Origin: Candidatus Eremiobacterota bacterium
GTDB taxonomy: Bacteria > Vulcanimicrobiota > CADAWZ01 > Ess09-12
Length of the DNA stretch: 62,735 nucleotides
Reading direction: 5' to 3'
NCBI GenBank assembly: GCA_031082125.1
Contig: JAVHLM010000036.1
Coordinates: 1 to 62,735, forward strand
Made by a program: the position numbers and the translations under genes. Below the pieces are notes generated by a model that saw only the letters and a program-made list of their open reading frames with translations, did no database searches and was not told the origin of the DNA. This document shows, piece after piece, positions 1 to 62,735 of the stretch. Every line of letters starts with the position of its first letter. Position 1 is the first letter of the stretch.

Positions 1-1
1 A

Positions 2-54
2 AGTAGGCGCTTGGAGCAAAGCTGACAGATTGCATTTCATTGTGCAGGGGTCTC
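2..54. repeat. Left copy of 53-bp terminal inverted repeat
   Basis: These 53 bases are the exact reverse complement of the last 53 bases of the window (62683-62735). Identity stops at position 55. A perfect inverted match at the two extreme ends can be a repeat that limited the assembly or a real terminal inverted repeat. No transposase lies beside either end. Confidence 0.95.
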
Positions 55-125
55 CTTATACCGGCGCACAAGGACTTGGGAAGGGAGCTGTCGAAGAAAG
101 AGGAAATCCGCCATTGGAGGCCCCT

Positions 126-740
126 ATGCCTTACCCCAAAGACCTTCTCTCCGATGATGAGCGTGTAATTCTGGACCTCCGGCCTCACTGGATCTCGGTG
201 ATTCCCGCCCTTCTATGGGCAGCGGGGATTGCCGGCCTCGCTGCAGCTTCCCTGATGATGGGAGGGATTGCCATCCCGCCGCTTGCCATAGCCATTGTGG
301 TGATAGCCCTCATTGCCATATTTCTGCTTGCAGGCATCCCGCTGCTGCGGTGGCACCATACGCAGTTCGTGCTCACCAGCGAGCGGCTCATCACAAGGGA
401 AGGCGTGCTTGCCAGAAAAGCCCGGGAGATCCCTCTCAACCGCATCAATGACGTGACCTTCACGCAGTCATTCCTGGAGCGCCTTGTCGGCTCGGGAAAC
501 CTCACCATTGAGTCGGCAGGAGAGCAGGGTATAAACCGCCTTGTCTTTATCCGCCAGCCGGAGCAGGTGCAGCATGAGATTTACAAGGCTATGGAACACG
601 TTGAAAAATCAGCCGGCACCGGGGAGGCTCCCGAGGATATCCCCACGCAGATAGAGAAGCTTGCGGCGCTGAGGGACAAAGGGATAGTGACCCCCGAGGA
701 GTTTGAGAAGAAAAAGAAAGAGCTCCTCGAGAGAATGTGA
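126..740 (+). CDS. Bacterial PH (YdbS-like) membrane protein with C-terminal SHOCT domain
   Basis: The product is about 204 residues. Two hydrophobic segments (about residues 22-75) are followed by a bacterial PH-like domain (PF03703/bPH_2 type), where the pattern 'TSERLITREGVL' and a following IPLNRI stretch are typical. The last 30 residues (LAALRDKGIVTPEEFEKKKK) are a SHOCT oligomerisation motif. I chose the ATG at 126 because GGAGG lies 6 bases upstream. An upstream in-frame ATG at 30 lies inside the terminal repeat and has no ribosome site. Proteins of this kind are membrane-bound and mostly of unknown role. The family call is firm; the function is not. Confidence 0.8.
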   Translation: MPYPKDLLSDDERVILDLRPHWISVIPALLWAAGIAGLAAASLMMGGIAIPPLAIAIVVIALIAIFLLAGIPLLRWHHTQFVLTSERLITREGVLARKAREIPLNRINDVTFTQSFLERLVGSGNLTIESAGEQGINRLVFIRQPEQVQHEIYKAMEHVEKSAGTGEAPEDIPTQIEKLAALRDKGIVTPEEFEKKKKELLERM

Positions 741-814
741 TCTCCTCCGCGCTGCGCGTAAAACAATGACGGCAACGGCCAATGACCCGAATTACATATC
801 ATGGAGAGATAAAA

Positions 815-2749
815 ATGAAAGTGACACTGATGGAAAAGCTGATTGTGAGCTTTATTATCGTTGTCTCCATCACGAGCATAGTGACCATCTATATCGGAAG
901 AAGACTGATAATAGAGAAATGGATAAAACAGATTCAGGATAACGTGATAACCGATCTCTATTTTGCGAGGGAAGTCTATAATAATGAGCTTCATTGCATA
1001 AACCTCACGGTGAGGCTTGCCGCTGACCAGAGCTTCCTGAAGAAAAGAAATAAAGGGAAACCTGGCGATTATGCCGCTTTGATAAACGGAATGAAGAGGA
1101 TCATGAAAAGCGAGTCAATGGATGTATTGACGCTCACCGATGAGCGCGGAAGGGTAATCGCCCGCGGGAGAAATCCCGAGGTCACGGGCGATGATGAATC
1201 CGGCGATGAAATGGTGGAATACGTGTTATCAACCAGGAAATCCGTAGCCTCCACGGTGATTATCTCCAGAGATGAGCTTTTGAAAGAAGGCATAGATCTT
1301 GCACAGCGCGCCCACATAAAATATATTCCCACCATGAAGGCGAAAAAGACTGACAAGACCGAAGAAACCTCGGGAATGGTGCTCAAAGCGGCATCACCGG
1401 TATTTGACGACTCAGGAAAGCTCATCGGGGTCATTTACGGCGGCAATCTCCTCAACAGGAACTTTGATATCGTGGACAAGGTGAAAAACGTGGTGTACAA
1501 GGGAATGACGCACAAGGGAAAGGATATGGGCACGGTCACCATTTTTCAAAGGGACCTGAGGGTCTCCACAAACGTGAGAAATGAAGACGGGAGCAGGGCA
1601 ATCGGAACCCGCGTCTCTGAAGAGGTCTATGACAAGGTGCTGGTGGAAGGGAAGCGGTGGACCGACAAGGCCTTTGTGGTGAACAACTGGTACATCACCG
1701 CCTACGAGCCGATAAAAGACACCATCACGGGAGAAATCATAGGGATTCTTTATGGCGGGGTCCTTGCAGATAAATTCGTGGAAGAAAGACAGAATACGGA
1801 GCTCATGTTCCTCGGCATCGCCCTCACCGGGGTGATCCTCGCCATTATCGCTTCCTATATGCTCTCGCGAAGCATATCAAGGCCCATCAAGAGCCTGCTG
1901 ATTGCCGCGCGCAGCATGACCCGGGGAGAGCTTGGCATTCAGGTCATGCCGAGCGGGAGCAAGGAGACCCAGGCCCTTACAAAAGCCTTTAACCAGATGT
2001 CCCTTTCGCTCAAGGAGAGCCGCGATTCATTGAGAAGGAGCACGCAGGAGCAGCTCATCAGGTCAGAAAAGCTCGCCACAATCGGGCAGCTTGCGGCGGG
2101 AGTCGCCCACGAGATCAACAATCCTCTGGGAAGCGCCCTGCTTTACAGCGAGCTTATTCTTGACGAGCTGAAGGAAGAGCCTGTGAATGCAGAGAACGCC
2201 CTTGAGAACATGGAAAAGCTCACAAGAAATGTGAGCCGCTGCAAGGCCATAGTGAAAGGTCTGCTTGATTTCGCGAGGCAGACGGAGCCTGAGCTCGTGA
2301 TGGCCGATATAAATGAAGTCCTTAATAAGACCTTTTCCCTTATAGAGCATCAGCCCATATTCCACGACGTGAAGGTGGTGAAAGAATTTAAAGCTTCGCT
2401 GCCCAAGATAGGAATTGACAGGAACCAGGTACAGCAGGTCTTCACAAATATCATTCTAAATGCAGCGGAAGCCATGGCAAAGGGAGGAATTCTGACAGTA
2501 AAGAGCAAATTATCCCAGGACGGGAATTCGCTTGAGGTGGAATTTACCGATACAGGATGCGGGATTCCGGAAGAAATCATAAAGAAGGTTTTTGATCCCT
2601 TTTTTACCACCAAGGAAACGGGCAAGGGAACAGGTCTCGGCCTTTCCATAAGTTACGGAATCATCCAGAAGCATAACGGTGATATCCAGGTAAAGAGCAT
2701 CCCGGGGGAAGGCACGACCTTTACCGTGATACTGCCCATGGAGCAATGA
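815..2749 (+). CDS. Membrane sensor histidine kinase (Cache-HAMP-HisKA-HATPase)
   Basis: The product is about 644 residues. There is a transmembrane helix at about 5-25, then an extracytoplasmic region of about 300 residues resembling Cache_3-Cache_2 fusions ([14 protein letters not shown], later [11 protein letters not shown]). A second helix follows at about 334-354, then HAMP, a HisKA domain with phospho-acceptor His near residue 432 ([13 protein letters not shown]), and an ATPase domain with N box ([10 protein letters not shown]), G1 (DTGCGIPEE) and G2 ([12 protein letters not shown]). The ATG at 815 has GGAGA 7 bases upstream. The next two genes carry receivers and are probably its signalling partners. 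The ligand is unknown; Cache domains commonly bind small organic acids or amino acids. Confidence 0.9.
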
Positions 2750-2843
2750 AGCGGCGCCCCTCTTACCGGTGCACGAACCTCGCCCGGAAACGGCGGATTG
2801 GCTGCAGAACGCCATTAATACCAGTAATGAAAGGATGGGAGTT

Positions 2844-3239
2844 ATGGAGGCAAAAAAAAACATTCTGATCATCGATGATGATCCCGATTATGTTGAGGCA
2901 ATAAAGCTGATCCTGGAAGGCGACGGCTATCACGTGGATTTTTCCAATGACACGGAAAGCGGTTACAAGAAACTGATGGACAGCACCCCTCACCTGCTTG
3001 TGCTTGATATCATGATGGGAAAGGGGGCAGAGGGAATAATTTTTGCCCGCAAGATGAGAAAAGAGGAAAAGCTGAAGGAACTGCCCGTCCTTATGATTAC
3101 AAGCATCCGGGAGCAGACCGGGTTCTTTTTCCCCGGGCAGGCAGCGCATCCCTTCTATCTGCCTGTCGATGAGCTTGTGGAAAAGCCGATTGATGCGAAG
3201 GTCCTGCTTCAAAAAGTGGAGACTTTGCTGGGCAAATAA
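2844..3239 (+). CDS. Stand-alone response-regulator receiver
   Basis: The product is about 131 residues and is a single CheY-like receiver with no output domain. The acidic pair is in IIDDDPD, the phospho-acceptor Asp is about residue 55 (LVLDIMMG), and the conserved Lys is in VEKPID. It sits between a Cache histidine kinase and a receiver-kinase hybrid, so a phosphorelay role is likely. ATG 2844 is favoured because AAGGA lies 8 bases upstream; ATG 2835 is an alternative that adds three residues. An insertion-like stretch (REQTGFFFPGQAAHPFYLP) lies between beta-4 and the Lys loop. Confidence 0.85.
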   Translation: MEAKKNILIIDDDPDYVEAIKLILEGDGYHVDFSNDTESGYKKLMDSTPHLLVLDIMMGKGAEGIIFARKMRKEEKLKELPVLMITSIREQTGFFFPGQAAHPFYLPVDELVEKPIDAKVLLQKVETLLGK

Positions 3240-3281
3240 GTGATAATAAGAGAATCTTCAAGAAACGGGATTAACAGCAGG

Positions 3282-4376
3282 ATGGAAAGAAAATCCACCA
3301 TTCTCATCATTGACGATGAAGAGGGAATCAGGGATTCATGTTCCCAGATCCTCGCAAAATGCGGGCATGAAGTGATTCAGTCGCCCGACGGCAGCGATGG
3401 AATCGAAAAGGTTACCCAGAAAAGGCCCGATCTCGTGCTCCTCGATCTCAAGATGCCCGGCATGAGCGGCATAGAGGTGCTTGAAAAGATCAAGCAGATA
3501 GAGCCTGATACCATTGTCATTGTGATAACGGGATTTGCCACCATAGAATCAGCGGTGGAAGCCATAAAAAAGGGAGCCTATGATTTTCTCCCCAAGCCAT
3601 TCAAGGGAAACGAGCTCAAGGTAATTGTCGCCAGGGGGCTTGAAAAAAGATCTCTTTTAATAGAATCCGCCCAGCTCCGTGAAGAGAAGAAAAGGCTTGA
3701 GAAGAACTTCGCAAGCCTCGTGTCGCACCAGCTGCGGGCACCGCTGGTAAACATCCAGCAGTATTTCGAGGTCATCCTCCATGGAGCCGTGGGGGAAGTC
3801 AATGAAAAACAGGAGGGAATCCTCAGGAAGCAGCAGAGAAATGTAAAAAACCTTCTGGAATTGATTGATGAGTGGCTCGGCATGGCAAGCATAGACAATG
3901 AAGTGGTTCAGAAGAGGCTTGTATCTGTTGACCTGGGGGAAGTTTTTCAGAAAATCAGAGATACCCTTGACATGGTCGCCCGGAATGAGCAGGTCTCCCT
4001 GATAATCGATCAATCCGGAGACTATCCTCCGGTAAAAGGTGTTCCGCAATTAATCGAGGAAGCGCTGAAAAATCTTGTGCACAACGGAATCAAATACAAC
4101 ACACCGGGCGGGCAGGTGACACTCAAGGCCCAGGCGAAGGGGCGCCTTACCATGATTCAGGTCGCCGACAACGGCATAGGCATGGATGAAGAAAGCCTGC
4201 CTTTCATCTTTGACGAATTCTACCGGGTCAATAAAAGCGGGAATCAAAAAAAGACCGGCACCGGCCTCGGTCTTGCCATAGTAAAAAAGATTATCGCGGC
4301 TCACTCAGGCTCCATAAGCGTCGAGAGCGCACCGGGGAAAGGGACATCATTCACAATCCTTCTGCCGGCAGCCTGA
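3282..4376 (+). CDS. Hybrid receiver-histidine kinase, cytoplasmic
   Basis: The product is about 364 residues with no membrane segment. An N-terminal receiver (Asp about residue 55, in LVLLDLKMPG) is followed by a coiled-coil linker, a HisKA-type dimerisation helix with His near residue 149 (LVSHQLRAPLVN), and an ATPase domain (DNGIGMDEESLPFIF, then TGTGLGLAIVKKI). Such receiver-first kinases often take phosphate from, or are modulated by, another kinase; the two preceding genes are the natural partners. The start is uncertain: a GTG at 3240 directly follows the previous stop codon, but homology to receivers begins only after ATG 3282. Confidence 0.85.
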   Translation: MERKSTILIIDDEEGIRDSCSQILAKCGHEVIQSPDGSDGIEKVTQKRPDLVLLDLKMPGMSGIEVLEKIKQIEPDTIVIVITGFATIESAVEAIKKGAYDFLPKPFKGNELKVIVARGLEKRSLLIESAQLREEKKRLEKNFASLVSHQLRAPLVNIQQYFEVILHGAVGEVNEKQEGILRKQQRNVKNLLELIDEWLGMASIDNEVVQKRLVSVDLGEVFQKIRDTLDMVARNEQVSLIIDQSGDYPPVKGVPQLIEEALKNLVHNGIKYNTPGGQVTLKAQAKGRLTMIQVADNGIGMDEESLPFIFDEFYRVNKSGNQKKTGTGLGLAIVKKIIAAHSGSISVESAPGKGTSFTILLPAA

Positions 4377-4441
4377 AAGGAGTAACCGCACCCCGGGTTG
4401 AAGAGATTACAGCCCGATTCTGAACAGGGGGAGTTACCGCC

Positions 4442-5269
4442 ATGAATGACACTGAGGTCAGCGGGAAAGCGAGGAAAGTAGCCCACGTCAACGAGGATAT
4501 CTGCAGAGGATGCGGCACCTGCGTTGCCAACTGCCCCTCAGGGGCCGCCTCTCTCCATGAGCTGAAAACCGATGTGGGCCCCGTCATCATAGAAAAAGCC
4601 GGCGTATACGAGGAGTATGATGACATCTTTGACGCCGTCCATTCTAATGCCCTGAGTGCCGTGAAGGTGTTTCTCGACAGGGGTATCGATGCGAATATCC
4701 AGGACGAAACGGGGGCGACACCGCTTCACTGGGCCACGCACAACGACCTTCCGGAGATCGTGGAGCTTCTTGTGGACCACGGTGCTGCCATCAATGCCCA
4801 TGACTGCGACGGGTGGACACCGCTCCACTGGACAAAATCCAAGAGGATATTCGATTACTTCATGAGCAAGGGCGCCGATCTCAATTCGAGAGACCAATGC
4901 GGCCAGACTCCTCTGCACCTCCTCGCAATGACAGAAAGGCCTGATGCAGTGGAATATCTCATCTCAAAGGGAGCCCAGGTCAATGCGAGAGAGGCTTTCG
5001 GAAAGACGCCGCTCCATTTCGCCGCCCTCAAAGGCAACACGAAAGTGGCGGATATGCTGCTTTCCAAAGGCGCAGAGGTCAACGCGAGAGATGAATCCGG
5101 GAAGACCCCCCTCCACTTCGCGGTGATAAAGGAGCACAAGGATGTGGCGAAACTGCTTCTTGACCGCGGCGCCGACAGGGCAATCACCGACAAGGATCGG
5201 AAGACAGCCATTGATTACGCCAGGGAAAAGGGCTTCAAGAGCCTCGTGGAGATGCTGGGAAAGAAGTAA
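4442..5269 (+). CDS. Single-cluster ferredoxin domain fused to ankyrin repeats
   Basis: The product is 275 residues. Residues about 12-40 hold one 4Fe-4S motif (CRGCGTCVANCPSGA, that is CxxCxxCxxxCP) closely resembling the last ferredoxin cluster of HdrA proteins, such as the one encoded at 6802-8772. From about residue 60 to the end there are six or more ankyrin repeats (GATPLHWATHNDLPEIVELL, GKTPLHFAALKGNTKVADML). The ATG has GGGGGAG 8 bases upstream. It sits just upstream of hdrCBA-flx, so a protein-docking iron-sulfur adaptor for that complex is a reasonable inference. I do not know a characterised protein with this layout. Both domain calls are firm; the role is speculative. Confidence 0.85.
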   Translation: MNDTEVSGKARKVAHVNEDICRGCGTCVANCPSGAASLHELKTDVGPVIIEKAGVYEEYDDIFDAVHSNALSAVKVFLDRGIDANIQDETGATPLHWATHNDLPEIVELLVDHGAAINAHDCDGWTPLHWTKSKRIFDYFMSKGADLNSRDQCGQTPLHLLAMTERPDAVEYLISKGAQVNAREAFGKTPLHFAALKGNTKVADMLLSKGAEVNARDESGKTPLHFAVIKEHKDVAKLLLDRGADRAITDKDRKTAIDYAREKGFKSLVEMLGKK

Positions 5270-5354
5270 ATCTTCACGCAGGATCCACCTGGTGACTCGC
5301 CGCATAGTGAAAGAAGGAACATATTTCCCTTTCCCAGAAATTCAGTGTACCACC

Positions 5355-5906
5355 ATGAAAAGACTTGTTACTCCCCAGGCGACAGACAGGGGGTTCGTTG
5401 CCAAGATAGAAAAAGAGAGTGGCCAGGCCCTATGCTCATGCAACCAGTGCGGGAAGTGTTCCGCAGGGTGCCCTATTGCTCCATTTTTTGACATCATGCC
5501 GCACCAGGTAATGCGATCCCTCCAGTGGGGCCTCAAGGATGAGCTTCTGTGCTCTTCCTTCATATGGCTCTGCGTGAACTGCATGGCCTGCCAGGAAAGG
5601 TGCCCCCGGAAGCTCAGCGTGTCGGAGGTGGCTGACGCCCTGAGGCGCGAGGCAATCGCGGAAAAGGTAAAGCCTGCCGAGCCTGACGTGGCCACCTTCC
5701 ACAAAAATTTCCTGAACATCATAGCGATGAACGGGAGGCTCCATGAGGTGATGCTCACGGGCCTGCAGAACCTTCTCACCTTGAAGCCTTTCAAGGATGC
5801 CATGCTGGGTATGGGCCTTTTCTCAAAGGGGAGGCTGAGCCATCTGCCCCATCGCATAAAGGACGGTGCCTTTCTCAAGCGCATCGGCGGGAGGCTGAAC
5901 CAGTGA
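5355..5906 (+). CDS. hdrC: Heterodisulfide reductase subunit C-like protein
   Basis: The product is about 183 residues, the usual HdrC size. Two CxxCxxCxxxC motifs (CNQCGKCSAGCP near residue 31 and CVNCMACQERCP near 75) bind two 4Fe-4S clusters that pass electrons between HdrA and HdrB. The ATG at 5355 starts just before the conserved region; I see no strong ribosome site. The 3' end overlaps hdrB by 4 bases (GTGA), which implies translational coupling. Together with the next six genes it forms a complete Hdr-Flx operon. Confidence 0.9.
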   Translation: MKRLVTPQATDRGFVAKIEKESGQALCSCNQCGKCSAGCPIAPFFDIMPHQVMRSLQWGLKDELLCSSFIWLCVNCMACQERCPRKLSVSEVADALRREAIAEKVKPAEPDVATFHKNFLNIIAMNGRLHEVMLTGLQNLLTLKPFKDAMLGMGLFSKGRLSHLPHRIKDGAFLKRIGGRLNQ

Positions 5907-6799
5907 AAAAGGTCGCCTATTTCCCCGGCTGCAGTCTTGCAGGGATGGATGCGGAATATGATCACGCGAGCCGCCTTGCCGCTCTGCTTCTCGGCATAGA
6001 GCTTGTAGAGGTGGAGGACTGGAGCTGCTGCGGCGCCACCTCGGCCCACAGCACCGACCATGAGCTCTCCGTGCTGATGCCGGCAAGAACACTGGGGATC
6101 GTTGAAAAGATGGGGCTTGACACCCTCACTGCTCCCTGCGCTTCCTGTTATTCGCGCTTCGTCACCACCGGCCATAAGCTGAAAGAGGACCGGGAGCTCG
6201 CGAGCCGCATCATGCCGGAGCTTGGAATCTCTTCGCCCGATGCGGTGAAAGTGAGGAGCCTCCTCCACATGATAGCCGACATGCCCCGGGATTTCATCAA
6301 GGAGAAGATAAAGCTTGAACTCCCGGGCCTCAGGCCCGCCTGCTATTACGGCTGCCTTCTCTCCAGGCCATCAGCCGTCGTGGGGGAGGCGCACCCCGAG
6401 AGCCCCGTGATGATGGACGACCTGATGGCCCTTACGGGCGCACGGCCGGTAAAATGGTATCACAAGACGGAGTGCTGCGGCGCCGCCTTGAGCATACCCC
6501 GCACCGACGTCGTCCTTGAGCTCACTTCAAGACTGATGAAGAGGGCCGGGGAAGCGGGGGCGAACTGCATCGTGACGGCCTGCCCGCTCTGCTTTACCAA
6601 CCTTGATCTCCGCCAGTCCCAGGCAAGGGAGTATTCAAAAGAGACGGGGCCCCCTGTGCCTGTATTCTACTTTACCGAGCTGATGGCGCTCGCCATGGGC
6701 GCCCCCCGGGGAAAGCTCGGCTTTGGCAAGCACGCCGTGGACCCCGTTCCCCTTCTTGACGAGGCTTTGAAAGCCCAGGCCGTGGAAGGGGGGAAGTAA
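5903..6799 (+). CDS. hdrB: Heterodisulfide reductase subunit B-like protein
   Basis: The product is 298 residues with the two CCG cysteine-rich domains of HdrB. The first holds WSCCGATSAH and CASCY; the second holds ECCGAAL and CPLCFTNLD. In characterised HdrB these cysteines bind two non-cubane 4Fe-4S clusters that cleave a disulfide. The GTG start overlaps the hdrC stop, with GGGAGG upstream. The disulfide substrate in bacteria of this type is not known. The cysteine motifs look complete. Confidence 0.9.
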   Translation: MKKVAYFPGCSLAGMDAEYDHASRLAALLLGIELVEVEDWSCCGATSAHSTDHELSVLMPARTLGIVEKMGLDTLTAPCASCYSRFVTTGHKLKEDRELASRIMPELGISSPDAVKVRSLLHMIADMPRDFIKEKIKLELPGLRPACYYGCLLSRPSAVVGEAHPESPVMMDDLMALTGARPVKWYHKTECCGAALSIPRTDVVLELTSRLMKRAGEAGANCIVTACPLCFTNLDLRQSQAREYSKETGPPVPVFYFTELMALAMGAPRGKLGFGKHAVDPVPLLDEALKAQAVEGGK

Positions 6800-6801
6800 G
6801 G

Positions 6802-8772
6802 GTGCCGCGCATCGGAGTCTTCATCTGCCATTGCGGGATAAACATTGCAAAGACCGTTGATACCGGGAAAGTCGCCGATGCGGCCCGCAGGCTCCCCGGC
6901 GTGGTCTATGCCGAGGAATACAAGTACATGTGCTCAGATCCAGGGCAGAAGATTATCCTTGACGCCATAAAAGAGCGCGATCTTGACCGGATCGTCGTCG
7001 GCGCATGCTCACCGAGCCTCCATGAGCCGACTTTCCAGGTATGCGTGTCCAAGGCAGACCTGAATCCTTATTTCATGGAGATGGCGAATCTCAGGGAGCA
7101 GTGCTCGTGGGTCACGCTGGACAAGGAACAAGCCACGGAAAAAGCCATAGAGGCCGTGAGGGTGGCAGTGGCAAAAGCATCCCGGGGCAGGCCCCTCTTC
7201 TCGACAAGCCTGCCGGTGACAAGGCGCGCCCTCGTGATAGGCGGAGGCGTATCGGGAATACAGGCGGCGCTCGACATTGCCGATGCCGGCTATCCCGTGG
7301 TCCTGGTCGAGAGAGAGCCTTCCATCGGCGGCCGGATGGCCCAGCTTGACAAGACTTTCCCAACGCTCGACTGCTCGGCCTGTATCCTCACCCCGAAGAT
7401 GGTGGAGGCTGCCCGCCACCCGAACATCACCATGCACACTTACTCCGATGTCGAGTCGATAGCAGGGTTTGTGGGCAACTTCGAGGTTACCGTAAGAAAA
7501 AAAGCACGGTCCATTGATATGAGCGCCTGCACCGGCTGCGGCCTGTGTTACGAGATGTGCCCCGTCAAGGTGGCTAATAAATTCGAGGAAGGCATGGGTC
7601 ACAGGCCGGCAGTATACATTCCCTTCCCGCAGGCCGTCCCCAACAAGCCCGTCATTGACCGGGAGGCCTGCACTTACTTCAGGAAGGGCAAGTGCGGCCT
7701 CTGCAAGAAGGTCTGCCCCGCCGGCGCCGTTGATTACGAGCAGCAGGACGAGACCGTCACCGAGAAGGTGGGAGCCATTGTCGTTGCCACCGGGTTCGAT
7801 CTCTTTGATGTGGCGAAATACGAGGAGTTCGCAGGGGGCTCTCACAAGGACATGATCACCTCGATCCAGATGGAGCGCCTTGTAAACGCGTCGGGCCCCA
7901 CGGGAGGGAAGGTGGTAAGACCTTCAGACGGCAGGGAGCCGGAGACAGTGGTTTTCATCCAGTGCGTGGGCTCCCGCGACGACAAGGTGAACAGGCCTTA
8001 CTGCTCCAGGATATGCTGCATGTACACGGCGAAGCAGGCAATCCTCATGAGGGAGAAATACCCGAAGGCCCGCATCTTCGTGTTTTACATGGACGTGAGG
8101 ACTGCGGGAAAATCCTACGAGGAGTTTTACCGGCGCGCCGTGGAAAATTACGGCACCGAGTATATAAGGGGCAGGGTCTCAAAAATTTACCCCAGGGAAG
8201 GCAGGCTTGTCGTCGATGGCTCAGACACCATACTGGGCAGGCAGGTTGAGATTGAGGCCGATCTCGTCGTGCTGGCCGCAGGAGCCGAGGCGCGGTCCGA
8301 TGCCAAGGACCTCGCAAGAAAGCTCGGCATCCAGACCGATCCGTTCAATTTCTTCAACGAGGCCCATGCCAAGCTCCGGCCCGTCGAGACAATGACCAAG
8401 GGGATCTTTCTTGCAGGGGCCTGCCAGTTTCCCAGGGACATCCCCGACTGCGTGGCATCGGCGAGCGGCGCCGCGGCAAAGGCCATAGGCATACTGAGCA
8501 AGCCTGTCCTCTCGAGCCTCCCCACCGTCGCGAGGGTGAACGAAGCCCTCTGCTCCGGATGCGAGGCCTGCAGGACCGTCTGCCCGTACCAGGCGGTCAC
8601 CATGGAGGAAGTGAAGGACCGGTCGGGTGCTGTCCGCCAAGTGGCAAGAGTGAACGCCGCCGTGTGCCAGGGCTGCGGCACCTGCGCCGCGGCATGCAAC
8701 GCAGGCGTCATAGACCTGCAGGGCTACAGCAATGAACAGATTACCTCCCAGATTGACGCGGCTTTGGTGTGA
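6802..8772 (+). CDS. hdrA: Heterodisulfide reductase subunit A-like flavoprotein
   Basis: The product is 656 residues, full-length for HdrA. It has an N-terminal insertion-type domain (IGVFICHCGINI), a FAD-binding Rossmann motif at about 145 (IGGGVSGIQAALD), the HdrA cysteine motif near 190 (LDCSACILTPKM), ferredoxin clusters near 242 (CTGCGLCYEMCP) and 289-303 (CGLCKKVCP), and two C-terminal clusters near 583 (CSGCEACRTVCP) and 622 (CQGCGTCAAAC). In studied complexes HdrA holds the bifurcating FAD. It starts with GTG three bases after hdrB. Its electron donor here is probably the FlxABCD module encoded downstream. Confidence 0.92.
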   Translation: MPRIGVFICHCGINIAKTVDTGKVADAARRLPGVVYAEEYKYMCSDPGQKIILDAIKERDLDRIVVGACSPSLHEPTFQVCVSKADLNPYFMEMANLREQCSWVTLDKEQATEKAIEAVRVAVAKASRGRPLFSTSLPVTRRALVIGGGVSGIQAALDIADAGYPVVLVEREPSIGGRMAQLDKTFPTLDCSACILTPKMVEAARHPNITMHTYSDVESIAGFVGNFEVTVRKKARSIDMSACTGCGLCYEMCPVKVANKFEEGMGHRPAVYIPFPQAVPNKPVIDREACTYFRKGKCGLCKKVCPAGAVDYEQQDETVTEKVGAIVVATGFDLFDVAKYEEFAGGSHKDMITSIQMERLVNASGPTGGKVVRPSDGREPETVVFIQCVGSRDDKVNRPYCSRICCMYTAKQAILMREKYPKARIFVFYMDVRTAGKSYEEFYRRAVENYGTEYIRGRVSKIYPREGRLVVDGSDTILGRQVEIEADLVVLAAGAEARSDAKDLARKLGIQTDPFNFFNEAHAKLRPVETMTKGIFLAGACQFPRDIPDCVASASGAAAKAIGILSKPVLSSLPTVARVNEALCSGCEACRTVCPYQAVTMEEVKDRSGAVRQVARVNAAVCQGCGTCAAACNAGVIDLQGYSNEQITSQIDAALV

Positions 8773-8780
8773 GGGAAACT

Positions 8781-9236
8781 ATGAGTGACAAGGTGGAAAC
8801 AGTGAAAACGGAAGAAAGCGCGTGGGAGCCGAAGATAGTAGGCTTTCTCTGCCAGTGGTGCAGCTATGCCGGCGCCGACCTTGCCGGCTCGTCAAGGTTC
8901 ACCTACCCGCCCAATGTCCGCGTCATCCGCGTTCCCTGCTCGGGAAGGGTCAACCCCCTTTACATATTGAGAGCTTTCAAGAAAGGGGCAGACGGGGTGC
9001 TTGTCGCGGGATGCCATCCCGGCGACTGCCATTACAACGAGGGCAACTACTACGCGAGGCGGAGGCTCACCATGCTGGGAAAGATTCTGGGGCACATCGG
9101 CATAGAGCCGGAGCGCTTCCGCCTCGAATGGGTCTCCGCCTCGGAGGGCGGAAGGTTTGCCGACGTGATAAAAGCAGTGGCCGGGCAGGTAAAAAAGCTC
9201 GGGCCTCTTGAATTGAGGAAAAGAAAAAATGGATAA
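8781..9236 (+). CDS. flxD: MvhD/FlxD-like [2Fe-2S] electron-transfer subunit (Cys form)
   Basis: The product is about 151 residues and belongs to the MvhD/FlpD family, which links HdrA to an electron-input module. Conserved parts are [15 protein letters not shown], then VPCSGRVNP, then GCHPGDCHY. The Cys in GCHPG aligns with the TGA-encoded position of the paralogue at 15536-15955, so this is the cysteine version. I chose ATG 8781 (GAGGG 5 bases upstream); an in-frame GTG at 8769 overlaps the hdrA end. The 3' end overlaps the next gene by 8 bases. Confidence 0.9.
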   Translation: MSDKVETVKTEESAWEPKIVGFLCQWCSYAGADLAGSSRFTYPPNVRVIRVPCSGRVNPLYILRAFKKGADGVLVAGCHPGDCHYNEGNYYARRRLTMLGKILGHIGIEPERFRLEWVSASEGGRFADVIKAVAGQVKKLGPLELRKRKNG

Positions 9237-10194
9237 GTCCGCGAAGCTGCAGGAGACGGCAAGGAGGCTCCTGACGGAGGGGAAAGTCAGGAGTGTGGTT
9301 GCCTGCCGGAAAGGGAGGCTCCCCTTCTACCTTCAGCCTGCCGTCATCACCGACCCTTCCAAGGCCGGCAAGGCGGTCTTCACGCCCCTGGCAGGCCAGA
9401 ATCTTGTAAAGATCGCGGAAAAAGCGGAGAAGCCCGCAGCCGTTGCAGTCAAGGGATGCGATGTGGGCTCGCTTGTGGACCTCTTCCAGGAGCACCAGAT
9501 AAAGCGGTCTGATATCTTCATCATAGGGATGGCATGCCCCGGGGTACTGAAAGAGGATGCCCTTGAAAAAGACGGGCGCTTCAAGATCTCCGCCGTCACC
9601 GACGTGAGGGAAGAAAAGGGCAGGATCATGGCGGTAACTTCATCGGGCGCCTTCGAGATGCCTGCCTCCTTGCTGATGGAGAAATGCCTCACGTGCAAGG
9701 TCCATACCCCCGCCATGTATGATGAGCTCATAGGAGACGATCAGGCTCCGGCCGGCGGGGCTCCCGGGCAGGTGAAAAGCAGTGACCTTCACAGCATGAC
9801 GCCCGGGGAGCGCCGTGATTTCTGGCTCAGGATGTTCTCCCGCTGCATCCGCTGCAATGCCTGCAGGCAGGCCTGCCCTCTCTGCTATTGCAACGAGTGC
9901 GTGATGGACGAGAGCATGCCTCGCTGGGTCACCGCGGAGAATAACGCCGTGGAGAACCTCTTTCACCAGATGATACGGGCCTTGCATTCCGCGGGGCGCT
10001 GCACGGGCTGCAGGGAGTGCGAGAGGGTCTGCCCGGTGGGGATCCCGCTGTCGCTTCTTTATGACAGGATTGCCGATGAGGCGAAAGAGCTCTTCGGCCA
10101 CGAGGCGGGCATTGATCCCGAATCCCGCCCGGCATTGCTTGCTTACCTGATGAATGATCCCGGGAGAGAAAGCTGCCTTGGAGGCAAGGAGTGA
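9229..10194 (+). CDS. flxC: FlxC-like iron-sulfur protein (FrhB/FdhB-like N-terminal region)
   Basis: The product is 321 residues. The first 180 or so resemble the beta subunits of F420 hydrogenase/dehydrogenases (VAVKGCDVGSLVDLF, then IIGMACPGV). A 4Fe-4S pair follows near 205 (CIRCNACRQACPLCYC) and near 258 (CTGCRECERVCPVG). In the FlxABCD-HdrABC clusters of sulfate reducers and other anaerobes, a protein of this type lies between FlxD and FlxB. It overlaps flxD and abuts flxB. The exact letter assignment (B or C) is by position and similarity. Confidence 0.75.
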   Translation: MDKSAKLQETARRLLTEGKVRSVVACRKGRLPFYLQPAVITDPSKAGKAVFTPLAGQNLVKIAEKAEKPAAVAVKGCDVGSLVDLFQEHQIKRSDIFIIGMACPGVLKEDALEKDGRFKISAVTDVREEKGRIMAVTSSGAFEMPASLLMEKCLTCKVHTPAMYDELIGDDQAPAGGAPGQVKSSDLHSMTPGERRDFWLRMFSRCIRCNACRQACPLCYCNECVMDESMPRWVTAENNAVENLFHQMIRALHSAGRCTGCRECERVCPVGIPLSLLYDRIADEAKELFGHEAGIDPESRPALLAYLMNDPGRESCLGGKE

Positions 10195-11237
10195 TGAGCA
10201 CCAGATTTTTACCTGCAGGCGCGCTTGGGGACTTACTTAATAGCATGTCCTCTCATGGAACCCTTATTGCACCGGTCAAGGATGAGGATGGCTATGTGTC
10301 CTTCAAGTGTGACCCCGATCCCGGCAGGATTACCCTTGATTTTCTGAACACGGCAAGCCCCCTCCGGCAGTTCTTCATGCCCCCCGGCGAGACCCTTTTC
10401 AGCTTCAGCGGCGATCAGAAGGGGTTCACGGTACAGCAGGAAAAGCCTGAAAAGCCCATGATGATCTTCGGGGCGAGGCTCTGCGATGCGGCAGGGCTCC
10501 TGGCGCTCGACAGCGCCTTTGGGGGTGAATACAAGGATCCCTCCTACATGGAGAGAAGAAAAAATTCCCTCATCGCTGCCGTTTTCTGCAATGAGCCTCA
10601 TCCCACCTGCTTCTGTGAATGCGTCCAGGGTCTCCTTTCGAAGCCCAGGGGGATCGATCTGCTGGTCTATCCTTTAAAGGAAGGCTTTCTGATCGAAGAT
10701 TTCACCGACAAGGCGGCAGATCTGCTCAAGAAGTGCGAAGCCCTCCTCAAAGAGCCTTCAGCTTCGCAGGTCAGGGAAAAAGAGGAGATCCTCAAGGCCT
10801 CGGTGGACGCCCAGGCCTGTGAGCTTGATTTTTCCGCCCTGGCTTCAAAGCTCTCGGCTTCCCAGGAAGCCCGGGAGTTCTGGGATGAAGCATCCGAAGG
10901 CTGTCTCTCCTGCGGAGTGTGCTCTTTTGTATGCCCTGCGTGCCAGTGCTTCTCCGTCCAGGACGTCGCTGAAGGCAAGGAGGGCAAAAGAGTCCGCTGC
11001 TGGGCGACCTGCCAGGACTGCGGCTTTGCAAGGATGGCAGGCGGCATCGACCCCAGGCCGGCGAAAGGGGAAAGGACATGGCACCGCTTTGAGCATAAAT
11101 TCGCCGCGGCACCTTCACGGAATAATATGATATTCTGCACGGGCTGCGGCAGATGCATCCGCTTCTGCCCTTCACACCACGACATCATAGAGACCATGAC
11201 AGACTTCCTGCGCGGCCGCGACGAGGTGAAAGCCTGA
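10194..11237 (+). CDS. flxB: FlxB-like 4Fe-4S protein related to sulfite reductase subunit A
   Basis: The product is about 347 residues. An N-terminal domain of about 230 residues with ARLCDAAGLLALD is shared with AsrA-type anaerobic sulfite reductase subunits. It is followed by two cluster motifs, CLSCGVCSFVCPACQC and CTGCGRCIRFCPSHHD. It probably relays electrons from FlxA to FlxC/D and HdrA. I use ATG 10194, directly over the previous stop. The end overlaps flxA (TGATG). Confidence 0.8.
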   Translation: MSTRFLPAGALGDLLNSMSSHGTLIAPVKDEDGYVSFKCDPDPGRITLDFLNTASPLRQFFMPPGETLFSFSGDQKGFTVQQEKPEKPMMIFGARLCDAAGLLALDSAFGGEYKDPSYMERRKNSLIAAVFCNEPHPTCFCECVQGLLSKPRGIDLLVYPLKEGFLIEDFTDKAADLLKKCEALLKEPSASQVREKEEILKASVDAQACELDFSALASKLSASQEAREFWDEASEGCLSCGVCSFVCPACQCFSVQDVAEGKEGKRVRCWATCQDCGFARMAGGIDPRPAKGERTWHRFEHKFAAAPSRNNMIFCTGCGRCIRFCPSHHDIIETMTDFLRGRDEVKA

Positions 11238-12073
11238 TGAAGACCCCTGAGAATCCCTATATACCTTTTTCCGCCGAGATAACGGAGGTTACGCCGGAAA
11301 CGCCGGATATCAAGACCTTCAGGCTCAAGCTCCCCGAAGAAGGGTGGAGCCACCTGCCCGGGCAGTTCCTGGAGCTCTCGGTCCTTGGCGTGGGGGAATG
11401 CCCCATCTCCATATCGTCAGCTCCCCTGCACCTGCCGGCCCTCGATCTCTCGATTAAGAAGATCGGCCTCGTGACCGAAGCCGTTCATGACCTGCGCAAG
11501 GGAGATGCCGTAGGCATAAGGGGCCCTTACGGCAGGAGCTTTCCCATGAGAGAGTGGGAAGGCCGCAGCCTTCTCATAATAGGGGGCGGCATCGGCATCG
11601 CGCCCCTGCGCCCCATTATTCAGCAGGCCCTTTCTCAGCGAGATCTTTACAGGGACATAAGCATCATATACGGGGCGCGCTCCCCCCAGGACTGTGTTTA
11701 CAAGGATCAGCTCAAAGAGTGGGAGGGTGCTGAGGGCGCGAAAGCATGGGTGACCGTTGACCGGGGTGATGAGACGTGGAGCGGCCACGTGGGCTTCGTG
11801 CCCTCCTATCTCGAGGAGCTGGCACCGCCGCCCGCTGACACCGTCGCCATCACGTGCGGCCCCCCCATAATGATAATGTTTGTCCTGAAAGCCCTCGAAA
11901 AGCTGGGATTCACTCCCCCGCAGATATACACCACCCTGGAGATGAAGATGCAGTGCGGCGTGGGGATATGCGGCAGGTGCGGCCTGGGAGATCGTTATAT
12001 CTGCATTGACGGGCCCGTCTTCTGCTACGAGGAGATCCTGAAGCTCTCCCCCGATCTCTCGGCGCTGAAATAA
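11237..12073 (+). CDS. flxA: FlxA-like FAD/NAD(P)-binding oxidoreductase
   Basis: The product is 278 residues and matches the ferredoxin-NADP reductase / dihydroorotate dehydrogenase electron-transfer subunit family. It has a FAD-binding barrel (PISISSAPLH), an NAD(P)-binding Rossmann part (LLIIGGGIGIAPLRP, then TCGPPIMI), and a C-terminal [2Fe-2S] cysteine set (MQCGVGICGRCGLG, then CIDGPVFCYEE). It is the likely NAD(P)H entry or exit point of the HdrABC-FlxABCD complex. It starts on the flxB stop and is the last gene of the operon, converging with the protease gene 8 bases away. Confidence 0.88.
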   Translation: MKTPENPYIPFSAEITEVTPETPDIKTFRLKLPEEGWSHLPGQFLELSVLGVGECPISISSAPLHLPALDLSIKKIGLVTEAVHDLRKGDAVGIRGPYGRSFPMREWEGRSLLIIGGGIGIAPLRPIIQQALSQRDLYRDISIIYGARSPQDCVYKDQLKEWEGAEGAKAWVTVDRGDETWSGHVGFVPSYLEELAPPPADTVAITCGPPIMIMFVLKALEKLGFTPPQIYTTLEMKMQCGVGICGRCGLGDRYICIDGPVFCYEEILKLSPDLSALK

Positions 12074-12081
12074 GAATAAGC

Positions 12082-12588
12082 TTAAGAATTTTCCCGCGTC
12101 ATCCCCTCCAGGATCTGCATCACTTTCTCCGCAGCCACCTTCACCGCTTCCTGTATTTGAGGGGAGAGGCCCGCGCCTACTTCCTCGAGCTTCCCCGAGA
12201 CCTGGGCCGCGATGATCGTCACCTTCACGCCGCAGAGCTCCTTGAGCTCCTTGAGGAGGTTGGTCGTGGGGAACTGGTGAAAAGAGTAATCGGCAATTTT
12301 CTGCTCGGGAATCTCATCGGCATAAATCTCGAAGACTTCTCCGGGGCTCCTGAGGGGCTTATCGACGGCATCAAGCACGATGATGTGCTCCGGTCTTTTG
12401 TCCAGCACCGTGATATTGAAGAGGAGCTCTCTTACGCGCGTTCCCACGTCCTCGGCGTGAGCGAAATCAGGCAGCGTGTACTGCGTGGCGAGCAGGTCCG
12501 CCACGGCGGGGCCGAAGCCGTCATCGCCCATAAGGGTGTTCCCGCATCCGAATATGAGCACTTTTTTTTCCTGCAGCTCCTTGTACAT
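12082..12588 (-). CDS. NiFe-hydrogenase maturation protease
   Basis: The product is about 168 residues of the HyaD/HycI peptidase family: FGCGNTLMGDDGFGP at the N terminus, then VLDAVD and the conserved FHQFPTTN region. These enzymes clip the C-terminal tail after the last His of the large subunit once Ni is inserted. The gene lies just downstream of mvhA, whose recoded C terminus carries a 26-residue tail after CATH, so the pair fits. ATG 12588 has AAGGAG upstream; the TTG just before it is unlikely to be the start. Confidence 0.9.
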   Translation of the reverse strand: MYKELQEKKVLIFGCGNTLMGDDGFGPAVADLLATQYTLPDFAHAEDVGTRVRELLFNITVLDKRPEHIIVLDAVDKPLRSPGEVFEIYADEIPEQKIADYSFHQFPTTNLLKELKELCGVKVTIIAAQVSGKLEEVGAGLSPQIQEAVKVAAEKVMQILEGMTRENS

Positions 12589-12632
12589 CAATCAGCTCTC
12601 CTTTTCTCCGGCGCAGGCTTTCTCGCAAGAAG

Positions 12633-12660
12633 GGCTTACAGGGCACCTGCCCTGTAAGCC
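12633..12660 (-). other. Perfect 12-bp stem-loop between mvhA and protease gene
   Basis: On the coding strand GGCTTACAGGGC pairs exactly with GCCCTGTAAGCC around a 4-base loop. It lies 30 bases after the mvhA stop codon. It is not followed by a T tract, so an RNA-processing or mRNA-stability hairpin is more likely than a strong terminator. Differential expression of protease and hydrogenase is possible. Confidence 0.7.
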
Positions 12661-12689
12661 TCCTTGTGAGCTGTGCCTATCCCGTCACC

Positions 12690-14141
12690 TTAAAAGTTGC
12701 GCAGTGTGTCAATTTCCTTTCCCGCGGCATCCATTACGGTGACTTCCAGGTTGAGACCGCCATCCAGGCGGTGCGTCGCGCAGCTTAGTCAAGGGTCGTA
12801 CGCTCGAACAGCCATCTCAATCCTGTTGAGCACCCCCTGATCATATTTACCGTTCTGAATCACTGCCTTCGCCGCCTGTTTGACAGACATGTTGATAGGC
12901 GCTGAGTTGTGTGTGGTTCCTACAATCATGTTCACCTTGGTGATTAATCCCTGGGCATCGCCGGTGTAATCGTGTATAAGAGTTCCCCGCGGTGCCTCCA
13001 CGCACCCGACACCATGTCCGGCCTTGATTTCCACCTTGGCTCGCAGGTCGCGTCCGGTGATCTCTGGATCCTCGAGAAGCTCGATGGCTCTCTCGCAGCA
13101 GTTGACGAGCTCGATGAGACGCGCCCAGTGATAGAGAAGGGTAAGCTGGGCAGGCCGTCCGAACTGGGATCGGAAGTGCTCAAGCTCTTTCTGGGCTTCC
13201 GGTGTGCTCATCCTCTCGCAGACGTTGATACGGGCAAGTGAATTTGAGCGGTAGATGCCCTTGGGGCTCTCAAGGTCCATCGAGAACTCCCCGTTGGACC
13301 ACTTCTTGGCAAAGGGCATCTTCACGTAGGTCCAGGGGAAAATCATTTCCCCAAGGTGATCGGTGTATTCGTCATAGGAGAAGTCATCGTAGGTGCCATC
13401 TGGCTTCATGAGACGGAGCTTGCCATCATAGATCTCATGGGTTCCGTCAGCGGTCACCGTGCCTATGAAGCCTGAGTTGAACACGCCAAGCACCTTCACC
13501 GTGTCAAGATACTTGGGGAACACTTCCTCCTTGGCGAATTTTATGGTGAATTTGGCGAATTCAAGCTGTGCTTTGGTTCTCTCAAGGAAGTTTTTCCTTT
13601 CTTCCTCGAGAAGGGGCCTGCTGAACCCGCCGGGGACGGCCGGTATGGGATGGATTGTCTTGCCAAGCCATTCTTCAAGCACCATTGCGCCGTCCTGCCT
13701 CATATGCACCACTTTTTTGGCCAGGTCGGGGTTGGCCAGGGCGATGCCTACGACGTTCCGTGTGGCAGGGTCGCAGTCGGGTCCCAGGACAAAATCAGGC
13801 GCGGCAAGGAAATAGAAGTGGAGCAGCTTGTCGGGGATCCATGAAAGCATCTGGACAAGCCGGCGCAGTTTTACCGCCGTGGGGGGCGGCGTGACGCCGA
13901 ACACCCCGTCGGTGGCCTTGACTGAAGCGAGGTGGTGGTTCCAGGGGCAGATACCGCAGATGCGGTTGACGATGCGCGGCATTTCCTCTACAGGCCTGCC
14001 TTCGCAGAATTTCTCAAATCCTCTCAGGGCAAAGACATGGAACCTGGCATCGTCAACGTTTCCCGCATCATCGAGCTGGAGGACCACCCGGCCATGGCCT
14101 TCAATCCGGGTAATTGGCTGAATCGTAAGGGTCTTTGACAT
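12690..14141 (-). CDS. mvhA: NiFe(Se) hydrogenase large subunit, MvhA/VhuA type, with in-frame TGA (selenocysteine)
   Basis: The product is about 483 residues with selenocysteine at about residue 451. It is a group 3c-like large subunit: the first Ni-ligand motif is RICGICPWNHH. The second ligand motif is read only if TGA 12791-12789 is decoded as Sec: AYDP-U-LSCATH, then a 26-residue tail ending at TAA 12690. Stopping at the TGA would remove three of the obligatory active-site residues (U, C, H). A SECIS-like hairpin follows (see separate entry). I start at ATG 14141 (GGAGG upstream), discarding a 97-codon upstream extension without homology. It follows mvhG and precedes its maturation protease. 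Sec at this position is known in NiFeSe hydrogenases and methanogen VhuU. Confidence 0.92.
12756..12791 (-). promoter_or_regulatory. Predicted bacterial SECIS element in mvhA
   Basis: On the coding strand the TGA is followed by 16 bases, then ACCGCC-TGGAT-GGCGGT, a perfect 6-bp stem with a 5-base loop containing GG. The loop begins 22 bases after the TGA. Bacterial SECIS elements are short hairpins inside the reading frame just after the UGA, with G residues in the apical loop. The mvhD element has the same geometry. Confidence 0.8.
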
Positions 14142-14179
14142 TACCTGATAAACCTCCATCAGAATAAAATTGCATGATG

Positions 14180-15124
14180 CTAAACGTTGGCCTTTGTCGG
14201 CAGGGGACGCAGGTTGCCATGGGAGCCGACAAAGCGGTTGAGGATTGCCCTTCTGTCTACCACGCTCTGAGCATTCAAGCCTACCGATGCCAGCGAGCCC
14301 ATCATATCCACCATGGGCTTGGCGCCCTTGCGGATAGGACCGAAGCAGCCGCGGCAGGGCATTCTCGCCTGTATACAACGGGGTGCGCCGGACTTGCCGG
14401 CACAGCCAGCCCGTGTGACGGTGCCCATGCACAGCCAGCCCTGCTCCATGATGCAGCGCATTTTTTCAATCGGCTCATCGGGGTTGTACTCCACGCTCTC
14501 CAGCGATCTCTTCACTGAGCCTCCTCCGCCTTTCTTCTCGCGGATTACCTTGCAGGTATCGCATACGCTTCTTTCTTCGAGCTTCCAGTCAGTTTTACCG
14601 GCAAGCAGGGCAAGAATGGCTTCAGCGATAAGATCGGGGTGAGGAGGGCAGCCTGGCAGGAATATATCCACTTTTACCACTTCGTCCAGGGCCTTCACAT
14701 TGTCCGTGTAAGCCGGTATCACTTCTGCGGGCGGAGCGGCAGGCGCATGGGTGGGGCAGTCACCATATACCTTGGCGAGAATATCTTCATTCTTCCACAT
14801 GTTTGCCTGGGCGGGGATCCCGCCATCGGTGGCACATGTGCCCAGTGCTATCAGAATATCCACCTTCTTGCGCATCTCCTCGGCAATTTCCTTGTGCTCG
14901 TGGTTCCTTATGCCGCCTGAGATTATTCCCACTGTCGCCTTGGGAAGCTCAAGTGTTGTTGATTCTCCCGTGGCGCCGAAGTACTTGCTGTCCACCAGGG
15001 CGGGGATATGCACAAGCTCAATCTGTGAAGGGATGAGATCCAGAATCGCGTCGCCGATGTTGAGAAGGGATATCTCGCAGCCGGAGCAGGAATTAAGCCA
15101 CTCTGACGATACTTTTACAGCCAT
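14180..15124 (-). CDS. mvhG: Hydrogenase small subunit, MvhG type
   Basis: The product is 314 residues. Cys motifs of the NiFe-hydrogenase small subunit are visible: SCSGCEISLLN (proximal cluster), GTCATDGG, FLPGCPPHPD, and a C-terminal set (GWLCMG, AGCAGKSGAPRC, MPCRGCFGP) for further 4Fe-4S clusters. It passes electrons from MvhA to MvhD. The ATG has a strong AAGGAGGTG. About 180 bases separate it from the small gene upstream, which leaves room for an internal promoter, but I see no clear one. It is followed by mvhA 38 bases downstream. Confidence 0.92.
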   Translation of the reverse strand: MAVKVSSEWLNSCSGCEISLLNIGDAILDLIPSQIELVHIPALVDSKYFGATGESTTLELPKATVGIISGGIRNHEHKEIAEEMRKKVDILIALGTCATDGGIPAQANMWKNEDILAKVYGDCPTHAPAAPPAEVIPAYTDNVKALDEVVKVDIFLPGCPPHPDLIAEAILALLAGKTDWKLEERSVCDTCKVIREKKGGGGSVKRSLESVEYNPDEPIEKMRCIMEQGWLCMGTVTRAGCAGKSGAPRCIQARMPCRGCFGPIRKGAKPMVDMMGSLASVGLNAQSVVDRRAILNRFVGSHGNLRPLPTKANV

Positions 15125-15302
15125 GTATTCACCTCCTTTCCTTGATATTATTATGGTAAAGGGCTTAAGTGAGGCACTCTACTGTCACCAGCAGGCGCAA
15201 ATCGGTAAAAATGCCTCTGGCTCTCTCCACTCACTTCCCTTGGACCCTTGGGAAAAATCCTGAAAACCCTGTTATTCCCGGAGAGCGGCGGCGGTGCTCA
15301 TC

Positions 15303-15497
15303 TTACTCCGTCTTTACTTCGGTCACCACTTTCCTGGTGTAGATAAGAAATTTCCCGCCCCCGTCAGGAAGCACCCTTGTCTCGAAACTGTCTTTCTCGT
15401 AAGTGTCCCTCTGGCTGTGGGCATCCTGCTCAGTCTCATAGGTCCTGCCGTCCCACATGAACTTCTTGTCGTCTATTACCTGTGCTCTTTCCGGCAC
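15303..15497 (-). CDS. Small conserved-looking protein in the hydrogenase operon
   Basis: The product is 64 residues and charged, with no membrane segment, no cysteine, and pattern MWDGRTYETEQDAHSQRD. A GTG start is preceded by GGAGGTGA at good spacing, and the gene lies 38 bases after the recoded mvhD end. I do not recognise the family. Its place between mvhD and mvhG suggests an accessory role in this complex. Confidence 0.65.
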   Translation of the reverse strand: MPERAQVIDDKKFMWDGRTYETEQDAHSQRDTYEKDSFETRVLPDGGGKFLIYTRKVVTEVKTE

Positions 15498-15535
15498 GCT
15501 CTCACCTCCCTGTCATGCCGCTTTCCTTCATCACC

Positions 15536-15955
15536 TTATCCAGTGGCGTACGGGCTGGGACCCAGTTGTCTGACCGTCTCCACCATCTCCTTCGTCACCT
15601 CGGCGAATTTCACACCCTCTGAGGCCGAAATCCATTCGATCCTGAAGCGCTCGCGCTCCAGCCCGAAATCATCAAGCATGAGCTCGATGGCCTCGGCTCT
15701 TGACTTTGCTTTTTCATTACCATCCTGGTAATGGCATTCGCCGATATGTCAGCCACAGACGAGGACGCCATCGACGCCCTTGGTGAAGGCGTCAATCACA
15801 AGGTTCGGGTGGACCATACCGGAGCACATGACCCTGAGGATCCTTATGTTCGGTGGATATTGAAACCGTGACACCCCTGCGAGATCAGCCCCCGCGTAGG
15901 AGCACCAGTTGCAGCAGAATGTCAGGATCTTCGGCTCAAATCCATTGTCCGTCAT
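15536..15955 (-). CDS. mvhD: MvhD/VhuD electron-transfer subunit with in-frame TGA (selenocysteine)
   Basis: The product is about 139 residues with Sec at about residue 69. Up to the TGA it reads [19 protein letters not shown] and then GVDGVLVCG. Past the TGA it continues in frame as [17 protein letters not shown] and [16 protein letters not shown], and ends at TAA 15536. The post-TGA half is collinear with the flxD paralogue at 8781-9236 (GCHPGDCHY, LEWVSASEGGRFADV), which has Cys at the TGA site. Methanogen VhuD proteins are known selenoproteins. ATG 15955 has GGGGG 8 bases upstream. It links the MvhAG hydrogenase to the fused HdrA encoded just upstream. Confidence 0.93.
15715..15751 (-). 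promoter_or_regulatory. Predicted bacterial SECIS element in mvhD
   Basis: After the TGA come 15 bases and then CATTACC-AGGAT-GGTAATG, a perfect 7-bp stem with a 5-base loop. The loop starts 22 bases after the TGA, as in mvhA, and both loops share GGAT. The stem sequences differ while pairing is kept, which argues for structure rather than chance. Confidence 0.82.
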
Positions 15956-16022
15956 CTTTTTCACCCCCTTCTGTTTAAGTTGTCTTTATGCAGATTTTCT
16001 GTGAATATGACTGCAGGTCCTG

Positions 16023-19000
16023 CTAGCAGCATGGCTCTAGGGCCGCGTCTATCATTGCGGTCAGCTGCTGCAGCTTGAAGTTCTTTATATAGACGCCCTG
16101 CTTGGGGCAGGTGGCCATGCACACGCCGCAGCCCTTGCACAGGGAAAGGTTTACCTCGACAGTCTTCTTCACGGAGCCATCATAGGCGTAGTCAAGCAGC
16201 GTGATGGCTTTGAAAGGGCATGGATCGACACAATAGGCGCAGCCGTCGCAGTTTTCATCAACGATATGAGAGAGCGCGGCGTTAAGCTCCACTTCATCTT
16301 TGGAGATAAGTGTCGTAGCGCGGGCTGCAGCGCCCTGGGCCTGCGAGATGCTCTCTCCTGCCGTCTTGGGAGTGTGGGCTATGCCGCAGAGAAAGATGCC
16401 TTCCGTGGCAAAGTCCACGGGCCGCAGCTTCATGTGGGCCTCAAGGAAAAAGTTGTTCTGGTCCGTCGAGACTTTCAGCATCTGGCTGATTTCCTTGTTG
16501 TCCTCGTTGGGCACTATGGCCGGCGCGAGGGAGAGTATGTCGGGGTGGATAACCAGGTCAGCGTCCAGGATGGGATCCTTCACCTTCACGGTGAGCCTGT
16601 CTCCTTCCTTTGACACGACGGGCTTTTCATTCTCATCGTACCGGACAAAGATTACGCCCATCTCCCGTGCCCTGCTGTAGTATTTTTCAAGAAGGCCATA
16701 GGTGCGAATGTCTCTATAGAGGATATAGACCTGGGTGTCCTTTTTCTTCTCCCTGAGGAGAACGGCGAGCTTTACGGCCTCGCCGCAGCATACCCTGCTG
16801 CAGTATGGCCTTGCCTCCTCCCTGGACCCGACGCACTGGATCATCACCACGGTCTTTACATTCTGGAGCTCCCCCTTCATTATCTTCTCCTCGAGATCCT
16901 GGTGGGTGATGACACGGGGATCCTGGCCGTAAAGGTATTCCGTGGGCTTGTATTCCTTCGCGCCTGTTGCTACTATTATAGCGCCATGCTGTATATCCGT
17001 CGTCTTGTCACCCTGGGTGACGGTGGATTTGAAATTCCCAAAGGTGCCTTCCAGTGCCGTAAGCTTTGCCTCAACGTAGAGATGGATATTCGGGTTCTTC
17101 CTTACCCTCTCTATGGTGTCGCTCAGTTTTTTCTGCGGATCTTCGCCGCTGAGGGTGAATCGGATCTTCCTGAAGTTGCCTCCGAGCTCTTTGTCCTTTT
17201 CCACGAGATGGACCTCGAAGCCCTGTTCCGCAAGCTCGGCGGCGGCAGTCATCCCCGCAAGGCCTCCCCCGATGACAAGCGTTGCCTTGTTTATCTTGAG
17301 GGTCTTGCCGTAAAGAGGCTCAAGAAGGCGGGATTTCGCCACTGCCATCCTCACGAGATCCTTCGCTTTCATCGTGCCTGCCCGGGGGTTGGTCATGTGG
17401 ACCCAGGAGCACTGGTCCCTGATGTTGGCCATCTCGAAGAGATAGGGATTCAGCCCGGCCTCGCGGACGGAGCTCCGGAAAAGAGGCTCATGGGTCCTCG
17501 GCGTGCACGAGGCGACAACGACCCTGTTCAGATTGTGTTCCTTGATGATGTCCTTGATGACATTCTGGCTGTCCTCAGAGCACGCATAGAGCATGTTCGT
17601 GGAAAAGACCACGTCGGGAAGATTCTTTGAGTATTCCACCACATCGGGGACGCTGAGGTACCCTGCGATGTTGGTGCCGCAGTGGCAGATGAAGACGCCG
17701 ATCCTTGGCTCCTGGCCGGCCACGTCAATCTCGGGGGAGAGCTCCTTTTTACCGACAAGGGTGCCCCTTTCTTCGGCGATGAGCTTTCCCGCGAGAGAGG
17801 CCGCGCCTGACGCCTGCATAACCGTCTCCGGTATGTCCTTGGGGCCCTGAATCGAGCCTGCGATATATACTCCCGGCCGGGAGGTCTCGAGGGGCTCGAG
17901 CTCCATGCTTTTGCAGAAGCCGTATTCATCCATTTCAATCCCCAGGCGGGCGGCGGCATCCTTCATGGACTGCGGAGAGCACAGTCCCACGGAAAGCACC
18001 ACGATGTCAAACTCTTCCTCAGAGAGCTTTCCTTCTTCATTCTCATACTTCAGGAGCAGGTTTCCCGTGCCGGGTATTTCGCTCACTTCCGAGACCCGGG
18101 CCCTCTCAAACTTCACGTTGTTTTCTTTTTTCGCCTTCTCGTAGTATGCGTCAAAACCCTTGCCGAAGGTTCTCATGTCCATGTAGAAAATCTTGGTTTC
18201 CAGCTCCTCCTTGGAGTGCTCCTTCGCGATTATGGCTTCCTTGACGGCATAGGTGCAGCACACCGAGGAGCAGTATTCCTTGGCATAAGATGGGTCGCGG
18301 GAGCCCACGCACTGGATGAAGGCCATCCTTTTGGGCGCTTTCCCGTCAGAGATCCTCTGAAGGTGCCCTTGGAAGGGCCCTGATGCGGAAAGGATCCTTT
18401 CCAGCTCCAGTGAGGTGACCACGTTCTTGTATCTGCCGTAGCCGTATTCCCCCTTGAGGCTCGCCTCAAACTTATCGTGGCCGGGAGCCAGGATGATCGT
18501 TCCCACCTCGAGGTCAATGAGCTGCTCCTTTTGATCGTAGTTGATGGCCTTCGCCTCGCAGACCTCGGCGCAGACGCCGCATTTTCCTTCAAGCATGTGC
18601 ACGCAGTACCGGGGATCAATCGTGGCTTTTCTTGGCACGGCCTGGGGATAGAGAATATAGATGGGGGGGCGGGACCTCAGCTTCTCGTCAAACTCGGCCT
18701 CGATGGGAAGGGGCTCGCACTTCGTAATGGCCGAGAGCTTTATCTTGCCCGTGGGGCATATCTGGGCGCAGGCGCCGCAGACCTGGCAGACGTCGGTGAG
18801 GTGGCCGAAGGGCGTTCCCACTTCCCTCTTGTAGCCGCGGTGGATAAAGCCTATCCCCGAAGGCCCCATCCGCTCTGCGCACATTCTTACGCAGAGGCCG
18901 CAGAGTGTGCAGTCTGATGCCATGCTCTTTATTCTCGTCTCGGTGACGCCGAGCTTCTTCGCCATATCCCTGACCTCCTGGGAATCGGGGCACCGGGCGA

Positions 19001-19277
19001 GGAGGAGCTCTGCGAGGACCTTGCGAAGCTTGAGGATCCTGGGGGATGCCGTTTCCACCGAGAGGCCCTCTTCGGCAGGATAGGTGCAGGAGGCCTCAAC
19101 GGCCGTCCAGGTCTTCCCTTTCAGCTCCACGATACAGAGCCTGCAGGCGCCGTAAGGCTCCAGGGCTTTATGGTAACACATGGTCGGTATCTCTATACCC
19201 AGCTTGGCTGCAGCTTTCAGGATAGTGGCGCCCTTTTCCACCTGGACTGGCTTGCCGTCAATGGTGAGGTTAATCAT
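16023..19277 (-). CDS. hdrA: NuoG-N / HdrA / HdrA triple fusion flavoprotein
   Basis: The product is 1084 residues. Residues 1-230 resemble the N terminus of NuoG and [FeFe] hydrogenases: a [2Fe-2S] domain (MCYHKALEPYGACRLC) then 4Fe-4S motifs (CTLCGLCVRMC, CQVCGACAQICP). About 230-520 is an HdrA core lacking its own N-terminal Rossmann motif (FIQCVGSRDPSYAKEYC). About 535-1084 is a nearly complete second HdrA (IGVFICHCGTNIAG, VIGGGLAGMTAAAEL, FIQ-like MIQCVGSREEARPYC) ending with two ferredoxin clusters (CDGCAYCVDPCP, CKGCGVCMATCP). It probably bridges NuoEF-type NADH oxidation, the Mvh hydrogenase and HdrBC. The start overlaps the upstream gene. Fusions of HdrA copies are known in anaerobes; this exact triple layout merits checking. 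Confidence 0.9.
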   Translation of the reverse strand: MINLTIDGKPVQVEKGATILKAAAKLGIEIPTMCYHKALEPYGACRLCIVELKGKTWTAVEASCTYPAEEGLSVETASPRILKLRKVLAELLLARCPDSQEVRDMAKKLGVTETRIKSMASDCTLCGLCVRMCAERMGPSGIGFIHRGYKREVGTPFGHLTDVCQVCGACAQICPTGKIKLSAITKCEPLPIEAEFDEKLRSRPPIYILYPQAVPRKATIDPRYCVHMLEGKCGVCAEVCEAKAINYDQKEQLIDLEVGTIILAPGHDKFEASLKGEYGYGRYKNVVTSLELERILSASGPFQGHLQRISDGKAPKRMAFIQCVGSRDPSYAKEYCSSVCCTYAVKEAIIAKEHSKEELETKIFYMDMRTFGKGFDAYYEKAKKENNVKFERARVSEVSEIPGTGNLLLKYENEEGKLSEEEFDIVVLSVGLCSPQSMKDAAARLGIEMDEYGFCKSMELEPLETSRPGVYIAGSIQGPKDIPETVMQASGAASLAGKLIAEERGTLVGKKELSPEIDVAGQEPRIGVFICHCGTNIAGYLSVPDVVEYSKNLPDVVFSTNMLYACSEDSQNVIKDIIKEHNLNRVVVASCTPRTHEPLFRSSVREAGLNPYLFEMANIRDQCSWVHMTNPRAGTMKAKDLVRMAVAKSRLLEPLYGKTLKINKATLVIGGGLAGMTAAAELAEQGFEVHLVEKDKELGGNFRKIRFTLSGEDPQKKLSDTIERVRKNPNIHLYVEAKLTALEGTFGNFKSTVTQGDKTTDIQHGAIIVATGAKEYKPTEYLYGQDPRVITHQDLEEKIMKGELQNVKTVVMIQCVGSREEARPYCSRVCCGEAVKLAVLLREKKKDTQVYILYRDIRTYGLLEKYYSRAREMGVIFVRYDENEKPVVSKEGDRLTVKVKDPILDADLVIHPDILSLAPAIVPNEDNKEISQMLKVSTDQNNFFLEAHMKLRPVDFATEGIFLCGIAHTPKTAGESISQAQGAAARATTLISKDEVELNAALSHIVDENCDGCAYCVDPCPFKAITLLDYAYDGSVKKTVEVNLSLCKGCGVCMATCPKQGVYIKNFKLQQLTAMIDAALEPCC

Positions 19278-19740
19278 CTTCTTGCTCCCCTTTCATTTCC
19301 GATGTATCGAGACGATAATGCTCGTCCCCGCTCTTGTGCTCATAGACAAAATCCGTGTCAGGGTTTGACTGGATCATTATTCTCAATATTTCCGCGATGT
19401 CTCCCAGGGGCTGCCTGTCAATATGGGAATAACCGAAGGTGGCCTTCACCCTCGTGCCTTTCCCTTCCTCAGAGACTATCTCCATTGTTCCTCCGCAGGC
19501 CTGTGCCGCCTGCTTCAGGAGAGGGAGCCCAAGGCCTACCCGCCTGGTGGTCCTTGTGGTAAAAAAGGGATTCTGCACTCTCTTCACGTCCTCTTCTTTC
19601 AGGCCTCTCCCGTTATCCTCAATCTCTACGGTGAGCAGGTCCTTCTCAGCATCCTCAGTCACCTTTATAGAGACTCTCTTTGCCGAGGCATTGATGGAGT
19701 TTTCAACAATATCCAGGATATGGGCCGACAGGTCCTCCAT
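19270..19740 (-). CDS. Stand-alone histidine-kinase-like ATPase protein
   Basis: The product is 156 residues with a GHKL ATPase domain: N box (HILDIVENSINASAKRV), G1 (IEDNGRGLKEEDV), and an F/G2 stretch (PFFTTRTTRRVGLGLPLLKQ). There is no dimerisation His domain, so it may act as an RsbW-like protein kinase, or as a partner of another protein, rather than as a classical sensor kinase. Homologues commonly sit in clusters for electron-bifurcating hydrogenases with PHP, DRTGG and CBS genes, as here. It overlaps the fused hdrA start. Confidence 0.85.
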   Translation of the reverse strand: MEDLSAHILDIVENSINASAKRVSIKVTEDAEKDLLTVEIEDNGRGLKEEDVKRVQNPFFTTRTTRRVGLGLPLLKQAAQACGGTMEIVSEEGKGTRVKATFGYSHIDRQPLGDIAEILRIMIQSNPDTDFVYEHKSGDEHYRLDTSEMKGEQEDD

Positions 19741-19742
19741 TG

Positions 19743-20522
19743 CTATGACCGGCAGGCTCCACGACTAGCGTGGGCCATTCCCTCCTCGCCTTCAAGTATT
19801 TTTCTGCCTTCCACGCCGAGGAAAGCTTTCCGCAGCTCTTCAACAGTCACATCCTCAACGAGCACCCGGGTGAAGCTCTTGCCGATCTCCTCCAGCCTGT
19901 GGGCATCCGATGAGGTTATCAAAGGGAACGCGCCCACCGCAAGAGTTTTACGGGCTTTCTCATAAGTAATTCTGGGCGATATCTCCAGGGCATCGAGCTT
20001 GAGGGAAGGGGGAATAAAGCCCAGCTGGGTTATTATTCCGAAACCCTCGCGATCCACATGCGATGCCACTGCCAGCCCGGAAAGCCTGTGTATCTCTTTT
20101 ACAATTGCATTGATTGACAACTTCGTCGCTCCTATCAGGAGATGCTCGTTCAGCTCCGAAGGCTCATCCTCTTCATCGGTGACGATCTGATAGCCGAACG
20201 CCTCGGTATCATTCTCACCCTCAAGATTCTCATAGATGATTCTCTGGAGCTCAAAGAGGCTCTCGTTGTCTTCGAATAAGGAGAGCACATGGACCTCCTC
20301 CCTGGAGGTGACCTCTATGCCGCCCAGAACCCTTATCCCGTTCCTTTCTCCCGCTCTTTGCGCGGCCACGACGTTCTCCGCCGAGTTATGGTCGCATATC
20401 GCCACTGCATGGAGACCTTTTTTCTTCGCCTCCATCACTATCATCCCGGGCGTCATCTCCAGTTCCCCGCAGGGTGAAAGGCACGAATGAATATGCAGAT
20501 CCATGGAGAATGGCCTGAGCAT
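19743..20522 (-). CDS. PHP-domain phosphoesterase
   Basis: The product is about 259 residues. Metal-binding motifs of the PHP superfamily are present: DLHIHSCLSP, AICDHNSAEN, GIEVTSREEVHVL, VASHVDREGFG and ITSSDAHRLEEIG. The substrate is unknown; relatives hydrolyse phosphate esters or nucleotides. ATG 20522 almost abuts the previous gene; a later ATG at 20504 (MDLHIH) is possible. Its place among DRTGG, CBS and ATPase genes suggests a regulatory phosphatase or nucleotide-second-messenger role, but that is inference. Confidence 0.85.
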   Translation of the reverse strand: MLRPFSMDLHIHSCLSPCGELEMTPGMIVMEAKKKGLHAVAICDHNSAENVVAAQRAGERNGIRVLGGIEVTSREEVHVLSLFEDNESLFELQRIIYENLEGENDTEAFGYQIVTDEEDEPSELNEHLLIGATKLSINAIVKEIHRLSGLAVASHVDREGFGIITQLGFIPPSLKLDALEISPRITYEKARKTLAVGAFPLITSSDAHRLEEIGKSFTRVLVEDVTVEELRKAFLGVEGRKILEGEEGMAHASRGACRS

Positions 20523-20523
20523 G

Positions 20524-20868
20524 TCACCGCGAGCCTTTGATACCCATCTCGTAGAGCCTGCCGATGATTTCGAAAGCCGGAAGCCCGGTAACCAGTAAAG
20601 GCAGATGCTCCTCTTCGGCCAACTGGACAGTGTCCTCTTCCGGGACCCTGTCATTGACGAGGATCACGCCGGCGACGCCCTTCAGCGTGGCGACAGCCAC
20701 GATATTCTGGTGGGTCTGCAGCGTGACCCAGAGGTCGTCTTTCCGGGCATTGGCCATCACGTCGGAGAGCAGATCGCTCGCGTAACCCCCGGTGACTTCC
20801 CGTTCCAGTTCCGAGCGCGCCGTTTTCACTTCGAGACCCATTTTTTCCACTAACTCCTGCAGCTTCAT
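20524..20868 (-). CDS. DRTGG-domain protein
   Basis: The product is 114 residues and is a single DRTGG domain (PF07085): REVTGGYASDLLSDVMA, then TLQTHQNIVAVATL and ILVNDRVPEEDTV. The family is usually found fused to CBS or phosphotransacetylase domains, or in hydrogenase operons, and has no established activity. It overlaps the CBS-ATPase gene by 4 bases. Confidence 0.85.
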   Translation of the reverse strand: MKLQELVEKMGLEVKTARSELEREVTGGYASDLLSDVMANARKDDLWVTLQTHQNIVAVATLKGVAGVILVNDRVPEEDTVQLAEEEHLPLLVTGLPAFEIIGRLYEMGIKGSR

Positions 20869-21803
20869 TTTCCCTCGCTTTGGTTTAAATTCACTATGAA
20901 TTTAAGAATAGTCCCTCTCCCCACTTCTGATACCAGCTTCATTTCATCACTGCATTTCTTGATATTGCATAATCCCATCCCCGCTCCGAACCCCAGCTCC
21001 CTTACCCACTCAGGCGCCGTGGAATAACCTGGCTTCATGGCGAGCTCGATATCGGGAATCCCCGGGCCGCGGTCGCTCACCACGACCGTTATCTTGCTCG
21101 GCTTGACGGTCGCCAGGATAATGCCTCCCTCCGTATAGGATACCACGTTTATTTCCGCTTCATAGGTCGCGATGGAGACTCTCTGCAGGACCGCTGAAGG
21201 TATGCCCAGCCTGGAGAGAGACTTCTTGAAGTTGGTGGAGGCTTTCCCCGCCTTGCGGAAGTCCTTGCCCACAACTTTGTATTTGAACTTCAATATCATC
21301 TCATCGGCGAGGAGATCCTCAAAGATATGGCTCGCCCTTATCTTGTGGATCTCCTCTTCAAGGTAGCTGCTCTGAAGCTTGTGGAGCAGCCCCTTGATGA
21401 TGTTTCCCTTGGTGAGGATTCCCAGGAGCCTGTCGCTCTCCCTTTCAATTACAGGGAACCGGCCGAAGCCCTGCTTGCTGAATTTCATGATTGCCTGCAT
21501 CAGTATCTCATCAGAATACACGGACTTGACCTCTTTGTTCATCCAGTTGCTCACCGGTTCGCCTATCTTTCCCTCGACAAGGCACCTTATCAGGTCTTCG
21601 ATGCTTATGATCCCCACCATTTTTTCGCCATTCACCACCGGGATGCCGGAGATCTTTTTCTGGCGCAGCATTTCCTTGAGATCCTCCATGGTCGCATCGG
21701 GACCTATGGTGACAAGGTTCTTTACATAGACGTCCTCCACTTTCAGTTCATAGGCGAGACTGTGAACCTTTGAAAATTTTTCCTCTATGCTGTCGTCTAT
21801 CAT
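20865..21803 (-). CDS. CBS-pair / RsbW-like ATPase fusion
   Basis: The product is 312 residues. Two CBS motifs lie in the first 150 residues (KISGIPVVNGEKMVGIISIE and GRFPVIERESDRLLGILTKG); CBS pairs often sense adenine nucleotides. A short linker is followed by a GHKL ATPase of the anti-sigma/RsbW type: VSIATYEAEINVV as N box, DRGPGIPDIELAM, and GFGAGMGLCNIKK. It may read cellular energy state and control a partner by phosphorylation or binding. It overlaps the following DRTGG gene. Confidence 0.88.
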   Translation of the reverse strand: MIDDSIEEKFSKVHSLAYELKVEDVYVKNLVTIGPDATMEDLKEMLRQKKISGIPVVNGEKMVGIISIEDLIRCLVEGKIGEPVSNWMNKEVKSVYSDEILMQAIMKFSKQGFGRFPVIERESDRLLGILTKGNIIKGLLHKLQSSYLEEEIHKIRASHIFEDLLADEMILKFKYKVVGKDFRKAGKASTNFKKSLSRLGIPSAVLQRVSIATYEAEINVVSYTEGGIILATVKPSKITVVVSDRGPGIPDIELAMKPGYSTAPEWVRELGFGAGMGLCNIKKCSDEMKLVSEVGRGTILKFIVNLNQSEGK

Positions 21804-22193
21804 TTAGGCTCCAAAATCAGTTATTCCGCGAAGCCTCGGGCAATAAAGCCTTCCACAGCTCTCGACCATGGAAAATTTTGTCGCGATAAGAGGGAGGTTG
21901 ATCTCCCTGGCAAGCTCAATGACCTCCTCATCGGGCAGCTTGCCGCGGACAAAACAGAGCGCTTTCAGGTTTGCTATCTCTGCCGTGCGCACCACCTGGG
22001 TGCTCGTAAGTCCCGTGAGCAGAAGGCAGTTCGGCTTGACAAGGGTAAGCACATCGCTCATCAGATCGGAGGCGCATGTCGAGGCGATGACTGTCTCTTT
22101 CCAGTCGTCAGTCTCAACTATCGCATCAGCTTCTAGAATCTCAAGAATATTTCCAAGGGTGAGCTCATGCTTAACGCTGTTTTCCAGTTCCAT
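21804..22193 (-). CDS. DRTGG-domain protein
   Basis: The product is 129 residues. The core motif CASDLMSDVLTLVKPNCLLL and the segment TSTQVVRTAEIANLKALCFV mark a DRTGG domain. It closely resembles the protein encoded at 29826-30218 (SDLMSDVLAFVKPDCLLFTG), so the two are paralogues. The ATG has AAAGGAG upstream. It directly follows nuoF and precedes the CBS-ATPase gene. Confidence 0.85.
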   Translation of the reverse strand: MELENSVKHELTLGNILEILEADAIVETDDWKETVIASTCASDLMSDVLTLVKPNCLLLTGLTSTQVVRTAEIANLKALCFVRGKLPDEEVIELAREINLPLIATKFSMVESCGRLYCPRLRGITDFGA

Positions 22194-22225
22194 GGGAGCT
22201 CCTTTCTATCATGCGGGCACACGCC

Positions 22226-24007
22226 CTATCTGATGACCACCGCTTCGAACTTGCAGGCTTCATGGCAGGCACCGCACTTGAGGCACTTCGCCTGCTCAAC
22301 GACATGGGCCGTCTTTTTCGCGCCGGTGATGGCCTCATTGGGGCAGGCCTTGATGCAGAGCCCGCAGGCCTTGCATTTTTCCGCATCAATATGATATTCT
22401 ATCAGCACTTTGCATACGCCGCCCGGGCATTTCTTGTCCTTGACGTGGGCAAGGTATTCATCCTTGAAATAGCGCAGCGTGGAACGGACCGGGTTGCCGG
22501 CAGTCTTACCCAGCCCGCACAGTGAAGCCGACGAAACCGTCTGGGCAAGGTCTTCGAGAAGCTCTATGTCACTTTCTTTTCCCTCTCCCTTGCAGATATC
22601 CTCAAGGACGTCGCTCATGGCAATGAGGCCGTCCCTGCACGAGGCGCATTTACCGCATGACTCGTCTTTCAGAAAATTGGTGAAATACCGGGCCACGTCA
22701 ACCATGCAGGTATTCTCGTCCATGATTATCATGCCGCCGGAGCCCATCATGGAGCCCGCTTCAATGAGGCTGTCATAGTCAACAGGCTGGTCCAGCAGGC
22801 TCTCCGGGAGGCAGCCCCCTGAAGGCCCGCCGGTCTGGACGGCCTTGAATTTCTTCTTTTTGGGTATTCCGCCGCCGATTTCGTAGATTATCTCTCTCAG
22901 GGTGATCCCCATGGGTACTTCCACGAGCCCGGCGTCATTGATGTTCCCTACGAGCGAAAATATCTTTGTCCCCTTGCTCTTTTCCGTACCGATGGAGGCG
23001 AACCACTCAGAGCCCCGGAGGATTATCTGCGGCACCGTTGCCCAGGTTTCCACGTTGTTGATGACTGTCGGCCTGCCCCAGAGCGCGGTCCTGGGGGGAC
23101 GCTGCCTCGGCTCGGGAGGCTTCCCCTCGATGGACGCGACGAGAGCCGTCGTCTCACCGCACACGAATGCCCCTGCGCCCCTGAAGATGGAGATGTCAAA
23201 GCTGAAATTGGTGTCAAAAATCCCCTCCCCCAGCAATCCGTACTCTCGTGCGGCATCTATGGCTTTTTCCAGCCTCTCGATGGCAAGGGGGTATTCATTT
23301 CTGGTGTATATATAGCCCTTGCAGGCGCCGATCGCATAGGCACCGATGATCATTCCTTCCAGGACAGAGTGGGGATCAGACTCAATGGCGCTTCTGTCGC
23401 AGAAGGCGCCGGGATCGCCTTCATCGGCATTGCAGACGATGTACTTGAAGTCTCCTTCCATCTTTGCGCGGCTTTCCCATTTTCTCCCCGTGGGGAAACC
23501 GCCGCCGCCCCTTCCTCTCAGGCCCGACTTCTTAATCTCCTCGATCACTTCCTGGGGCTTCATCTGCGACAGGGCCTTGGCAAGGGCCTTGTAACCGTCG
23601 CGGGCGATATATTCATCAATCTTCTCGGGATCGATGAGGCCCCTGTTTCTCAGCACAATCAAGGTCTGACGCTTGAAAAAATCGATATCGGAGAGCGTGG
23701 GCACCGGCACCTTTTCCTCGGGAGGCTTGTACATGAGCTTCTGAACGGGTCTCCCCTTGAGGAGATGCTCTTCTACAAGATGAGGGACATCTTCGGGCTT
23801 TACCTTCTGGTAGAAGACTTCGTCGGGCATCACAATCACGACGGGGCCCACGGCGCAGGAACCCTTGCAGCCTGTCATCACTATGAGCACCTCGTTCTGC
23901 AGTTCTTTCTTTTTCAGTTCCTCTTCAAAGACCTCTTTTATTTTAAATGACTGGTTTGTGGCGCATTCAGTGCCGGCACAGACCATCACATGTGTCCTGT
24001 ATGGCAT
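22226..24007 (-). CDS. nuoF: NuoF/HydB-like NADH-binding flavoprotein subunit
   Basis: The product is 593 residues. The N terminus is a thioredoxin-like [2Fe-2S] domain (CAGTECATNQ, then CKGSCAVGP). The NuoF core follows with the NADH/FMN glycine-rich motif (GRGGGGFPTGRKW), CNADEGDPGAF, an SLBB region, and the N3 cluster motif (ESCGKCASCRDG with a later Cys in LCGLGKTAGNP). Two ferredoxin clusters close the protein (CKACGLCIKACP, CLKCGACHEACK). This is the layout of HydB/HymB of electron-bifurcating hydrogenases. It probably oxidises or reduces NAD(H) for the HdrA-MvhADG complex. The ATG has GGAGG upstream. Confidence 0.92.
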   Translation of the reverse strand: MPYRTHVMVCAGTECATNQSFKIKEVFEEELKKKELQNEVLIVMTGCKGSCAVGPVVIVMPDEVFYQKVKPEDVPHLVEEHLLKGRPVQKLMYKPPEEKVPVPTLSDIDFFKRQTLIVLRNRGLIDPEKIDEYIARDGYKALAKALSQMKPQEVIEEIKKSGLRGRGGGGFPTGRKWESRAKMEGDFKYIVCNADEGDPGAFCDRSAIESDPHSVLEGMIIGAYAIGACKGYIYTRNEYPLAIERLEKAIDAAREYGLLGEGIFDTNFSFDISIFRGAGAFVCGETTALVASIEGKPPEPRQRPPRTALWGRPTVINNVETWATVPQIILRGSEWFASIGTEKSKGTKIFSLVGNINDAGLVEVPMGITLREIIYEIGGGIPKKKKFKAVQTGGPSGGCLPESLLDQPVDYDSLIEAGSMMGSGGMIIMDENTCMVDVARYFTNFLKDESCGKCASCRDGLIAMSDVLEDICKGEGKESDIELLEDLAQTVSSASLCGLGKTAGNPVRSTLRYFKDEYLAHVKDKKCPGGVCKVLIEYHIDAEKCKACGLCIKACPNEAITGAKKTAHVVEQAKCLKCGACHEACKFEAVVIR

Positions 24008-24020
24008 CTTGATCCTCCCT

Positions 24021-24404
24021 CTATGCTATTGTTTCACTTCCCACGGCAAGGGCAAATTCTTTCACTATGTTGCCTTTCAGCGCGTGCTCCTCGAGAATCT
24101 TGAGGGCTTTTTCCGCCGTGAGGCTTATGTATTTCACCGGTGCCTGGTCCTTTATCTCCACGGTCATCATCGGCTCTTTGCTGCAGAGGCCGGCGCACCC
24201 TGAAGTGGTGAGAATCACTTCCTTTATTCCCTGCTTTTCAAACGCTTCCATCAGGGCGCTCATGACCTTCCTCGCCCCTGCCGCGATGCCGCATGTTCCC
24301 ATGTGAACGGTAATCTTGGCTTTTGCCTCGCCTTCCCTCACATAGGTCTCTTTCCTCACCTTTTCCTTGATCTTGTCGATATCCTCAAACTTAAGCTTTG
24401 CCAT
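24021..24404 (-). CDS. Thioredoxin-like [2Fe-2S] ferredoxin
   Basis: The product is about 127 residues. Cysteines in MGTCGIAAGA and TTSGCAGLCSKEP are arranged as in the [2Fe-2S] domains of HydB N termini and NuoE. I start at ATG 24404 (GGAGG upstream). The first 14 bases overlap the preceding HdrA-NuoE gene. It is probably an electron carrier between NuoE and NuoF. Confidence 0.85.
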   Translation of the reverse strand: MAKLKFEDIDKIKEKVRKETYVREGEAKAKITVHMGTCGIAAGARKVMSALMEAFEKQGIKEVILTTSGCAGLCSKEPMMTVEIKDQAPVKYISLTAEKALKILEEHALKGNIVKEFALAVGSETIA

Positions 24405-25281
24405 GGGCCGCCTCCTTCGCTCTATAATCACCTATGATCTTGGATACATCCTTTATCGTCACCCCGCCGTAAAACTCCTCATTAATCTTCACCACGGGGG
24501 CCAGGCCGCAGCACCCCAGGCAGAGCGCTTCGCCGATGGTAAACAACCGGTCCTTCGTGGTTTCGTCCATTTTCACCGCAAGCTCTCTTTCAAAGGCGTC
24601 AATGATTTTCGGCGCCCCCTTGACGTGGCATGTGGTGCCTTTACAGATCGTTATCAGGTACTTCCCTATGGGGGTGAGCCTGAAGGCATGATAGAACGTG
24701 GCGATATGGTATATCATGCTCAGGGGGACCTGCATCTCGTAAGACACATATCTCAGGCAGTCCTCAGGGAGGTAGGTGAATGCCGAGTTGACGTCATGGA
24801 GTATGGAGACAAGGCCCCCTTTCTGCCCCCCATGCCTTCCCAGAATCTCCTGCATCTTCGGAAGCTTTTCCTTGTTGAGGTCCACTTTCCCGACTTCCAT
24901 CCTGTAGATCTTATAGCGCACCGGGCATTCTTCCTCGCAGCTGCCACAGCCCGTGCACTTGTCTTCGTCCACGAAGCCCGGGTGCTTCTTGACCCTCACA
25001 TGGAAGTTCCCCGCCTCTCCTTCAAGTTTTTCTATCTCTGCGTGGGTGATGATCTCAATGTTGGGGTGCCTTCCGCAGTCCACCAGCTTCGGAGCCATGA
25101 TGCACATGGAGCAGTCATTGGTGGGGAAGGTCTTGTCGAGCTGGGCCATTCTCCCGCCGATGCTCGGCTTTTCCTCTATAAGGTACACCTTGTACCCTGA
25201 TTCCGCCAGGTCCAGCGAGGCCTGGATTCCGCCGATTCCACCGCCTACTACCATTGCTGCGCCTACTTTTTTCTTGCTCAT
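24391..25281 (-). CDS. HdrA N-terminal fragment fused to NuoE
   Basis: The product is 296 residues. Residues 1-125 are the HdrA FAD-binding start (VVGGGIGGIQASLDLAESGY), its CxxxC motif (NDCSMCIMAPKLVDCG) and one ferredoxin cluster (CTGCGSCEEECPV). The rest of HdrA is absent. From about 135 to the end it is NuoE (HydC-like): YLPEDCLRYVS, CKGTTCHVKGAP and LCLGCCGLAPVV, giving the [2Fe-2S] ligands. There is no frame break at the junction and the ATG has GGAGG upstream, so this is a real fusion, not debris. It may dock the NuoEF module onto HdrBC or the fused HdrA. Confidence 0.88.
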   Translation of the reverse strand: MSKKKVGAAMVVGGGIGGIQASLDLAESGYKVYLIEEKPSIGGRMAQLDKTFPTNDCSMCIMAPKLVDCGRHPNIEIITHAEIEKLEGEAGNFHVRVKKHPGFVDEDKCTGCGSCEEECPVRYKIYRMEVGKVDLNKEKLPKMQEILGRHGGQKGGLVSILHDVNSAFTYLPEDCLRYVSYEMQVPLSMIYHIATFYHAFRLTPIGKYLITICKGTTCHVKGAPKIIDAFERELAVKMDETTKDRLFTIGEALCLGCCGLAPVVKINEEFYGGVTIKDVSKIIGDYRAKEAAHGKA

Positions 25282-25330
25282 TGTGTCTTCCTCCCCTTCG
25301 GGAATTACTTCCTGACGGCTGGATTCGCTG

Positions 25331-26191
25331 TCAGGCTTTTATTTTTTCGACGTGCTCCACAAGTGCTTCAGTGGAGATAAGGTTTTTCGAGAGCCCCAGC
25401 TCTTCCGGATCAATTCCGAAGGCGAGGCCGATAAGCTGAGTGAAATAGATGACCGGTATCTTCTCCTTGACCGATTCTATCTCGTCTGCAAGAGTCTCCA
25501 GGGTCATTGAGCACTGGGGGCAGAGCACGACTATGGCGTCGGGCTTCAGTTTCTGTGCTTCCTCCCACAGTTTTGTCGTCATTTTGAGTGAAAGAGGCTT
25601 GTCCGCCATCAGAAGGGCGCCGCCGCAGCAGCGCGCCTTGAGGGGGAAGGGAAGGGCCTCCCCGCCCAGGGCCTCGATAATCCCTTCCATGAGCGTGGGG
25701 TTTTCGGGGTTGTCCGCCTTGAGGACCTTGGAAGGCCTGAGGAAGTTGCAGCCATAGTAAGGGATGAACTTCAGGCCCTTCAGGGGCTTTTTTACCTCAT
25801 TCCTGATTTTTTCCGGCGGCATGTCCCTCATAATCTCCAGGGGGTGCCTTACCTCGATCTGGGCTATCTTGTCCTCGATGACATTCTCGATCTTCTCCCT
25901 GAAGGCGGGGTCCTCTTTCACATGGAAATTTGCCTTTGCGTGGTTGCTGTAGCAGGCGGCGCAGGAAATCACCAGGGTCTCGTGATTCTTGCTGAAAAGG
26001 GCCAGGTTCCGGGCAGGCAGCGCCGTGGCCAGGATCTGGTTCACGCAGGAGGCCTCAAAAGCTCCGCAGCAGTTCCAGTCGTGCACTTCCTCAAGCTCAA
26101 GGCCGAGCTTGTGAAAAACCGCCTTCAGAGACATGTCATATTCCCTGGCGGAACTGTCGGCAAGACAGCCGGGAAAATATCCTAACTTCAT
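25331..26191 (-). CDS. hdrB: Heterodisulfide reductase subunit B-like protein (second copy)
   Basis: The product is 286 residues with two CCG domains: DWNCCGAFEAS with SCAACYSNH, and ARCCGGALL with CPQCSMTLE. All cysteines expected for the two non-cubane clusters are present. The ATG overlaps the hdrC stop by 4 bases. It is clearly divergent from the copy at 5903-6799, so the two operons probably serve different acceptors or conditions. Confidence 0.9.
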   Translation of the reverse strand: MKLGYFPGCLADSSAREYDMSLKAVFHKLGLELEEVHDWNCCGAFEASCVNQILATALPARNLALFSKNHETLVISCAACYSNHAKANFHVKEDPAFREKIENVIEDKIAQIEVRHPLEIMRDMPPEKIRNEVKKPLKGLKFIPYYGCNFLRPSKVLKADNPENPTLMEGIIEALGGEALPFPLKARCCGGALLMADKPLSLKMTTKLWEEAQKLKPDAIVVLCPQCSMTLETLADEIESVKEKIPVIYFTQLIGLAFGIDPEELGLSKNLISTEALVEHVEKIKA

Positions 26192-26778
26192 TTATTTGCC
26201 TCCTCTGCTCTCTTTTTGATGTTCCTCACCTTGCTGCTTGTTCCCACGAGGGGAACTGGAGGGATGACGCGGATCTTGCCTTTCGGGAAAAACTTCATTC
26301 CAAGGGGCATATAGTCGATTAAGCCTTTCAGGTTTGCCGTGCCCAGGAAGAACAGTGGAAGGAGCGCCGGTTCCCAGACCTTCCCGAAGAGCTCGGTACA
26401 GGTCATGAAACTGCGGGCAAATACATAGCCGGGAGCCTTGATTCTCTTTCCCTTCTTTTTCGCATCCTTGATGGCGAGGCTTCTCATGGCCCCTATGATA
26501 TCGGTGAAGCGGACGTCCTGGGGGCATCTCTGGTGGCACTGGTAACAGTGGGCGCACTGCCAGATGAAATCAGATTCCAGGACCTTGTCTTTCATCCCGA
26601 GAAGAGCCATCCTGATTATCTTTCTCGGATTGTAGCCGTCATCTATCTCCCTCACGGGGCATCCCGCCGAGCATGTGCCGCAGGCAAAGCAGCGCATTAT
26701 CATCTCCCCGCCCGGCTCCTTGGCTATCTCGTATTTAAAGTCGGGATCCAGTTTCTCCACATCAATTACTTCTCTCAT
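26188..26778 (-). CDS. hdrC: Heterodisulfide reductase subunit C-like protein (second copy), first gene of the long operon
   Basis: The product is 196 residues with two cluster motifs (CFACGTCSAGCPVREI and CAHCYQCHQRCPQDV). The ATG has GGGAGG 7 bases upstream. It is the first gene of a - strand operon that runs with overlaps or short gaps for about 14.7 kb to the hydrogenase protease gene. Confidence 0.9.
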   Translation of the reverse strand: MREVIDVEKLDPDFKYEIAKEPGGEMIMRCFACGTCSAGCPVREIDDGYNPRKIIRMALLGMKDKVLESDFIWQCAHCYQCHQRCPQDVRFTDIIGAMRSLAIKDAKKKGKRIKAPGYVFARSFMTCTELFGKVWEPALLPLFFLGTANLKGLIDYMPLGMKFFPKGKIRVIPPVPLVGTSSKVRNIKKRAEEANK

Positions 26779-27081
26779 GCCCGCCTCCCTTGTGCTCAGC
26801 TCATTTTAATCATTGGACGAACCAGTTCATATACTCTCCATAATTGGAACACTGGAATAATTGAATGCCCCCCGGCGCGGTCAGGACATTGATATTCATT
26901 ATCATAAAGCGCATGCGATTCTTAAGCTATCAGATGCTCTATGCTGAAAAATTAAATTCAAATGCCTCTTTCCGGGCTGAAAAGAGTGGTTCGCATACAG
27001 TCTATATCTGTTCCTTCTGAAGAGGCACCTGCCAAGTCATATTCTTCAAATTGCGCCGCATTCCTTTACCATGACACAAAA
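26779..27081 (-). promoter_or_regulatory. Intergenic region upstream of the Hdr-hydrogenase operon
   Basis: No credible gene is visible in this 303-base AT-rich spacer. It should hold the promoter of the operon starting at 26778. A direct repeat ATAATTG occurs at 26840-26846 and 26857-26863, 17 bases apart, and could be an operator. I see no clear sigma-70 pair. Confidence 0.4.
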
Positions 27082-28380
27082 TTATTGCCCGGACATGCCG
27101 CAGGGCTCACTTCGCCCGGTGAGGTTCATTTTGAAAAAAATGCATTCGCTCAAGTCCTGCTCCCCATAGGCGCAGTCCTCGGCAAAAGTCTCGCAGTCAG
27201 GAGAGCCGCAAAGGCCGCAGTTCTTGTGAGGGAGCTTCATGTATATCCGCTCTTTCTGGCGCATTCTCTTTATTGATATGGATATGTCATGCTCTTCGGG
27301 CCTTGTGGAACGGGGAAGAACGGGGCGCTCATGGAAATAGTGGCCCCTTCTCAGATTCTCCTTTATCCTCCGCTCATTGAAAGCATATCCCATTGAGAAC
27401 CTGTGGGAAAGCTGCAGGGAATTATGGCTTGCGATATAGGGATTCTGCACGCACAGGACGCCGTTCACACATCCCAGGAGGCAGGCCATGGGCTCCAGGT
27501 AGAGGATATTCATCAGCTCCCCGTTCTCTATATCCTCGAAAATCTTCTTTATATTGTCAAGACCGGTCACATAGAGGCATTTTTCCTGCTCCTCGAAAAG
27601 GGTGACATGATTGAAAAAGCTGCTGTCCTCTCCAAAGTAATAGTCATGCGGAGGCATGAACTTCTTTTCCTTCTGGATCTCCAGGATCTCCGGCAGCAGC
27701 AGGTTATAGACATCTCTTATGGAGATGGTGATGTCAAACCATGAGTGGTCAGCGCCTGCAGGCTGTTTTATGGATACGGCCTTTGCCAGGCATGGGGAGA
27801 TGAAGGCAATCCCTATTCTCTCCGGGGGGATCGCGAGCTTCGCCGAATACTGCTTCTTCACCTCGCGGGCAAGAAGCTCCATGGGCACGTCAAATTTTGA
27901 GAGATGCTCTATGAGATTTGGATAGCTCACCTGGACAAACCTCACCACAGCGGGGCAATAAATGCTGATGATGGGCCGGGGGCCCCGGTATGTCTCGAGA
28001 TGAAGCTTGAGCGCCAGGTCAACTTCATTGTTCATTTTGAAAATATCCACTACTTCATTGAAGCCGATTCTTTTCAGGGCTTCATGAATGAGGAGAGGGT
28101 GGACATTCTCGCCGAACTGCGTATAAAGGACTGGCGAAGGGATGACAATCTTATATTCAAAAGCCTTTGAGTCTTCCAGGACATTGAGATCGGGGATGAA
28201 TACCTTTTCCTTGCAGCTGTGAAGGCAGATCCCGCAATAAATGCAGAACTTCTCAAGAAAGACTATCTTTCCGTTACGGTAACGAAGGGCCTTTGTGGGG
28301 CAGGCCCTGAGGCAGTCGAGGCGGCCCTTGCAGCGGTTGCTGATGATCTGGTGTGAATAGTGAAATTCGGGGGATGTCAT
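27082..28380 (-). CDS. [FeFe]-hydrogenase-like H-cluster protein with N- and C-terminal Fe-S domains
   Basis: The product is 432 residues. Two ferredoxin motifs lead (CKGRLDCLRACP, CIYCGICLHSCK). The Fe-hydrogenase catalytic domain follows: L1 is IYCPAVVRFVQ (one Cys instead of CC), L2 is ISPCLAKAVS (lacking the usual Glu), L3 is EPMACLLGCVNG. Near the C terminus is a small Fe-S domain (LPHKNCGLCGSPDCETFAEDC). The four cluster-ligand cysteines seem kept, but the proton-shuttle Cys is Tyr. This fits sensory or non-catalytic group C/D-like proteins rather than a fast hydrogenase. It overlaps the upstream DRTGG-ATPase gene by 4 bases, supporting a sensor role. Confidence 0.85.
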   Translation of the reverse strand: MTSPEFHYSHQIISNRCKGRLDCLRACPTKALRYRNGKIVFLEKFCIYCGICLHSCKEKVFIPDLNVLEDSKAFEYKIVIPSPVLYTQFGENVHPLLIHEALKRIGFNEVVDIFKMNNEVDLALKLHLETYRGPRPIISIYCPAVVRFVQVSYPNLIEHLSKFDVPMELLAREVKKQYSAKLAIPPERIGIAFISPCLAKAVSIKQPAGADHSWFDITISIRDVYNLLLPEILEIQKEKKFMPPHDYYFGEDSSFFNHVTLFEEQEKCLYVTGLDNIKKIFEDIENGELMNILYLEPMACLLGCVNGVLCVQNPYIASHNSLQLSHRFSMGYAFNERRIKENLRRGHYFHERPVLPRSTRPEEHDISISIKRMRQKERIYMKLPHKNCGLCGSPDCETFAEDCAYGEQDLSECIFFKMNLTGRSEPCGMSGQ

Positions 28381-29210
28381 GCTACTTTGAATTTCATCTC
28401 CACTCTGGTTCCTTTCCCCACTTCCGAAGACACGATGAGCTCATCGGAGTTCTTCTTCATGTTGGGAAGCCCCATGCCCGCGCCAAACCCCATTGCCTGC
28501 TGCTCCCTGGTGGCCGTCGAGAATCCTTCCTGCATGGCCTGCTCAATATCAGGAATTCCCTTGCCCACGTCATTGATGACCACGACAATCTCGTTGTCAC
28601 TTGTGGTGAGTGTCACCTCGGCCATTTTTGCGTGCATCACGACGTTCATCTCGCCTTCATAGGTGGCAATGGCCACGCGGCGGATAAGCTTGGTGTGGTA
28701 ACCGATAGTCTTCAATATTGACTTGATCTGCGTTGAGACCATCCCTGCGCTGGCAAAGTCCCCCCCGTCTATCTGAAAGCTATGGAGATTGACGTTTTCG
28801 GGCTTACCGATTGTCATGGCTCCCTTACTGCAGACCGCCGGGCTGCTCTGCAGCCTGTCAATCTCCCTGCAGGCCTCATAGGTGTCCATGGGAGAGGCCA
28901 GCATGATGATATGCTTGTCCTCTGCGAACCTTTTCATATCACCGGAGGGAATCTTGCCTCGAAGGACTGCTATGGCAACGAACTCGGTCATGTGGCTTGA
29001 TATGACGGCCTGCACGGTGTTAAGACCTGTGAGAAGGAGGGAGCCTGGCTTGCCGTATGCGAGCACGTCGCTCATAAGGTCTGAAGCATAGACGCATTTA
29101 ATGCGGCGGCCAGTCAGGTCAGCGCCGACAATGACCGTTGCCTGCAGAACCTCCTGGATCTTGATAAGTTCTAAGCCTGTTTCTTCCTGCATCTGAATGG
29201 CGCCGGTCAC
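28377..29210 (-). CDS. DRTGG domain fused to RsbW-like ATPase
   Basis: The product is 277 residues. The N-terminal DRTGG domain reads YASDLMSDVLAYGKPGSLLL. A GHKL ATPase from about 145 on has VAIATYEGEMNVV, NDVGKGIPDIEQAM and GFGAGMGLPNMKK, nearly identical in motif spacing to the CBS-ATPase protein at 20865-21803, with DRTGG in place of CBS. The GTG start overlaps the upstream gene by 4 bases, and the end overlaps the H-cluster protein gene. This links the regulatory ATPase physically and genetically to an H-cluster protein. Confidence 0.87.
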   Translation of the reverse strand: MTGAIQMQEETGLELIKIQEVLQATVIVGADLTGRRIKCVYASDLMSDVLAYGKPGSLLLTGLNTVQAVISSHMTEFVAIAVLRGKIPSGDMKRFAEDKHIIMLASPMDTYEACREIDRLQSSPAVCSKGAMTIGKPENVNLHSFQIDGGDFASAGMVSTQIKSILKTIGYHTKLIRRVAIATYEGEMNVVMHAKMAEVTLTTSDNEIVVVINDVGKGIPDIEQAMQEGFSTATREQQAMGFGAGMGLPNMKKNSDELIVSSEVGKGTRVEMKFKVA

Positions 29211-29533
29211 ACACCGGCCTCCGCAAGTTTTTTGCCCAGCGCATCTGCCGGGAGAGGACTTGAAAGTATGATCACGCCGAAACGGTTGGCGAGCACTACG
29301 GTGCCCTGAGGGACTTCCCTGTTCTCAGGCACGACGATAGCGGCGATATCGATAAGGTTGGCGGCTGATACGACGTTCTTGTGGGTCTGCGTAGTGATCC
29401 ATATATTCGAGGCGGCAGCGCTGCTCATTACATCAGAAAGCATATCAGATATATATATGCCGCAAGCGTCTTTGTCTCCCATATCGCTGAGTGGCTTGAG
29501 GTCACATGATTTCACGAGCTCTGCTATTTTCAT
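29207..29533 (-). CDS. DRTGG-domain protein
   Basis: The product is about 108 residues. The motif YISDMLSDVMSSAAASNIWI and the following TTQTHKNVVSAANL match the DRTGG protein at 20524-20868 (TLQTHQNIVAVATL). ATG 29533 has AGGAGGAG upstream. It is the first gene of the three-gene sensor operon that includes the H-cluster protein. Confidence 0.83.
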   Translation of the reverse strand: MKIAELVKSCDLKPLSDMGDKDACGIYISDMLSDVMSSAAASNIWITTQTHKNVVSAANLIDIAAIVVPENREVPQGTVVLANRFGVIILSSPLPADALGKKLAEAGV

Positions 29534-29825
29534 CGGACTCCTCCTGAAAGACTTATGGTCCACAATTATATCTTAAATTGCACAGAATTATTATTTTCTC
29601 CTTTTGAAGCCCGATCATGTTTCTCCGGGAATTGAGAGGAGGGAGCAGGGAGGTCGGGGGCCGGAGGACCCTGGCGTTGAAAGTAATTCAAATAAGAAGG
29701 CATAAGGAGGAGGCGCCTTGAATATTCCAGAAAAATCTCTTCCCTCAGGCATAAAAGCGACGAGATGCAGACTTTATCGCAGCAACAGATCAAGCATATT
29801 GTGAGAACAGGAGTGCTATTTTTCA
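29534..29825. promoter_or_regulatory. Divergent promoter region between two DRTGG genes
   Basis: This AT-rich spacer of about 290 bases separates genes reading outward in both directions. I see no gene or strong hairpin in it. It must contain promoters for both the three-gene sensor operon and the + strand DRTGG gene. Confidence 0.4.
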
Positions 29826-30218
29826 ATGAACGCTCTCAGGAAGCAAAAACTGTCAATTAATCTTGAAAAGGTGGCCGAGGTGCTTGAGACGGAGCTCCTC
29901 AACGAGACCGATGGCTGGAGAAATATCCCTATTGCCGCGGCATGCGGCTCAGACCTCATGAGCGATGTCCTTGCCTTTGTAAAGCCCGACTGCCTTCTCT
30001 TCACAGGCCTTACCAACATCCAGGTGGTAAGGACTGCCGAGATCACGGACCTCAAAGCCGTATGCTTTGTGCGGGGGAAAAAACCGACGCCTGATGCGCT
30101 TGAGCTCGCCAGGAAACTGGGCATTCCCATCCTTGCCACGAAGCTCCCCATGTTTGAGAGCTGCGGCAGGCTTTACATGCACGGCGTGCAGGGCGTGTCG
30201 GAAATGGACCGCAGTTAA
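29826..30218 (+). CDS. DRTGG-domain protein
   Basis: The product is 130 residues. ACGSDLMSDVLAFVKPDCLL and TNIQVVRTAEITDLKAVCFV make it a close paralogue of the protein at 21804-22193. It is the only member of the DRTGG set on the + strand. An AGGAG lies about 12 bases upstream of the ATG, somewhat far. Confidence 0.85.
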   Translation: MNALRKQKLSINLEKVAEVLETELLNETDGWRNIPIAAACGSDLMSDVLAFVKPDCLLFTGLTNIQVVRTAEITDLKAVCFVRGKKPTPDALELARKLGIPILATKLPMFESCGRLYMHGVQGVSEMDRS

Positions 30219-30301
30219 GCTCCCTTTATGCAGGCGGCTCCTTTAAGGCAAAGGTAATCACGAAAGAAGTCCCCTTGATTGACTATATGCGGTCCTTGCA
30301 G

Positions 30302-30649
30302 TTATGGGCCTTTCTTTTCCACCAGGCCCTCAAATTCTTTTCCTAATTTTTTTACCGATTCGGGCTCAAGCCTGTCCCAGAGGTGCTCAAGCTTTTCGAG
30401 GGCATCATTTGCTGAGATGGTGATTTCACCGAGGATCTCCACGAGATCCTTGCCGGTGAAATCCTGGGTCCTGATCTCAAACCTGGTAAAGCGGCTGCTC
30501 TTAGGATCAATAATGGCCCTCACGTTCTGAGCGCCGTTATAGCCTATGACAGGCTCTTTCATGAGAGCTTCACACTCTGCGGCATGCTCCTTTGAGTGAG
30601 CCATCGTGTCGCTTACTGCCTTCATGATTCCCAGGATATTGAATTTCAT
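30302..30649 (-). CDS. Possible YbaB/EbfC-like small protein
   Basis: The product is 115 residues. The order of features (a helical N terminus, NVRAIIDPKSSRFTRFEI in the middle, then EITISANDALEKLEHLW) resembles YbaB/EbfC nucleoid-associated proteins, but similarity is weak. The ATG has GGGGGTGG upstream. It lies between the DRTGG gene and a permease gene and converges with the former. Confidence 0.5.
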   Translation of the reverse strand: MKFNILGIMKAVSDTMAHSKEHAAECEALMKEPVIGYNGAQNVRAIIDPKSSRFTRFEIRTQDFTGKDLVEILGEITISANDALEKLEHLWDRLEPESVKKLGKEFEGLVEKKGP

Positions 30650-30785
30650 GGCTATCCACCCCCACTATGTGATAGTGCAGAATTTCCACAAGACACTGAT
30701 GAACCCCTTTCACCGTCACTCTGCCATTGACATCAGAGCCCTTCCCGTATTAAGATAAGGAGCCTGACTTGGGAAAGGAGCGGCC

Positions 30786-31988
30786 GTGAAGGATCTCATA
30801 GCCCTTGGAGCATTGTTCGCACTTATTCTCATCCTGCTGAGGAAAAAGCTTCCCCTTGGCCCTGTAATGCTCATTGCCACTCTTTTTCTCGGCCTCTGTT
30901 CCTCTTTCAGCCTCTCCACCTTCCTTAAAGTCACCGTGACTGCCCTCACCGACAAGACCACTCTTGTCCTTCTTGCCTTTCTTTACCTTGTGGCCCTTCT
31001 TGAGAAAATAATCACCACGAGCGGCAAGCTTGACAGGATGATTGCCGCCATGGAGCGCTACATACCGGGACGAAGGCTCCGCCTCGTGATAATGCCTGCC
31101 TTTCTGGGCTTTCTTGCCTCGCCGGGGGGGGCCATGTTCTCGGCGCCCTTCGTGGAAAAGGCAAGTGAGACACTGGGCCTCAGCGGTGAGGAAAAGACTT
31201 TCATCAATTACTGGTTCAGGCACATCTGGGAAGGCTTTCTTCCCCTCTATCCCGCCACGATTCTTGCGGCGAGCATCCTGGACGTGCCCCTCGAAAAGTT
31301 CATCGTGAGAATGTTTCCTATGACGGTAGCCGCAGTGGCGGGAGGTGTCTTGTTCGGCCTCATACCCCTCAAGCTTAAAAAGAGAGAGGTACAGGGAGAA
31401 AAAGCTCATGGGAGGCTCATTGATCTCATTTCGGGAGTATTTCCCGTGGCAGCTGTTCTTATATTGGTGATTGTCTTCAAGTTAAACGCGGCGCTCTCAC
31501 TGCTGGCGGTGGTCATTTATGAATACCTGGCCTCGCGGATCCCGTTACAAAGACTTCCCGGTATCATGAAAAAGAGCGTGAGCTTTTCAATTCTTCTCGC
31601 CGTCATCGCCATCCTTATTTTCAAGGAGGCCCTGGAGGCGAGCTCGATCGCCCCGGGTCTCTCTCAATACCTTGGCCACCTGGGAATTCCGATCCCCCTT
31701 ATGTTTTTCCTTATCCCTCTTGTCGTGGGATTTCTTACCGGGCTCACCCAGGCGCCCGTGGGGATCGCCTTTCCCCTTCTTCTCGGAATGGCGCCGATGC
31801 CTGAAAGCCTCGATCTGTTCTGCTTCGCCTTTGCCTGCGCTTACGCCGGCGTGCTTCTCTCGCCCACCCATCTCTGCCTTATCCTCACGGCAGAATACTT
31901 TGGCGTTGAATTCACGAAGCTTTACCGCTTCCTGGCCCTTCCCGTCACACTGCTTCTTATTGCCGCATTTCTTCTCTATGTGAGGTAG
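30786..31988 (+). CDS. DUF401-family membrane permease
   Basis: The product is 400 residues with about ten transmembrane segments. The pattern LASPGGAMFSAPFVEKASE followed by a histidine/tryptophan stretch (NYWFRHIWEGFLPLYP) marks DUF401 (PF04165), a family of uncharacterised integral membrane proteins related to carboxylate/ion transporters. The GTG start has AAGGAG 5 bases upstream. Its 3' end overlaps the convergent gene by 32 bases. Confidence 0.82.
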   Translation: MKDLIALGALFALILILLRKKLPLGPVMLIATLFLGLCSSFSLSTFLKVTVTALTDKTTLVLLAFLYLVALLEKIITTSGKLDRMIAAMERYIPGRRLRLVIMPAFLGFLASPGGAMFSAPFVEKASETLGLSGEEKTFINYWFRHIWEGFLPLYPATILAASILDVPLEKFIVRMFPMTVAAVAGGVLFGLIPLKLKKREVQGEKAHGRLIDLISGVFPVAAVLILVIVFKLNAALSLLAVVIYEYLASRIPLQRLPGIMKKSVSFSILLAVIAILIFKEALEASSIAPGLSQYLGHLGIPIPLMFFLIPLVVGFLTGLTQAPVGIAFPLLLGMAPMPESLDLFCFAFACAYAGVLLSPTHLCLILTAEYFGVEFTKLYRFLALPVTLLLIAAFLLYVR

Positions 31989-33003
31989 AGACAGGGCTCC
32001 TGCGATCTTCCTTCTCCTTCCAGTGCAGAATAATCAGAAAGATAAAAGCCCCAAGGCCCACAAGAGCCATGCCCGAGGTGTCATCGGGCCTCTTCGCATT
32101 GTCAAGCTCCTGAACAGGAGAGAGAAGGATGAGGAACATGAGAGGCCCCGTCACAAGCGCGATGAGCTGCCTGGAGGAAAAATCCCCTGCACCTGCCTCG
32201 CGGTAAAGAAGCGCCCCGAACAGGAGAGCGCAGAAGGTCAGGAGGACGAAGGCCAGGACCGGCGGATAGCAGGCAGAATAAGCCGCGTGGGGGGCAATAA
32301 GAAGGATTGCCATGAAAAAAAAGCCTGTCAGGGAGAGCATAAAGGGACTCACAGGCCTTCCCCCGCTCCGCGCAGATTCAACAGGGGCGTGCGCAGGGCG
32401 GAGCGCTCCGAATATGAGCGCGGTGGCAGCCAGGACAGAGCCGGCGATACAGAGAAGAGGAGGGCGATAGGGCGGCCTTCCAGGCGTGGCAAAGCAGAAA
32501 AAGCAGAAGAGGATCTCGGCGAGAAACAGCACCACAAGTGCTGTCAGGCCTTTCCTCCCGAGCCACGGCTGGGCGCGTTCCCCCGGGAACAGGATACAGG
32601 TAATCGCGATGGGGAGAGAAATGCTCACCAGGGAATGATAGAGAATGAGCTGCAGGGTCCATATCCAGTTTACGCCCAGAGCTCTTCCGTATGTTCCCAG
32701 GATGCCCAGGTCGGGCCACTGGGGGTCAAAAAAGCTTCTGCATGCGAGGCCTTCCTCAAGTATCCCGTATGCAAAGCCAAGAAGGGCGACTGAAAGCCAT
32801 CCTTTTCCGCTCCTCACCGCGAGTTCACGCACAATGAGCGAGCCGCCGCCGTACATGAGCCCCAGCAGCACCAAGGCAGGGGGACTGAAAAACTCCCTGG
32901 GAGGCGACGAGCCAAGGAGAAGCTCACCCAGAGCCGGTGCCAGGAGAATGAGCACCAGGGCTGGAGCACGATGATTCTTATTACTCTGAGCCTCACTCAC
33001 CAT
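31957..33003 (-). CDS. Hypothetical polytopic membrane protein
   Basis: The product is about 348 residues with roughly nine hydrophobic segments and a charged C terminus (HWKEKEDRRSP). I do not recognise the family. The stretch GFAYGILEEGLACRSFF has an EE motif in a helix, loosely like CPBP proteases, but I would not call it on that. The start is uncertain: ATG 33003 or GTG 33018. A repeat copy (33011-33042) lies across the start region. Confidence 0.6.
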   Translation of the reverse strand: MVSEAQSNKNHRAPALVLILLAPALGELLLGSSPPREFFSPPALVLLGLMYGGGSLIVRELAVRSGKGWLSVALLGFAYGILEEGLACRSFFDPQWPDLGILGTYGRALGVNWIWTLQLILYHSLVSISLPIAITCILFPGERAQPWLGRKGLTALVVLFLAEILFCFFCFATPGRPPYRPPLLCIAGSVLAATALIFGALRPAHAPVESARSGGRPVSPFMLSLTGFFFMAILLIAPHAAYSACYPPVLAFVLLTFCALLFGALLYREAGAGDFSSRQLIALVTGPLMFLILLSPVQELDNAKRPDDTSGMALVGLGAFIFLIILHWKEKEDRRSPVSTSHREEMRQ

Positions 33004-33010
33004 TATATTA

Positions 33011-33042
33011 TACCGCACTTCTTCAGATTCCGCCTCATACTC
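33011..33042 (-). repeat. Copy 1 of a 32-bp dispersed repeat
   Basis: This segment matches 39732-39763 at 30 of 32 bases in the same orientation. Here it lies in the spacer after the radical SAM gene and at the start of the membrane-protein gene. In the other copy it encodes the last residues of the transglutaminase-like protein. Confidence 0.75.
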
Positions 33043-33048
33043 AAAAAG

Positions 33049-34716
33049 CTAGAGTCTCTCACCCCTCAGCTCAGAGAAATTCCTGCAGGCCTCGCTCTGA
33101 AGAATCTGAGGGACTGCCGCACTCTCTTTCCGGTGATAGGCAACTTTTTCAAGGCGGAGCCTGCGGTCAAGAAAGCCGCTCTTAAGCCTCAGCCCCGCAA
33201 TGAAAGCCATGGGAATTGCGCCCCAGCAGAAGATCCGGTGCCCCGGGGAGATTCCCCCCAGTGCTGCCGTTATATGATCCTTGAGAATCCGCGCTTCTTC
33301 CCGGCGCGCTCTGCCCGGTCCCAGAACGGCAGCCGCGTAAACCACCGGGAGAATCTCACGGAGCGCCGCCAGCTTGCGCTCTGCCCGCTTGCGCAGGAGC
33401 GGCTCCGCTGAATCCCTGAGATTTCTGTAGCCTTCAAGCCATGCGGAAGCGGCCCTTACCACCGAGGGGCCGAGCCTTTCATAATCTCTGCGGTAGAGCT
33501 CTTCCTGCAGACTCTCGAGCTCGCCGGGCCTGAAGTGCTCCTGGGTAAAATGGGAGGCGAATCCGTCGAATGTCCGGTAGTCGGGATTTGTCCTGTACGG
33601 GGGGCTGTAGAGATCCTGTTCCATCACGTACCGGTGCAGGGGGGTTCCGGGGAAGGCAAAATAAATGAGAAACTGGGAAAAATCAGGCTGTGCGCTCATG
33701 AGCCTCTGAAAATCCCGTTCTATGCTCTCCCGGTCCTGTCCCGGGAAACCGATTATCATCGAGGCAATCACTGCCACACCCCGGGAGCGTAATTCCCTTA
33801 TGAGCGTCCCGATGGGCTTTCCATCCAATTTCCGGAAGTCCGATTTCTCTGATTCAAAGCCGATCCAGAGAAGATCCACCCCCATCATGGCGATCTCGTC
33901 GGCAGTGAACTGTGACAGCCCCTTCACGCTGCCAAAAGCCATCATGGCGAAATCATCCTCATTTTGCTTTACACATTCCAGGTACTGCAGGGCCTTCTCG
34001 CGATGAATAAAGAAGTCCTCGTCAATAACGGCAAATCCGCCGAACCTGTCCCCGCACTCACGCTTAAGACGGGCCATCTCCCGGTAGAGCTGCCTGCCGT
34101 CGGCGGTGAAGCTCAGATACTTTCTCTTGAAGAAATGCGAGGTGCAGCAGAAATCGCAGCCATTGGGGCAGCCCAGCCCGCCCGTTATGTGCATCACCTT
34201 GCGGGAATATCCCGTGTAAAATATCTCGGGCGAAGCTATGGGTGCATAGGGATGACGTATCGGGCGCTCGAGCCTTTCCCCGAGAAGGCGCCGCATGAAG
34301 GCGATGCCCTCCTCCCGGCATATATGATCGCAGAGGGGCAGCAGCATGTCATCGGGAAGCACGGTCCCATATCCGCCGAGAATAATCTGTGCCCCGGGCC
34401 GGTATCTTCTTATGAGCCGGACCATTCGCTCCACCTTGTGAAAGGTGGAGACAACGAAACTGATGCCTACGCAGTCAAAGTCACCGGTCCTGAGCTCTCT
34501 TATCAGCTCCGCTTCTGAGGGATAATGAAGGACCACCGAGGGAGTCTCAATATTTTCCGCGATATAGTCGAGAGCCCAGCACCGTATGACCTGCCGGGGA
34601 CTGAACATGCCCTGGGCACGGGTTATCTGCATATGGAACAACTCCGCGCCCACCGACTTGCCCTCATGCTTTCCGCCGAAGGGACGACACACGGAGGTAA
34701 ACAAAATCTTGTTCAT
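33049..34716 (-). CDS. Radical SAM protein with B12-binding-like N-terminal domain
   Basis: The product is about 555 residues. Residues 1-150 resemble a cobalamin-binding-like domain (CVGISFVVSTFHKVERMVR, IILGGYGTVLPDD). The radical SAM core follows with the 4Fe-4S motif CPNGCDFCC near residue 190 and a later IIGFPGQDRESIE. A C-terminal region of about 170 residues is Arg-rich and helical. Such proteins methylate or rearrange unreactive carbons; the substrate cannot be read from sequence. No DxHxxG B12-ligand motif is obvious, so base-off cobalamin binding is uncertain. I chose ATG 34716. Confidence 0.85.
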   Translation of the reverse strand: MNKILFTSVCRPFGGKHEGKSVGAELFHMQITRAQGMFSPRQVIRCWALDYIAENIETPSVVLHYPSEAELIRELRTGDFDCVGISFVVSTFHKVERMVRLIRRYRPGAQIILGGYGTVLPDDMLLPLCDHICREEGIAFMRRLLGERLERPIRHPYAPIASPEIFYTGYSRKVMHITGGLGCPNGCDFCCTSHFFKRKYLSFTADGRQLYREMARLKRECGDRFGGFAVIDEDFFIHREKALQYLECVKQNEDDFAMMAFGSVKGLSQFTADEIAMMGVDLLWIGFESEKSDFRKLDGKPIGTLIRELRSRGVAVIASMIIGFPGQDRESIERDFQRLMSAQPDFSQFLIYFAFPGTPLHRYVMEQDLYSPPYRTNPDYRTFDGFASHFTQEHFRPGELESLQEELYRRDYERLGPSVVRAASAWLEGYRNLRDSAEPLLRKRAERKLAALREILPVVYAAAVLGPGRARREEARILKDHITAALGGISPGHRIFCWGAIPMAFIAGLRLKSGFLDRRLRLEKVAYHRKESAAVPQILQSEACRNFSELRGERL

Positions 34717-35031
34717 AGTGGAGCGCACCTCTCAATCTGATGCAGCGGCGGCCGAAGGTTCTCCATGATTCCAGACACAAAGATGGTCCTCCCATGGACA
34801 GCCGCGGGTATTTTTCAGTTGCCGGGCCTTATTGATGGATCAACGCGTAATACCCTGATTCCAAAGAGTCGCGGCGGAGCCCCGGCGCTCCCTCTCTTTT
34901 AATGTGTTCCCGGGCACTCTGGAAATCTGTATGGACACCTGGAAGAGGAAAATGCCGTCTGCACAGAAATTTACTATTATAAGTTACGGGAAAGTCTATA
35001 ATGTCCTTTTTTATGGAAGGCGGATCGCCTT
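34717..35031. promoter_or_regulatory. Divergent intergenic region, about 315 bases
   Basis: It separates the radical SAM gene (-) from the DUF1295 gene (+) and should hold both promoters. I see no gene and no strong repeat in it. Confidence 0.4.
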
Positions 35032-35817
35032 ATGACCGAGACTCTTCTGTATGCCGGCGCGGCAGTATTTCTCTACATGCTCATGCTCTTCATTGTGGCG
35101 ACTGCCATAAGAAACAACAGTATCGCCGATGTGGGCTGGGGAGGCGGATTCATTATCGTTGCGCTCATTTCTTTTTTCCACGGGGGGCGGCACGACCTTC
35201 GCCAGACCATCACGACCGTGATGATTGTTGCCTGGGGGCTCCGCCTGGTGATACACCTCTCCCTCAGAAACAGGGGGAAGCCCGAGGACAGGCGGTATGC
35301 GAAGTGGCGGGAAAGCTGGGGAAAATGGGCCGTGCCGCGGGCCTTCGTCCATGTCTTCCTGGCTCAGGGAGCCCTGCTGCTTCTCATCTCATATCCGGTA
35401 ATCCTCATAAATACAGCTCCCGGGCCGGAGCTTACCGCTGCTGATGTGATGGGCTTTGCGCTCTGGATTGCGGGATTTGCCCTTGAGACCATTGCAGACC
35501 GGCAGCTTGCCGATTTCAGGCGGGACCCGTCACACCGGGGAAAGATCTGTCAGGAGGGGCTCTGGAAATATTCCCGTCATCCCAATTATTTCGGTGAAGC
35601 CCTCACATGGTGGGGAATTTACCTGGTGGCTCTCCCGGTGCCCGGCGGCTGGAAAGCAGTGTTCAGCCCGCTCATCATCACCCTGCTGCTCAGGTATGTG
35701 TCAGGCGTCCCCCTTCTGGAGGCCCAGATGAGCACAAGAGAGGGATATGAAGAATACCGGAGGACAACGCCGGTATTTATACCTGGGCTTCCGCTTAGAC
35801 GAGGAGACCGTAAATGA
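35032..35817 (+). CDS. DUF1295 membrane protein (steroid 5-alpha-reductase/ICMT-like)
   Basis: The product is 261 residues with six or seven membrane helices. The signature GLWKYSRHPNYFGEALTWWG and a final YEEYRRTTPVFIP mark DUF1295 (PF06966). It converges with the CFA-like gene 7 bases away. DUF1295 genes commonly accompany CFA-like methyltransferase, flavin amine oxidase-like and DUF1365 genes, as here, suggesting a fatty-acid or membrane-lipid modification step. Confidence 0.88.
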   Translation: MTETLLYAGAAVFLYMLMLFIVATAIRNNSIADVGWGGGFIIVALISFFHGGRHDLRQTITTVMIVAWGLRLVIHLSLRNRGKPEDRRYAKWRESWGKWAVPRAFVHVFLAQGALLLLISYPVILINTAPGPELTAADVMGFALWIAGFALETIADRQLADFRRDPSHRGKICQEGLWKYSRHPNYFGEALTWWGIYLVALPVPGGWKAVFSPLIITLLLRYVSGVPLLEAQMSTREGYEEYRRTTPVFIPGLPLRRGDRK

Positions 35818-35824
35818 GGCGCTT

Positions 35825-37072
35825 CTATATCCGGCACAGGGGGGTGCAGAAAAACATCTGAGCATCCGATATGTACCGCTCTCTGAAGCCACCTTCGCAA
35901 TAACTGAGGTAATAGAGCCACATCTTGAGGAAGCTGGGGGAATATCCCCTCTCTGCCAGCCGGGGGAGATTCTTCTGGAAATTTTCCCTCCACATTCCCA
36001 GGGTCCTGGCGTAGTGCAGTCCGATATCCTCCAGCCTGATGAGCCTCAGATTGCTCACCCGCGCGACGCTCCGGCAGATTGATGCCACGGACAGCAGGCA
36101 GCTTCCAGGGAAAATGTGCTTTTTTATGAAGTCCGAGCGGTTTTTGTACGCTTCAAAGCGTGAGTCAAGCATGGTAATCACCTGTATGGCCAGGGCTCCG
36201 TCCGGCTTCAGGAGGCTGGCGCAGGTGCGGAAAAAGGTGTCCATGAAGCGGTGGCCGATGGCTTCTATCATTTCGATGGACACGACCCTGTCGAAGGTTC
36301 CCTCAAGCTCACGGTAGTCACGGAAAAGCACCGTAATCTGAGACTCCAGACCCAGGCGGTGCACCAGGCCCCGGGCATATTCATACTGCTCTCTGGAAAT
36401 GGTTGTCGTAGTGACTCTGCAGCCATATTCCCGGGCGGCAAATATGGCAAATCCGCCCCATCCCGTGCCGATCTCCATGATATGATGGGAGTCATGTACA
36501 TTGAGAACGCTGCAGATCTGCCGGTATTTTTCCCGTGAGGCCTCCTCCAGGGTCATGTCAGGCCTGGTGAAGAGGGCGCAGGAATAGGTCATGGTGGGAT
36601 CGAGAAAGAGGGAGAAGAAATCATTTCCCAGGTCGTAGTGCTCGTGAATATTTCTCCTGCTCCCCGACGGGGTGTTTTTTCTCAGCAGATGAAGGATCCG
36701 GGAGATCCAAAGGCAGATGAGGCTGCAGCCGCCCGTTACGGCATCAAGGATCTCGGGATTAAGGGCAATAACCCGTATGACATCGGTGAGACCGGGAGAG
36801 TCCCATTCCCCGCGTATGTAGGACTCGGCGGCGCCGATATCGCCGCCGAATAGCACGCTGGAATAAAAATCCTCTGACTGCACGTGTATTTCAGCTCTCA
36901 CATACCCATCGGGGGAGGCGCTCCCGAAGGCATGGGATCCCGAGGAATCGTGAATGGTCAGTGCTCCTCTTGCAAGGCGCCCCAGCATGTGGAAAAAGCC
37001 TTTTCTTGCCAGGCGTTGGACACATGCGGTCTTTCCGGCTTTTTCAGCGGCCGGGGAGAGTATTGTGTTCAT
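35825..37072 (-). CDS. Cyclopropane-fatty-acid-synthase-like SAM methyltransferase
   Basis: The product is about 415 residues. The catalytic domain has the CFA-family pattern NIHEHYDLGNDFFSLFLDPT, SAM-binding IMEIGTGWGGFAIFAA, SIEMIEAIG, and HIFPGSCLLS. These enzymes add a methyl carbon to unsaturated acyl chains of phospholipids. I chose ATG 37072, four bases after the DUF1365 stop; an ATG at 37111 would overlap that gene. It forms an operon with DUF1365 and a flavin amine oxidase-like gene. In some bacteria this set makes unusual (including furan) fatty acids under singlet-oxygen control; in an anaerobe the product may differ. Confidence 0.88.
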   Translation of the reverse strand: MNTILSPAAEKAGKTACVQRLARKGFFHMLGRLARGALTIHDSSGSHAFGSASPDGYVRAEIHVQSEDFYSSVLFGGDIGAAESYIRGEWDSPGLTDVIRVIALNPEILDAVTGGCSLICLWISRILHLLRKNTPSGSRRNIHEHYDLGNDFFSLFLDPTMTYSCALFTRPDMTLEEASREKYRQICSVLNVHDSHHIMEIGTGWGGFAIFAAREYGCRVTTTTISREQYEYARGLVHRLGLESQITVLFRDYRELEGTFDRVVSIEMIEAIGHRFMDTFFRTCASLLKPDGALAIQVITMLDSRFEAYKNRSDFIKKHIFPGSCLLSVASICRSVARVSNLRLIRLEDIGLHYARTLGMWRENFQKNLPRLAERGYSPSFLKMWLYYLSYCEGGFRERYISDAQMFFCTPLCRI

Positions 37073-37076
37073 GGCA

Positions 37077-37841
37077 TCACCGTGATGGTCTCTTTTCCTG
37101 CGGGTGCTCATAAACGGGAGCTTTCTTGATGTTGAGCCGCAGTGCCTGCCAGTAGATGCGAAGTACGACCTTTACGGTCATGAAAGGATAGGTCAGCAGG
37201 AGCCGGTGAAGGGCTGCCCCGGTAATCTCTTTTCTCTGAAGCGAGAGGGCGGCGGTAAAAAATCTGGTGCTGTTCCGCACGGTATGCATTCTCACGAAAA
37301 GCTCTTCTGCAGGTTTCCTGAAGGTCCATTCATAGGTAAGGTCCATGGGCATGAAAGGAGACACGTGAAAGTTTTTACCAAAGGTGAAGGTCCACTCGGT
37401 GCGCTCCTTCCCCAGGGAAGCCGCATCCAGAACATAGGTAAAGCGCTCACCCCAGGGAGTGTTGGTGATCTGGGCGGCGATGGCCTCAATTTCCTTTCCC
37501 TGCTCATCGTAGGCATAATAGAAGGTCACCGGGTTGAAAATATGCCCGAAATATCTCAGATGGGTAAGGACCCTCACGGGGCCGGCGCATGCGCTCCCGG
37601 TCTGCTTCCTGATAGCTTCCTTTGCAGCCTCCGCGAGGGTGCGATCATGGGGCTCCATATAATCCTTCCGGCGAAACCAGGCAAGGTTGAAGCCGCCGGC
37701 TGACCAGAGGGGGCTTGCCTTGAACAGCTCGGTCAGCTCCTCAAGATCGATGAACATCATGAAAAGCGGGTATTTAAAGTGATTTTTCACCGGCTCCTTC
37801 CGGTGGTGAACCACGAACCCTTCGTAAATGCAACTGTTCAT
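37077..37841 (-). CDS. DUF1365-family protein
   Basis: The product is 254 residues. YEGFVVHHRKEPVKNHFKYP at the N terminus, HLRYFGHIFNPVTFYYAYDE in the middle and VSPFMPMDLTYEWTF later are hallmarks of DUF1365 (PF07103). Function is unknown, but it is almost always next to a CFA-like enzyme and an amine oxidase-like flavoprotein. The ATG overlaps the upstream stop by 4 bases. Confidence 0.88.
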   Translation of the reverse strand: MNSCIYEGFVVHHRKEPVKNHFKYPLFMMFIDLEELTELFKASPLWSAGGFNLAWFRRKDYMEPHDRTLAEAAKEAIRKQTGSACAGPVRVLTHLRYFGHIFNPVTFYYAYDEQGKEIEAIAAQITNTPWGERFTYVLDAASLGKERTEWTFTFGKNFHVSPFMPMDLTYEWTFRKPAEELFVRMHTVRNSTRFFTAALSLQRKEITGAALHRLLLTYPFMTVKVVLRIYWQALRLNIKKAPVYEHPQEKRPSR

Positions 37842-39082
37842 TGAAGGGACACTCCCAGCCTGCTGCAGGCATTCACGGCGCTCCTGGCGCCGTCTTCATG
37901 GAAGCCATAGCCCCAGTATGCGCCGCAGTAATGAATCCTGTCAACACCGCTTATTTCCAGGTGCCGCTCCTGGGCTTTCACCGCTGCCGGATCGTACTGG
38001 GGGTGCGCATAGAGGAATTCCTGCAGGATTTTTTCCCTCTCCAGGGCCTCCAGGCGGTTGAGGGTCACGCAGAACTCCACGGGAGCGCCGAGGGACTGCA
38101 GGATATTCATATCGTAGGTGACGGCCGCTCTGCCGAGTTTCTGCGCCGGAATAAGGTAATTCCAGCTGGCCCAGAGATTGCGGTCGCGGGGAAGAATAGT
38201 GTGGTCGGTGTGAAGGTATACCCTGTTTTCCTGGTAGGGGAAGGCGCCCAGAATCTCCCTTTCCAGGGCGGTGGGCTCCTCCAGCACCTGCAGCGCCTGG
38301 TCGCTGTGGACAGCCATCACGACCTGGTCGAAAAGGTGGTGGTCACCCCGGGCAGTGATCACCTGCACCCCGTCGGCACTTCTTGTTACATGAGCCACGG
38401 GGGTGCTTAACCGTATCCTGTCCTTAAACGGGGCGGTCATCTTGTCTGCATAGGTTCTGGATCCCTTTTTGATGACCAGCCATCGTATGGAGCTTTTTCC
38501 CCCGAGAAAGCCGTGGTTTTTGAAAAAGCGCACAAAGTTCTTGACCGGAAAGCTTCTGAACTGCTCGGGATCCGATGACCACAGAGATGCGCCCAGGGGA
38601 ATGATAAGCTGTTCCATGAATCGCAGGGAGTAGCCCCTTTCCCTGAGGTATTCCTCTATTGCATGCTCCTCCTCTTCCTGGAGAATGCGGTCAAACTCCC
38701 GGCTGAACTTGAGGGCTTCCAGGAACATCCGGTAGAATGAAGGGTCAAAGAGGTTTTTTTTCTGGGAAAAGAGCGTGCTCAGGGCTTTGGCATTGTATTC
38801 CAGGCCATCTCTCTCTGATTTCACGCTGAAATCCATCCCGGTGGGCTGCCATTGCACCTCGAGCTCTTTGAGAATGCGGCAGAAGATGGGATAGGTGCTC
38901 TCGTTGAAGACGATAAAGCCCGTATCTACCGGGTAGCTCTTCCCCTCGGCCTCCACGTCCACCGTGTGGGTGTGGCCGCCAATATAGTCGTTCGCCTCAA
39001 AGAGTGTTACGGCATGGGTGCGGTGAAGAAGCCATGCTGCCGTCATACCCGATATCCCGCTGCCGATGATCGCTATGTTCAT
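37838..39082 (-). CDS. FAD-dependent amine-oxidase-like protein of the CFA-linked family
   Basis: The product is about 414 residues. FAD binding is shown by IAIIGSGISGMTAAWLL and the following FEANDYIGGHTHTVDV. The C terminus HYCGAYWGYGFHEDGARSA is typical of the 'cyclopropane/cyclopropene fatty acid synthesis' flavin proteins related to NAD(P)-binding desaturases. It probably oxidises or desaturates an acyl chain together with the CFA-like enzyme. I start at ATG 39082, where the Rossmann motif begins; the 35 codons upstream lack homology. Confidence 0.87.
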   Translation of the reverse strand: MNIAIIGSGISGMTAAWLLHRTHAVTLFEANDYIGGHTHTVDVEAEGKSYPVDTGFIVFNESTYPIFCRILKELEVQWQPTGMDFSVKSERDGLEYNAKALSTLFSQKKNLFDPSFYRMFLEALKFSREFDRILQEEEEHAIEEYLRERGYSLRFMEQLIIPLGASLWSSDPEQFRSFPVKNFVRFFKNHGFLGGKSSIRWLVIKKGSRTYADKMTAPFKDRIRLSTPVAHVTRSADGVQVITARGDHHLFDQVVMAVHSDQALQVLEEPTALEREILGAFPYQENRVYLHTDHTILPRDRNLWASWNYLIPAQKLGRAAVTYDMNILQSLGAPVEFCVTLNRLEALEREKILQEFLYAHPQYDPAAVKAQERHLEISGVDRIHYCGAYWGYGFHEDGARSAVNACSRLGVSLQ

Positions 39083-39161
39083 ATGCCTTTCTCCCTGCTC
39101 TCTCCATCCTGGACATGAGATAGTTTCCGATTCAAATACCCCCGCTTGTCCGAGCCTTCCG

Positions 39162-39572
39162 CTAGGAGAAGAGCGTGAAGCCTGCATAAGCTGAAAAAAC
39201 GGAGGTCACTGAGCACAGGAAGGTCCCCCAGAGGATATCCGCAAAGGTCATGGTTTTCGGGTAATCCTTTAACAGGCTGTAGTTGGTGAAATCATAGACG
39301 CCATAGAGCACGAGCCCGAAAAGGGCGCCTCTTCCCGCCGAAGAGAGGACCAGGCTGCCCCGGTCCACTCCCGGAAGCACAAATACTACGATACCCAGTG
39401 GAATCAGCAGATAGACCATGCATGCCGCCCAGATGACGGGCTTGAAATTTCCACCCTCTGTTCTTCCGAGGCCTCCGAGCTGCCGGGCGTAAAACCTGTT
39501 CATGATGAGCCCAAGCCAGACGTAATCGAGGACCAGGAGAAAAACCAGCGTCAGAAGATATGTTTTTATCAT
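39162..39572 (-). CDS. DUF2177 membrane protein
   Basis: The product is 136 residues with four hydrophobic segments. LDYVWLGLIMNRFYARQLGG and GVYDFTNYSLLKDY are typical of DUF2177 (PF09945). It is the first gene of the lipid-modification operon. Role unknown. Confidence 0.85.
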   Translation of the reverse strand: MIKTYLLTLVFLLVLDYVWLGLIMNRFYARQLGGLGRTEGGNFKPVIWAACMVYLLIPLGIVVFVLPGVDRGSLVLSSAGRGALFGLVLYGVYDFTNYSLLKDYPKTMTFADILWGTFLCSVTSVFSAYAGFTLFS

Positions 39573-39730
39573 GTGAAGCGCTCTTGCTTTTTTATATAGT
39601 GTTTTTAAGTATGTCCTTCCATACTATTATGGGTGGAGGCGGAAAACTCCTGTTTCGGCAGGTTTTCGGCAGGGGTGCGGGAATCATCGTCCCCCGGTCC
39701 GTGCCGCCTCTTGGGAAAGGAGTCCCCGTT

Positions 39731-41233
39731 TTACCGCACTTCTTGAAATTCCGCCTCATACTCCATAAAAAAGAGAGGGTCCAGCTCGCTCTCAGCGCAC
39801 TCACCTTCAGCAAGCTGGAAGGCCATAGTGAGGATCCGGGGCGAGCCTTTCGCCGGGCTGAGGGGGAGGTCGGTCTCCTTCTGTATATAGAAGCGGTAAG
39901 GGTCGATGCTCCCGAAGAAAAAGTCCTTGATCCTCTGCTTCTGGCTTTCCGACATGCCGCCGGCCTCCATGACCCCCTGGGCTACGGAGGTATCGACGGG
40001 AATCCATCCGTATGAGGGGATAAAGACCTGGGCCCAGAAATGGTATGAGGTCTGGCCGGGGCAGAGCTGCATGCCGCCGAGGCACCTGGCCGGGATACCC
40101 AGGGAGCGGCACAGGGCGGCAAAAAGGATGCTCTGGCCGCCGCAGTCGCCATACTTATGCTCAAAGACATAGACCGATTCAGGCTTTTTGAGGGCATCAA
40201 GGGAGAGATGGGGCATAAAGCTGTACTTCACGTTGTCCACCACATAGTCATAAAGCTTCCGCGCCGCCAGGTAAGGATTCTGCTCGCCTGCCGCCACTTT
40301 TTCCGCCATGGCCTTGATCTCGGGAGTCACCGTGCAGTTGCCTTCGCTCTTCGTATAATGACGGTAAAGAGAGGAATCCTTGTCGTAGGTGCCCACCAGG
40401 TCGGGGCTCACCGCTGACCTGACGGCGCGGCCGGTAAAGCGGTAGTGAACCTCGATTTTCATTTCCTTCTTTTTCAGGGGAAGGGGGACTTCAAGGTAAA
40501 GGCACCCCATTTCGGCGTCGGCATCAGAAACAGCTTTCACATACTCAGGGTGGGAGACGCGCAGCAGTGCCACGTCGGTCTGGGAGCCCGTCGTGACGGG
40601 AAGGGGAATCCAGAGCCTCAGGACGCCCTTTTCGGGAAAGTGCTTTTTCTTAAGCTTGACCTCCCCTTCTCCCAGGAAGACCTTGGAGGCATAATAGGGC
40701 GAGAACCACTGCACGCCGGCGTCGTTGTATTCATTGAATATATAGGGATTGTATGCGGCGAGAAACTTCTTCCCGGACTCCCTCATCGCCTTGAGCCTCA
40801 TCCCCAGCGCAGGGTCCCTGAAGAAGGCGTTTTTCAGGCAGTCCCTGAAATACTTTTTCCCGCCGTCGAAGGTCATATATTCAAGCTTGTCAGCCGCGAC
40901 GAGGCTTTTGATCTCCGCTGCGCTGAGAGGGATTTTCTCTTTTTCGCACTTTCTCACCAGATCGGCCTCAGTGGAGTCATATTCCACAATCACCTTCTGA
41001 AGATCGGTGATCTCCCGCGACAGGGCGGTGAACTGCGTCACATTGTTCTGCGCCCTGTAGAGCTTCCTGGCCTCGTCGAGGAGCTCAACGGCCCTGGTGT
41101 AAAAGAGCTTTTCGCGGGATTCATGGGCCTGCTTCACAAGAGCGGCGGGATCGGCCGCTTTCTTTTCCGCGGCAAAGGCCGGGAGAAAGAGGGTGATGAG
41201 AAAGAAGAGGGCACACACAGGAAATTTTTTCAT
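39731..41233 (-). CDS. Secreted transglutaminase-like protein
   Basis: The product is 500 residues. A signal peptide (FPVCALFFLITLFLPAFAAE) is followed by a helical region with a TPR-like stretch (AVELLDEARKLYRAQNN) and a C-terminal transglutaminase-like domain. The catalytic triad is visible as Cys in KYGDCGGQSIL, His in SYHFWAQVF and Asp in IPVDTS. It may act on cell-wall peptides or as a protease or protein crosslinker outside the cytoplasm. The ATG has AAGGAG upstream. The final codons lie in a 32-bp dispersed repeat. Confidence 0.87.
   Translation of the reverse strand: MKKFPVCALFFLITLFLPAFAAEKKAADPAALVKQAHESREKLFYTRAVELLDEARKLYRAQNNVTQFTALSREITDLQKVIVEYDSTEADLVRKCEKEKIPLSAAEIKSLVAADKLEYMTFDGGKKYFRDCLKNAFFRDPALGMRLKAMRESGKKFLAAYNPYIFNEYNDAGVQWFSPYYASKVFLGEGEVKLKKKHFPEKGVLRLWIPLPVTTGSQTDVALLRVSHPEYVKAVSDADAEMGCLYLEVPLPLKKKEMKIEVHYRFTGRAVRSAVSPDLVGTYDKDSSLYRHYTKSEGNCTVTPEIKAMAEKVAAGEQNPYLAARKLYDYVVDNVKYSFMPHLSLDALKKPESVYVFEHKYGDCGGQSILFAALCRSLGIPARCLGGMQLCPGQTSYHFWAQVFIPSYGWIPVDTSVAQGVMEAGGMSESQKQRIKDFFFGSIDPYRFYIQKETDLPLSPAKGSPRILTMAFQLAEGECAESELDPLFFMEYEAEFQEVR
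39732..39763 (-). repeat. Copy 2 of a 32-bp dispersed repeat
   Basis: It is 30/32 identical to 33011-33042. Here it encodes the C-terminal EYEAEFQEVR of the transglutaminase-like protein. Confidence 0.75.
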
Positions 41234-41461
41234 TGAAGGATCTCCTTTTCGATTCGAAGTGACGGGGACAGATTGATTCTAAAACCCGTCAGTCCCCACT
41301 GTGTACTATTCGACAGCGCGGCAGGAAGAGACTCTTTTTCATGCTGACTGCAGGCAGGGCTTTACAAACTGCTGATTGTATTGATATAGCATTGAAGGGC
41401 CATGATTTGGACCTTTACATGTATTTCCGGCAAGAGCATTACTCGAAAAGGATGGCGGCTC

Positions 41462-43498
41462 ATGGGATTCCGCGTGGAAGCGCCCGGCGGGAAAAAAGGG
41501 AAGGACGGCCTCCCCATGCTGGTGCTCCCTGAAGAGACAGTGCTCAGGGGAAAATACAAGGCGAAGTATCTCACCGTGGGCGGGATGTGCATAGCCTACA
41601 AGGCTGAATATGAAGGAAATGTATACTTCATCAAGGAGGTTGAGACCGGCGATCCCAGGAGAATGGTCTCCCTCTCCCAGGAAAAGCTTATTCTTGATCA
41701 ACTGAACCACCCCGGCATCATCAAGGTCTTTGATTTTTTTGAAGAAGACGGCTTCTATTACCTGGTCATGGAGTTCGTGGAAGGCCAGAGCCTTGAGAAG
41801 CTCATATCTCCCATGGCAGGGATATTTCTCCAGGAAAAGGTGATTATCGAGTGGGCCCTCCAGCTCTGCGACATCTTTGAATACCTCCACAAGCTCACCC
41901 CGCCCATAATCTACCGAGATCTCAAGCCCCAGAACATCATCAAGGATACCCGGGGCCGCCTTCGCCTCGTGGATTTCGGCATAGCCCGGATTTACAAGAT
42001 AAACAAGGCTGAAGATACGGAGTTCATGGGCTCCGCGCTCACTGCCTCGCCTGAGCATTTTGGGGCAAAACAGACTGATGAGCGCTCCGATATCTACACT
42101 CTCGGCGCGACGCTCCATTATCTGGCGACAAACGGCAAGGGCTTCTCTGGGCAGCTCTTTGAGTTCGAGCCTCCGCGATCTCTCAATCCCAAGCTCTCAG
42201 AGTCTTTTGACAGGATAATCATGAAATGCCTGGAGCTTGATCCTGATAAGCGGTACCAGTCAATTGCCGAGCTCAGAGCCGCTCTTGGGGGCCCCAGAGG
42301 CGAAAAAGCAGCTGCTGAGGAGAAAAAGACGGATCCCGCTCCCGCAGAGGCTCTTAAGACTCTTTCAGCGGCGCGTTTTTCACTCTCAGATACGCTTCAA
42401 AGAGTGAAAAAATATTATCTCAGGTCTCTCTATCCCTATAAATCTTATATTACCCTTGCGCTTGCGGTCTTTCTGGTCGCTTTCACAGGGATCATGCTTA
42501 TCAAAGCCTCGGCGCCGCGGCAGCCTGCTGCCTTGGGAACGCTCCCCCTGGCCTCCCTGACCCTGCTTGACGACAGGGGCCTCAAAGAGCCGCCGCCTCT
42601 GGCAGTGAGAGAAAATCCGGTCCAGGAAGGACTCTCGGCTCAGGAAGCCCCTTCCATTCCTGAACCCGGGGCGGCCGATCCCTCTGCCTCTCCCGGGGCT
42701 GCGGCACCACCCCTCTCTTCTGTTACCCCTTCCCCGGAGAGAGCCGCTCCTTCTTCTTCAGCCCCCCCCGCCACCCTCCCCACGGCGCCCTATCTTCCCG
42801 GCGAGACAGTCCCCCGGGCGACAAGAAAGCCCCGCCCCATGGACCCGGGCAATAATAATCCCCAGACCACGGCGCTCTCCACGCCTGCCTCTCAGCCTGC
42901 CCACACGGCTCCAAAAAGCAGGGAAGAGCTCCTCGGCCAGATTTTTAAGATACAGCCCTCCGGATTCAGGCGCGTCGACTCAGTGAAAGCCCGGGAGATA
43001 AATTCTGGCACCGCTGATTATTCTTATGAGATAAATATTCCCCGGGATTATTTAAATTTCACTCCTAAAAAAATGATCTACAGCTCCACAGAAAAAGTTT
43101 TTGCAAAGATTGACCCGATAAGGGGTGAATCGACTCTGCGTTACCTGATTCTTTACAGCCATGCTAATTACCATAGTGGTGCCACTGGGTTTATCGAATG
43201 GCAAAGTCTGGACAGTGCTTTCAGAGATATCATTTCAAAAAACAAGGATATTGAGGTGGACAGCATTGAACCGCAGAGTAATTACATTGAAAACAAAGCA
43301 GGCCTTGAATACAGCTTCAACATGAGGGTCAGAGAGAATTTTTTAGAAGGTACCACCTTTCATTGTGAGGAGATAATCTATGCCATCCGTGACAGGAAAT
43401 CAATTTATTCCCTTACCGCATGCGCCCTGCCAGAACGTTACAGTTATTACCAGGATGAATTCAGGGAATTTTTCAGGAATTATCCTTCGGTAAAATAA
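41462..43498 (+). CDS. Membrane-anchored Ser/Thr protein kinase with extracytoplasmic C-terminal domain
   Basis: The product is about 678 residues. The kinase domain spans about 25-285 with Lys in VYFIKEVE, catalytic loop IYRDLKPQN (YRD instead of HRD) near 150, DFG in LVDFGIA, and SPEHF then DERSDIYTLG. A Pro/Ala-poor linker leads to a transmembrane helix near 328-348 (LALAVFLVAFTGIMLI), then a Pro/Ser/Ala-rich stalk of about 150 residues and a globular C-terminal domain of about 190 (EINIPRDYLNFTPKK). The last is shared with the pseudogene at 54949-56371. Start at ATG 41462 because the pseudogene starts at the same residue. The kinase may sense something outside the membrane. Confidence 0.88.
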   Translation: MGFRVEAPGGKKGKDGLPMLVLPEETVLRGKYKAKYLTVGGMCIAYKAEYEGNVYFIKEVETGDPRRMVSLSQEKLILDQLNHPGIIKVFDFFEEDGFYYLVMEFVEGQSLEKLISPMAGIFLQEKVIIEWALQLCDIFEYLHKLTPPIIYRDLKPQNIIKDTRGRLRLVDFGIARIYKINKAEDTEFMGSALTASPEHFGAKQTDERSDIYTLGATLHYLATNGKGFSGQLFEFEPPRSLNPKLSESFDRIIMKCLELDPDKRYQSIAELRAALGGPRGEKAAAEEKKTDPAPAEALKTLSAARFSLSDTLQRVKKYYLRSLYPYKSYITLALAVFLVAFTGIMLIKASAPRQPAALGTLPLASLTLLDDRGLKEPPPLAVRENPVQEGLSAQEAPSIPEPGAADPSASPGAAAPPLSSVTPSPERAAPSSSAPPATLPTAPYLPGETVPRATRKPRPMDPGNNNPQTTALSTPASQPAHTAPKSREELLGQIFKIQPSGFRRVDSVKAREINSGTADYSYEINIPRDYLNFTPKKMIYSSTEKVFAKIDPIRGESTLRYLILYSHANYHSGATGFIEWQSLDSAFRDIISKNKDIEVDSIEPQSNYIENKAGLEYSFNMRVRENFLEGTTFHCEEIIYAIRDRKSIYSLTACALPERYSYYQDEFREFFRNYPSVK

Positions 43499-43527
43499 TA
43501 TTTACCGTATTAAAAGGAGCGGAGCTT

Positions 43528-45492
43528 ATGAAGCGTGTGCCGGCGCCTGATTCTGACAAATCAGAAAGAACGGTGCTTCCCGAGGGTTCCCACCTTCACG
43601 GAGTATATAAGGTCCACTACCTGGGCGCAGGATCCAGGGGAGTCTCCTACAAGGCGGAAAAAGGGAACACCTTCTACCACATAAAAGAAGTTGACACCAG
43701 GGAGAGCCAGTTGCTCTTCTCACTCACGCAGGAGCATTTTATCCTGAGCAGGGTCAGTCACCCCGCAATTGTAAAAGCATTTGATTTCTTTGAGGAGGAG
43801 GGCTTCTGTTACCTTGTCACGGAGCTTGTGAGGGGAGAGAGCCTGGACCTGCTTGTTGCACCGGGAGCCCCGGGATTCACCCAGGAAAAGGATGCTGAAG
43901 AGTTCGCCTCGCAGCTTTACGACATCTTTGAATACCTCCATGGCCTCAACCCCCCGGTATTCTACAGGGACATAAAGCCGCGGAACATAATAAAAGACCG
44001 GGAAGGCAAGCTCAGGATCGTCGATTTCGGCACCACAGGAGCACCAGATGATGACGGGAACAGATCCAGGAGGGCCATTTTATGCTCACCGGAGCACACA
44101 ACAGGGACAGGCAGAGATGCAAGGTCTGATGTATTCAACCTCGGCGCCACCCTTCACTTCCTTCTCACCAATGGATATGAGAGGGGCCGAAGAGACGGGG
44201 TGCTCCTCCCCGTGCGCTCCGTGAACCCCGATGTCTCAGAGAATCTTGAGAAAGTCATCGAAAAAGCCACCCATCCTGACAAGCTCCAGCGCTTTCAATC
44301 GGTGAGAGAGATGAGGATGGCCCACCTCGGGCCACGGAAGGAAGGCGCCCTGGCCAGGTCTTCAGGAAGGGGCTCTGAAGAAGAAGAAGCTGCAGCCATA
44401 TCACCTGAGCGTAAAAGACTGGCTTCTGTTCCATTATTCATGCTCCTCGCGGGCATTTTCCTGCTTGTTCTGGCAGGAATCTTCATATATAAGGGCTCAA
44501 GAAGCAGTCACAGGGCTGCGGTGTCTTCTCAAGGCCACTCAGAAGACTTTGTGGTCCAGTACACCCCTCTTCCCATGAAGAGCACTGGGCCGGGGCCTGA
44601 ATCTTCTCCCCCTGTCCAATCTCCCCTCCAGAGGACCGCCATAGGAGAAGTGCCTGGTTCTCCCTCTTATCCCCCCGTATCCTATGCCCATGAAAGTGCT
44701 GCAAACCCTGAGCCGACTGCCTCCTCCGGCAATTCCGCGCCACAGCCGCCGGATCTTCCTGGTGGAAACAATGCCCCGCCTCTTATGCCTTTCTCCTATC
44801 CCACGGGAGCCCCGGTGAAGATCGCCGGTGAAAGCCCGGTGACTCACCGGGAGGAGACTCCTGGACTCCCACCCTCGCCAGCTCAGCAGGGAGCGCCTTC
44901 AGGCAACGACGAGAGAAAAGCCGCTGAGATTATCTCACAGATCCTTAAGGTAAAGGAGGGCGATATTCAGGCTCCCCGGGGAATAGCACAGGGACCGGCC
45001 ATCGAGCTTGCAAGTCCGGGCAGGTATTATGCATCACTCCAGGTGCCAAAAGGATATCTGCAGATACTCGGCGGTGTGAAATTCTTCAAGGAAGACCCGC
45101 GCCTGAGGGAGAGGATTGTTGAGGAGTCATGTTTTGCGGCCCTTGACAGCACCTGTGACGGAAAAACCTTGCGGCTTCTTCAGCTGACAGTTCTGGTAGT
45201 TCCCGTTGATGTGAGCCCATCAGTGATATATTCCATTTACCTTGACGGGCTCCGATCGCAGTGCGCGGAGAATCTGGCTTTTACCCCCGTGAGAAGCGGG
45301 AAAAGGACGGGCTATGCCTATTCATTTCATTATACCCCTCTTAACAGCAGTGAAAGCGTGAAATGCGAGCAGCTTGCCTTTATAAGCGATGACGGCCAGA
45401 AGATGTACATTCTCTCCTCGAGCGCTTCTCCCGATATCTATAAGTATTATGCAAGAGATTTCTCCCTTTTCTGCCAGTCCCTCCGGCAATGA
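43528..45492 (+). CDS. Membrane-anchored Ser/Thr protein kinase, second copy
   Basis: The product is 654 residues with the same plan as the previous gene: Gly-rich loop YLGAGSRGVSYKAE, Lys in YHIKEVD, loop FYRDIKPRN near 145, DFG in IVDFGTT, transmembrane segment near 300-321, a Pro/Ser-rich stalk and a diverged C-terminal domain. The APE region reads CSPEHTTGTG. Only about 30 bases follow the previous gene, so they are probably cotranscribed. Again Tyr replaces His of HRD. Confidence 0.88.
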   Translation: MKRVPAPDSDKSERTVLPEGSHLHGVYKVHYLGAGSRGVSYKAEKGNTFYHIKEVDTRESQLLFSLTQEHFILSRVSHPAIVKAFDFFEEEGFCYLVTELVRGESLDLLVAPGAPGFTQEKDAEEFASQLYDIFEYLHGLNPPVFYRDIKPRNIIKDREGKLRIVDFGTTGAPDDDGNRSRRAILCSPEHTTGTGRDARSDVFNLGATLHFLLTNGYERGRRDGVLLPVRSVNPDVSENLEKVIEKATHPDKLQRFQSVREMRMAHLGPRKEGALARSSGRGSEEEEAAAISPERKRLASVPLFMLLAGIFLLVLAGIFIYKGSRSSHRAAVSSQGHSEDFVVQYTPLPMKSTGPGPESSPPVQSPLQRTAIGEVPGSPSYPPVSYAHESAANPEPTASSGNSAPQPPDLPGGNNAPPLMPFSYPTGAPVKIAGESPVTHREETPGLPPSPAQQGAPSGNDERKAAEIISQILKVKEGDIQAPRGIAQGPAIELASPGRYYASLQVPKGYLQILGGVKFFKEDPRLRERIVEESCFAALDSTCDGKTLRLLQLTVLVVPVDVSPSVIYSIYLDGLRSQCAENLAFTPVRSGKRTGYAYSFHYTPLNSSESVKCEQLAFISDDGQKMYILSSSASPDIYKYYARDFSLFCQSLRQ

Positions 45493-45568
45493 AGAGGCTT
45501 GAAGAGGCTTGAAAATAAGAGGATTTTATGGAAAAATATAAGTAAGACCATCAGAAAGGGTGAAGAGG

Positions 45569-48253
45569 ATGAAAGTCCGTCACCGAACAGCGAATGAAAA
45601 AGGCATCGCGCTTGTTATTGCCCTGTTTACCATCTTTGCCATCCTCACGATGGGCGTCACCTATATTGGCATCTCTTTTACCAACAGCAGGGCAGCGGCG
45701 GGCTATGAAAAGGAAGCGGTGGCGGTGAGCCTGGCAAATGCCGCTGTTGATTTTGCCCTTTATCATATGGGTGATCCCGGAAACTGGAGCCTTGACAGCG
45801 CAACCAATATCAATGTCCTGAAAAGCATCACGACCGCCACCACTCCCCCCAGCGGTTCTTTCATGCCCAGCATCACGGTGGAATCTGCAAGCAGCGACCC
45901 GGAGTTCAACGTAGCCCCTTATAAAACAAATGCCAATGCCATGGTAATTGCCACATCCTCAACAGATATGAGCGACCTCGGTTTCGCTTCCAGCGGTCTT
46001 CACAGCCACTGGAGAATCCTTGTAGTCCCTGAAGCAGAGGGGAGCGTGATGGTAAGCGGCGAGGCTGCCTACACTTATAACGTGAACTACCGCATCATAG
46101 TGAAAGCCAGGATCATGAGCCAGAAGGACAAGGATCCCGCTTCATATCCCCAGTATATAGTCTCCTCGCGGGAAGTCCTTGCCCGCGTAAGCAATGAGTT
46201 CCCCGGATCGATCTACCAGAACATCCGCTCCTATGACATCGGCGGAGGATACCATTACCCGAACCAGCAGGAATGCACCGATGACGCCGTATTCGTATGC
46301 GAAGACTTCACCTGGGACGGTGCCATCAAGATAGACGGCCCCGAGCAGGCGGGATGGGCCAAGCCTCAGCAAACCGCCACTTTTAACGCGTCAACGGGCT
46401 GGGTGGCCAACTCAGCTGATTTCAGCGGCAGCATCAACCTTGATCTGCTCTCAAGCACCTCAGCAGGCAATTCCGATATATGGCCCAAGTTCTACGGAAA
46501 GGCCATCGCGCAGAAATCAGGCAAATCATCGACCCCTTCGAGTGCCGTGGGGATCCAGTTCAATTCAGGAATGACCGACGGAAGCGGAAACTTTCTGTCT
46601 GGCGAGATATTCAAGAATACCAAGGATCCTTATGAAACAGGCTCTTCCTCGATGAACATCCATGAGCATATCTGGAAGACCGCAGGCGGCACGGAGAAGA
46701 TGGGGTATGTTGACGGCTCAGGCAATGCGCAGAACGGCTTCTTTTACAACCTTGCGCAGCAGGACGACGGCGCCTCCAATGGATGGTTCATCGACGTACC
46801 GGACAGTGCCCTGCGACCTGACTTTCACACTGCCGGCAGCCAGATAGAGCCTCCCACCTACAGAATCACCGTAAAACCAATTATCGATGTGAACGGGAAC
46901 CCGGAAAGAACCCAATACACCGTCCAGCAGTACCTGAGAGACTCGGCTACAGGGGAGCTCGCGCCGGTGGCCGGGACCTCAAAGACCTTTTTCAGCGATA
47001 CTCCCGGATTCAAGAACATGATCTATGTCAAGGGAGGAAACGTGCAGGTTCTCGGCGAGAATCCCAACTCCGCCGAGAACGCCAATGGTGAACCGGGCAA
47101 GGGGCATCTCACCTCACCGCTTTCAATAATAGCCGACTCCAATTCGAGCAGGGAGGCTCAGGCTATTTATGCTCCCGACTATTACAGCGCCAACAACATT
47201 TTCGACAGCAGGCTCACTACCTGTAATGTCTATGACACTGTCACAGGGAAATATCTCTACCAGTGCTATAAGGAGCGGAAATGGACACAGGACGGCCAGA
47301 CACACACCGAGATGGTGAATGCTCTCCCCTCGACTGAGGTTGATGCCGCCCAGAGGCCTGCCTTGAATATGAGCAAGGCAGAATATGACGCCTATACGGC
47401 CAACCCCACGCGGTACAAGTTCCGCTACCCTCCTTACGACAGCACTGTCAATGAGCAGGCTGAAGGGAACCTCTCGATAATCGGCGATATCACCTATCGC
47501 AAAGATATGCCTGCGCCTTCGCTGGGGCTCCTTGCGAAAAATCATGTGTACCTCAACGATTTCAAGCACCCCAATACCACTGACAGCGAATACATGACCC
47601 CCGGCTCTGCAGACTTCGACGATCCCTCCAAGACACAGAAGCAGACTCTTGAGGTGACTGCCACCATCGGCTCAAAAAACCACAGCATGACCATGGACTT
47701 CTTCAATGTAAACCACAACCCTTATCAGAAGCCTGCAACCATGCCCACTTCTCTGCCCTCGGGCATTGTGAACGCTGATTCATACCGTAAGGCGCCCATC
47801 TCTTTTGAGAGCGGCCAGGCCATCAAGGCCGCCAACGGGGGGACGCGCCCTGCCTGGCTTGTCGAGCAGAATGGACAGTATTACGTGGACAGGTGGCTTG
47901 CCGTAAGCGACCAGGCCAGAAAACAGATCGTGTGGGATTTCAACTACGGGGCGATCCAGCTTGAGGACACCACGGATAACTATTCAACGCTCTACCAGGG
48001 AGGCATATTCAGGTTCACGGGATGCATAATCTCAAGATTTGCCGATGTGGAGGCTGACGCGGGAGATTCTGGAGCCTACTGCATGGGCTATCACTGGCAG
48101 AAAATGAGCTATGACACCAACCTGAAGAACAGGTCGGCACCATTCTTTTCCACCGCCTGCTTCAATAAGGCGAAAAGCAACGCGCGCCTCAGCTGGTCAA
48201 TAATTTCCTACGTGGACAGAGGAGCCATTTCGGAGACAAAAGAAAACCTGTAG
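45569..48253 (+). CDS. Large PilX-like prepilin-type protein
   Basis: The product is about 894 residues. The N terminus (NEKGIALVIALFTIFAILTM) is a type IV pilin-like segment preceded by a short positive leader, with a Gly before the hydrophobic helix as in PilX-type minor pilins. The remainder is a long exported domain rich in Ser, Asn, Thr and Tyr with no recognised fold. The ATG has AAGGG 8 bases upstream; a GTG at 45560 is possible. Much larger than ordinary PilX (about 150-200 residues). Confidence 0.75.
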   Translation: MKVRHRTANEKGIALVIALFTIFAILTMGVTYIGISFTNSRAAAGYEKEAVAVSLANAAVDFALYHMGDPGNWSLDSATNINVLKSITTATTPPSGSFMPSITVESASSDPEFNVAPYKTNANAMVIATSSTDMSDLGFASSGLHSHWRILVVPEAEGSVMVSGEAAYTYNVNYRIIVKARIMSQKDKDPASYPQYIVSSREVLARVSNEFPGSIYQNIRSYDIGGGYHYPNQQECTDDAVFVCEDFTWDGAIKIDGPEQAGWAKPQQTATFNASTGWVANSADFSGSINLDLLSSTSAGNSDIWPKFYGKAIAQKSGKSSTPSSAVGIQFNSGMTDGSGNFLSGEIFKNTKDPYETGSSSMNIHEHIWKTAGGTEKMGYVDGSGNAQNGFFYNLAQQDDGASNGWFIDVPDSALRPDFHTAGSQIEPPTYRITVKPIIDVNGNPERTQYTVQQYLRDSATGELAPVAGTSKTFFSDTPGFKNMIYVKGGNVQVLGENPNSAENANGEPGKGHLTSPLSIIADSNSSREAQAIYAPDYYSANNIFDSRLTTCNVYDTVTGKYLYQCYKERKWTQDGQTHTEMVNALPSTEVDAAQRPALNMSKAEYDAYTANPTRYKFRYPPYDSTVNEQAEGNLSIIGDITYRKDMPAPSLGLLAKNHVYLNDFKHPNTTDSEYMTPGSADFDDPSKTQKQTLEVTATIGSKNHSMTMDFFNVNHNPYQKPATMPTSLPSGIVNADSYRKAPISFESGQAIKAANGGTRPAWLVEQNGQYYVDRWLAVSDQARKQIVWDFNYGAIQLEDTTDNYSTLYQGGIFRFTGCIISRFADVEADAGDSGAYCMGYHWQKMSYDTNLKNRSAPFFSTACFNKAKSNARLSWSIISYVDRGAISETKENL

Positions 48254-48366
48254 CCATGAAGGGAATCACGGGAGTTTCAGAATTCCATCACTTCGCCATA
48301 TGCGGATAATGCGCACCCTTTTTTTATCGTACCTGTATACAATGCGAAATGGAGGTGGTAGATGCG

Positions 48367-50277
48367 CTATGTTCTCTGCTTTTCTGCCAGGATCTCCGAA
48401 ATTACCTGCTGCAGCTCATCAAGAGGCTGTGCAATTTCTTCTATTCTGCCGCAGTAGTGGTGTGCCGGAGGAACAGCCCCTTCTTCAAGAAGCCGCACTA
48501 TCTCTTCAGTGATAATCCGAAACTTTGCGATTACCTCTCTTAATATTATGCAGGTTTTTTCCAGCTCGGTATCGGTGAATGATTTTACTTGAGGGGTGAC
48601 CTGATCTTCCATCTGGTTCTGCAGTGAAGTCAATCTCTGAAGAAACTCTGAAAACACCTTCTTCTCTTCTTCGCCGCTGATTTCATTACACTCTCCCATT
48701 GTCAATGCCTGCTTCAATTTCCGGATATTTTCCCTCACTATCTTTTTTTCGACAGCAGGCATCCTTGAATGGTCCTGATCCTCTTTAATATCAATAAGGC
48801 ATTTCGGGTCATCAGAAATCACACTGAATTTCTTCAGCATGGAATTAATTGGAGTAAGAGCCGAATCACTGATGTCATCAGCCGGATCCATGATTTTGAT
48901 CATTTTAATTCCTTGAATCATAAGGTTTTTCCCCTCTATGAGGAGGTCCCTTTCTCTTCTTTGCAGGAACTCCTTTATCTTTCCTGCTCCCTCCTCCTGG
49001 AGCCTCACGGCCTGAAGAAGTGCATCCACCTCATCACTGCTTTCATTCTGAAGCACTCTGCAGTCAATGAGGGCTGTTTTAAGGTCTTCCTGCATCCTGA
49101 GTGCATGCGCGAGATGAGTGGCAAGATGATGAAGGGGAAGCCTGCATTGAAAAACACTCTTCATCACATTGGATAAATTCTTGAAATAGGGAGCGTTTTC
49201 TAAAGATATGTCTTCTTCCAGCTCTCTCTTCAATTCACCCAGCCTGTCTCTTTCTGCTCCTGATAAGGCAGAATACTGAGAGAAGAGGCGGGAAACTTCA
49301 AGAGGATCGTGAAGGTGGAGGTGCATGGCTTCCAGCAGATGAGTCTTATTTCTGCAGCACTGTGCCATATCCGAGAAGAATTCCTCCTGCCTGTTTGAAG
49401 AGAGATACCAGTAATTCTTCTCCTTTTCCAGAGATTCTATTCTTTTTTCTTCGATCTCTTTCAGGTAAACAATGTAATCTCTGATGTCATTTATGACATT
49501 GCTTCCCTCTCGATAACGGGTAATCAAAAGAGAGAGAGTGTCTCCATATCTGCTTTTCAGATCTTTGAAGGAAAGGGAAGAGCTGTCCTCCATTTCAGGC
49601 AGGATGAGGGAAAGCTGTTCACCCGTTTTTCCGAGAATTGCGGTAAGCTGCTCTATATCCGGCACCTTTTTTTCTCTTTCACACCGGGAGAAAATATCTT
49701 CACTTTCTCTCAGCAGAGCAACTACTTCTTCCAATCTTTCTCTCAATTTCTCTTTTCCCTCTGCTCTAAGCCTTATCGGGGCGAGATCCATCGCCAGGCG
49801 TTTTCTTAATTCACCCAGACCGGAAAGCCAGTAAGGGAGAATATCATATTGCACTTCTCCCCGGAGAAAACAGGAAAGCGTAAATATCGCATCACATATG
49901 GTCGGCACGGGAGGGTTGCGCGGAATCTCGTTAAAAGCTCTCTCCAGAGCGTGCTGAAGTGAGACAAGGGTAACGGCATTCTCTTCAAAAGCGGAAAGCA
50001 TTGAAGATAACAGACCTCTGTCATGTTCCAGGCTCTGCAAGATTCCCCCGAGCTCATTGAGTGTGCTCTCGAGGGAATCACAAATCTCTCTGACAACAGG
50101 AAAATACAATGCAAAGTGTGCATAATAAGTAATATGAGAGCGCTCTTGCTCCATAAGCGCCCTCACATGCGGGATGGCTTCATGTAAGCCATCCCACTCT
50201 GCAAAACCGTTCAGGATATCATATCCCCTGTCAAGCAGCAGAACGAACGGACAGGGCAGAATCATAAGGTTGTTCAT
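48367..50277 (-). CDS. Large coiled-coil protein, function unknown
   Basis: The product is 636 residues and almost wholly helical with many Leu/Glu heptads (KLRERLEEVVALLRESEDIF). No signal peptide, membrane helix or enzymatic motif is evident. The ATG lies 5 bases after the stop of the RTX-like gene, so they are probably one operon; base use is more AT-rich than in the Hdr region. It could be a secretion chaperone, scaffold or effector partner of the RTX protein; this is inference. Confidence 0.7.
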   Translation of the reverse strand: MNNLMILPCPFVLLLDRGYDILNGFAEWDGLHEAIPHVRALMEQERSHITYYAHFALYFPVVREICDSLESTLNELGGILQSLEHDRGLLSSMLSAFEENAVTLVSLQHALERAFNEIPRNPPVPTICDAIFTLSCFLRGEVQYDILPYWLSGLGELRKRLAMDLAPIRLRAEGKEKLRERLEEVVALLRESEDIFSRCEREKKVPDIEQLTAILGKTGEQLSLILPEMEDSSSLSFKDLKSRYGDTLSLLITRYREGSNVINDIRDYIVYLKEIEEKRIESLEKEKNYWYLSSNRQEEFFSDMAQCCRNKTHLLEAMHLHLHDPLEVSRLFSQYSALSGAERDRLGELKRELEEDISLENAPYFKNLSNVMKSVFQCRLPLHHLATHLAHALRMQEDLKTALIDCRVLQNESSDEVDALLQAVRLQEEGAGKIKEFLQRRERDLLIEGKNLMIQGIKMIKIMDPADDISDSALTPINSMLKKFSVISDDPKCLIDIKEDQDHSRMPAVEKKIVRENIRKLKQALTMGECNEISGEEEKKVFSEFLQRLTSLQNQMEDQVTPQVKSFTDTELEKTCIILREVIAKFRIITEEIVRLLEEGAVPPAHHYCGRIEEIAQPLDELQQVISEILAEKQRT

Positions 50278-50282
50278 TCCTT

Positions 50283-52409
50283 CTATGCTATTGCGCTGAT
50301 CGATACCAGCTTCCCGTTTACCGAAATGTGTTCCATATCATTCCCTATCTGATACTTGTTTCCTGTCACGATATCTTCTGCGAGCAAAACTCCATCCTGA
50401 TTGCGGCTGAAGTGAATGTTGGTATCTTTCTGTGAGGTGAAATTAACGGTATCGTTTCCGGCTCCTCCGCTCACATAGCCAATCTTATTGGATCGAGATC
50501 CCATATTCACCTGCACGGTGTCATTTCCCTCTCCGCCATAAATTTTATTCTGGCCTGAGACAGTGAGCTTATCATTCCCTTGGCCGCCATAGCCCTCATT
50601 TCCATGACCGGAGATGGTAATCGAATCGCTGCCGGTGCCGCCATCTACAGTACTTCCACTGGTGTTCACTGCTGAAATCGAGTCGTTTCCTGTTCCCCCA
50701 TTAATCTTTGCGTTGCTTCCATTGGAATATACGGTGTCATTTCCCTCTCCGCCCTCAATTCGTGTCCTGGCTCCATAGGCTGTTATGGAATCATTGCCCA
50801 CACCGCCGTCATGGGTATTCCCGTCTCCCTTTGAGTAGAGGGTATCATTGCCCTCATCGCCTCTCAGAGTATTGTTGCCTCCGGTCACCTTTACGTTATC
50901 GCTGCCCTCCCCGCCTTTCACAAGGTTCGCGTCTCCAATCACCTCTGCACTGTCATTCCCCGCTCCAAGGATATCTGTGTTTGAGTCGCCATTCTGTGCA
51001 AGCTTGTCGTTGCCACTTCCTGTGACGGCATAATTTCTATCACCGTTGACTCTCAGATCGTCATCGCCGCCTCTTGAGTCAACATAGTTGTCATTGCCGT
51101 TCACCTGGAACTTGTCTCCTCCTTCAGAGCCGCTCCCGCTTTTGTTATTACCATCGACCGTATAATACTGTGGAATCTCTACGGGCTTGTCTGAGCCCTT
51201 TGCGCCCTTTCCCTCTTCAAATTCAATTGCAGGTGCGGAAGAAGGCCTGGTTCCCTGCGGGACTGTCATTTCCTTTCCATTCATGGTTATCTTTTCAAAA
51301 CCATGCAGCTCCGCCTTGTTTCCAGTGGTTGAATCTTTCAGATAGAGCTTTCCGCTGTCATCTCTATACAGTGAAAGGTTTTCGGGGTTCTTCGAGTTGA
51401 TATTGAAAGTGTCACTGCCCTCCCCGCCATTGAATATACTGTCAGCAGATTTAGCATTGGTAAAACCTGTGAAGGCAAGTGCATCATTGCCTGCTCCGAG
51501 ATCCACCTTGTTTGAAGAGCCGAAGAGTGTCACACTGTCATCGCCTGTGCCGGCTTTTATGATATTGCCGGTGCCGCTCCAGCTCATTTTGTCATTGCCG
51601 CTTCCCAGGCCGATATTGCTGGTCGATCCCCAGCCTGTGACGGTATCATCCCCACCACCTGTCCTTATATCATTATTTGAATAACCGCTGTTTTGGACAG
51701 TATCGTTGCCGCTGCCGCCTCTTATGGTGGTATTTCCTCCTCTGTTGGTGATCTTGTCATCTCCCAGGCCGCCGTAAATCCTGTTATTCGAACCCAGACT
51801 GTCTATCGTGTCATTGCCGCTTCCCATATCATGGGAGTTATAATCTCCGACTGCTTTGACGTTGTCATTGCCGCTTCCCATGTCAATCCTGGAATTGTAT
51901 CCATTGTAATCAAGGTCATCTTTGCCCCGCCCTGTATTGATTATTGAATATTTGCCATTATATTTTACCTCATCATTCCCCTCTCCGGAAAATATAGTGC
52001 CAAAATCTCCATTTTGTTTTACCCTGTCATCGCCGATGGTCCCCATAATTTCGGTAAAATCTCCGTTTACCTGGGTGTTGATGGGGCTCTGGCGGTAAGA
52101 GAAGTTATACGTTCTGTAGTTTCCGTTGAACACCGTCTGTTCCTGAGGGCGCTCATTGTTGAAGACCGGATATTCTCCATACCCGTTTAAATACGTGTTC
52201 TTCATGCCATTGAGGCTCCCCGAAGAGTCAAAGGGATTGAAACTGCCATAACTGCTGTTATAACCGCCGGATTGCTGATCTCCGAGCAAAGAATTAATCA
52301 TATTGAATTGGAAGAGATAGATCTGGAGGGTGGCATCGAACCCGCCACCAGAATATGCACCCAGGGCATTAAACATATTTGTCTGAAACTGTGTCTGATA
52401 ACTCAACAT
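50283..52409 (-). CDS. RTX-like glycine/aspartate repeat protein
   Basis: The product is about 708 residues. More than twenty nonamer-like repeats of the GGxGxDxx type occur in two blocks (GSGNDNVKAVGD, GGEGNDTVYSNG), separated by a linker (about 340-430) and followed by a short cap (HFSRNQDGVLLAEDIVTGN). Each block is typical of Ca-binding beta-rolls of secreted proteins. There is no N-terminal signal peptide; the first 80 residues are Gly/Ser/Asn-rich. Type I export is usual for RTX proteins, but no transporter genes are in view. ATG 52409 has GGAGGAA upstream; repeats in its promoter are listed separately. Confidence 0.82.
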   Translation of the reverse strand: MLSYQTQFQTNMFNALGAYSGGGFDATLQIYLFQFNMINSLLGDQQSGGYNSSYGSFNPFDSSGSLNGMKNTYLNGYGEYPVFNNERPQEQTVFNGNYRTYNFSYRQSPINTQVNGDFTEIMGTIGDDRVKQNGDFGTIFSGEGNDEVKYNGKYSIINTGRGKDDLDYNGYNSRIDMGSGNDNVKAVGDYNSHDMGSGNDTIDSLGSNNRIYGGLGDDKITNRGGNTTIRGGSGNDTVQNSGYSNNDIRTGGGDDTVTGWGSTSNIGLGSGNDKMSWSGTGNIIKAGTGDDSVTLFGSSNKVDLGAGNDALAFTGFTNAKSADSIFNGGEGSDTFNINSKNPENLSLYRDDSGKLYLKDSTTGNKAELHGFEKITMNGKEMTVPQGTRPSSAPAIEFEEGKGAKGSDKPVEIPQYYTVDGNNKSGSGSEGGDKFQVNGNDNYVDSRGGDDDLRVNGDRNYAVTGSGNDKLAQNGDSNTDILGAGNDSAEVIGDANLVKGGEGSDNVKVTGGNNTLRGDEGNDTLYSKGDGNTHDGGVGNDSITAYGARTRIEGGEGNDTVYSNGSNAKINGGTGNDSISAVNTSGSTVDGGTGSDSITISGHGNEGYGGQGNDKLTVSGQNKIYGGEGNDTVQVNMGSRSNKIGYVSGGAGNDTVNFTSQKDTNIHFSRNQDGVLLAEDIVTGNKYQIGNDMEHISVNGKLVSISAIA

Positions 52410-52491
52410 TGGTGAATTCCTCCCCACGGTATTTTTTGTTTTCCCTGCATTCTCATGATAATCAAAAAGTCTTATCAATATAAAACAATAT

Positions 52492-52579
52492 TGTAAACAC
52501 GATGTTAATAATATGTTAATAAATTGTTGCTGGTGTTAATAAATTGTTACAAATATTAATAAATTGTGACAAATGAGCC
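52492..52579 (-). promoter_or_regulatory. Direct-repeat operator upstream of the RTX-like gene
   Basis: On the + strand, half-sites of the form TGTTAAT/TGTAAAC begin at 52492, 52503, 52514, 52525, 52534, 52545, 52554 (TATTAAT), 52565 and 52574 (TGAG), spaced 11 or 9 bases. Read on the coding strand they are ATTAACA/GTTTACA direct repeats, as bound by OmpR/PhoB-type regulators. They lie 83-170 bases before the start codon. Confidence 0.65.
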
Positions 52580-52738
52580 TGTTGCTTTTCGAGTATCACT
52601 CCGGCGTGAAGCTCGTGCCGTCGCAGGAAGAAACCGGCGCTATGAATCGGCGATGAAGCTTCACGCGGTGAATTGAGGCTGAATTATGGCCGGTAGACGT
52701 GTTTTCCCCGTCATTCTCACCTATGGCACGGGAAAACA

Positions 52739-54109
52739 TCACATTTTCTGCCACGAGATTATAACCACTTCTCCATAGGTGCTCCCGCCGATCCAGGCCT
52801 CGAAGCCCGGGCACTGCACGGCAAGCGGAGCAAGGTTGAAGGTTGAATTGGCGCCATTCTGCTCCACGCCCCCGGTGTTATAGGAGATGACGGAGCCGTT
52901 CACTTCGAGGTGGGCATTGGTTTTTATCGTGCCATGGGCATAGACAAGGCCGTTTATTATGGTGTTGTTGCGGTTGTATATCTTGGCGCCTCCCACGGTG
53001 CCGCTGCCCGCCCAGTTTGAGTTGGTTCCGCCATCGACGGCTATAAGGTTCACGTTATCAGTGCCCGCGCCCCCCGTGCTGAAGTTCAGCTTCCCCGGCT
53101 TGCCGTAGCTCCCCACCACTATGGTGCCCTTCCCCGTGAGGGAGGTGATCTGTATCCCGCCTATTCCCTCGGGGTCGCCGCTGCTGTTGGGGAAATAGAC
53201 TACTTCGCCGTCATAGTTGAATGTGAGGCTGCCGCTGTAGTTGTTTGTCGTGATAGTCCTGCAGGATGCAAGGAGCTCCGTCATATCGGGGTTGGGAAGG
53301 CTTTCCCTTCCCGGGATCGACGTCGGTGCAAGAGAGCCGTCGTTTATGAAAGCGAGGGTGTCGTCGGTGCTGTCGGGGTTGCCGAGATAGTCCCATCCGT
53401 CAACTTTTGTCGGGGCGGTAATGCCTGCCCTGGCCCTCACGTCATTCAACGCGTTGGGAGTTCCGTCAGGATTGCTGTGCACCCACTTGCCGCTGCTGCC
53501 ATGGGGCGTGCCGTTGTCTATCTGCCCCGTCACAAGGACTCTTCCCTCGCCGTTATAAGGTTTCACGCTGAGCACCGCGTTGTTGGTAATCGACCCGCTT
53601 GTTTTTATGTTTCCTGTGATGGTGGTATTCGCGTTGAATGCCACGTCTCCCGCCGTGGCGATGGCATAATCAAAGGCTCCGCCCTGGTTCACCTTCACCA
53701 CGATGGCCACCTGCTGCTGCGCCACCTTGTTCTGCCAGTTCCCCGTCCCCAGGAAGTGTATCTGCCCGGGCTTCACTATGGTGCCGTTGGGCGCTGTCAT
53801 GTCCTGCTGCGTTTCGTTCCTTGTCACCTGCACATAGTAAGAGGCTCCGTTAAAAAGGTTTACCGGCGAGGCGGCGCTCCCTATGCCGCTATCCCATCCC
53901 GACTGGCCTTTCTTGTAGTTGAGGAGCGCATTGCTGAGCCCTGCCTCGGCGGCATAGAAAGCCATTGTCCTGTACTTCTCCGTGGTGGTGAAGTTAAGGT
54001 TGACAATCGCCCGGGACCCGATGGCAAAAACGATGACCGTCATGATGACCAGCACCAGAAGAGTCACCACCAATGAGAGCCCTCTCTGCCTTTTCCTGTT
54101 GCCTTTCAT
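52739..54109 (-). CDS. PilX-like prepilin-type protein
   Basis: The product is 456 residues. The N terminus RQRGLSLVVTLLVLVIMTVI is a PilX_N-type segment, followed by AFYAAEAGLSNALLNYKKGQ as in PilX/Tfp minor pilins. The exported part is rich in Gly, Asn and Thr and includes repeated NTTITGNIKTSG-like turns suggestive of a beta-helix. It is divergent from the even larger PilX-like protein at 45569. Confidence 0.78.
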   Translation of the reverse strand: MKGNRKRQRGLSLVVTLLVLVIMTVIVFAIGSRAIVNLNFTTTEKYRTMAFYAAEAGLSNALLNYKKGQSGWDSGIGSAASPVNLFNGASYYVQVTRNETQQDMTAPNGTIVKPGQIHFLGTGNWQNKVAQQQVAIVVKVNQGGAFDYAIATAGDVAFNANTTITGNIKTSGSITNNAVLSVKPYNGEGRVLVTGQIDNGTPHGSSGKWVHSNPDGTPNALNDVRARAGITAPTKVDGWDYLGNPDSTDDTLAFINDGSLAPTSIPGRESLPNPDMTELLASCRTITTNNYSGSLTFNYDGEVVYFPNSSGDPEGIGGIQITSLTGKGTIVVGSYGKPGKLNFSTGGAGTDNVNLIAVDGGTNSNWAGSGTVGGAKIYNRNNTIINGLVYAHGTIKTNAHLEVNGSVISYNTGGVEQNGANSTFNLAPLAVQCPGFEAWIGGSTYGEVVIISWQKM

Positions 54110-54208
54110 CGCAGTGCCCCTCCTTTATCATATCCCTTTCTTTCTCCACTATATCATAAGCACAGAAAATTATATGTAAAATACAGTACAATCCCTCATT
54201 TCTATTAT

Positions 54209-54257
54209 CGGTGAATCCGCCTGTAATTTCAATATATCAACAGGTCTAAAAAAGGAG
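54209..54257 (+). repeat. Copy 1 of a ~48-bp dispersed repeat
   Basis: It aligns with 56404-56450 with five mismatches and two single-base gaps. The two copies flank the small secreted-protein gene and the decayed kinase, as if that block had been inserted or duplicated. Confidence 0.7.
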
Positions 54258-54299
54258 TACCTCTGAACGGGGGAGCCTCAGGCACTTACCTCACTTCTA

Positions 54300-54328
54300 T
54301 TGACAGGCCGGGGGCATAGCGCTATCAT
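54300..54328 (+). promoter_or_regulatory. Sigma-70-like promoter
   Basis: TTGACA (54300-54305) and TATCAT (54323-54328) are 17 bases apart, and the start codon lies 28 bases downstream. Confidence 0.65.
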
Positions 54329-54356
54329 TATACTGAAAGAACATGAAGGAGGTCTC

Positions 54357-54725
54357 ATGAGGCTGTCGCTTTTACTTTTTTTCTTAATCATTCTTCTTGG
54401 CGTAACAGCTTTTATGCCTGCCGCGGCTCACGCCCAGACGGCACCGGCGCCGGAAAGCAAGGTGCGGCTTGTCATCGTGGAAATAAGCTACTCCACAGAC
54501 CCGGACGGTATAAGAGTATCGGCGGAAGTGACCAACAATGGCTCTGAAACGGCGAAAAATGTCATGGCGAAGTGCGTGCTCCTCACCGACGACGGGAAGC
54601 TCTACAACACGAGCCAGCAGAAACTTGGCGCCATGAAGCCCGGGGAGAAGGTATATCCCCTGTTCTTCATTCCCGGCGCGGGAGGCTTGAAGCGCGTGCT
54701 CTCCGTGGAGGAGAGCAATGAGTAA
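54357..54725 (+). CDS. Small secreted protein with FxLYD-like domain
   Basis: The product is 122 residues. A signal peptide (LLLFFLIILLGVTAFMPAAA) is followed by a single beta-rich domain (VSAEVTNNGSETAKNVMAKC) like those of FxLYD/CARDB-type proteins. The ATG has AAGGAGG upstream. The role is unknown. Confidence 0.75.
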   Translation: MRLSLLLFFLIILLGVTAFMPAAAHAQTAPAPESKVRLVIVEISYSTDPDGIRVSAEVTNNGSETAKNVMAKCVLLTDDGKLYNTSQQKLGAMKPGEKVYPLFFIPGAGGLKRVLSVEESNE

Positions 54726-54948
54726 GATATTTCGGTTTCGTAATTATTCAGGCCGTGCCAGACTGATTTGCCCGTAACCAAAGAAAAAACGCCATAGGAT
54801 AACTCATCCTGCCCGTCTTTACGAATTTTTAATCAGTGTGATATTATTTTATATATATGAAGGCTTGTGCCTCAGGTGTTTTCAGGCCTCGTTCCCGGGC
54901 GGGAGGGCTGTTTTATAATTTAATTAAGAATATCAGGCAGGTGGATTT

Positions 54949-56371
54949 ATGGGATTCCGTGTGGAAGCGCCCGGCGGGAAAAAGGGGAAAGACGGCCTCC
55001 CTGTGCTGGTGCTCCCTGAAGAAACGGTGCTCAGGGAAAATACAAGGCGAAGTACCTCACCGTGGGCGGGATGTACATAGCCTACAAGGCTGAATATCTA
55101 GGTAAGGCATACTTCATCAAGGAGGTGAGACCGGCGATCCCCGCAGAATGGTCTCCCTCTCCCAGGAAAAGCTCATACTTGAACAGTTGAACCACTCCGG
55201 CATCATCAAGGACACTCAGGGCCGCCTTCGTCTCGTGGATTTCGGCATCGCGAGAATTTACAAGACGAACAAGCCTGAAGATACGGAGCCCATGGGATCG
55301 GCGCTTACTGCGTCTCCCGAGCACTTCGGAGGGAGACAGACTGACGAGCGCTCCGATATTTATACTCTTGGCGCGACGCTTCATTATCTGGCGACAAACG
55401 GCAATAGCTTTTCCGGGCAGCTCTTTGAGTTTGAGTCTCCCAGGGCCATCAATCCAAAGCTCTCGGAGTCTTTCGACAAAATACTGATGAAATGCCTCGA
55501 TCAGGAGCCCGAAAAGCGGTATCAGTCAATAGCTGAGCTCAGGGCCGCCCTTGGTGGCCCCAGGGGAGAAAAAGCCGCCGAAAAGGAGGCGGAAGCTCCC
55601 GCAGGGCCTCCCAAGACTCATTCAGCAGCGCCTTCACTTCCCGGCGGGCCTGTTCCCCGGGCTACGGGAAAGCCGCGGGCCGTAATCCCGGGTGATAATA
55701 ATCCCCTGGCAGTCGTGCCTGCACCCCCCGCCTCACAGCCCGAGTCCGTGAAAAAGAAAAGCATGGAAGAGGTGCTTGCCCAGATATTCGGCCAGAAGCC
55801 TTCAGGCATCAGGCAAATTGACTCAATTCCCGCGCGGCAGCTCTATCAGTATACTAATGACAGGAATTATGAGATTAAAATCCCCAGGGACTATTTACTT
55901 GTCAAGCCCCCCCTCACTCTCTACAGGGATTCGGAGAAGGTATTCGCAAAAATCGATCCTGAGGGGGAGCGGTCCTCCCTCCGGTTACTGATAGTCATGG
56001 TGGAAGCCAACATCAGTCTTACCACCCAGGACATTGATCCTGATGATAATGTAGTGATATGGCATGAAGTGGCCAGGGCCGTTGAGAAGATCATGACCAC
56101 CAACCCGCGGATGAAGGTGGACAGCCTGGTGGAAAGAACAAGAATTCAAAAGGCCAGATACATCAAATACAACAGAGGGTTTGAGTACGGTTTCAATATG
56201 AAGGTCACAGGACTATCTCTTGACGGGGCATACCTGCAATGTGAAAATATCACTTATATCGTAAACGACAGAGAGACTTTTTATGTGCTTGTCACGGTGG
56301 CCCCTGCAGAACACTACAGGGAGCACCAGAGAGAATTCCAGGATTTTTTTGAAAAGAATCTTCAATTTTAG
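54949..56371 (+). pseudogene. Decayed membrane-anchored Ser/Thr kinase
   Basis: It is a close copy of the kinase at 41462-43498, starting with the same MGFRVEAPGGKKGKDGLP. One G is missing near 55037 (CAGGGA versus CAGGGGA) and one T near 55123 (GGAGGTGAG versus GGAGGTTGAG), breaking frame twice. An in-frame deletion of 73 codons removes the catalytic loop; it lies exactly between two 11-bp CATCATCAAGG repeats of the intact copy (41716-41726, 41935-41945), one copy remaining at 55201-55211. The stalk is also shorter and the transmembrane segment seems lost. The C-terminal domain is still open from 55148. It cannot make an active kinase. Confidence 0.85.
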
Positions 56372-56403
56372 CTCTGTGACAATACCTGCGAGGAACGGCC
56401 TTC

Positions 56404-56450
56404 CGGTGAATCCAACGGTAATTTCAACATATCACCAGTCTAAAAAGGAG
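56404..56450 (+). repeat. Copy 2 of a ~48-bp dispersed repeat
   Basis: See the copy at 54209-54257. Its last bases form part of the terminator hairpin. Confidence 0.7.
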
Positions 56451-56475
56451 GCGCCTTGTAAAGACGCCTCCTTTT
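56443..56475. terminator. Bidirectional transcription terminator
   Basis: AAAAGGAGGCG pairs perfectly with CGCCTCCTTTT over 11 bp with an 11-base loop, giving a T run in both directions. It separates the kinase remnant from the convergent Gly/Ala-rich gene. Confidence 0.85.
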
Positions 56476-56497
56476 CCATGGCTATTGACGTGACATG

Positions 56498-57025
56498 CTA
56501 TGCCGTGGGACGGGGCGGCACGGTGTAGGTCTTTGCTACCCCGTCTTTTTCGGTATAAATGGTGCCTCCCTGGCCCTTGGTAAGGTCCGCGTAGGCTGCT
56601 GCCTCATGATACTCGCCTGTTGACTTATTGCACCATTTGGCTTCTCCACAGGCATCAAGATTACCCGTGGCGGCATCATAGGCGAACTGCCCGCCGGCGC
56701 CACCATAGATGTTGGCGCTGTCAACGCCGACGTAGCCCTTGCCTGCCGCGCCGCTCTGGTTAGCACCGATGGAGCCCTGGGCTGAGATTGCATTGCCATT
56801 GGCGCTTACACCATAAAATTTCCCCGCTGCCGCCGCGCCGTTCGGGCCTACCGCTGCTGCCCCGCCTCCGGCAAAGCTGCCGCCGTTGGGCCCTGTTCCC
56901 TGCGCTACGCCGCCCTTGGCGCCAGCGGTACCGCTGCTGTTGATTCCCGCGAAGCCCGCGTATGTTCCCGACCCGCCGTAAGCCCCCGTGTAGGATGTTG
57001 CCGGTTGAATGTGAAGGTCTGCCAT
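56498..57025 (-). CDS. Gly/Ala-rich low-complexity protein
   Basis: The product is 175 residues, dominated by Gly, Ala, Ser, Asn and Tyr (GGSGTYAGFAGINSSGTAG), with two Cys near the C terminus (LDACGEAKWCNK). No signal peptide or membrane segment. The ATG has AAGGAGG upstream and the promoter carries four 11-bp direct repeats. It is probably a surface or matrix protein by composition, but no family is recognised. Confidence 0.7.
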   Translation of the reverse strand: MADLHIQPATSYTGAYGGSGTYAGFAGINSSGTAGAKGGVAQGTGPNGGSFAGGGAAAVGPNGAAAAGKFYGVSANGNAISAQGSIGANQSGAAGKGYVGVDSANIYGGAGGQFAYDAATGNLDACGEAKWCNKSTGEYHEAAAYADLTKGQGGTIYTEKDGVAKTYTVPPRPTA

Positions 57026-57060
57026 TTTCTGTTCCTCCTTAAATTTGATTGTCTGAGAGC

Positions 57061-57116
57061 ATTATACCAGGCAGCACTTACAGACCTCTCACAGATTTCT
57101 TACAGAGCAGTTACAG
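57061..57116 (-). promoter_or_regulatory. Promoter with four 11-bp direct repeats (PhoB-like box)
   Basis: On the + strand TTACAG/TCACAG/TTACAG/TTACAG begin at 57078, 57089, 57100 and 57111, exactly 11 bases apart; on the coding strand each reads CTGTAA (or CTGTGA). A TATAAT -10 box (57061-57066) lies 11 bases downstream of the last repeat, so the repeats occupy the -35 region. This is the layout of promoters activated by OmpR/PhoB-family regulators. Confidence 0.72.
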
Positions 57117-57346
57117 GGGTGAATAAAATAAAAACTATTCAAGCATAAAGAGCGCACAAATATGAAATACCTCAGCGACAGAGACACTTGCTTGCGCCAT
57201 TGCCGTCGGATGACTTCTATCATATGGTTTTTGATATTTGTGACAGAAACGTAACAAAGATTCAGGGATAGAACGGCACCGTAAGGATCCTGCGCAGCCC
57301 CGTCTGAGGCGCCTTGAAAGTCGGTGAGGGGGGAAATCCCTTGACC

Positions 57347-59500
57347 TCAGTATCCCTGGGTATACTGGAAGTGCATCCAGTCGTTGGGCAGGTTGAAGAA
57401 GCCATAGCGCTGGAATACCTCCGCGAGCTGCCGCTGGTCTTCCGTTCTCCGGGACTGGCCGTAACCGTTGGAGGCGGCGTTCACGTCAAAGGCAACGCCC
57501 CACGAGTGGGTGCTCAGGTTCTGTCCGCTCGTCATCTCACGGTAATTGTAGGCGCCGTCGAAGGATTTTATAAGATCCGACATGCCCCTGTCCTTGATCT
57601 CCTGGAAGGCAGCCTTCATCCTCTCGGCTATCTTGCTGTGGCATGTCACGTCAATCTCTTTGCCGCCGGGGCCTGCAGGCATCTTCGTGGTGCACTGACC
57701 GGTGCCGGCCTCGCCGAAGACCTTCGATATCTGGCTGTAGCCCTTCGGAACTTCAAGGGGAGGAAGGCTCTGGGAGGGATCGACTTTCTTCATGGCAGCT
57801 TCCGTTGAGGCATCCCTCGCTTCTTCGGGGCTTTTCCCCTCTGCGATGGCCTTATTGTATGCCTCCTTCTCCAGGGCCTCGAGCCCTGCCCGCTCCTCCT
57901 CCTTCATCCTGCTTCTGGAGTCGTTGACAAACTTCTCGTTTTTTATCCGGGCTAATTCCTTGTCGGCTGCGGCACCGGAAGCCCGCTCCTTCTCCTCGTC
58001 GCCTGCCCCGGACAGGGCCGCTTTCTGTGATGCTTTGTCCATGGAAGTGCGGACTCTTTCCCGCGAGGGCTCATCGAGCTTATCCACCGCCTCATTCCTC
58101 TTGTGGTTCTCCTCGATCTCCTTTGCCCTGGCAAGAGCCGCCTCTTTCCCTGCCTTTTTCGCCTCGTAATCGCCCTTGCCTTCAGCCTTCGCCTTCCTGA
58201 AGGCTTCGTCGGCCTTTCCGTGGAAAGATGCCTTCTCCTTGTCACTCATGCCTTCAAGCTGCTGCTTCATGGCGCTCCCGCCCTCGACGGAGCGCTGAAG
58301 ATCCTGCAGGGCGGAATTTTCATTTCTGAGGGAGCGCGTGCTCTGCCGCGCAGCCTCTTCGGCTTTCTGCATAGCCTTCTTCTCGTCGCCGCCCTGTTCA
58401 AGCGATGCCTTGTATGCGTCATGGGCCGCCTGGTTCACAAAACCGCGTTCCTGTTCGTTGAGTTTCTGCATGTCCTGGCCGACAGCGCGGGATTTATCGA
58501 GCTTTTCCACGATTTTCCCGCGGTCCAGCGCTTCCTTTTCCACCTGGAGGTTATCCTTCCCCTGGGACGCGGCAGCAGTGTAAGCCTTGTCCATTTCAGC
58601 CTTCAAGGCTTTCTGCTTCTCCTCGGGAAGCTTTGCCATGGCCTCTTCGAGCTCTTTCCCCTGCCCTATGGTGCGGAGCTGCCCGTCAGCGGCCCTGTCG
58701 CCGGCTTTCTTGAGCTCACCGGCCGACGGGTCACCCTCAACCTTCTTTGCCATCTCGGCCCTGGCCCTTGCCGTATCGACTTTCTGCCGCTCTTCGGGGG
58801 TCAGGCGCTCCATTGCGTCGGCCCTCTGCCTGTCGCCCTTGATTTCCTTTGCCTTCTCGAGGCCCGCTTCTTTTGCCGTTTTCAGGGCGCTGTAATCGGC
58901 GCTTCCTTCTTCCTTCGCTTTTGTGTAGGCCTGGTATGCAGCCTGGCCGGCATGCTCCTTCTCATCATCGCCAAGCCCTTCAACACTCTTCCTGTATTCG
59001 CCGCTCCCCTCAAGAGAGCGGTTTATCTTGTTTCTCTGTTCCTTTTCTTCCTTGCTCATCTCGGAGGTGTTTTTCCTGCTGCCGGAGTCTCCATTGACGG
59101 CCTCTGCGGCCGCGCCTGTACCGGTCTTTCCTGTTGCTGCGCTCCCGCTTTCTGCCTGCCCGCCGTTCCTGTAGTTTTCCGCAAAGGCCTTAAGAGCATC
59201 GGACGATGATGTGGACTGGGCTGCGCCGTTCTGCACTTCCTTCGTTTCACGCGAGAACTCCGTCTTATCGGCCTGCCTTGACTCCTGCTGCGCCGGAGTA
59301 TCTATTTCACGAGTCCCGGAAGGAGAAGAAACGCCCTGCACTTCCTTTGACGGGGCAGAATCCCTGGTCCCGCTGGTCTCTGAAGCGCCGCCCCCACTGA
59401 TTCCCCCGGTATTCGGGTAATATCCCTGGGAGGTGTCGGGGCTGCTTCCCCTTGACCCTATGCTGTCAACGCTCTCCACATAATCGTTCTCTTCGCTCAC
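57347..59500 (-). CDS. Long coiled-coil protein with C-terminal M15-like peptidase domain
   Basis: The product is 717 residues. Residues 1-120 are Ser/Gly-rich and disordered; about 150-590 form a highly charged Ala/Lys/Glu-rich helical repeat region (EKQKALKAEMDKAY). The last 130 residues resemble M15 D-Ala-D-Ala carboxypeptidases: STHSWGVAFD (His about 665, Asp about 672) and DWMHFQY (His about 710) give the Zn ligands. There is no signal peptide. The GTG start has GGAGG upstream. A cell-wall-active enzyme on a long stalk is likely; how it leaves the cytoplasm is unknown. Confidence 0.83.
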   Translation of the reverse strand: MSEENDYVESVDSIGSRGSSPDTSQGYYPNTGGISGGGASETSGTRDSAPSKEVQGVSSPSGTREIDTPAQQESRQADKTEFSRETKEVQNGAAQSTSSSDALKAFAENYRNGGQAESGSAATGKTGTGAAAEAVNGDSGSRKNTSEMSKEEKEQRNKINRSLEGSGEYRKSVEGLGDDEKEHAGQAAYQAYTKAKEEGSADYSALKTAKEAGLEKAKEIKGDRQRADAMERLTPEERQKVDTARARAEMAKKVEGDPSAGELKKAGDRAADGQLRTIGQGKELEEAMAKLPEEKQKALKAEMDKAYTAAASQGKDNLQVEKEALDRGKIVEKLDKSRAVGQDMQKLNEQERGFVNQAAHDAYKASLEQGGDEKKAMQKAEEAARQSTRSLRNENSALQDLQRSVEGGSAMKQQLEGMSDKEKASFHGKADEAFRKAKAEGKGDYEAKKAGKEAALARAKEIEENHKRNEAVDKLDEPSRERVRTSMDKASQKAALSGAGDEEKERASGAAADKELARIKNEKFVNDSRSRMKEEERAGLEALEKEAYNKAIAEGKSPEEARDASTEAAMKKVDPSQSLPPLEVPKGYSQISKVFGEAGTGQCTTKMPAGPGGKEIDVTCHSKIAERMKAAFQEIKDRGMSDLIKSFDGAYNYREMTSGQNLSTHSWGVAFDVNAASNGYGQSRRTEDQRQLAEVFQRYGFFNLPNDWMHFQYTQGY

Positions 59501-59601
59501 GGTGCCTCCAGGCTCTCAGCTTCATAGAGCGCGGCAAATGCCGGATAATTCGCATATAATATAATTATCAATCATCAGCAGCTATCTATAAAGCCTTTCC
59601 A

Positions 59602-59654
59602 TGTAAACTTATTGTTGCCTATGTTAAAGTTCTGTTGAGATAATGTTAAAGATC
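59602..59654 (-). promoter_or_regulatory. Direct-repeat operator upstream of the M15 gene
   Basis: On the + strand TGTAAAC (59602), TGTTGCC (59613), TGTTAAA (59622), TGTTGAG (59633) and TGTTAAA (59644) are spaced 11, 9, 11 and 11 bases, the same half-sites and spacing as before the RTX-like gene, including the TGTTGC variant. Confidence 0.65.
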
Positions 59655-59963
59655 GGGTGAGCCCGATAAAGGGGGTGCACTCCCATAAAGATGCAGATGC
59701 GCAGGAAGGGCATATTTTCATGTATTCTTCAGCCACTTGAAGGGGCTCTCCGGTGGAATCCGGAGCAGCCTGCGGAATTCATGGCGAGAGCATCGGGCGC
59801 AAGTCGGCCGATCCTTTTGCCACTGTCTGAGCCCAAAAGGGCGAGTTGTGGCAAAAGAGGCCGGCGAGCCCAGATGCACTCCAGGAATGGAGCCAAGCTG
59901 TGGAGGATCCACCGGAGGACCATTGCATACTGTTGCATGAAAATTGGGGTGAGCCCGATAAAG
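59655..59963. other. Palindromic folded element bounded by 17-bp direct repeats
   Basis: GGGTGAGCCCGATAAAG occurs at 59655-59671 and 59947-59963; each copy with its upstream bases can form a small hairpin. Between them are nested arms: 59748-59761 with 59905-59917, 59790-59798 with 59868-59877, 59814-59823 with 59848-59857 (10 bp perfect, CTTTTGCCAC), and GCCC/GGGC at 59831/59839. The result is one long bulged hairpin. It could be a structured RNA or a small mobile element. A 100-codon open frame across it (59691-59993) has no protein-like composition. Confidence 0.6.
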
Positions 59964-60023
59964 ATCCCTCAGAAAATTAATAATATGCCGTGATACCGAG
60001 ATAGGCTGACGAGTTCTAAAAAA

Positions 60024-60071
60024 TTTACAAATTTTTCACATGGAATCCCTTTTTTTCATATTTATTTCATA
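60024..60071 (+). promoter_or_regulatory. Direct-repeat operator upstream of the hydrolase-like gene
   Basis: TTTACA (60024), TTCACA (60035), TTCATA (60055) and TTCATA (60066) are spaced 11, 20 (11+9) and 11 bases, the spacing pattern seen before the RTX-like and M15 genes and in the same orientation relative to the gene. Confidence 0.5.
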
Positions 60072-60147
60072 GCGATCAGTGATACTACTCTCAAAGGATT
60101 ATTATCCGCATATCCGGGTATATTTTGAATTCAGCCAGGAGGCTTCT

Positions 60148-61743
60148 ATGGATGGAATAAGAAATAGCTCGTCACAGGAAACTTACTCTGCTCAGAGCAC
60201 CGCCCGCGCAGGCTCTCCTTCTTCAAGGGCCGCAGTGGACACAAAGCCCGATGAAATCAAAGATCCCCCATCGTCCAGACCGCAGGATCTTCAACATCTT
60301 TCCCGTGAGGCGGAAAAAGGAGAAGCGAGAAAAGAGAGAGACTCCCGCCCGCTCTCCCCTTTTCAATCAGCCTGGAGTAGCGCCGTGCAGGGGAAAAGGG
60401 ACGATAATAAGGGCGCGAGACAATCGGCAGGTGCTCCCCCCGCGAGGGAGGCACCGGTAAGAGGAGACCAGGAGACCGTTCAGTCGGCAGCAAAGGATTC
60501 TCCGCAGGAGCGCCAGCAGGCAGGCGCAATGACGCCGCAGCAGCAGATGGGTCAGCAGATGTCCCAGATGACAGGGTTCATGAATTCAATGACGCAGGCA
60601 ATGTCAGGCATGCTCACCATGATGACCCAGATGAACAAGCTTCAGAACGGCATGAACTCCAGCGGGAGCCAGGCGAACAACACCACTACCAATAATTCCC
60701 AGAATACCACTCCTCCTTCCGGGAGCGGCCAGGCAGCCCAGCAGATGCAGCAGATGATGCAGACGATGCAGCAGATGACACAGAGCATGCAGCAGATGAT
60801 GCAGATGATGCAGAAGATGAACGGCGGAGCCACCCCGCAGCCGCCTCCGAACAATAACGTCAGCCCTTCTCCATTACCCCCGAACAACAATGTTGCTCCT
60901 TCTCCAACGCCCCCGAACAACACCATAAATCCCTCTCCCTCGCCGGTGAACAATAACCCGAAGCCTCTTCCCTACAAGGACGGCGACAAAATCAAAATCC
61001 CCGGCACGGAGGGAGCCTTCAAGGAGTTCCGCATAGGCGTCATCGGCAATCCTGACAACATCAAAAACATTTACTTTGTAAACCATGGCGACGGGAACTC
61101 GGACTACTTCAATTCCACCAAAAGCGACAGGCAGGCAATGGCCGGCAAGCTCCCTCCGGGAACGGGGGCCATAGTGGCCTACCCCATAAGCCCTACCACC
61201 CAGCAGGGGACCTTTGCCGGCGGGAAAAACGGAGAGGCCGTCATCAATGCCTTCCGCCACCTTGAAAAGCTCACCGGCAATAATGACGTGAAATTTGAGC
61301 AGTTCAGCCTCTCAGGGGGAGGAAGGGTGAACAACTCCCTCATGGAGACCATCAACCAGAAGTACGGCTCAGATCCCAACGTGAAGGAGTTCGTTGATAA
61401 CCACCTGAGGGGCATTCATGACGGCGACTCCCTCTGCCGTGACATCCCCCAGATGAAGAAGAACTTCAAGGAGGCCATGAAAAACTTCCCCCAGGTGCGC
61501 TTCTCCTTCATCCACAATACGTCGGGGAAGATGGGCTACGTCCAGGGCCATCAGAACGAGCTGGCAAGCTACGCGAAAAACGGCTACCGTGATATCACCA
61601 ATGGGCAGGGCAAAGTGACGCCTGACAAGGTTTATAATTACGGGGGATCAACGGACCTGGAAAACGGGAGGCTGAGGTTCTGGTCGGCGCCTACCCACTG
61701 GAAATCATGGGCCGGGCAGTTTGAAAAGGTGTTCTTCGGCTAG
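60148..61743 (+). CDS. Alpha/beta-hydrolase-like protein with Met/Gln- and Pro/Asn-rich linker
   Basis: The product is 531 residues. Residues 1-125 are Ser/Gln/Arg-rich; about 130-235 are Met/Gln/Asn-rich (QQMQQMMQTMQQMTQSMQQM); about 235-275 contain a PPNNNV-PSP repeat. The C-terminal 255 residues look globular, with IYFVNHGDGNSD and FSLSGGGRVNNSL (a GxSxG-like nucleophile elbow, Ser about 388) and a late HxxSGK. This suggests an esterase or peptidase fold, but catalytic Asp/His cannot be assigned. No signal peptide. ATG 60148 has AGGAGG upstream. It shares its promoter pattern with the M15 and RTX-like genes. Confidence 0.7.
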   Translation: MDGIRNSSSQETYSAQSTARAGSPSSRAAVDTKPDEIKDPPSSRPQDLQHLSREAEKGEARKERDSRPLSPFQSAWSSAVQGKRDDNKGARQSAGAPPAREAPVRGDQETVQSAAKDSPQERQQAGAMTPQQQMGQQMSQMTGFMNSMTQAMSGMLTMMTQMNKLQNGMNSSGSQANNTTTNNSQNTTPPSGSGQAAQQMQQMMQTMQQMTQSMQQMMQMMQKMNGGATPQPPPNNNVSPSPLPPNNNVAPSPTPPNNTINPSPSPVNNNPKPLPYKDGDKIKIPGTEGAFKEFRIGVIGNPDNIKNIYFVNHGDGNSDYFNSTKSDRQAMAGKLPPGTGAIVAYPISPTTQQGTFAGGKNGEAVINAFRHLEKLTGNNDVKFEQFSLSGGGRVNNSLMETINQKYGSDPNVKEFVDNHLRGIHDGDSLCRDIPQMKKNFKEAMKNFPQVRFSFIHNTSGKMGYVQGHQNELASYAKNGYRDITNGQGKVTPDKVYNYGGSTDLENGRLRFWSAPTHWKSWAGQFEKVFFG

Positions 61744-61758
61744 AAGCCCTCGAGGCTT
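61744..61758. terminator. Short convergent hairpin
   Basis: AAGCC and GGCTT pair around a 5-base loop directly between two convergent genes, with TTTA after it. It is a weak terminator candidate. Confidence 0.4.
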
Positions 61759-62582
61759 TATGGCGTCTTCTTGCGGAGCTTCTTCGCAAGCGAATTCGCC
61801 GCCCGGTTGATGAGCTCATCAGCCTTTCTGACTGCCGGGTTATTCTCCATGGCATCAAAAGCCTTATAGGTGCCTTTGCGCAGGGCGCGCCTGAGCCTGC
61901 CCCTTTTTTTGCGCCGGGTCTTCCCCGGGTGAGACGCTGATTCCCTGACCTTGAGCTTTTCAGGAACAGCTTTATTGACTTTATCCCAGCTGCTGTTCAC
62001 AAATGAGCGGAACGCGGGAACATAGCCATAAAGGGATCCCGCCGCAGCAAGGGCGGTCTTTGCCACAATGGCGGCCGTAACCCCGCCAGGCAGCATACCG
62101 CCGATGACTATGCCCGCAACGGCAAGCCCCTTGGCGATTCCCAGAAGGCCCTCGGTCTCCTGTTTCCTGTTACCCCTGCGCATTCCCCTCACCAGGTTGT
62201 ATATCCCTTTGCCGCCGTCTATGAGCACGGGAACGGGCGCCAGAGAAGCCGCGGCACAGGAAGCGATGAGAGTCCCCGTGGAGACAAGCTCGGCGCCAAG
62301 GTTCAAGGGAGTCACCTGCTCTATGGCCTCCTTCACGTAAGAGCCTGAGTCCCTGTTTATCTTCCGGTAGATGGGATCGAAACGGCTCCTGAGGTAGACC
62401 ATGGAGGGCTTGAACAGGGAGAAATCCAGGCTCTCTTCCCCAAGGCTCAAGGTATCTTTTGCGGGAAGCTGCGCGCCATTGTGCCCAGTCTTGGCAGGCG
62501 TTTCCGCCTGACCTGCTCCGGAAGGCATTTCCGCCTTCCCACGAACGGTCGCCGGAATTGAAGCACCGCTCTTTATCTCCAT
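61758..62582 (-). CDS. Hypothetical protein with two hydrophobic segments and basic C terminus
   Basis: The product is about 274 residues. A polar N terminus (about 1-55) precedes hydrophobic stretches at about 95-120 (LIASCAAASLAPVPVLI) and 150-185 (GLAVAGIVIGGMLPGGV), then a Lys/Arg-rich tail (KTRRKKRGRLRRALRK). No family recognised. ATG 62582 has GGGGAGG upstream; a TATAAT lies at 62632-62637 on the coding strand. Confidence 0.6.
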   Translation of the reverse strand: MEIKSGASIPATVRGKAEMPSGAGQAETPAKTGHNGAQLPAKDTLSLGEESLDFSLFKPSMVYLRSRFDPIYRKINRDSGSYVKEAIEQVTPLNLGAELVSTGTLIASCAAASLAPVPVLIDGGKGIYNLVRGMRRGNRKQETEGLLGIAKGLAVAGIVIGGMLPGGVTAAIVAKTALAAAGSLYGYVPAFRSFVNSSWDKVNKAVPEKLKVRESASHPGKTRRKKRGRLRRALRKGTYKAFDAMENNPAVRKADELINRAANSLAKKLRKKTP

Positions 62583-62682
62583 CAATCCTCCCCGGGGAGT
62601 GTGATCCCGGTTGCTCGTCATGAATAACTACATTATAGCACAGGAGGCTCAGGAGATCCAGTTCCCCGGTGCTCTCACCGCT

Positions 62683-62735
62683 GAGACCCCTGCACAATGA
62701 AATGCAATCTGTCAGCTTTGCTCCAAGCGCCTACT
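62683..62735. repeat. Right copy of 53-bp terminal inverted repeat
   Basis: It is the exact reverse complement of 2-54. Confidence 0.95.

Follow-up and report, generated by a model that had tools for sequence, protein, structure and literature searches.

The protein encoded at 27,082–28,380 on the minus strand of the window, a 62,735-nucleotide contig (JAVHLM010000036.1) of a Candidatus Eremiobacterota bacterium, resembles HydS, and we consider the chances slightly in favor of its being a group D HydS descendant that lacks [2Fe]H and acts as an Fe-S redox sensor for a partner-switch-like module. It is about an even call that a duplicated DRTGG/partner-switch module kept this pseudo-hydrogenase sensor once the host had exchanged its [FeFe] hydrogenase for an Hdr/NuoEF/[NiFeSe] complex. 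At issue for HydS proteins is whether they sense H2 or the general redox state, and by which route the signal leaves the protein. For TamHydS of Thermoanaerobacter mathranii, H2 does not reduce the C-terminal cluster, a result that undermines the simplest model (PMC13104023), and an output partner is not known. A member of the HydS module whose genome seemingly cannot build the H-cluster would be a natural experiment, since the remaining function of the protein must be independent of H2 activation. If this is true, the HydS signaling module can work without H2 chemistry.

The features of the HydS-like gene are as follows.

27,082–28,380, minus strand: HydS-like protein, 432 aa (profile matches, motifs, tree).
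28,321–28,323, minus strand: first N-terminal cluster motif, CxxRxxCxxxC, with Arg20 where its second Cys would be (motif comparison).
27,952–27,960, minus strand: L1 motif Tyr141-Cys142-Pro143 (YCP), preceded by Ile140, the S/T298 equivalent (alignment).
27,610–27,621, minus strand: SFFN, residues 254–257, at the position of group D [ST]GGE (TamHydS S249–E252; alignment, published residue numbers).

The protein matches the Pfam profiles Fe_hyd_lg_C (104 bits) and the C-terminal FeS domain (38 bits). Its layout is complete, with two N-terminal 4Fe4S motifs, the H-domain, and a C-terminal Cx2Cx4Cx16C motif, without a PAS domain. By this architecture, it is of the group D (M2e, TamHydS-like) type, except for an Arg in place of one Cys in the first N-terminal motif; the cluster at that site is predicted to be [3Fe-4S]. 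The second N-terminal motif is full, the C-terminal cluster has all four Cys, and the group D Glu-Asp and Arg/Lys positions are retained. The sensory role proposed initially, as opposed to fast catalysis, fits. It is the only Fe_hyd_lg_C protein in the 7.43 Mb genome and has no close orthologue in the phylum, where the closest match is 26% identical. A single-protein scan of genome contigs returned only ferredoxin-like archaeal matches, and a scan of viral contigs returned none. Promoter and terminator scans gave counts at chance level.

The initial annotation drew attention to the L1 loop, in which YCP replaces CCP. Indeed, the loop reads SIYCP, with Tyr for the shuttle Cys, but relatives carry A, F, L, P, S, or C at this site, with ACP and FCP among the motifs, and YCP was discarded as a special feature. 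Loss of this Cys is ordinary because the protein is of the group D type; being common to the whole group, it does not by itself mark a sensor. Two other changes in the pocket are unique to this protein. The GG beside the H-cluster, kept in all 33 other homologues, is FF, and S/T298, which is S or T in 34/34 other homologues covering the position, is Ile; both would be expected as invariant residues in the pocket of a functional [FeFe] hydrogenase. The proton path [ST]249-G-G-E252, mapped by published residue numbers, reads SFFN, with Asn at the position of Glu252; in TamHydS, Glu252 variants showed <0.01% H2 oxidation (PMC10407848). A reading-frame check ruled out a local frameshift as the origin of SFFN. 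All four [4Fe-4S]H Cys ligands (C142, C197, C300, and C304) are present along with K200, the Lys358 equivalent, so the apoprotein could still take the [2Fe] site.

The maturases for that site were sought in the genome, which is 97.6% complete. HydG had no match, and the best matches to HydF (105 bits, 325 needed) and HydE (24, 255 needed) fell well short. The genome has no catalytic [FeFe] enzyme either. The tetranucleotide composition of the window contig correlates with its own genome at r 0.81–0.83, within the range of other pieces of that genome (0.77–0.87) and above other genomes (0.69 or less), which rules out a misbinned contig. H-domain matches at E 1e-6 occur in 14 genomes of the phylum, 10 of which have HydG above the cut-off. 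A same-order relative (G002; assembly 89% complete) has intact pockets and hydABC, yet HydE, HydF, and HydG were undetected there as well; absence from an assembly is thus not proof. The evidence for the cofactor-free reading comes from one genome, by computation, and consists of the gene content, the conserved gene set, the clade, the pocket substitutions, and the undetected maturases; absence of the cofactor in vivo, redox sensing, kinase activity, targets, the role of PHP, and the output are inferred.

The same relative is an argument that the protein may instead be a regular group D HydS whose H-cluster works, slowly sensing H2, whose hydEFG genes lie in the unassembled 2–3% and whose substitutions merely tune it. 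The retained Cys ligands and Lys358, the group D architecture, and the gene set would all suit such a protein. We nevertheless regard it as unlikely, given that three independent maturase families are undetected, that a catalytic [FeFe] enzyme is missing, and that the losses of GG and S/T298 have no counterpart among 34 homologues. The lack of apparent cofactor machinery, together with the loss of conserved pocket residues, makes sensing of electron balance likelier than sensing of hydrogen. Of the original suggestion that the protein reads H2 or redox state, the redox half is favored, and the reading of H2 through an H-cluster is not supported, given the undetected maturases and the altered pocket.

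The HydS-like gene lies within a module of DRTGG, ATPase, and PHP genes.

19,270–19,740, minus strand: stand-alone GHKL ATPase, hisK-like (profile; 44–45% to GHKL of related modules).
19,743–20,522, minus strand: PHP-domain protein (profile; 37–41% to PHP of two related modules), with its start set at Met 45 of the ORF 19,743–20,654.
20,524–20,868, minus strand: DRTGG-II protein (profile; 46% to Parabacteroides DRTGG-II).
20,865–21,803, minus strand: CBS-CBS-SpoIIAB-like ATPase, paralogue of 28,377 (profiles, alignment).
21,804–22,193, minus strand: DRTGG-I protein (profile, alignment, AlphaFold2 model).
28,377–29,210, minus strand: DRTGG-I domain fused to a SpoIIAB/RsbW-like GHKL ATPase (profiles, solved-structure relatives).
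29,207–29,563, minus strand: DRTGG-II protein (alignment, 36% to 20,524; no Pfam match on its own).
29,826–30,218, plus strand: divergent DRTGG-I protein (profile; 50% to Subdoligranulum DRTGG-I).

As first counted, five DRTGG proteins (20,524, 21,804, the N-terminal part of 28,377, 29,207, and 29,826) and three GHKL proteins (19,270, 20,865, and 28,377) fall within 11 kb, spanning 10.95 kb from 19,270 to 30,218. Two of the DRTGG proteins score above the Pfam cut-off and two slightly under it; the domain of 29,207 is recognized through alignment only. The 28,377 protein scores 25.4 bits against a DRTGG cut-off of 25.2 and also matches HATPase. The AlphaFold2 model of the 21,804 protein reached pLDDT 85.5, and the solved DRTGG structures 2ioj and 3l31 are among its matches. 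A STAS-like fold was considered for DRTGG and rejected, as Foldseek gave DRTGG and HPr-kinase N-domains and no STAS in the top 50. The ATPase domains of 28,377 and 20,865 are 46% identical over 128 aa, which confirms that they are paralogues with DRTGG in one replacing CBS in the other. Their best solved relative is SpoIIAB (6e-14), and the GHKL N, G1, and G2 boxes are present, with invariant N and G box residues. The reported overlap with the HydS-like gene is also real: its start shares 4 nt with the 28,377 gene, which in turn overlaps the 29,207 gene by 4 nt. No STAS protein or sigma factor was seen among the module genes, and no target regulator was identified.

The set of DRTGG-I, SpoIIAB-like ATPase, HydS, DRTGG-II, PHP, and GHKL genes recurs in Parabacteroides and Subdoligranulum, and the module is conserved in three phyla. 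Among 72,556 plasmid records, HydS, PHP, CBS-ATPase, and DRTGG queries all found their best matches in the same two loci, and, across 149 genomes of the phylum, no DRTGG match turned up outside this one; the association is therefore beyond chance, and the HydS-like protein belongs with the DRTGG and ATPase proteins, as had been supposed. In a tree that did not include TamHydS, it groups with the Subdoligranulum and Parabacteroides HydS proteins (100/100), although branches are long, its own included; these two relatives carry the published group D residues. The conserved set of two DRTGG classes, a SpoIIAB-like kinase, PHP, and GHKL provides candidate partners that are directly testable in culturable Parabacteroides. 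An incomplete literature search found no paper linking DRTGG proteins with hydrogenases.

In place of an [FeFe] enzyme, the operon of the HydS-like gene encodes an Hdr/NuoEF/[NiFeSe] complex.

12,693–15,124, minus strand: [NiFe] hydrogenase small (VhuG-like) and large subunits.
16,023–19,277, minus strand: NuoG-HdrA fusion subunit.
22,226–24,007, minus strand: NuoF/HydB-like (BfuB) subunit (59% to Subdoligranulum HydB).
24,021–24,431, minus strand: thioredoxin-fold [2Fe-2S] ferredoxin, hydD-like.
24,391–25,281, minus strand: HdrA-fragment/NuoE fusion.
25,331–26,778, minus strand: HdrB and HdrC.

The large subunit has UGA/Sec within DPULSCATH. The module genes are interleaved with the nuoF, hdr, and nuoE-like genes, which would also suit a system that assembles or protects the bifurcating complex, inserting Fe-S clusters or flavin in a chaperone-like manner or holding the complex inactive, with no sensor. 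Nar1/IOP1, eukaryotic Fe-S-only relatives of [FeFe] hydrogenases that act in Fe-S protein assembly, offer a parallel. In Acetomicrobium mobile, hisK and hydD are co-operonic, yet absent from the holoenzyme (PMC9304861). However, the Parabacteroides module is flanked by neither hydrogenase nor nuo genes, the SpoIIAB-like kinase residues are kept, and other HydS proteins adjoin SpoIIE phosphatases, so we rate this still lower than an ordinary HydS. Least credible is a decaying relic that happened to survive when the [FeFe] hydrogenase and maturases were lost, as the long branch, the pocket and cluster-ligand substitutions, and the undetected maturases might suggest, because the 432-aa frame and 4-nt overlaps are intact, both the H-domain and the C-terminal cluster keep four of four Cys, the Glu-Asp and Arg/Lys positions remain, and the partner genes are duplicated alongside.

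A cofactor-free redox sensor could work as follows. The HydS-like protein retains the four Cys for the H-domain [4Fe-4S] cluster, one complete N-terminal cluster beside a probable [3Fe-4S] cluster, and the C-terminal cluster. These clusters would be reduced or oxidized by ferredoxin/NAD(H) electrons of the neighboring complex. The change might pass to the translationally coupled SpoIIAB-like ATPase, which would phosphorylate or sequester DRTGG partners, with the invariant Ser of SDxxSDV as the first candidate site of phosphorylation. DRTGG and CBS domains perhaps read adenylates, the PHP protein is a candidate phosphatase, and the output may tune the synthesis or activity of the complex.

TamHydS shares with the HydS-like protein the two N-terminal cluster motifs, H-domain, C-terminal Cx2Cx4Cx16C, and absence of PAS (PMC8163306, PMC10407848, PMC13104023), as well as the missing shuttle Cys, the equivalents of Arg30/Arg32/Lys35 and Glu392/Asp393, and a histidine-kinase-like ATPase neighbor. 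In contrast, maturases are undetected here, SGGE is SFFN, S298 is Ile, one N-terminal Cys is lost, Asn and Glu replace Asp378 and Asp403, and the neighbors encode the Hdr/[NiFeSe] complex rather than [FeFe] HydABC. The ATPases resemble the SpoIIAB/RsbW partner-switch kinases but are fused to DRTGG or CBS, and neither a STAS antagonist nor a sigma factor gene was identified in the vicinity. The modules of Parabacteroides distasonis and Subdoligranulum have DRTGG-I, SpoIIAB-like ATPase, HydS, DRTGG-II, and PHP in the same order, plus a GHKL gene. Each gene is single copy there and the HydS pocket is intact (TGGE/SGGE), whereas in the window the DRTGG and ATPase genes are duplicated and DRTGG or CBS is fused to the ATPase. 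Analogous to the window, NiFe-HydABCSL (NiFe-Bfu) of A. mobile combines a NuoEF-type core with [NiFe] subunits, hisK and hydD in its operon, and an [FeFe]-hydrogenase-family subunit without an H-cluster (PMC9304861, PMC8880783). Its HydA is a precedent for H-cluster loss in a bifurcating enzyme (PMC9304861), although the loss there affects the catalytic subunit, whereas the loss proposed here lies in a separate HydS protein, with HdrA, HdrB, and HdrC added to the complex.

The observation behind the initial annotation was confirmed and its interpretation is supported in part: HydS, the [FeFe]-hydrogenase-like protein, is coupled to ATPases, but probably does not read H2 through an H-cluster. 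Rechecking of the ORFs upheld the gene calls:

27082-28380 (-), HydS-like protein, 432 aa; Pfam hits to Fe_hyd_lg_C (104 bits) and, at the C terminus, to an FeS domain
28377-29210 (-), GHKL ATPase with a fused N-terminal DRTGG domain
29207-29563 (-), DRTGG protein missed by Pfam; 36% in alignment with 20524
20865-21803 (-), CBS-ATPase

The HydS start and the 28377 stop overlap by 4 nt, as annotated, and 28377 and 29207 likewise by 4 nt. The domain match and 46% identity between the ATPase domains of 28377 and 20865 bear out their proposed kinship, with DRTGG in place of CBS; the five DRTGG and three GHKL proteins counted within 11 kb occupy 10.95 kb (29207 included, by alignment). When HydS, PHP, CBS-ATPase, and DRTGG were searched by tblastn against 72,556 plasmid records, the same two loci ranked top for each query. 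The order in Parabacteroides distasonis is DRTGG-I, ATPase, HydS, DRTGG-II, PHP, GHKL, and neither hydrogenase nor nuo genes adjoin the module; in Subdoligranulum, DRTGG-I, ATPase, HydS, DRTGG-II, PHP are divergent from hydABC, which carries the GHKL gene. This conserved gene set and the gene overlap support the claimed coupling of HydS to ATPases, as judged from sequence. Both records bear a plasmid label yet resemble parts of a chromosome, a sister record carrying dnaA. The PLSDB "plasmids" NZ_OY725752.1, NZ_OY725779.1, and OY725842.1, from gut isolates, resemble chromosome fragments (dnaA, gyrA present). DRTGG had no match in any other of the phylum's 149 genomes, which suggests acquisition of the module from outside the phylum.

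Alignment with relatives separates DRTGG-I (21804, 29826, and the N terminus of 28377; SDLMSDVL...TGL..Q) from DRTGG-II (20524, 29207; SDLLSDVM...TQTHQN). The relatives' modules hold a single member of either class, so the window has the core in two copies:

Copy 1: 21804 (I), 20865 (ATPase), 20524 (II), with PHP and GHKL
Copy 2: 29826 (I), 28377 (I and ATPase), 29207 (II), with HydS

The predicted structure of 21804 (pLDDT 85.5) resembles both AF1212 (2ioj) and the nucleotide-regulated CBS-DRTGG pyrophosphatase region (3l31).

The alignment of the H-cluster pocket took in 33 further homologues from groups A to D, some of them near-duplicates. The GG before L3 is kept in 33/33 of these and is FF in the window; Ser/Thr at CpI position 298 occurs in all 34 rows covering the site, the window having Ile. 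Compared with the group D path [ST]GGE (S249 to E252), the window has SFFN; TamHydS E252V and E252D, variants of the Thermoanaerobacter mathranii enzyme, retained <0.01% of H2 oxidation (PMC10407848). A frameshift as source of SFFN was ruled out. The window's genome (97.6% complete) encodes one Fe_hyd_lg_C protein in total, and profile searches of it gave no match for the maturase HydG, at most 24 bits for HydE (255 needed), and at most 105 bits for HydF (325 needed), the level of EngA/Era-type GTPases, met in other genomes too. These substitutions and undetected maturases make the claimed reading of H2 via an H-cluster improbable. HydG exceeded the cut-off in 10 of the 14 phylum genomes with H-domain matches, the exceptions being the window's genome and three others: G012 (62% complete) has HydE and HydF; G011 (86% complete) has none of the three maturases detected, its sole HydS-like protein being kinase-fused, with no other strong H-domain match; and G002 (89% complete, same order) has none over cut-off despite hydABC and a HydS with intact pockets. 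In G002 assembly gaps are the probable cause, though all three are missing, and this genome shows how an assembly's lack of a gene can mislead; a functional H-cluster with unassembled maturases keeps a small chance. The contig is not foreign to its genome, because its tetranucleotide correlation with the remainder is 0.81-0.83, where fragments of this genome themselves span 0.77-0.87 and no other genome exceeds 0.69. A role for the module in assembling the bifurcating complex is somewhat less likely than a functional H-cluster.

In the first N-terminal cluster motif, Arg replaces the second Cys (CxxRxxCxxxC), a pattern like that known from [3Fe-4S]-containing ferredoxins. No Cys is missing from [4Fe-4S]H, from the second N-terminal cluster, or from the C-terminal cluster, and Lys358 is retained too, which argues for a protein still holding Fe-S clusters and against a dead gene; that HydS is a relic is quite unlikely. 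Apo-HydS produced without maturases carries exactly the [4Fe-4S]H, N-terminal, and C-terminal clusters (PMC13104023).

The redox state of these Fe-S clusters may be the input in place of H2, governing binding of HydS to its coupled ATPase, which would phosphorylate or sequester DRTGG partners; PHP is a candidate phosphatase, and CBS/DRTGG domains could admit adenylate inputs. Beyond gene content, we infer every step. The closest solved protein to the ATPases is SpoIIAB (6e-14), with N and G boxes invariant. Other HydS clades include kinase-fused, PAS, and SpoIIE-neighbored members, so members of the family repeatedly adjoin partner-switch or histidine-kinase parts. PAS-type HydS genes at loci L054:9983-12827 and L055:9974-12812 share 8 nt with a SpoIIE-family phosphatase gene, the partner-switch arm opposite to the kinase beside group D HydS. 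In G011 (L026/L042) and G012 (L023/L037), HydS-like H-domains are fused to histidine kinase, and L3 CxxxC is CxxC.

The H2 chemistry of the locus is [NiFe], given its neighbors: NuoF (59% identical to Subdoligranulum HydB), a thioredoxin-fold ferredoxin, NuoE with a fused HdrA fragment, HdrB, HdrC, a NuoG-HdrA fusion, a VhuG-like [NiFe] small subunit, and a large subunit. HdrA parts are redistributed in one operon between the NuoG fusion (1084 aa, 16023-19277(-)) and the NuoE fusion (24391-25281(-)). The large subunit (12693-14432(-)) has an in-frame TGA at about 12789-12791, reading DP-U-LSCATH, i.e., putatively a VhuU-like selenocysteine as first L2 ligand; SelB exceeds the cut-off in the genome (two matches). 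A second Hdr cluster in opposite orientation (4442-12073(+)) encodes HdrC, HdrB, HdrA, an MvhD-like protein, two Fe-S subunits, and an FAD/NAD-type subunit.

In the H-domain phylogeny that had been called for, the modular HydS of the window, Subdoligranulum, and Parabacteroides cluster in a single clade (support 100/100, though the window branch is long), apart from group A-like, group B-like, PAS-fused, and kinase-fused rows. The window protein has Cx2Cx4Cx16C and no PAS, the M2e/group D architecture (PMC6984386, PMC8163306). The proton-shuttle Cys is absent, as claimed from YCP replacing CCP; the L1 residue is Tyr in the window, whereas Subdoligranulum has Ala there and Parabacteroides has Phe, so loss of the Cys is a trait of the group and no clue peculiar to this locus. 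Arg30, Arg32, Lys35, Glu392, and Asp393, published for group D, are matched (PMC13104023). In the bifurcating NiFe-HydABCSL of Acetomicrobium mobile, HydA has lost its H-cluster, and the operon includes hisK and hydD, neither in the holoenzyme (PMC9304861); this enzyme represents a replacement related to that of the window locus.
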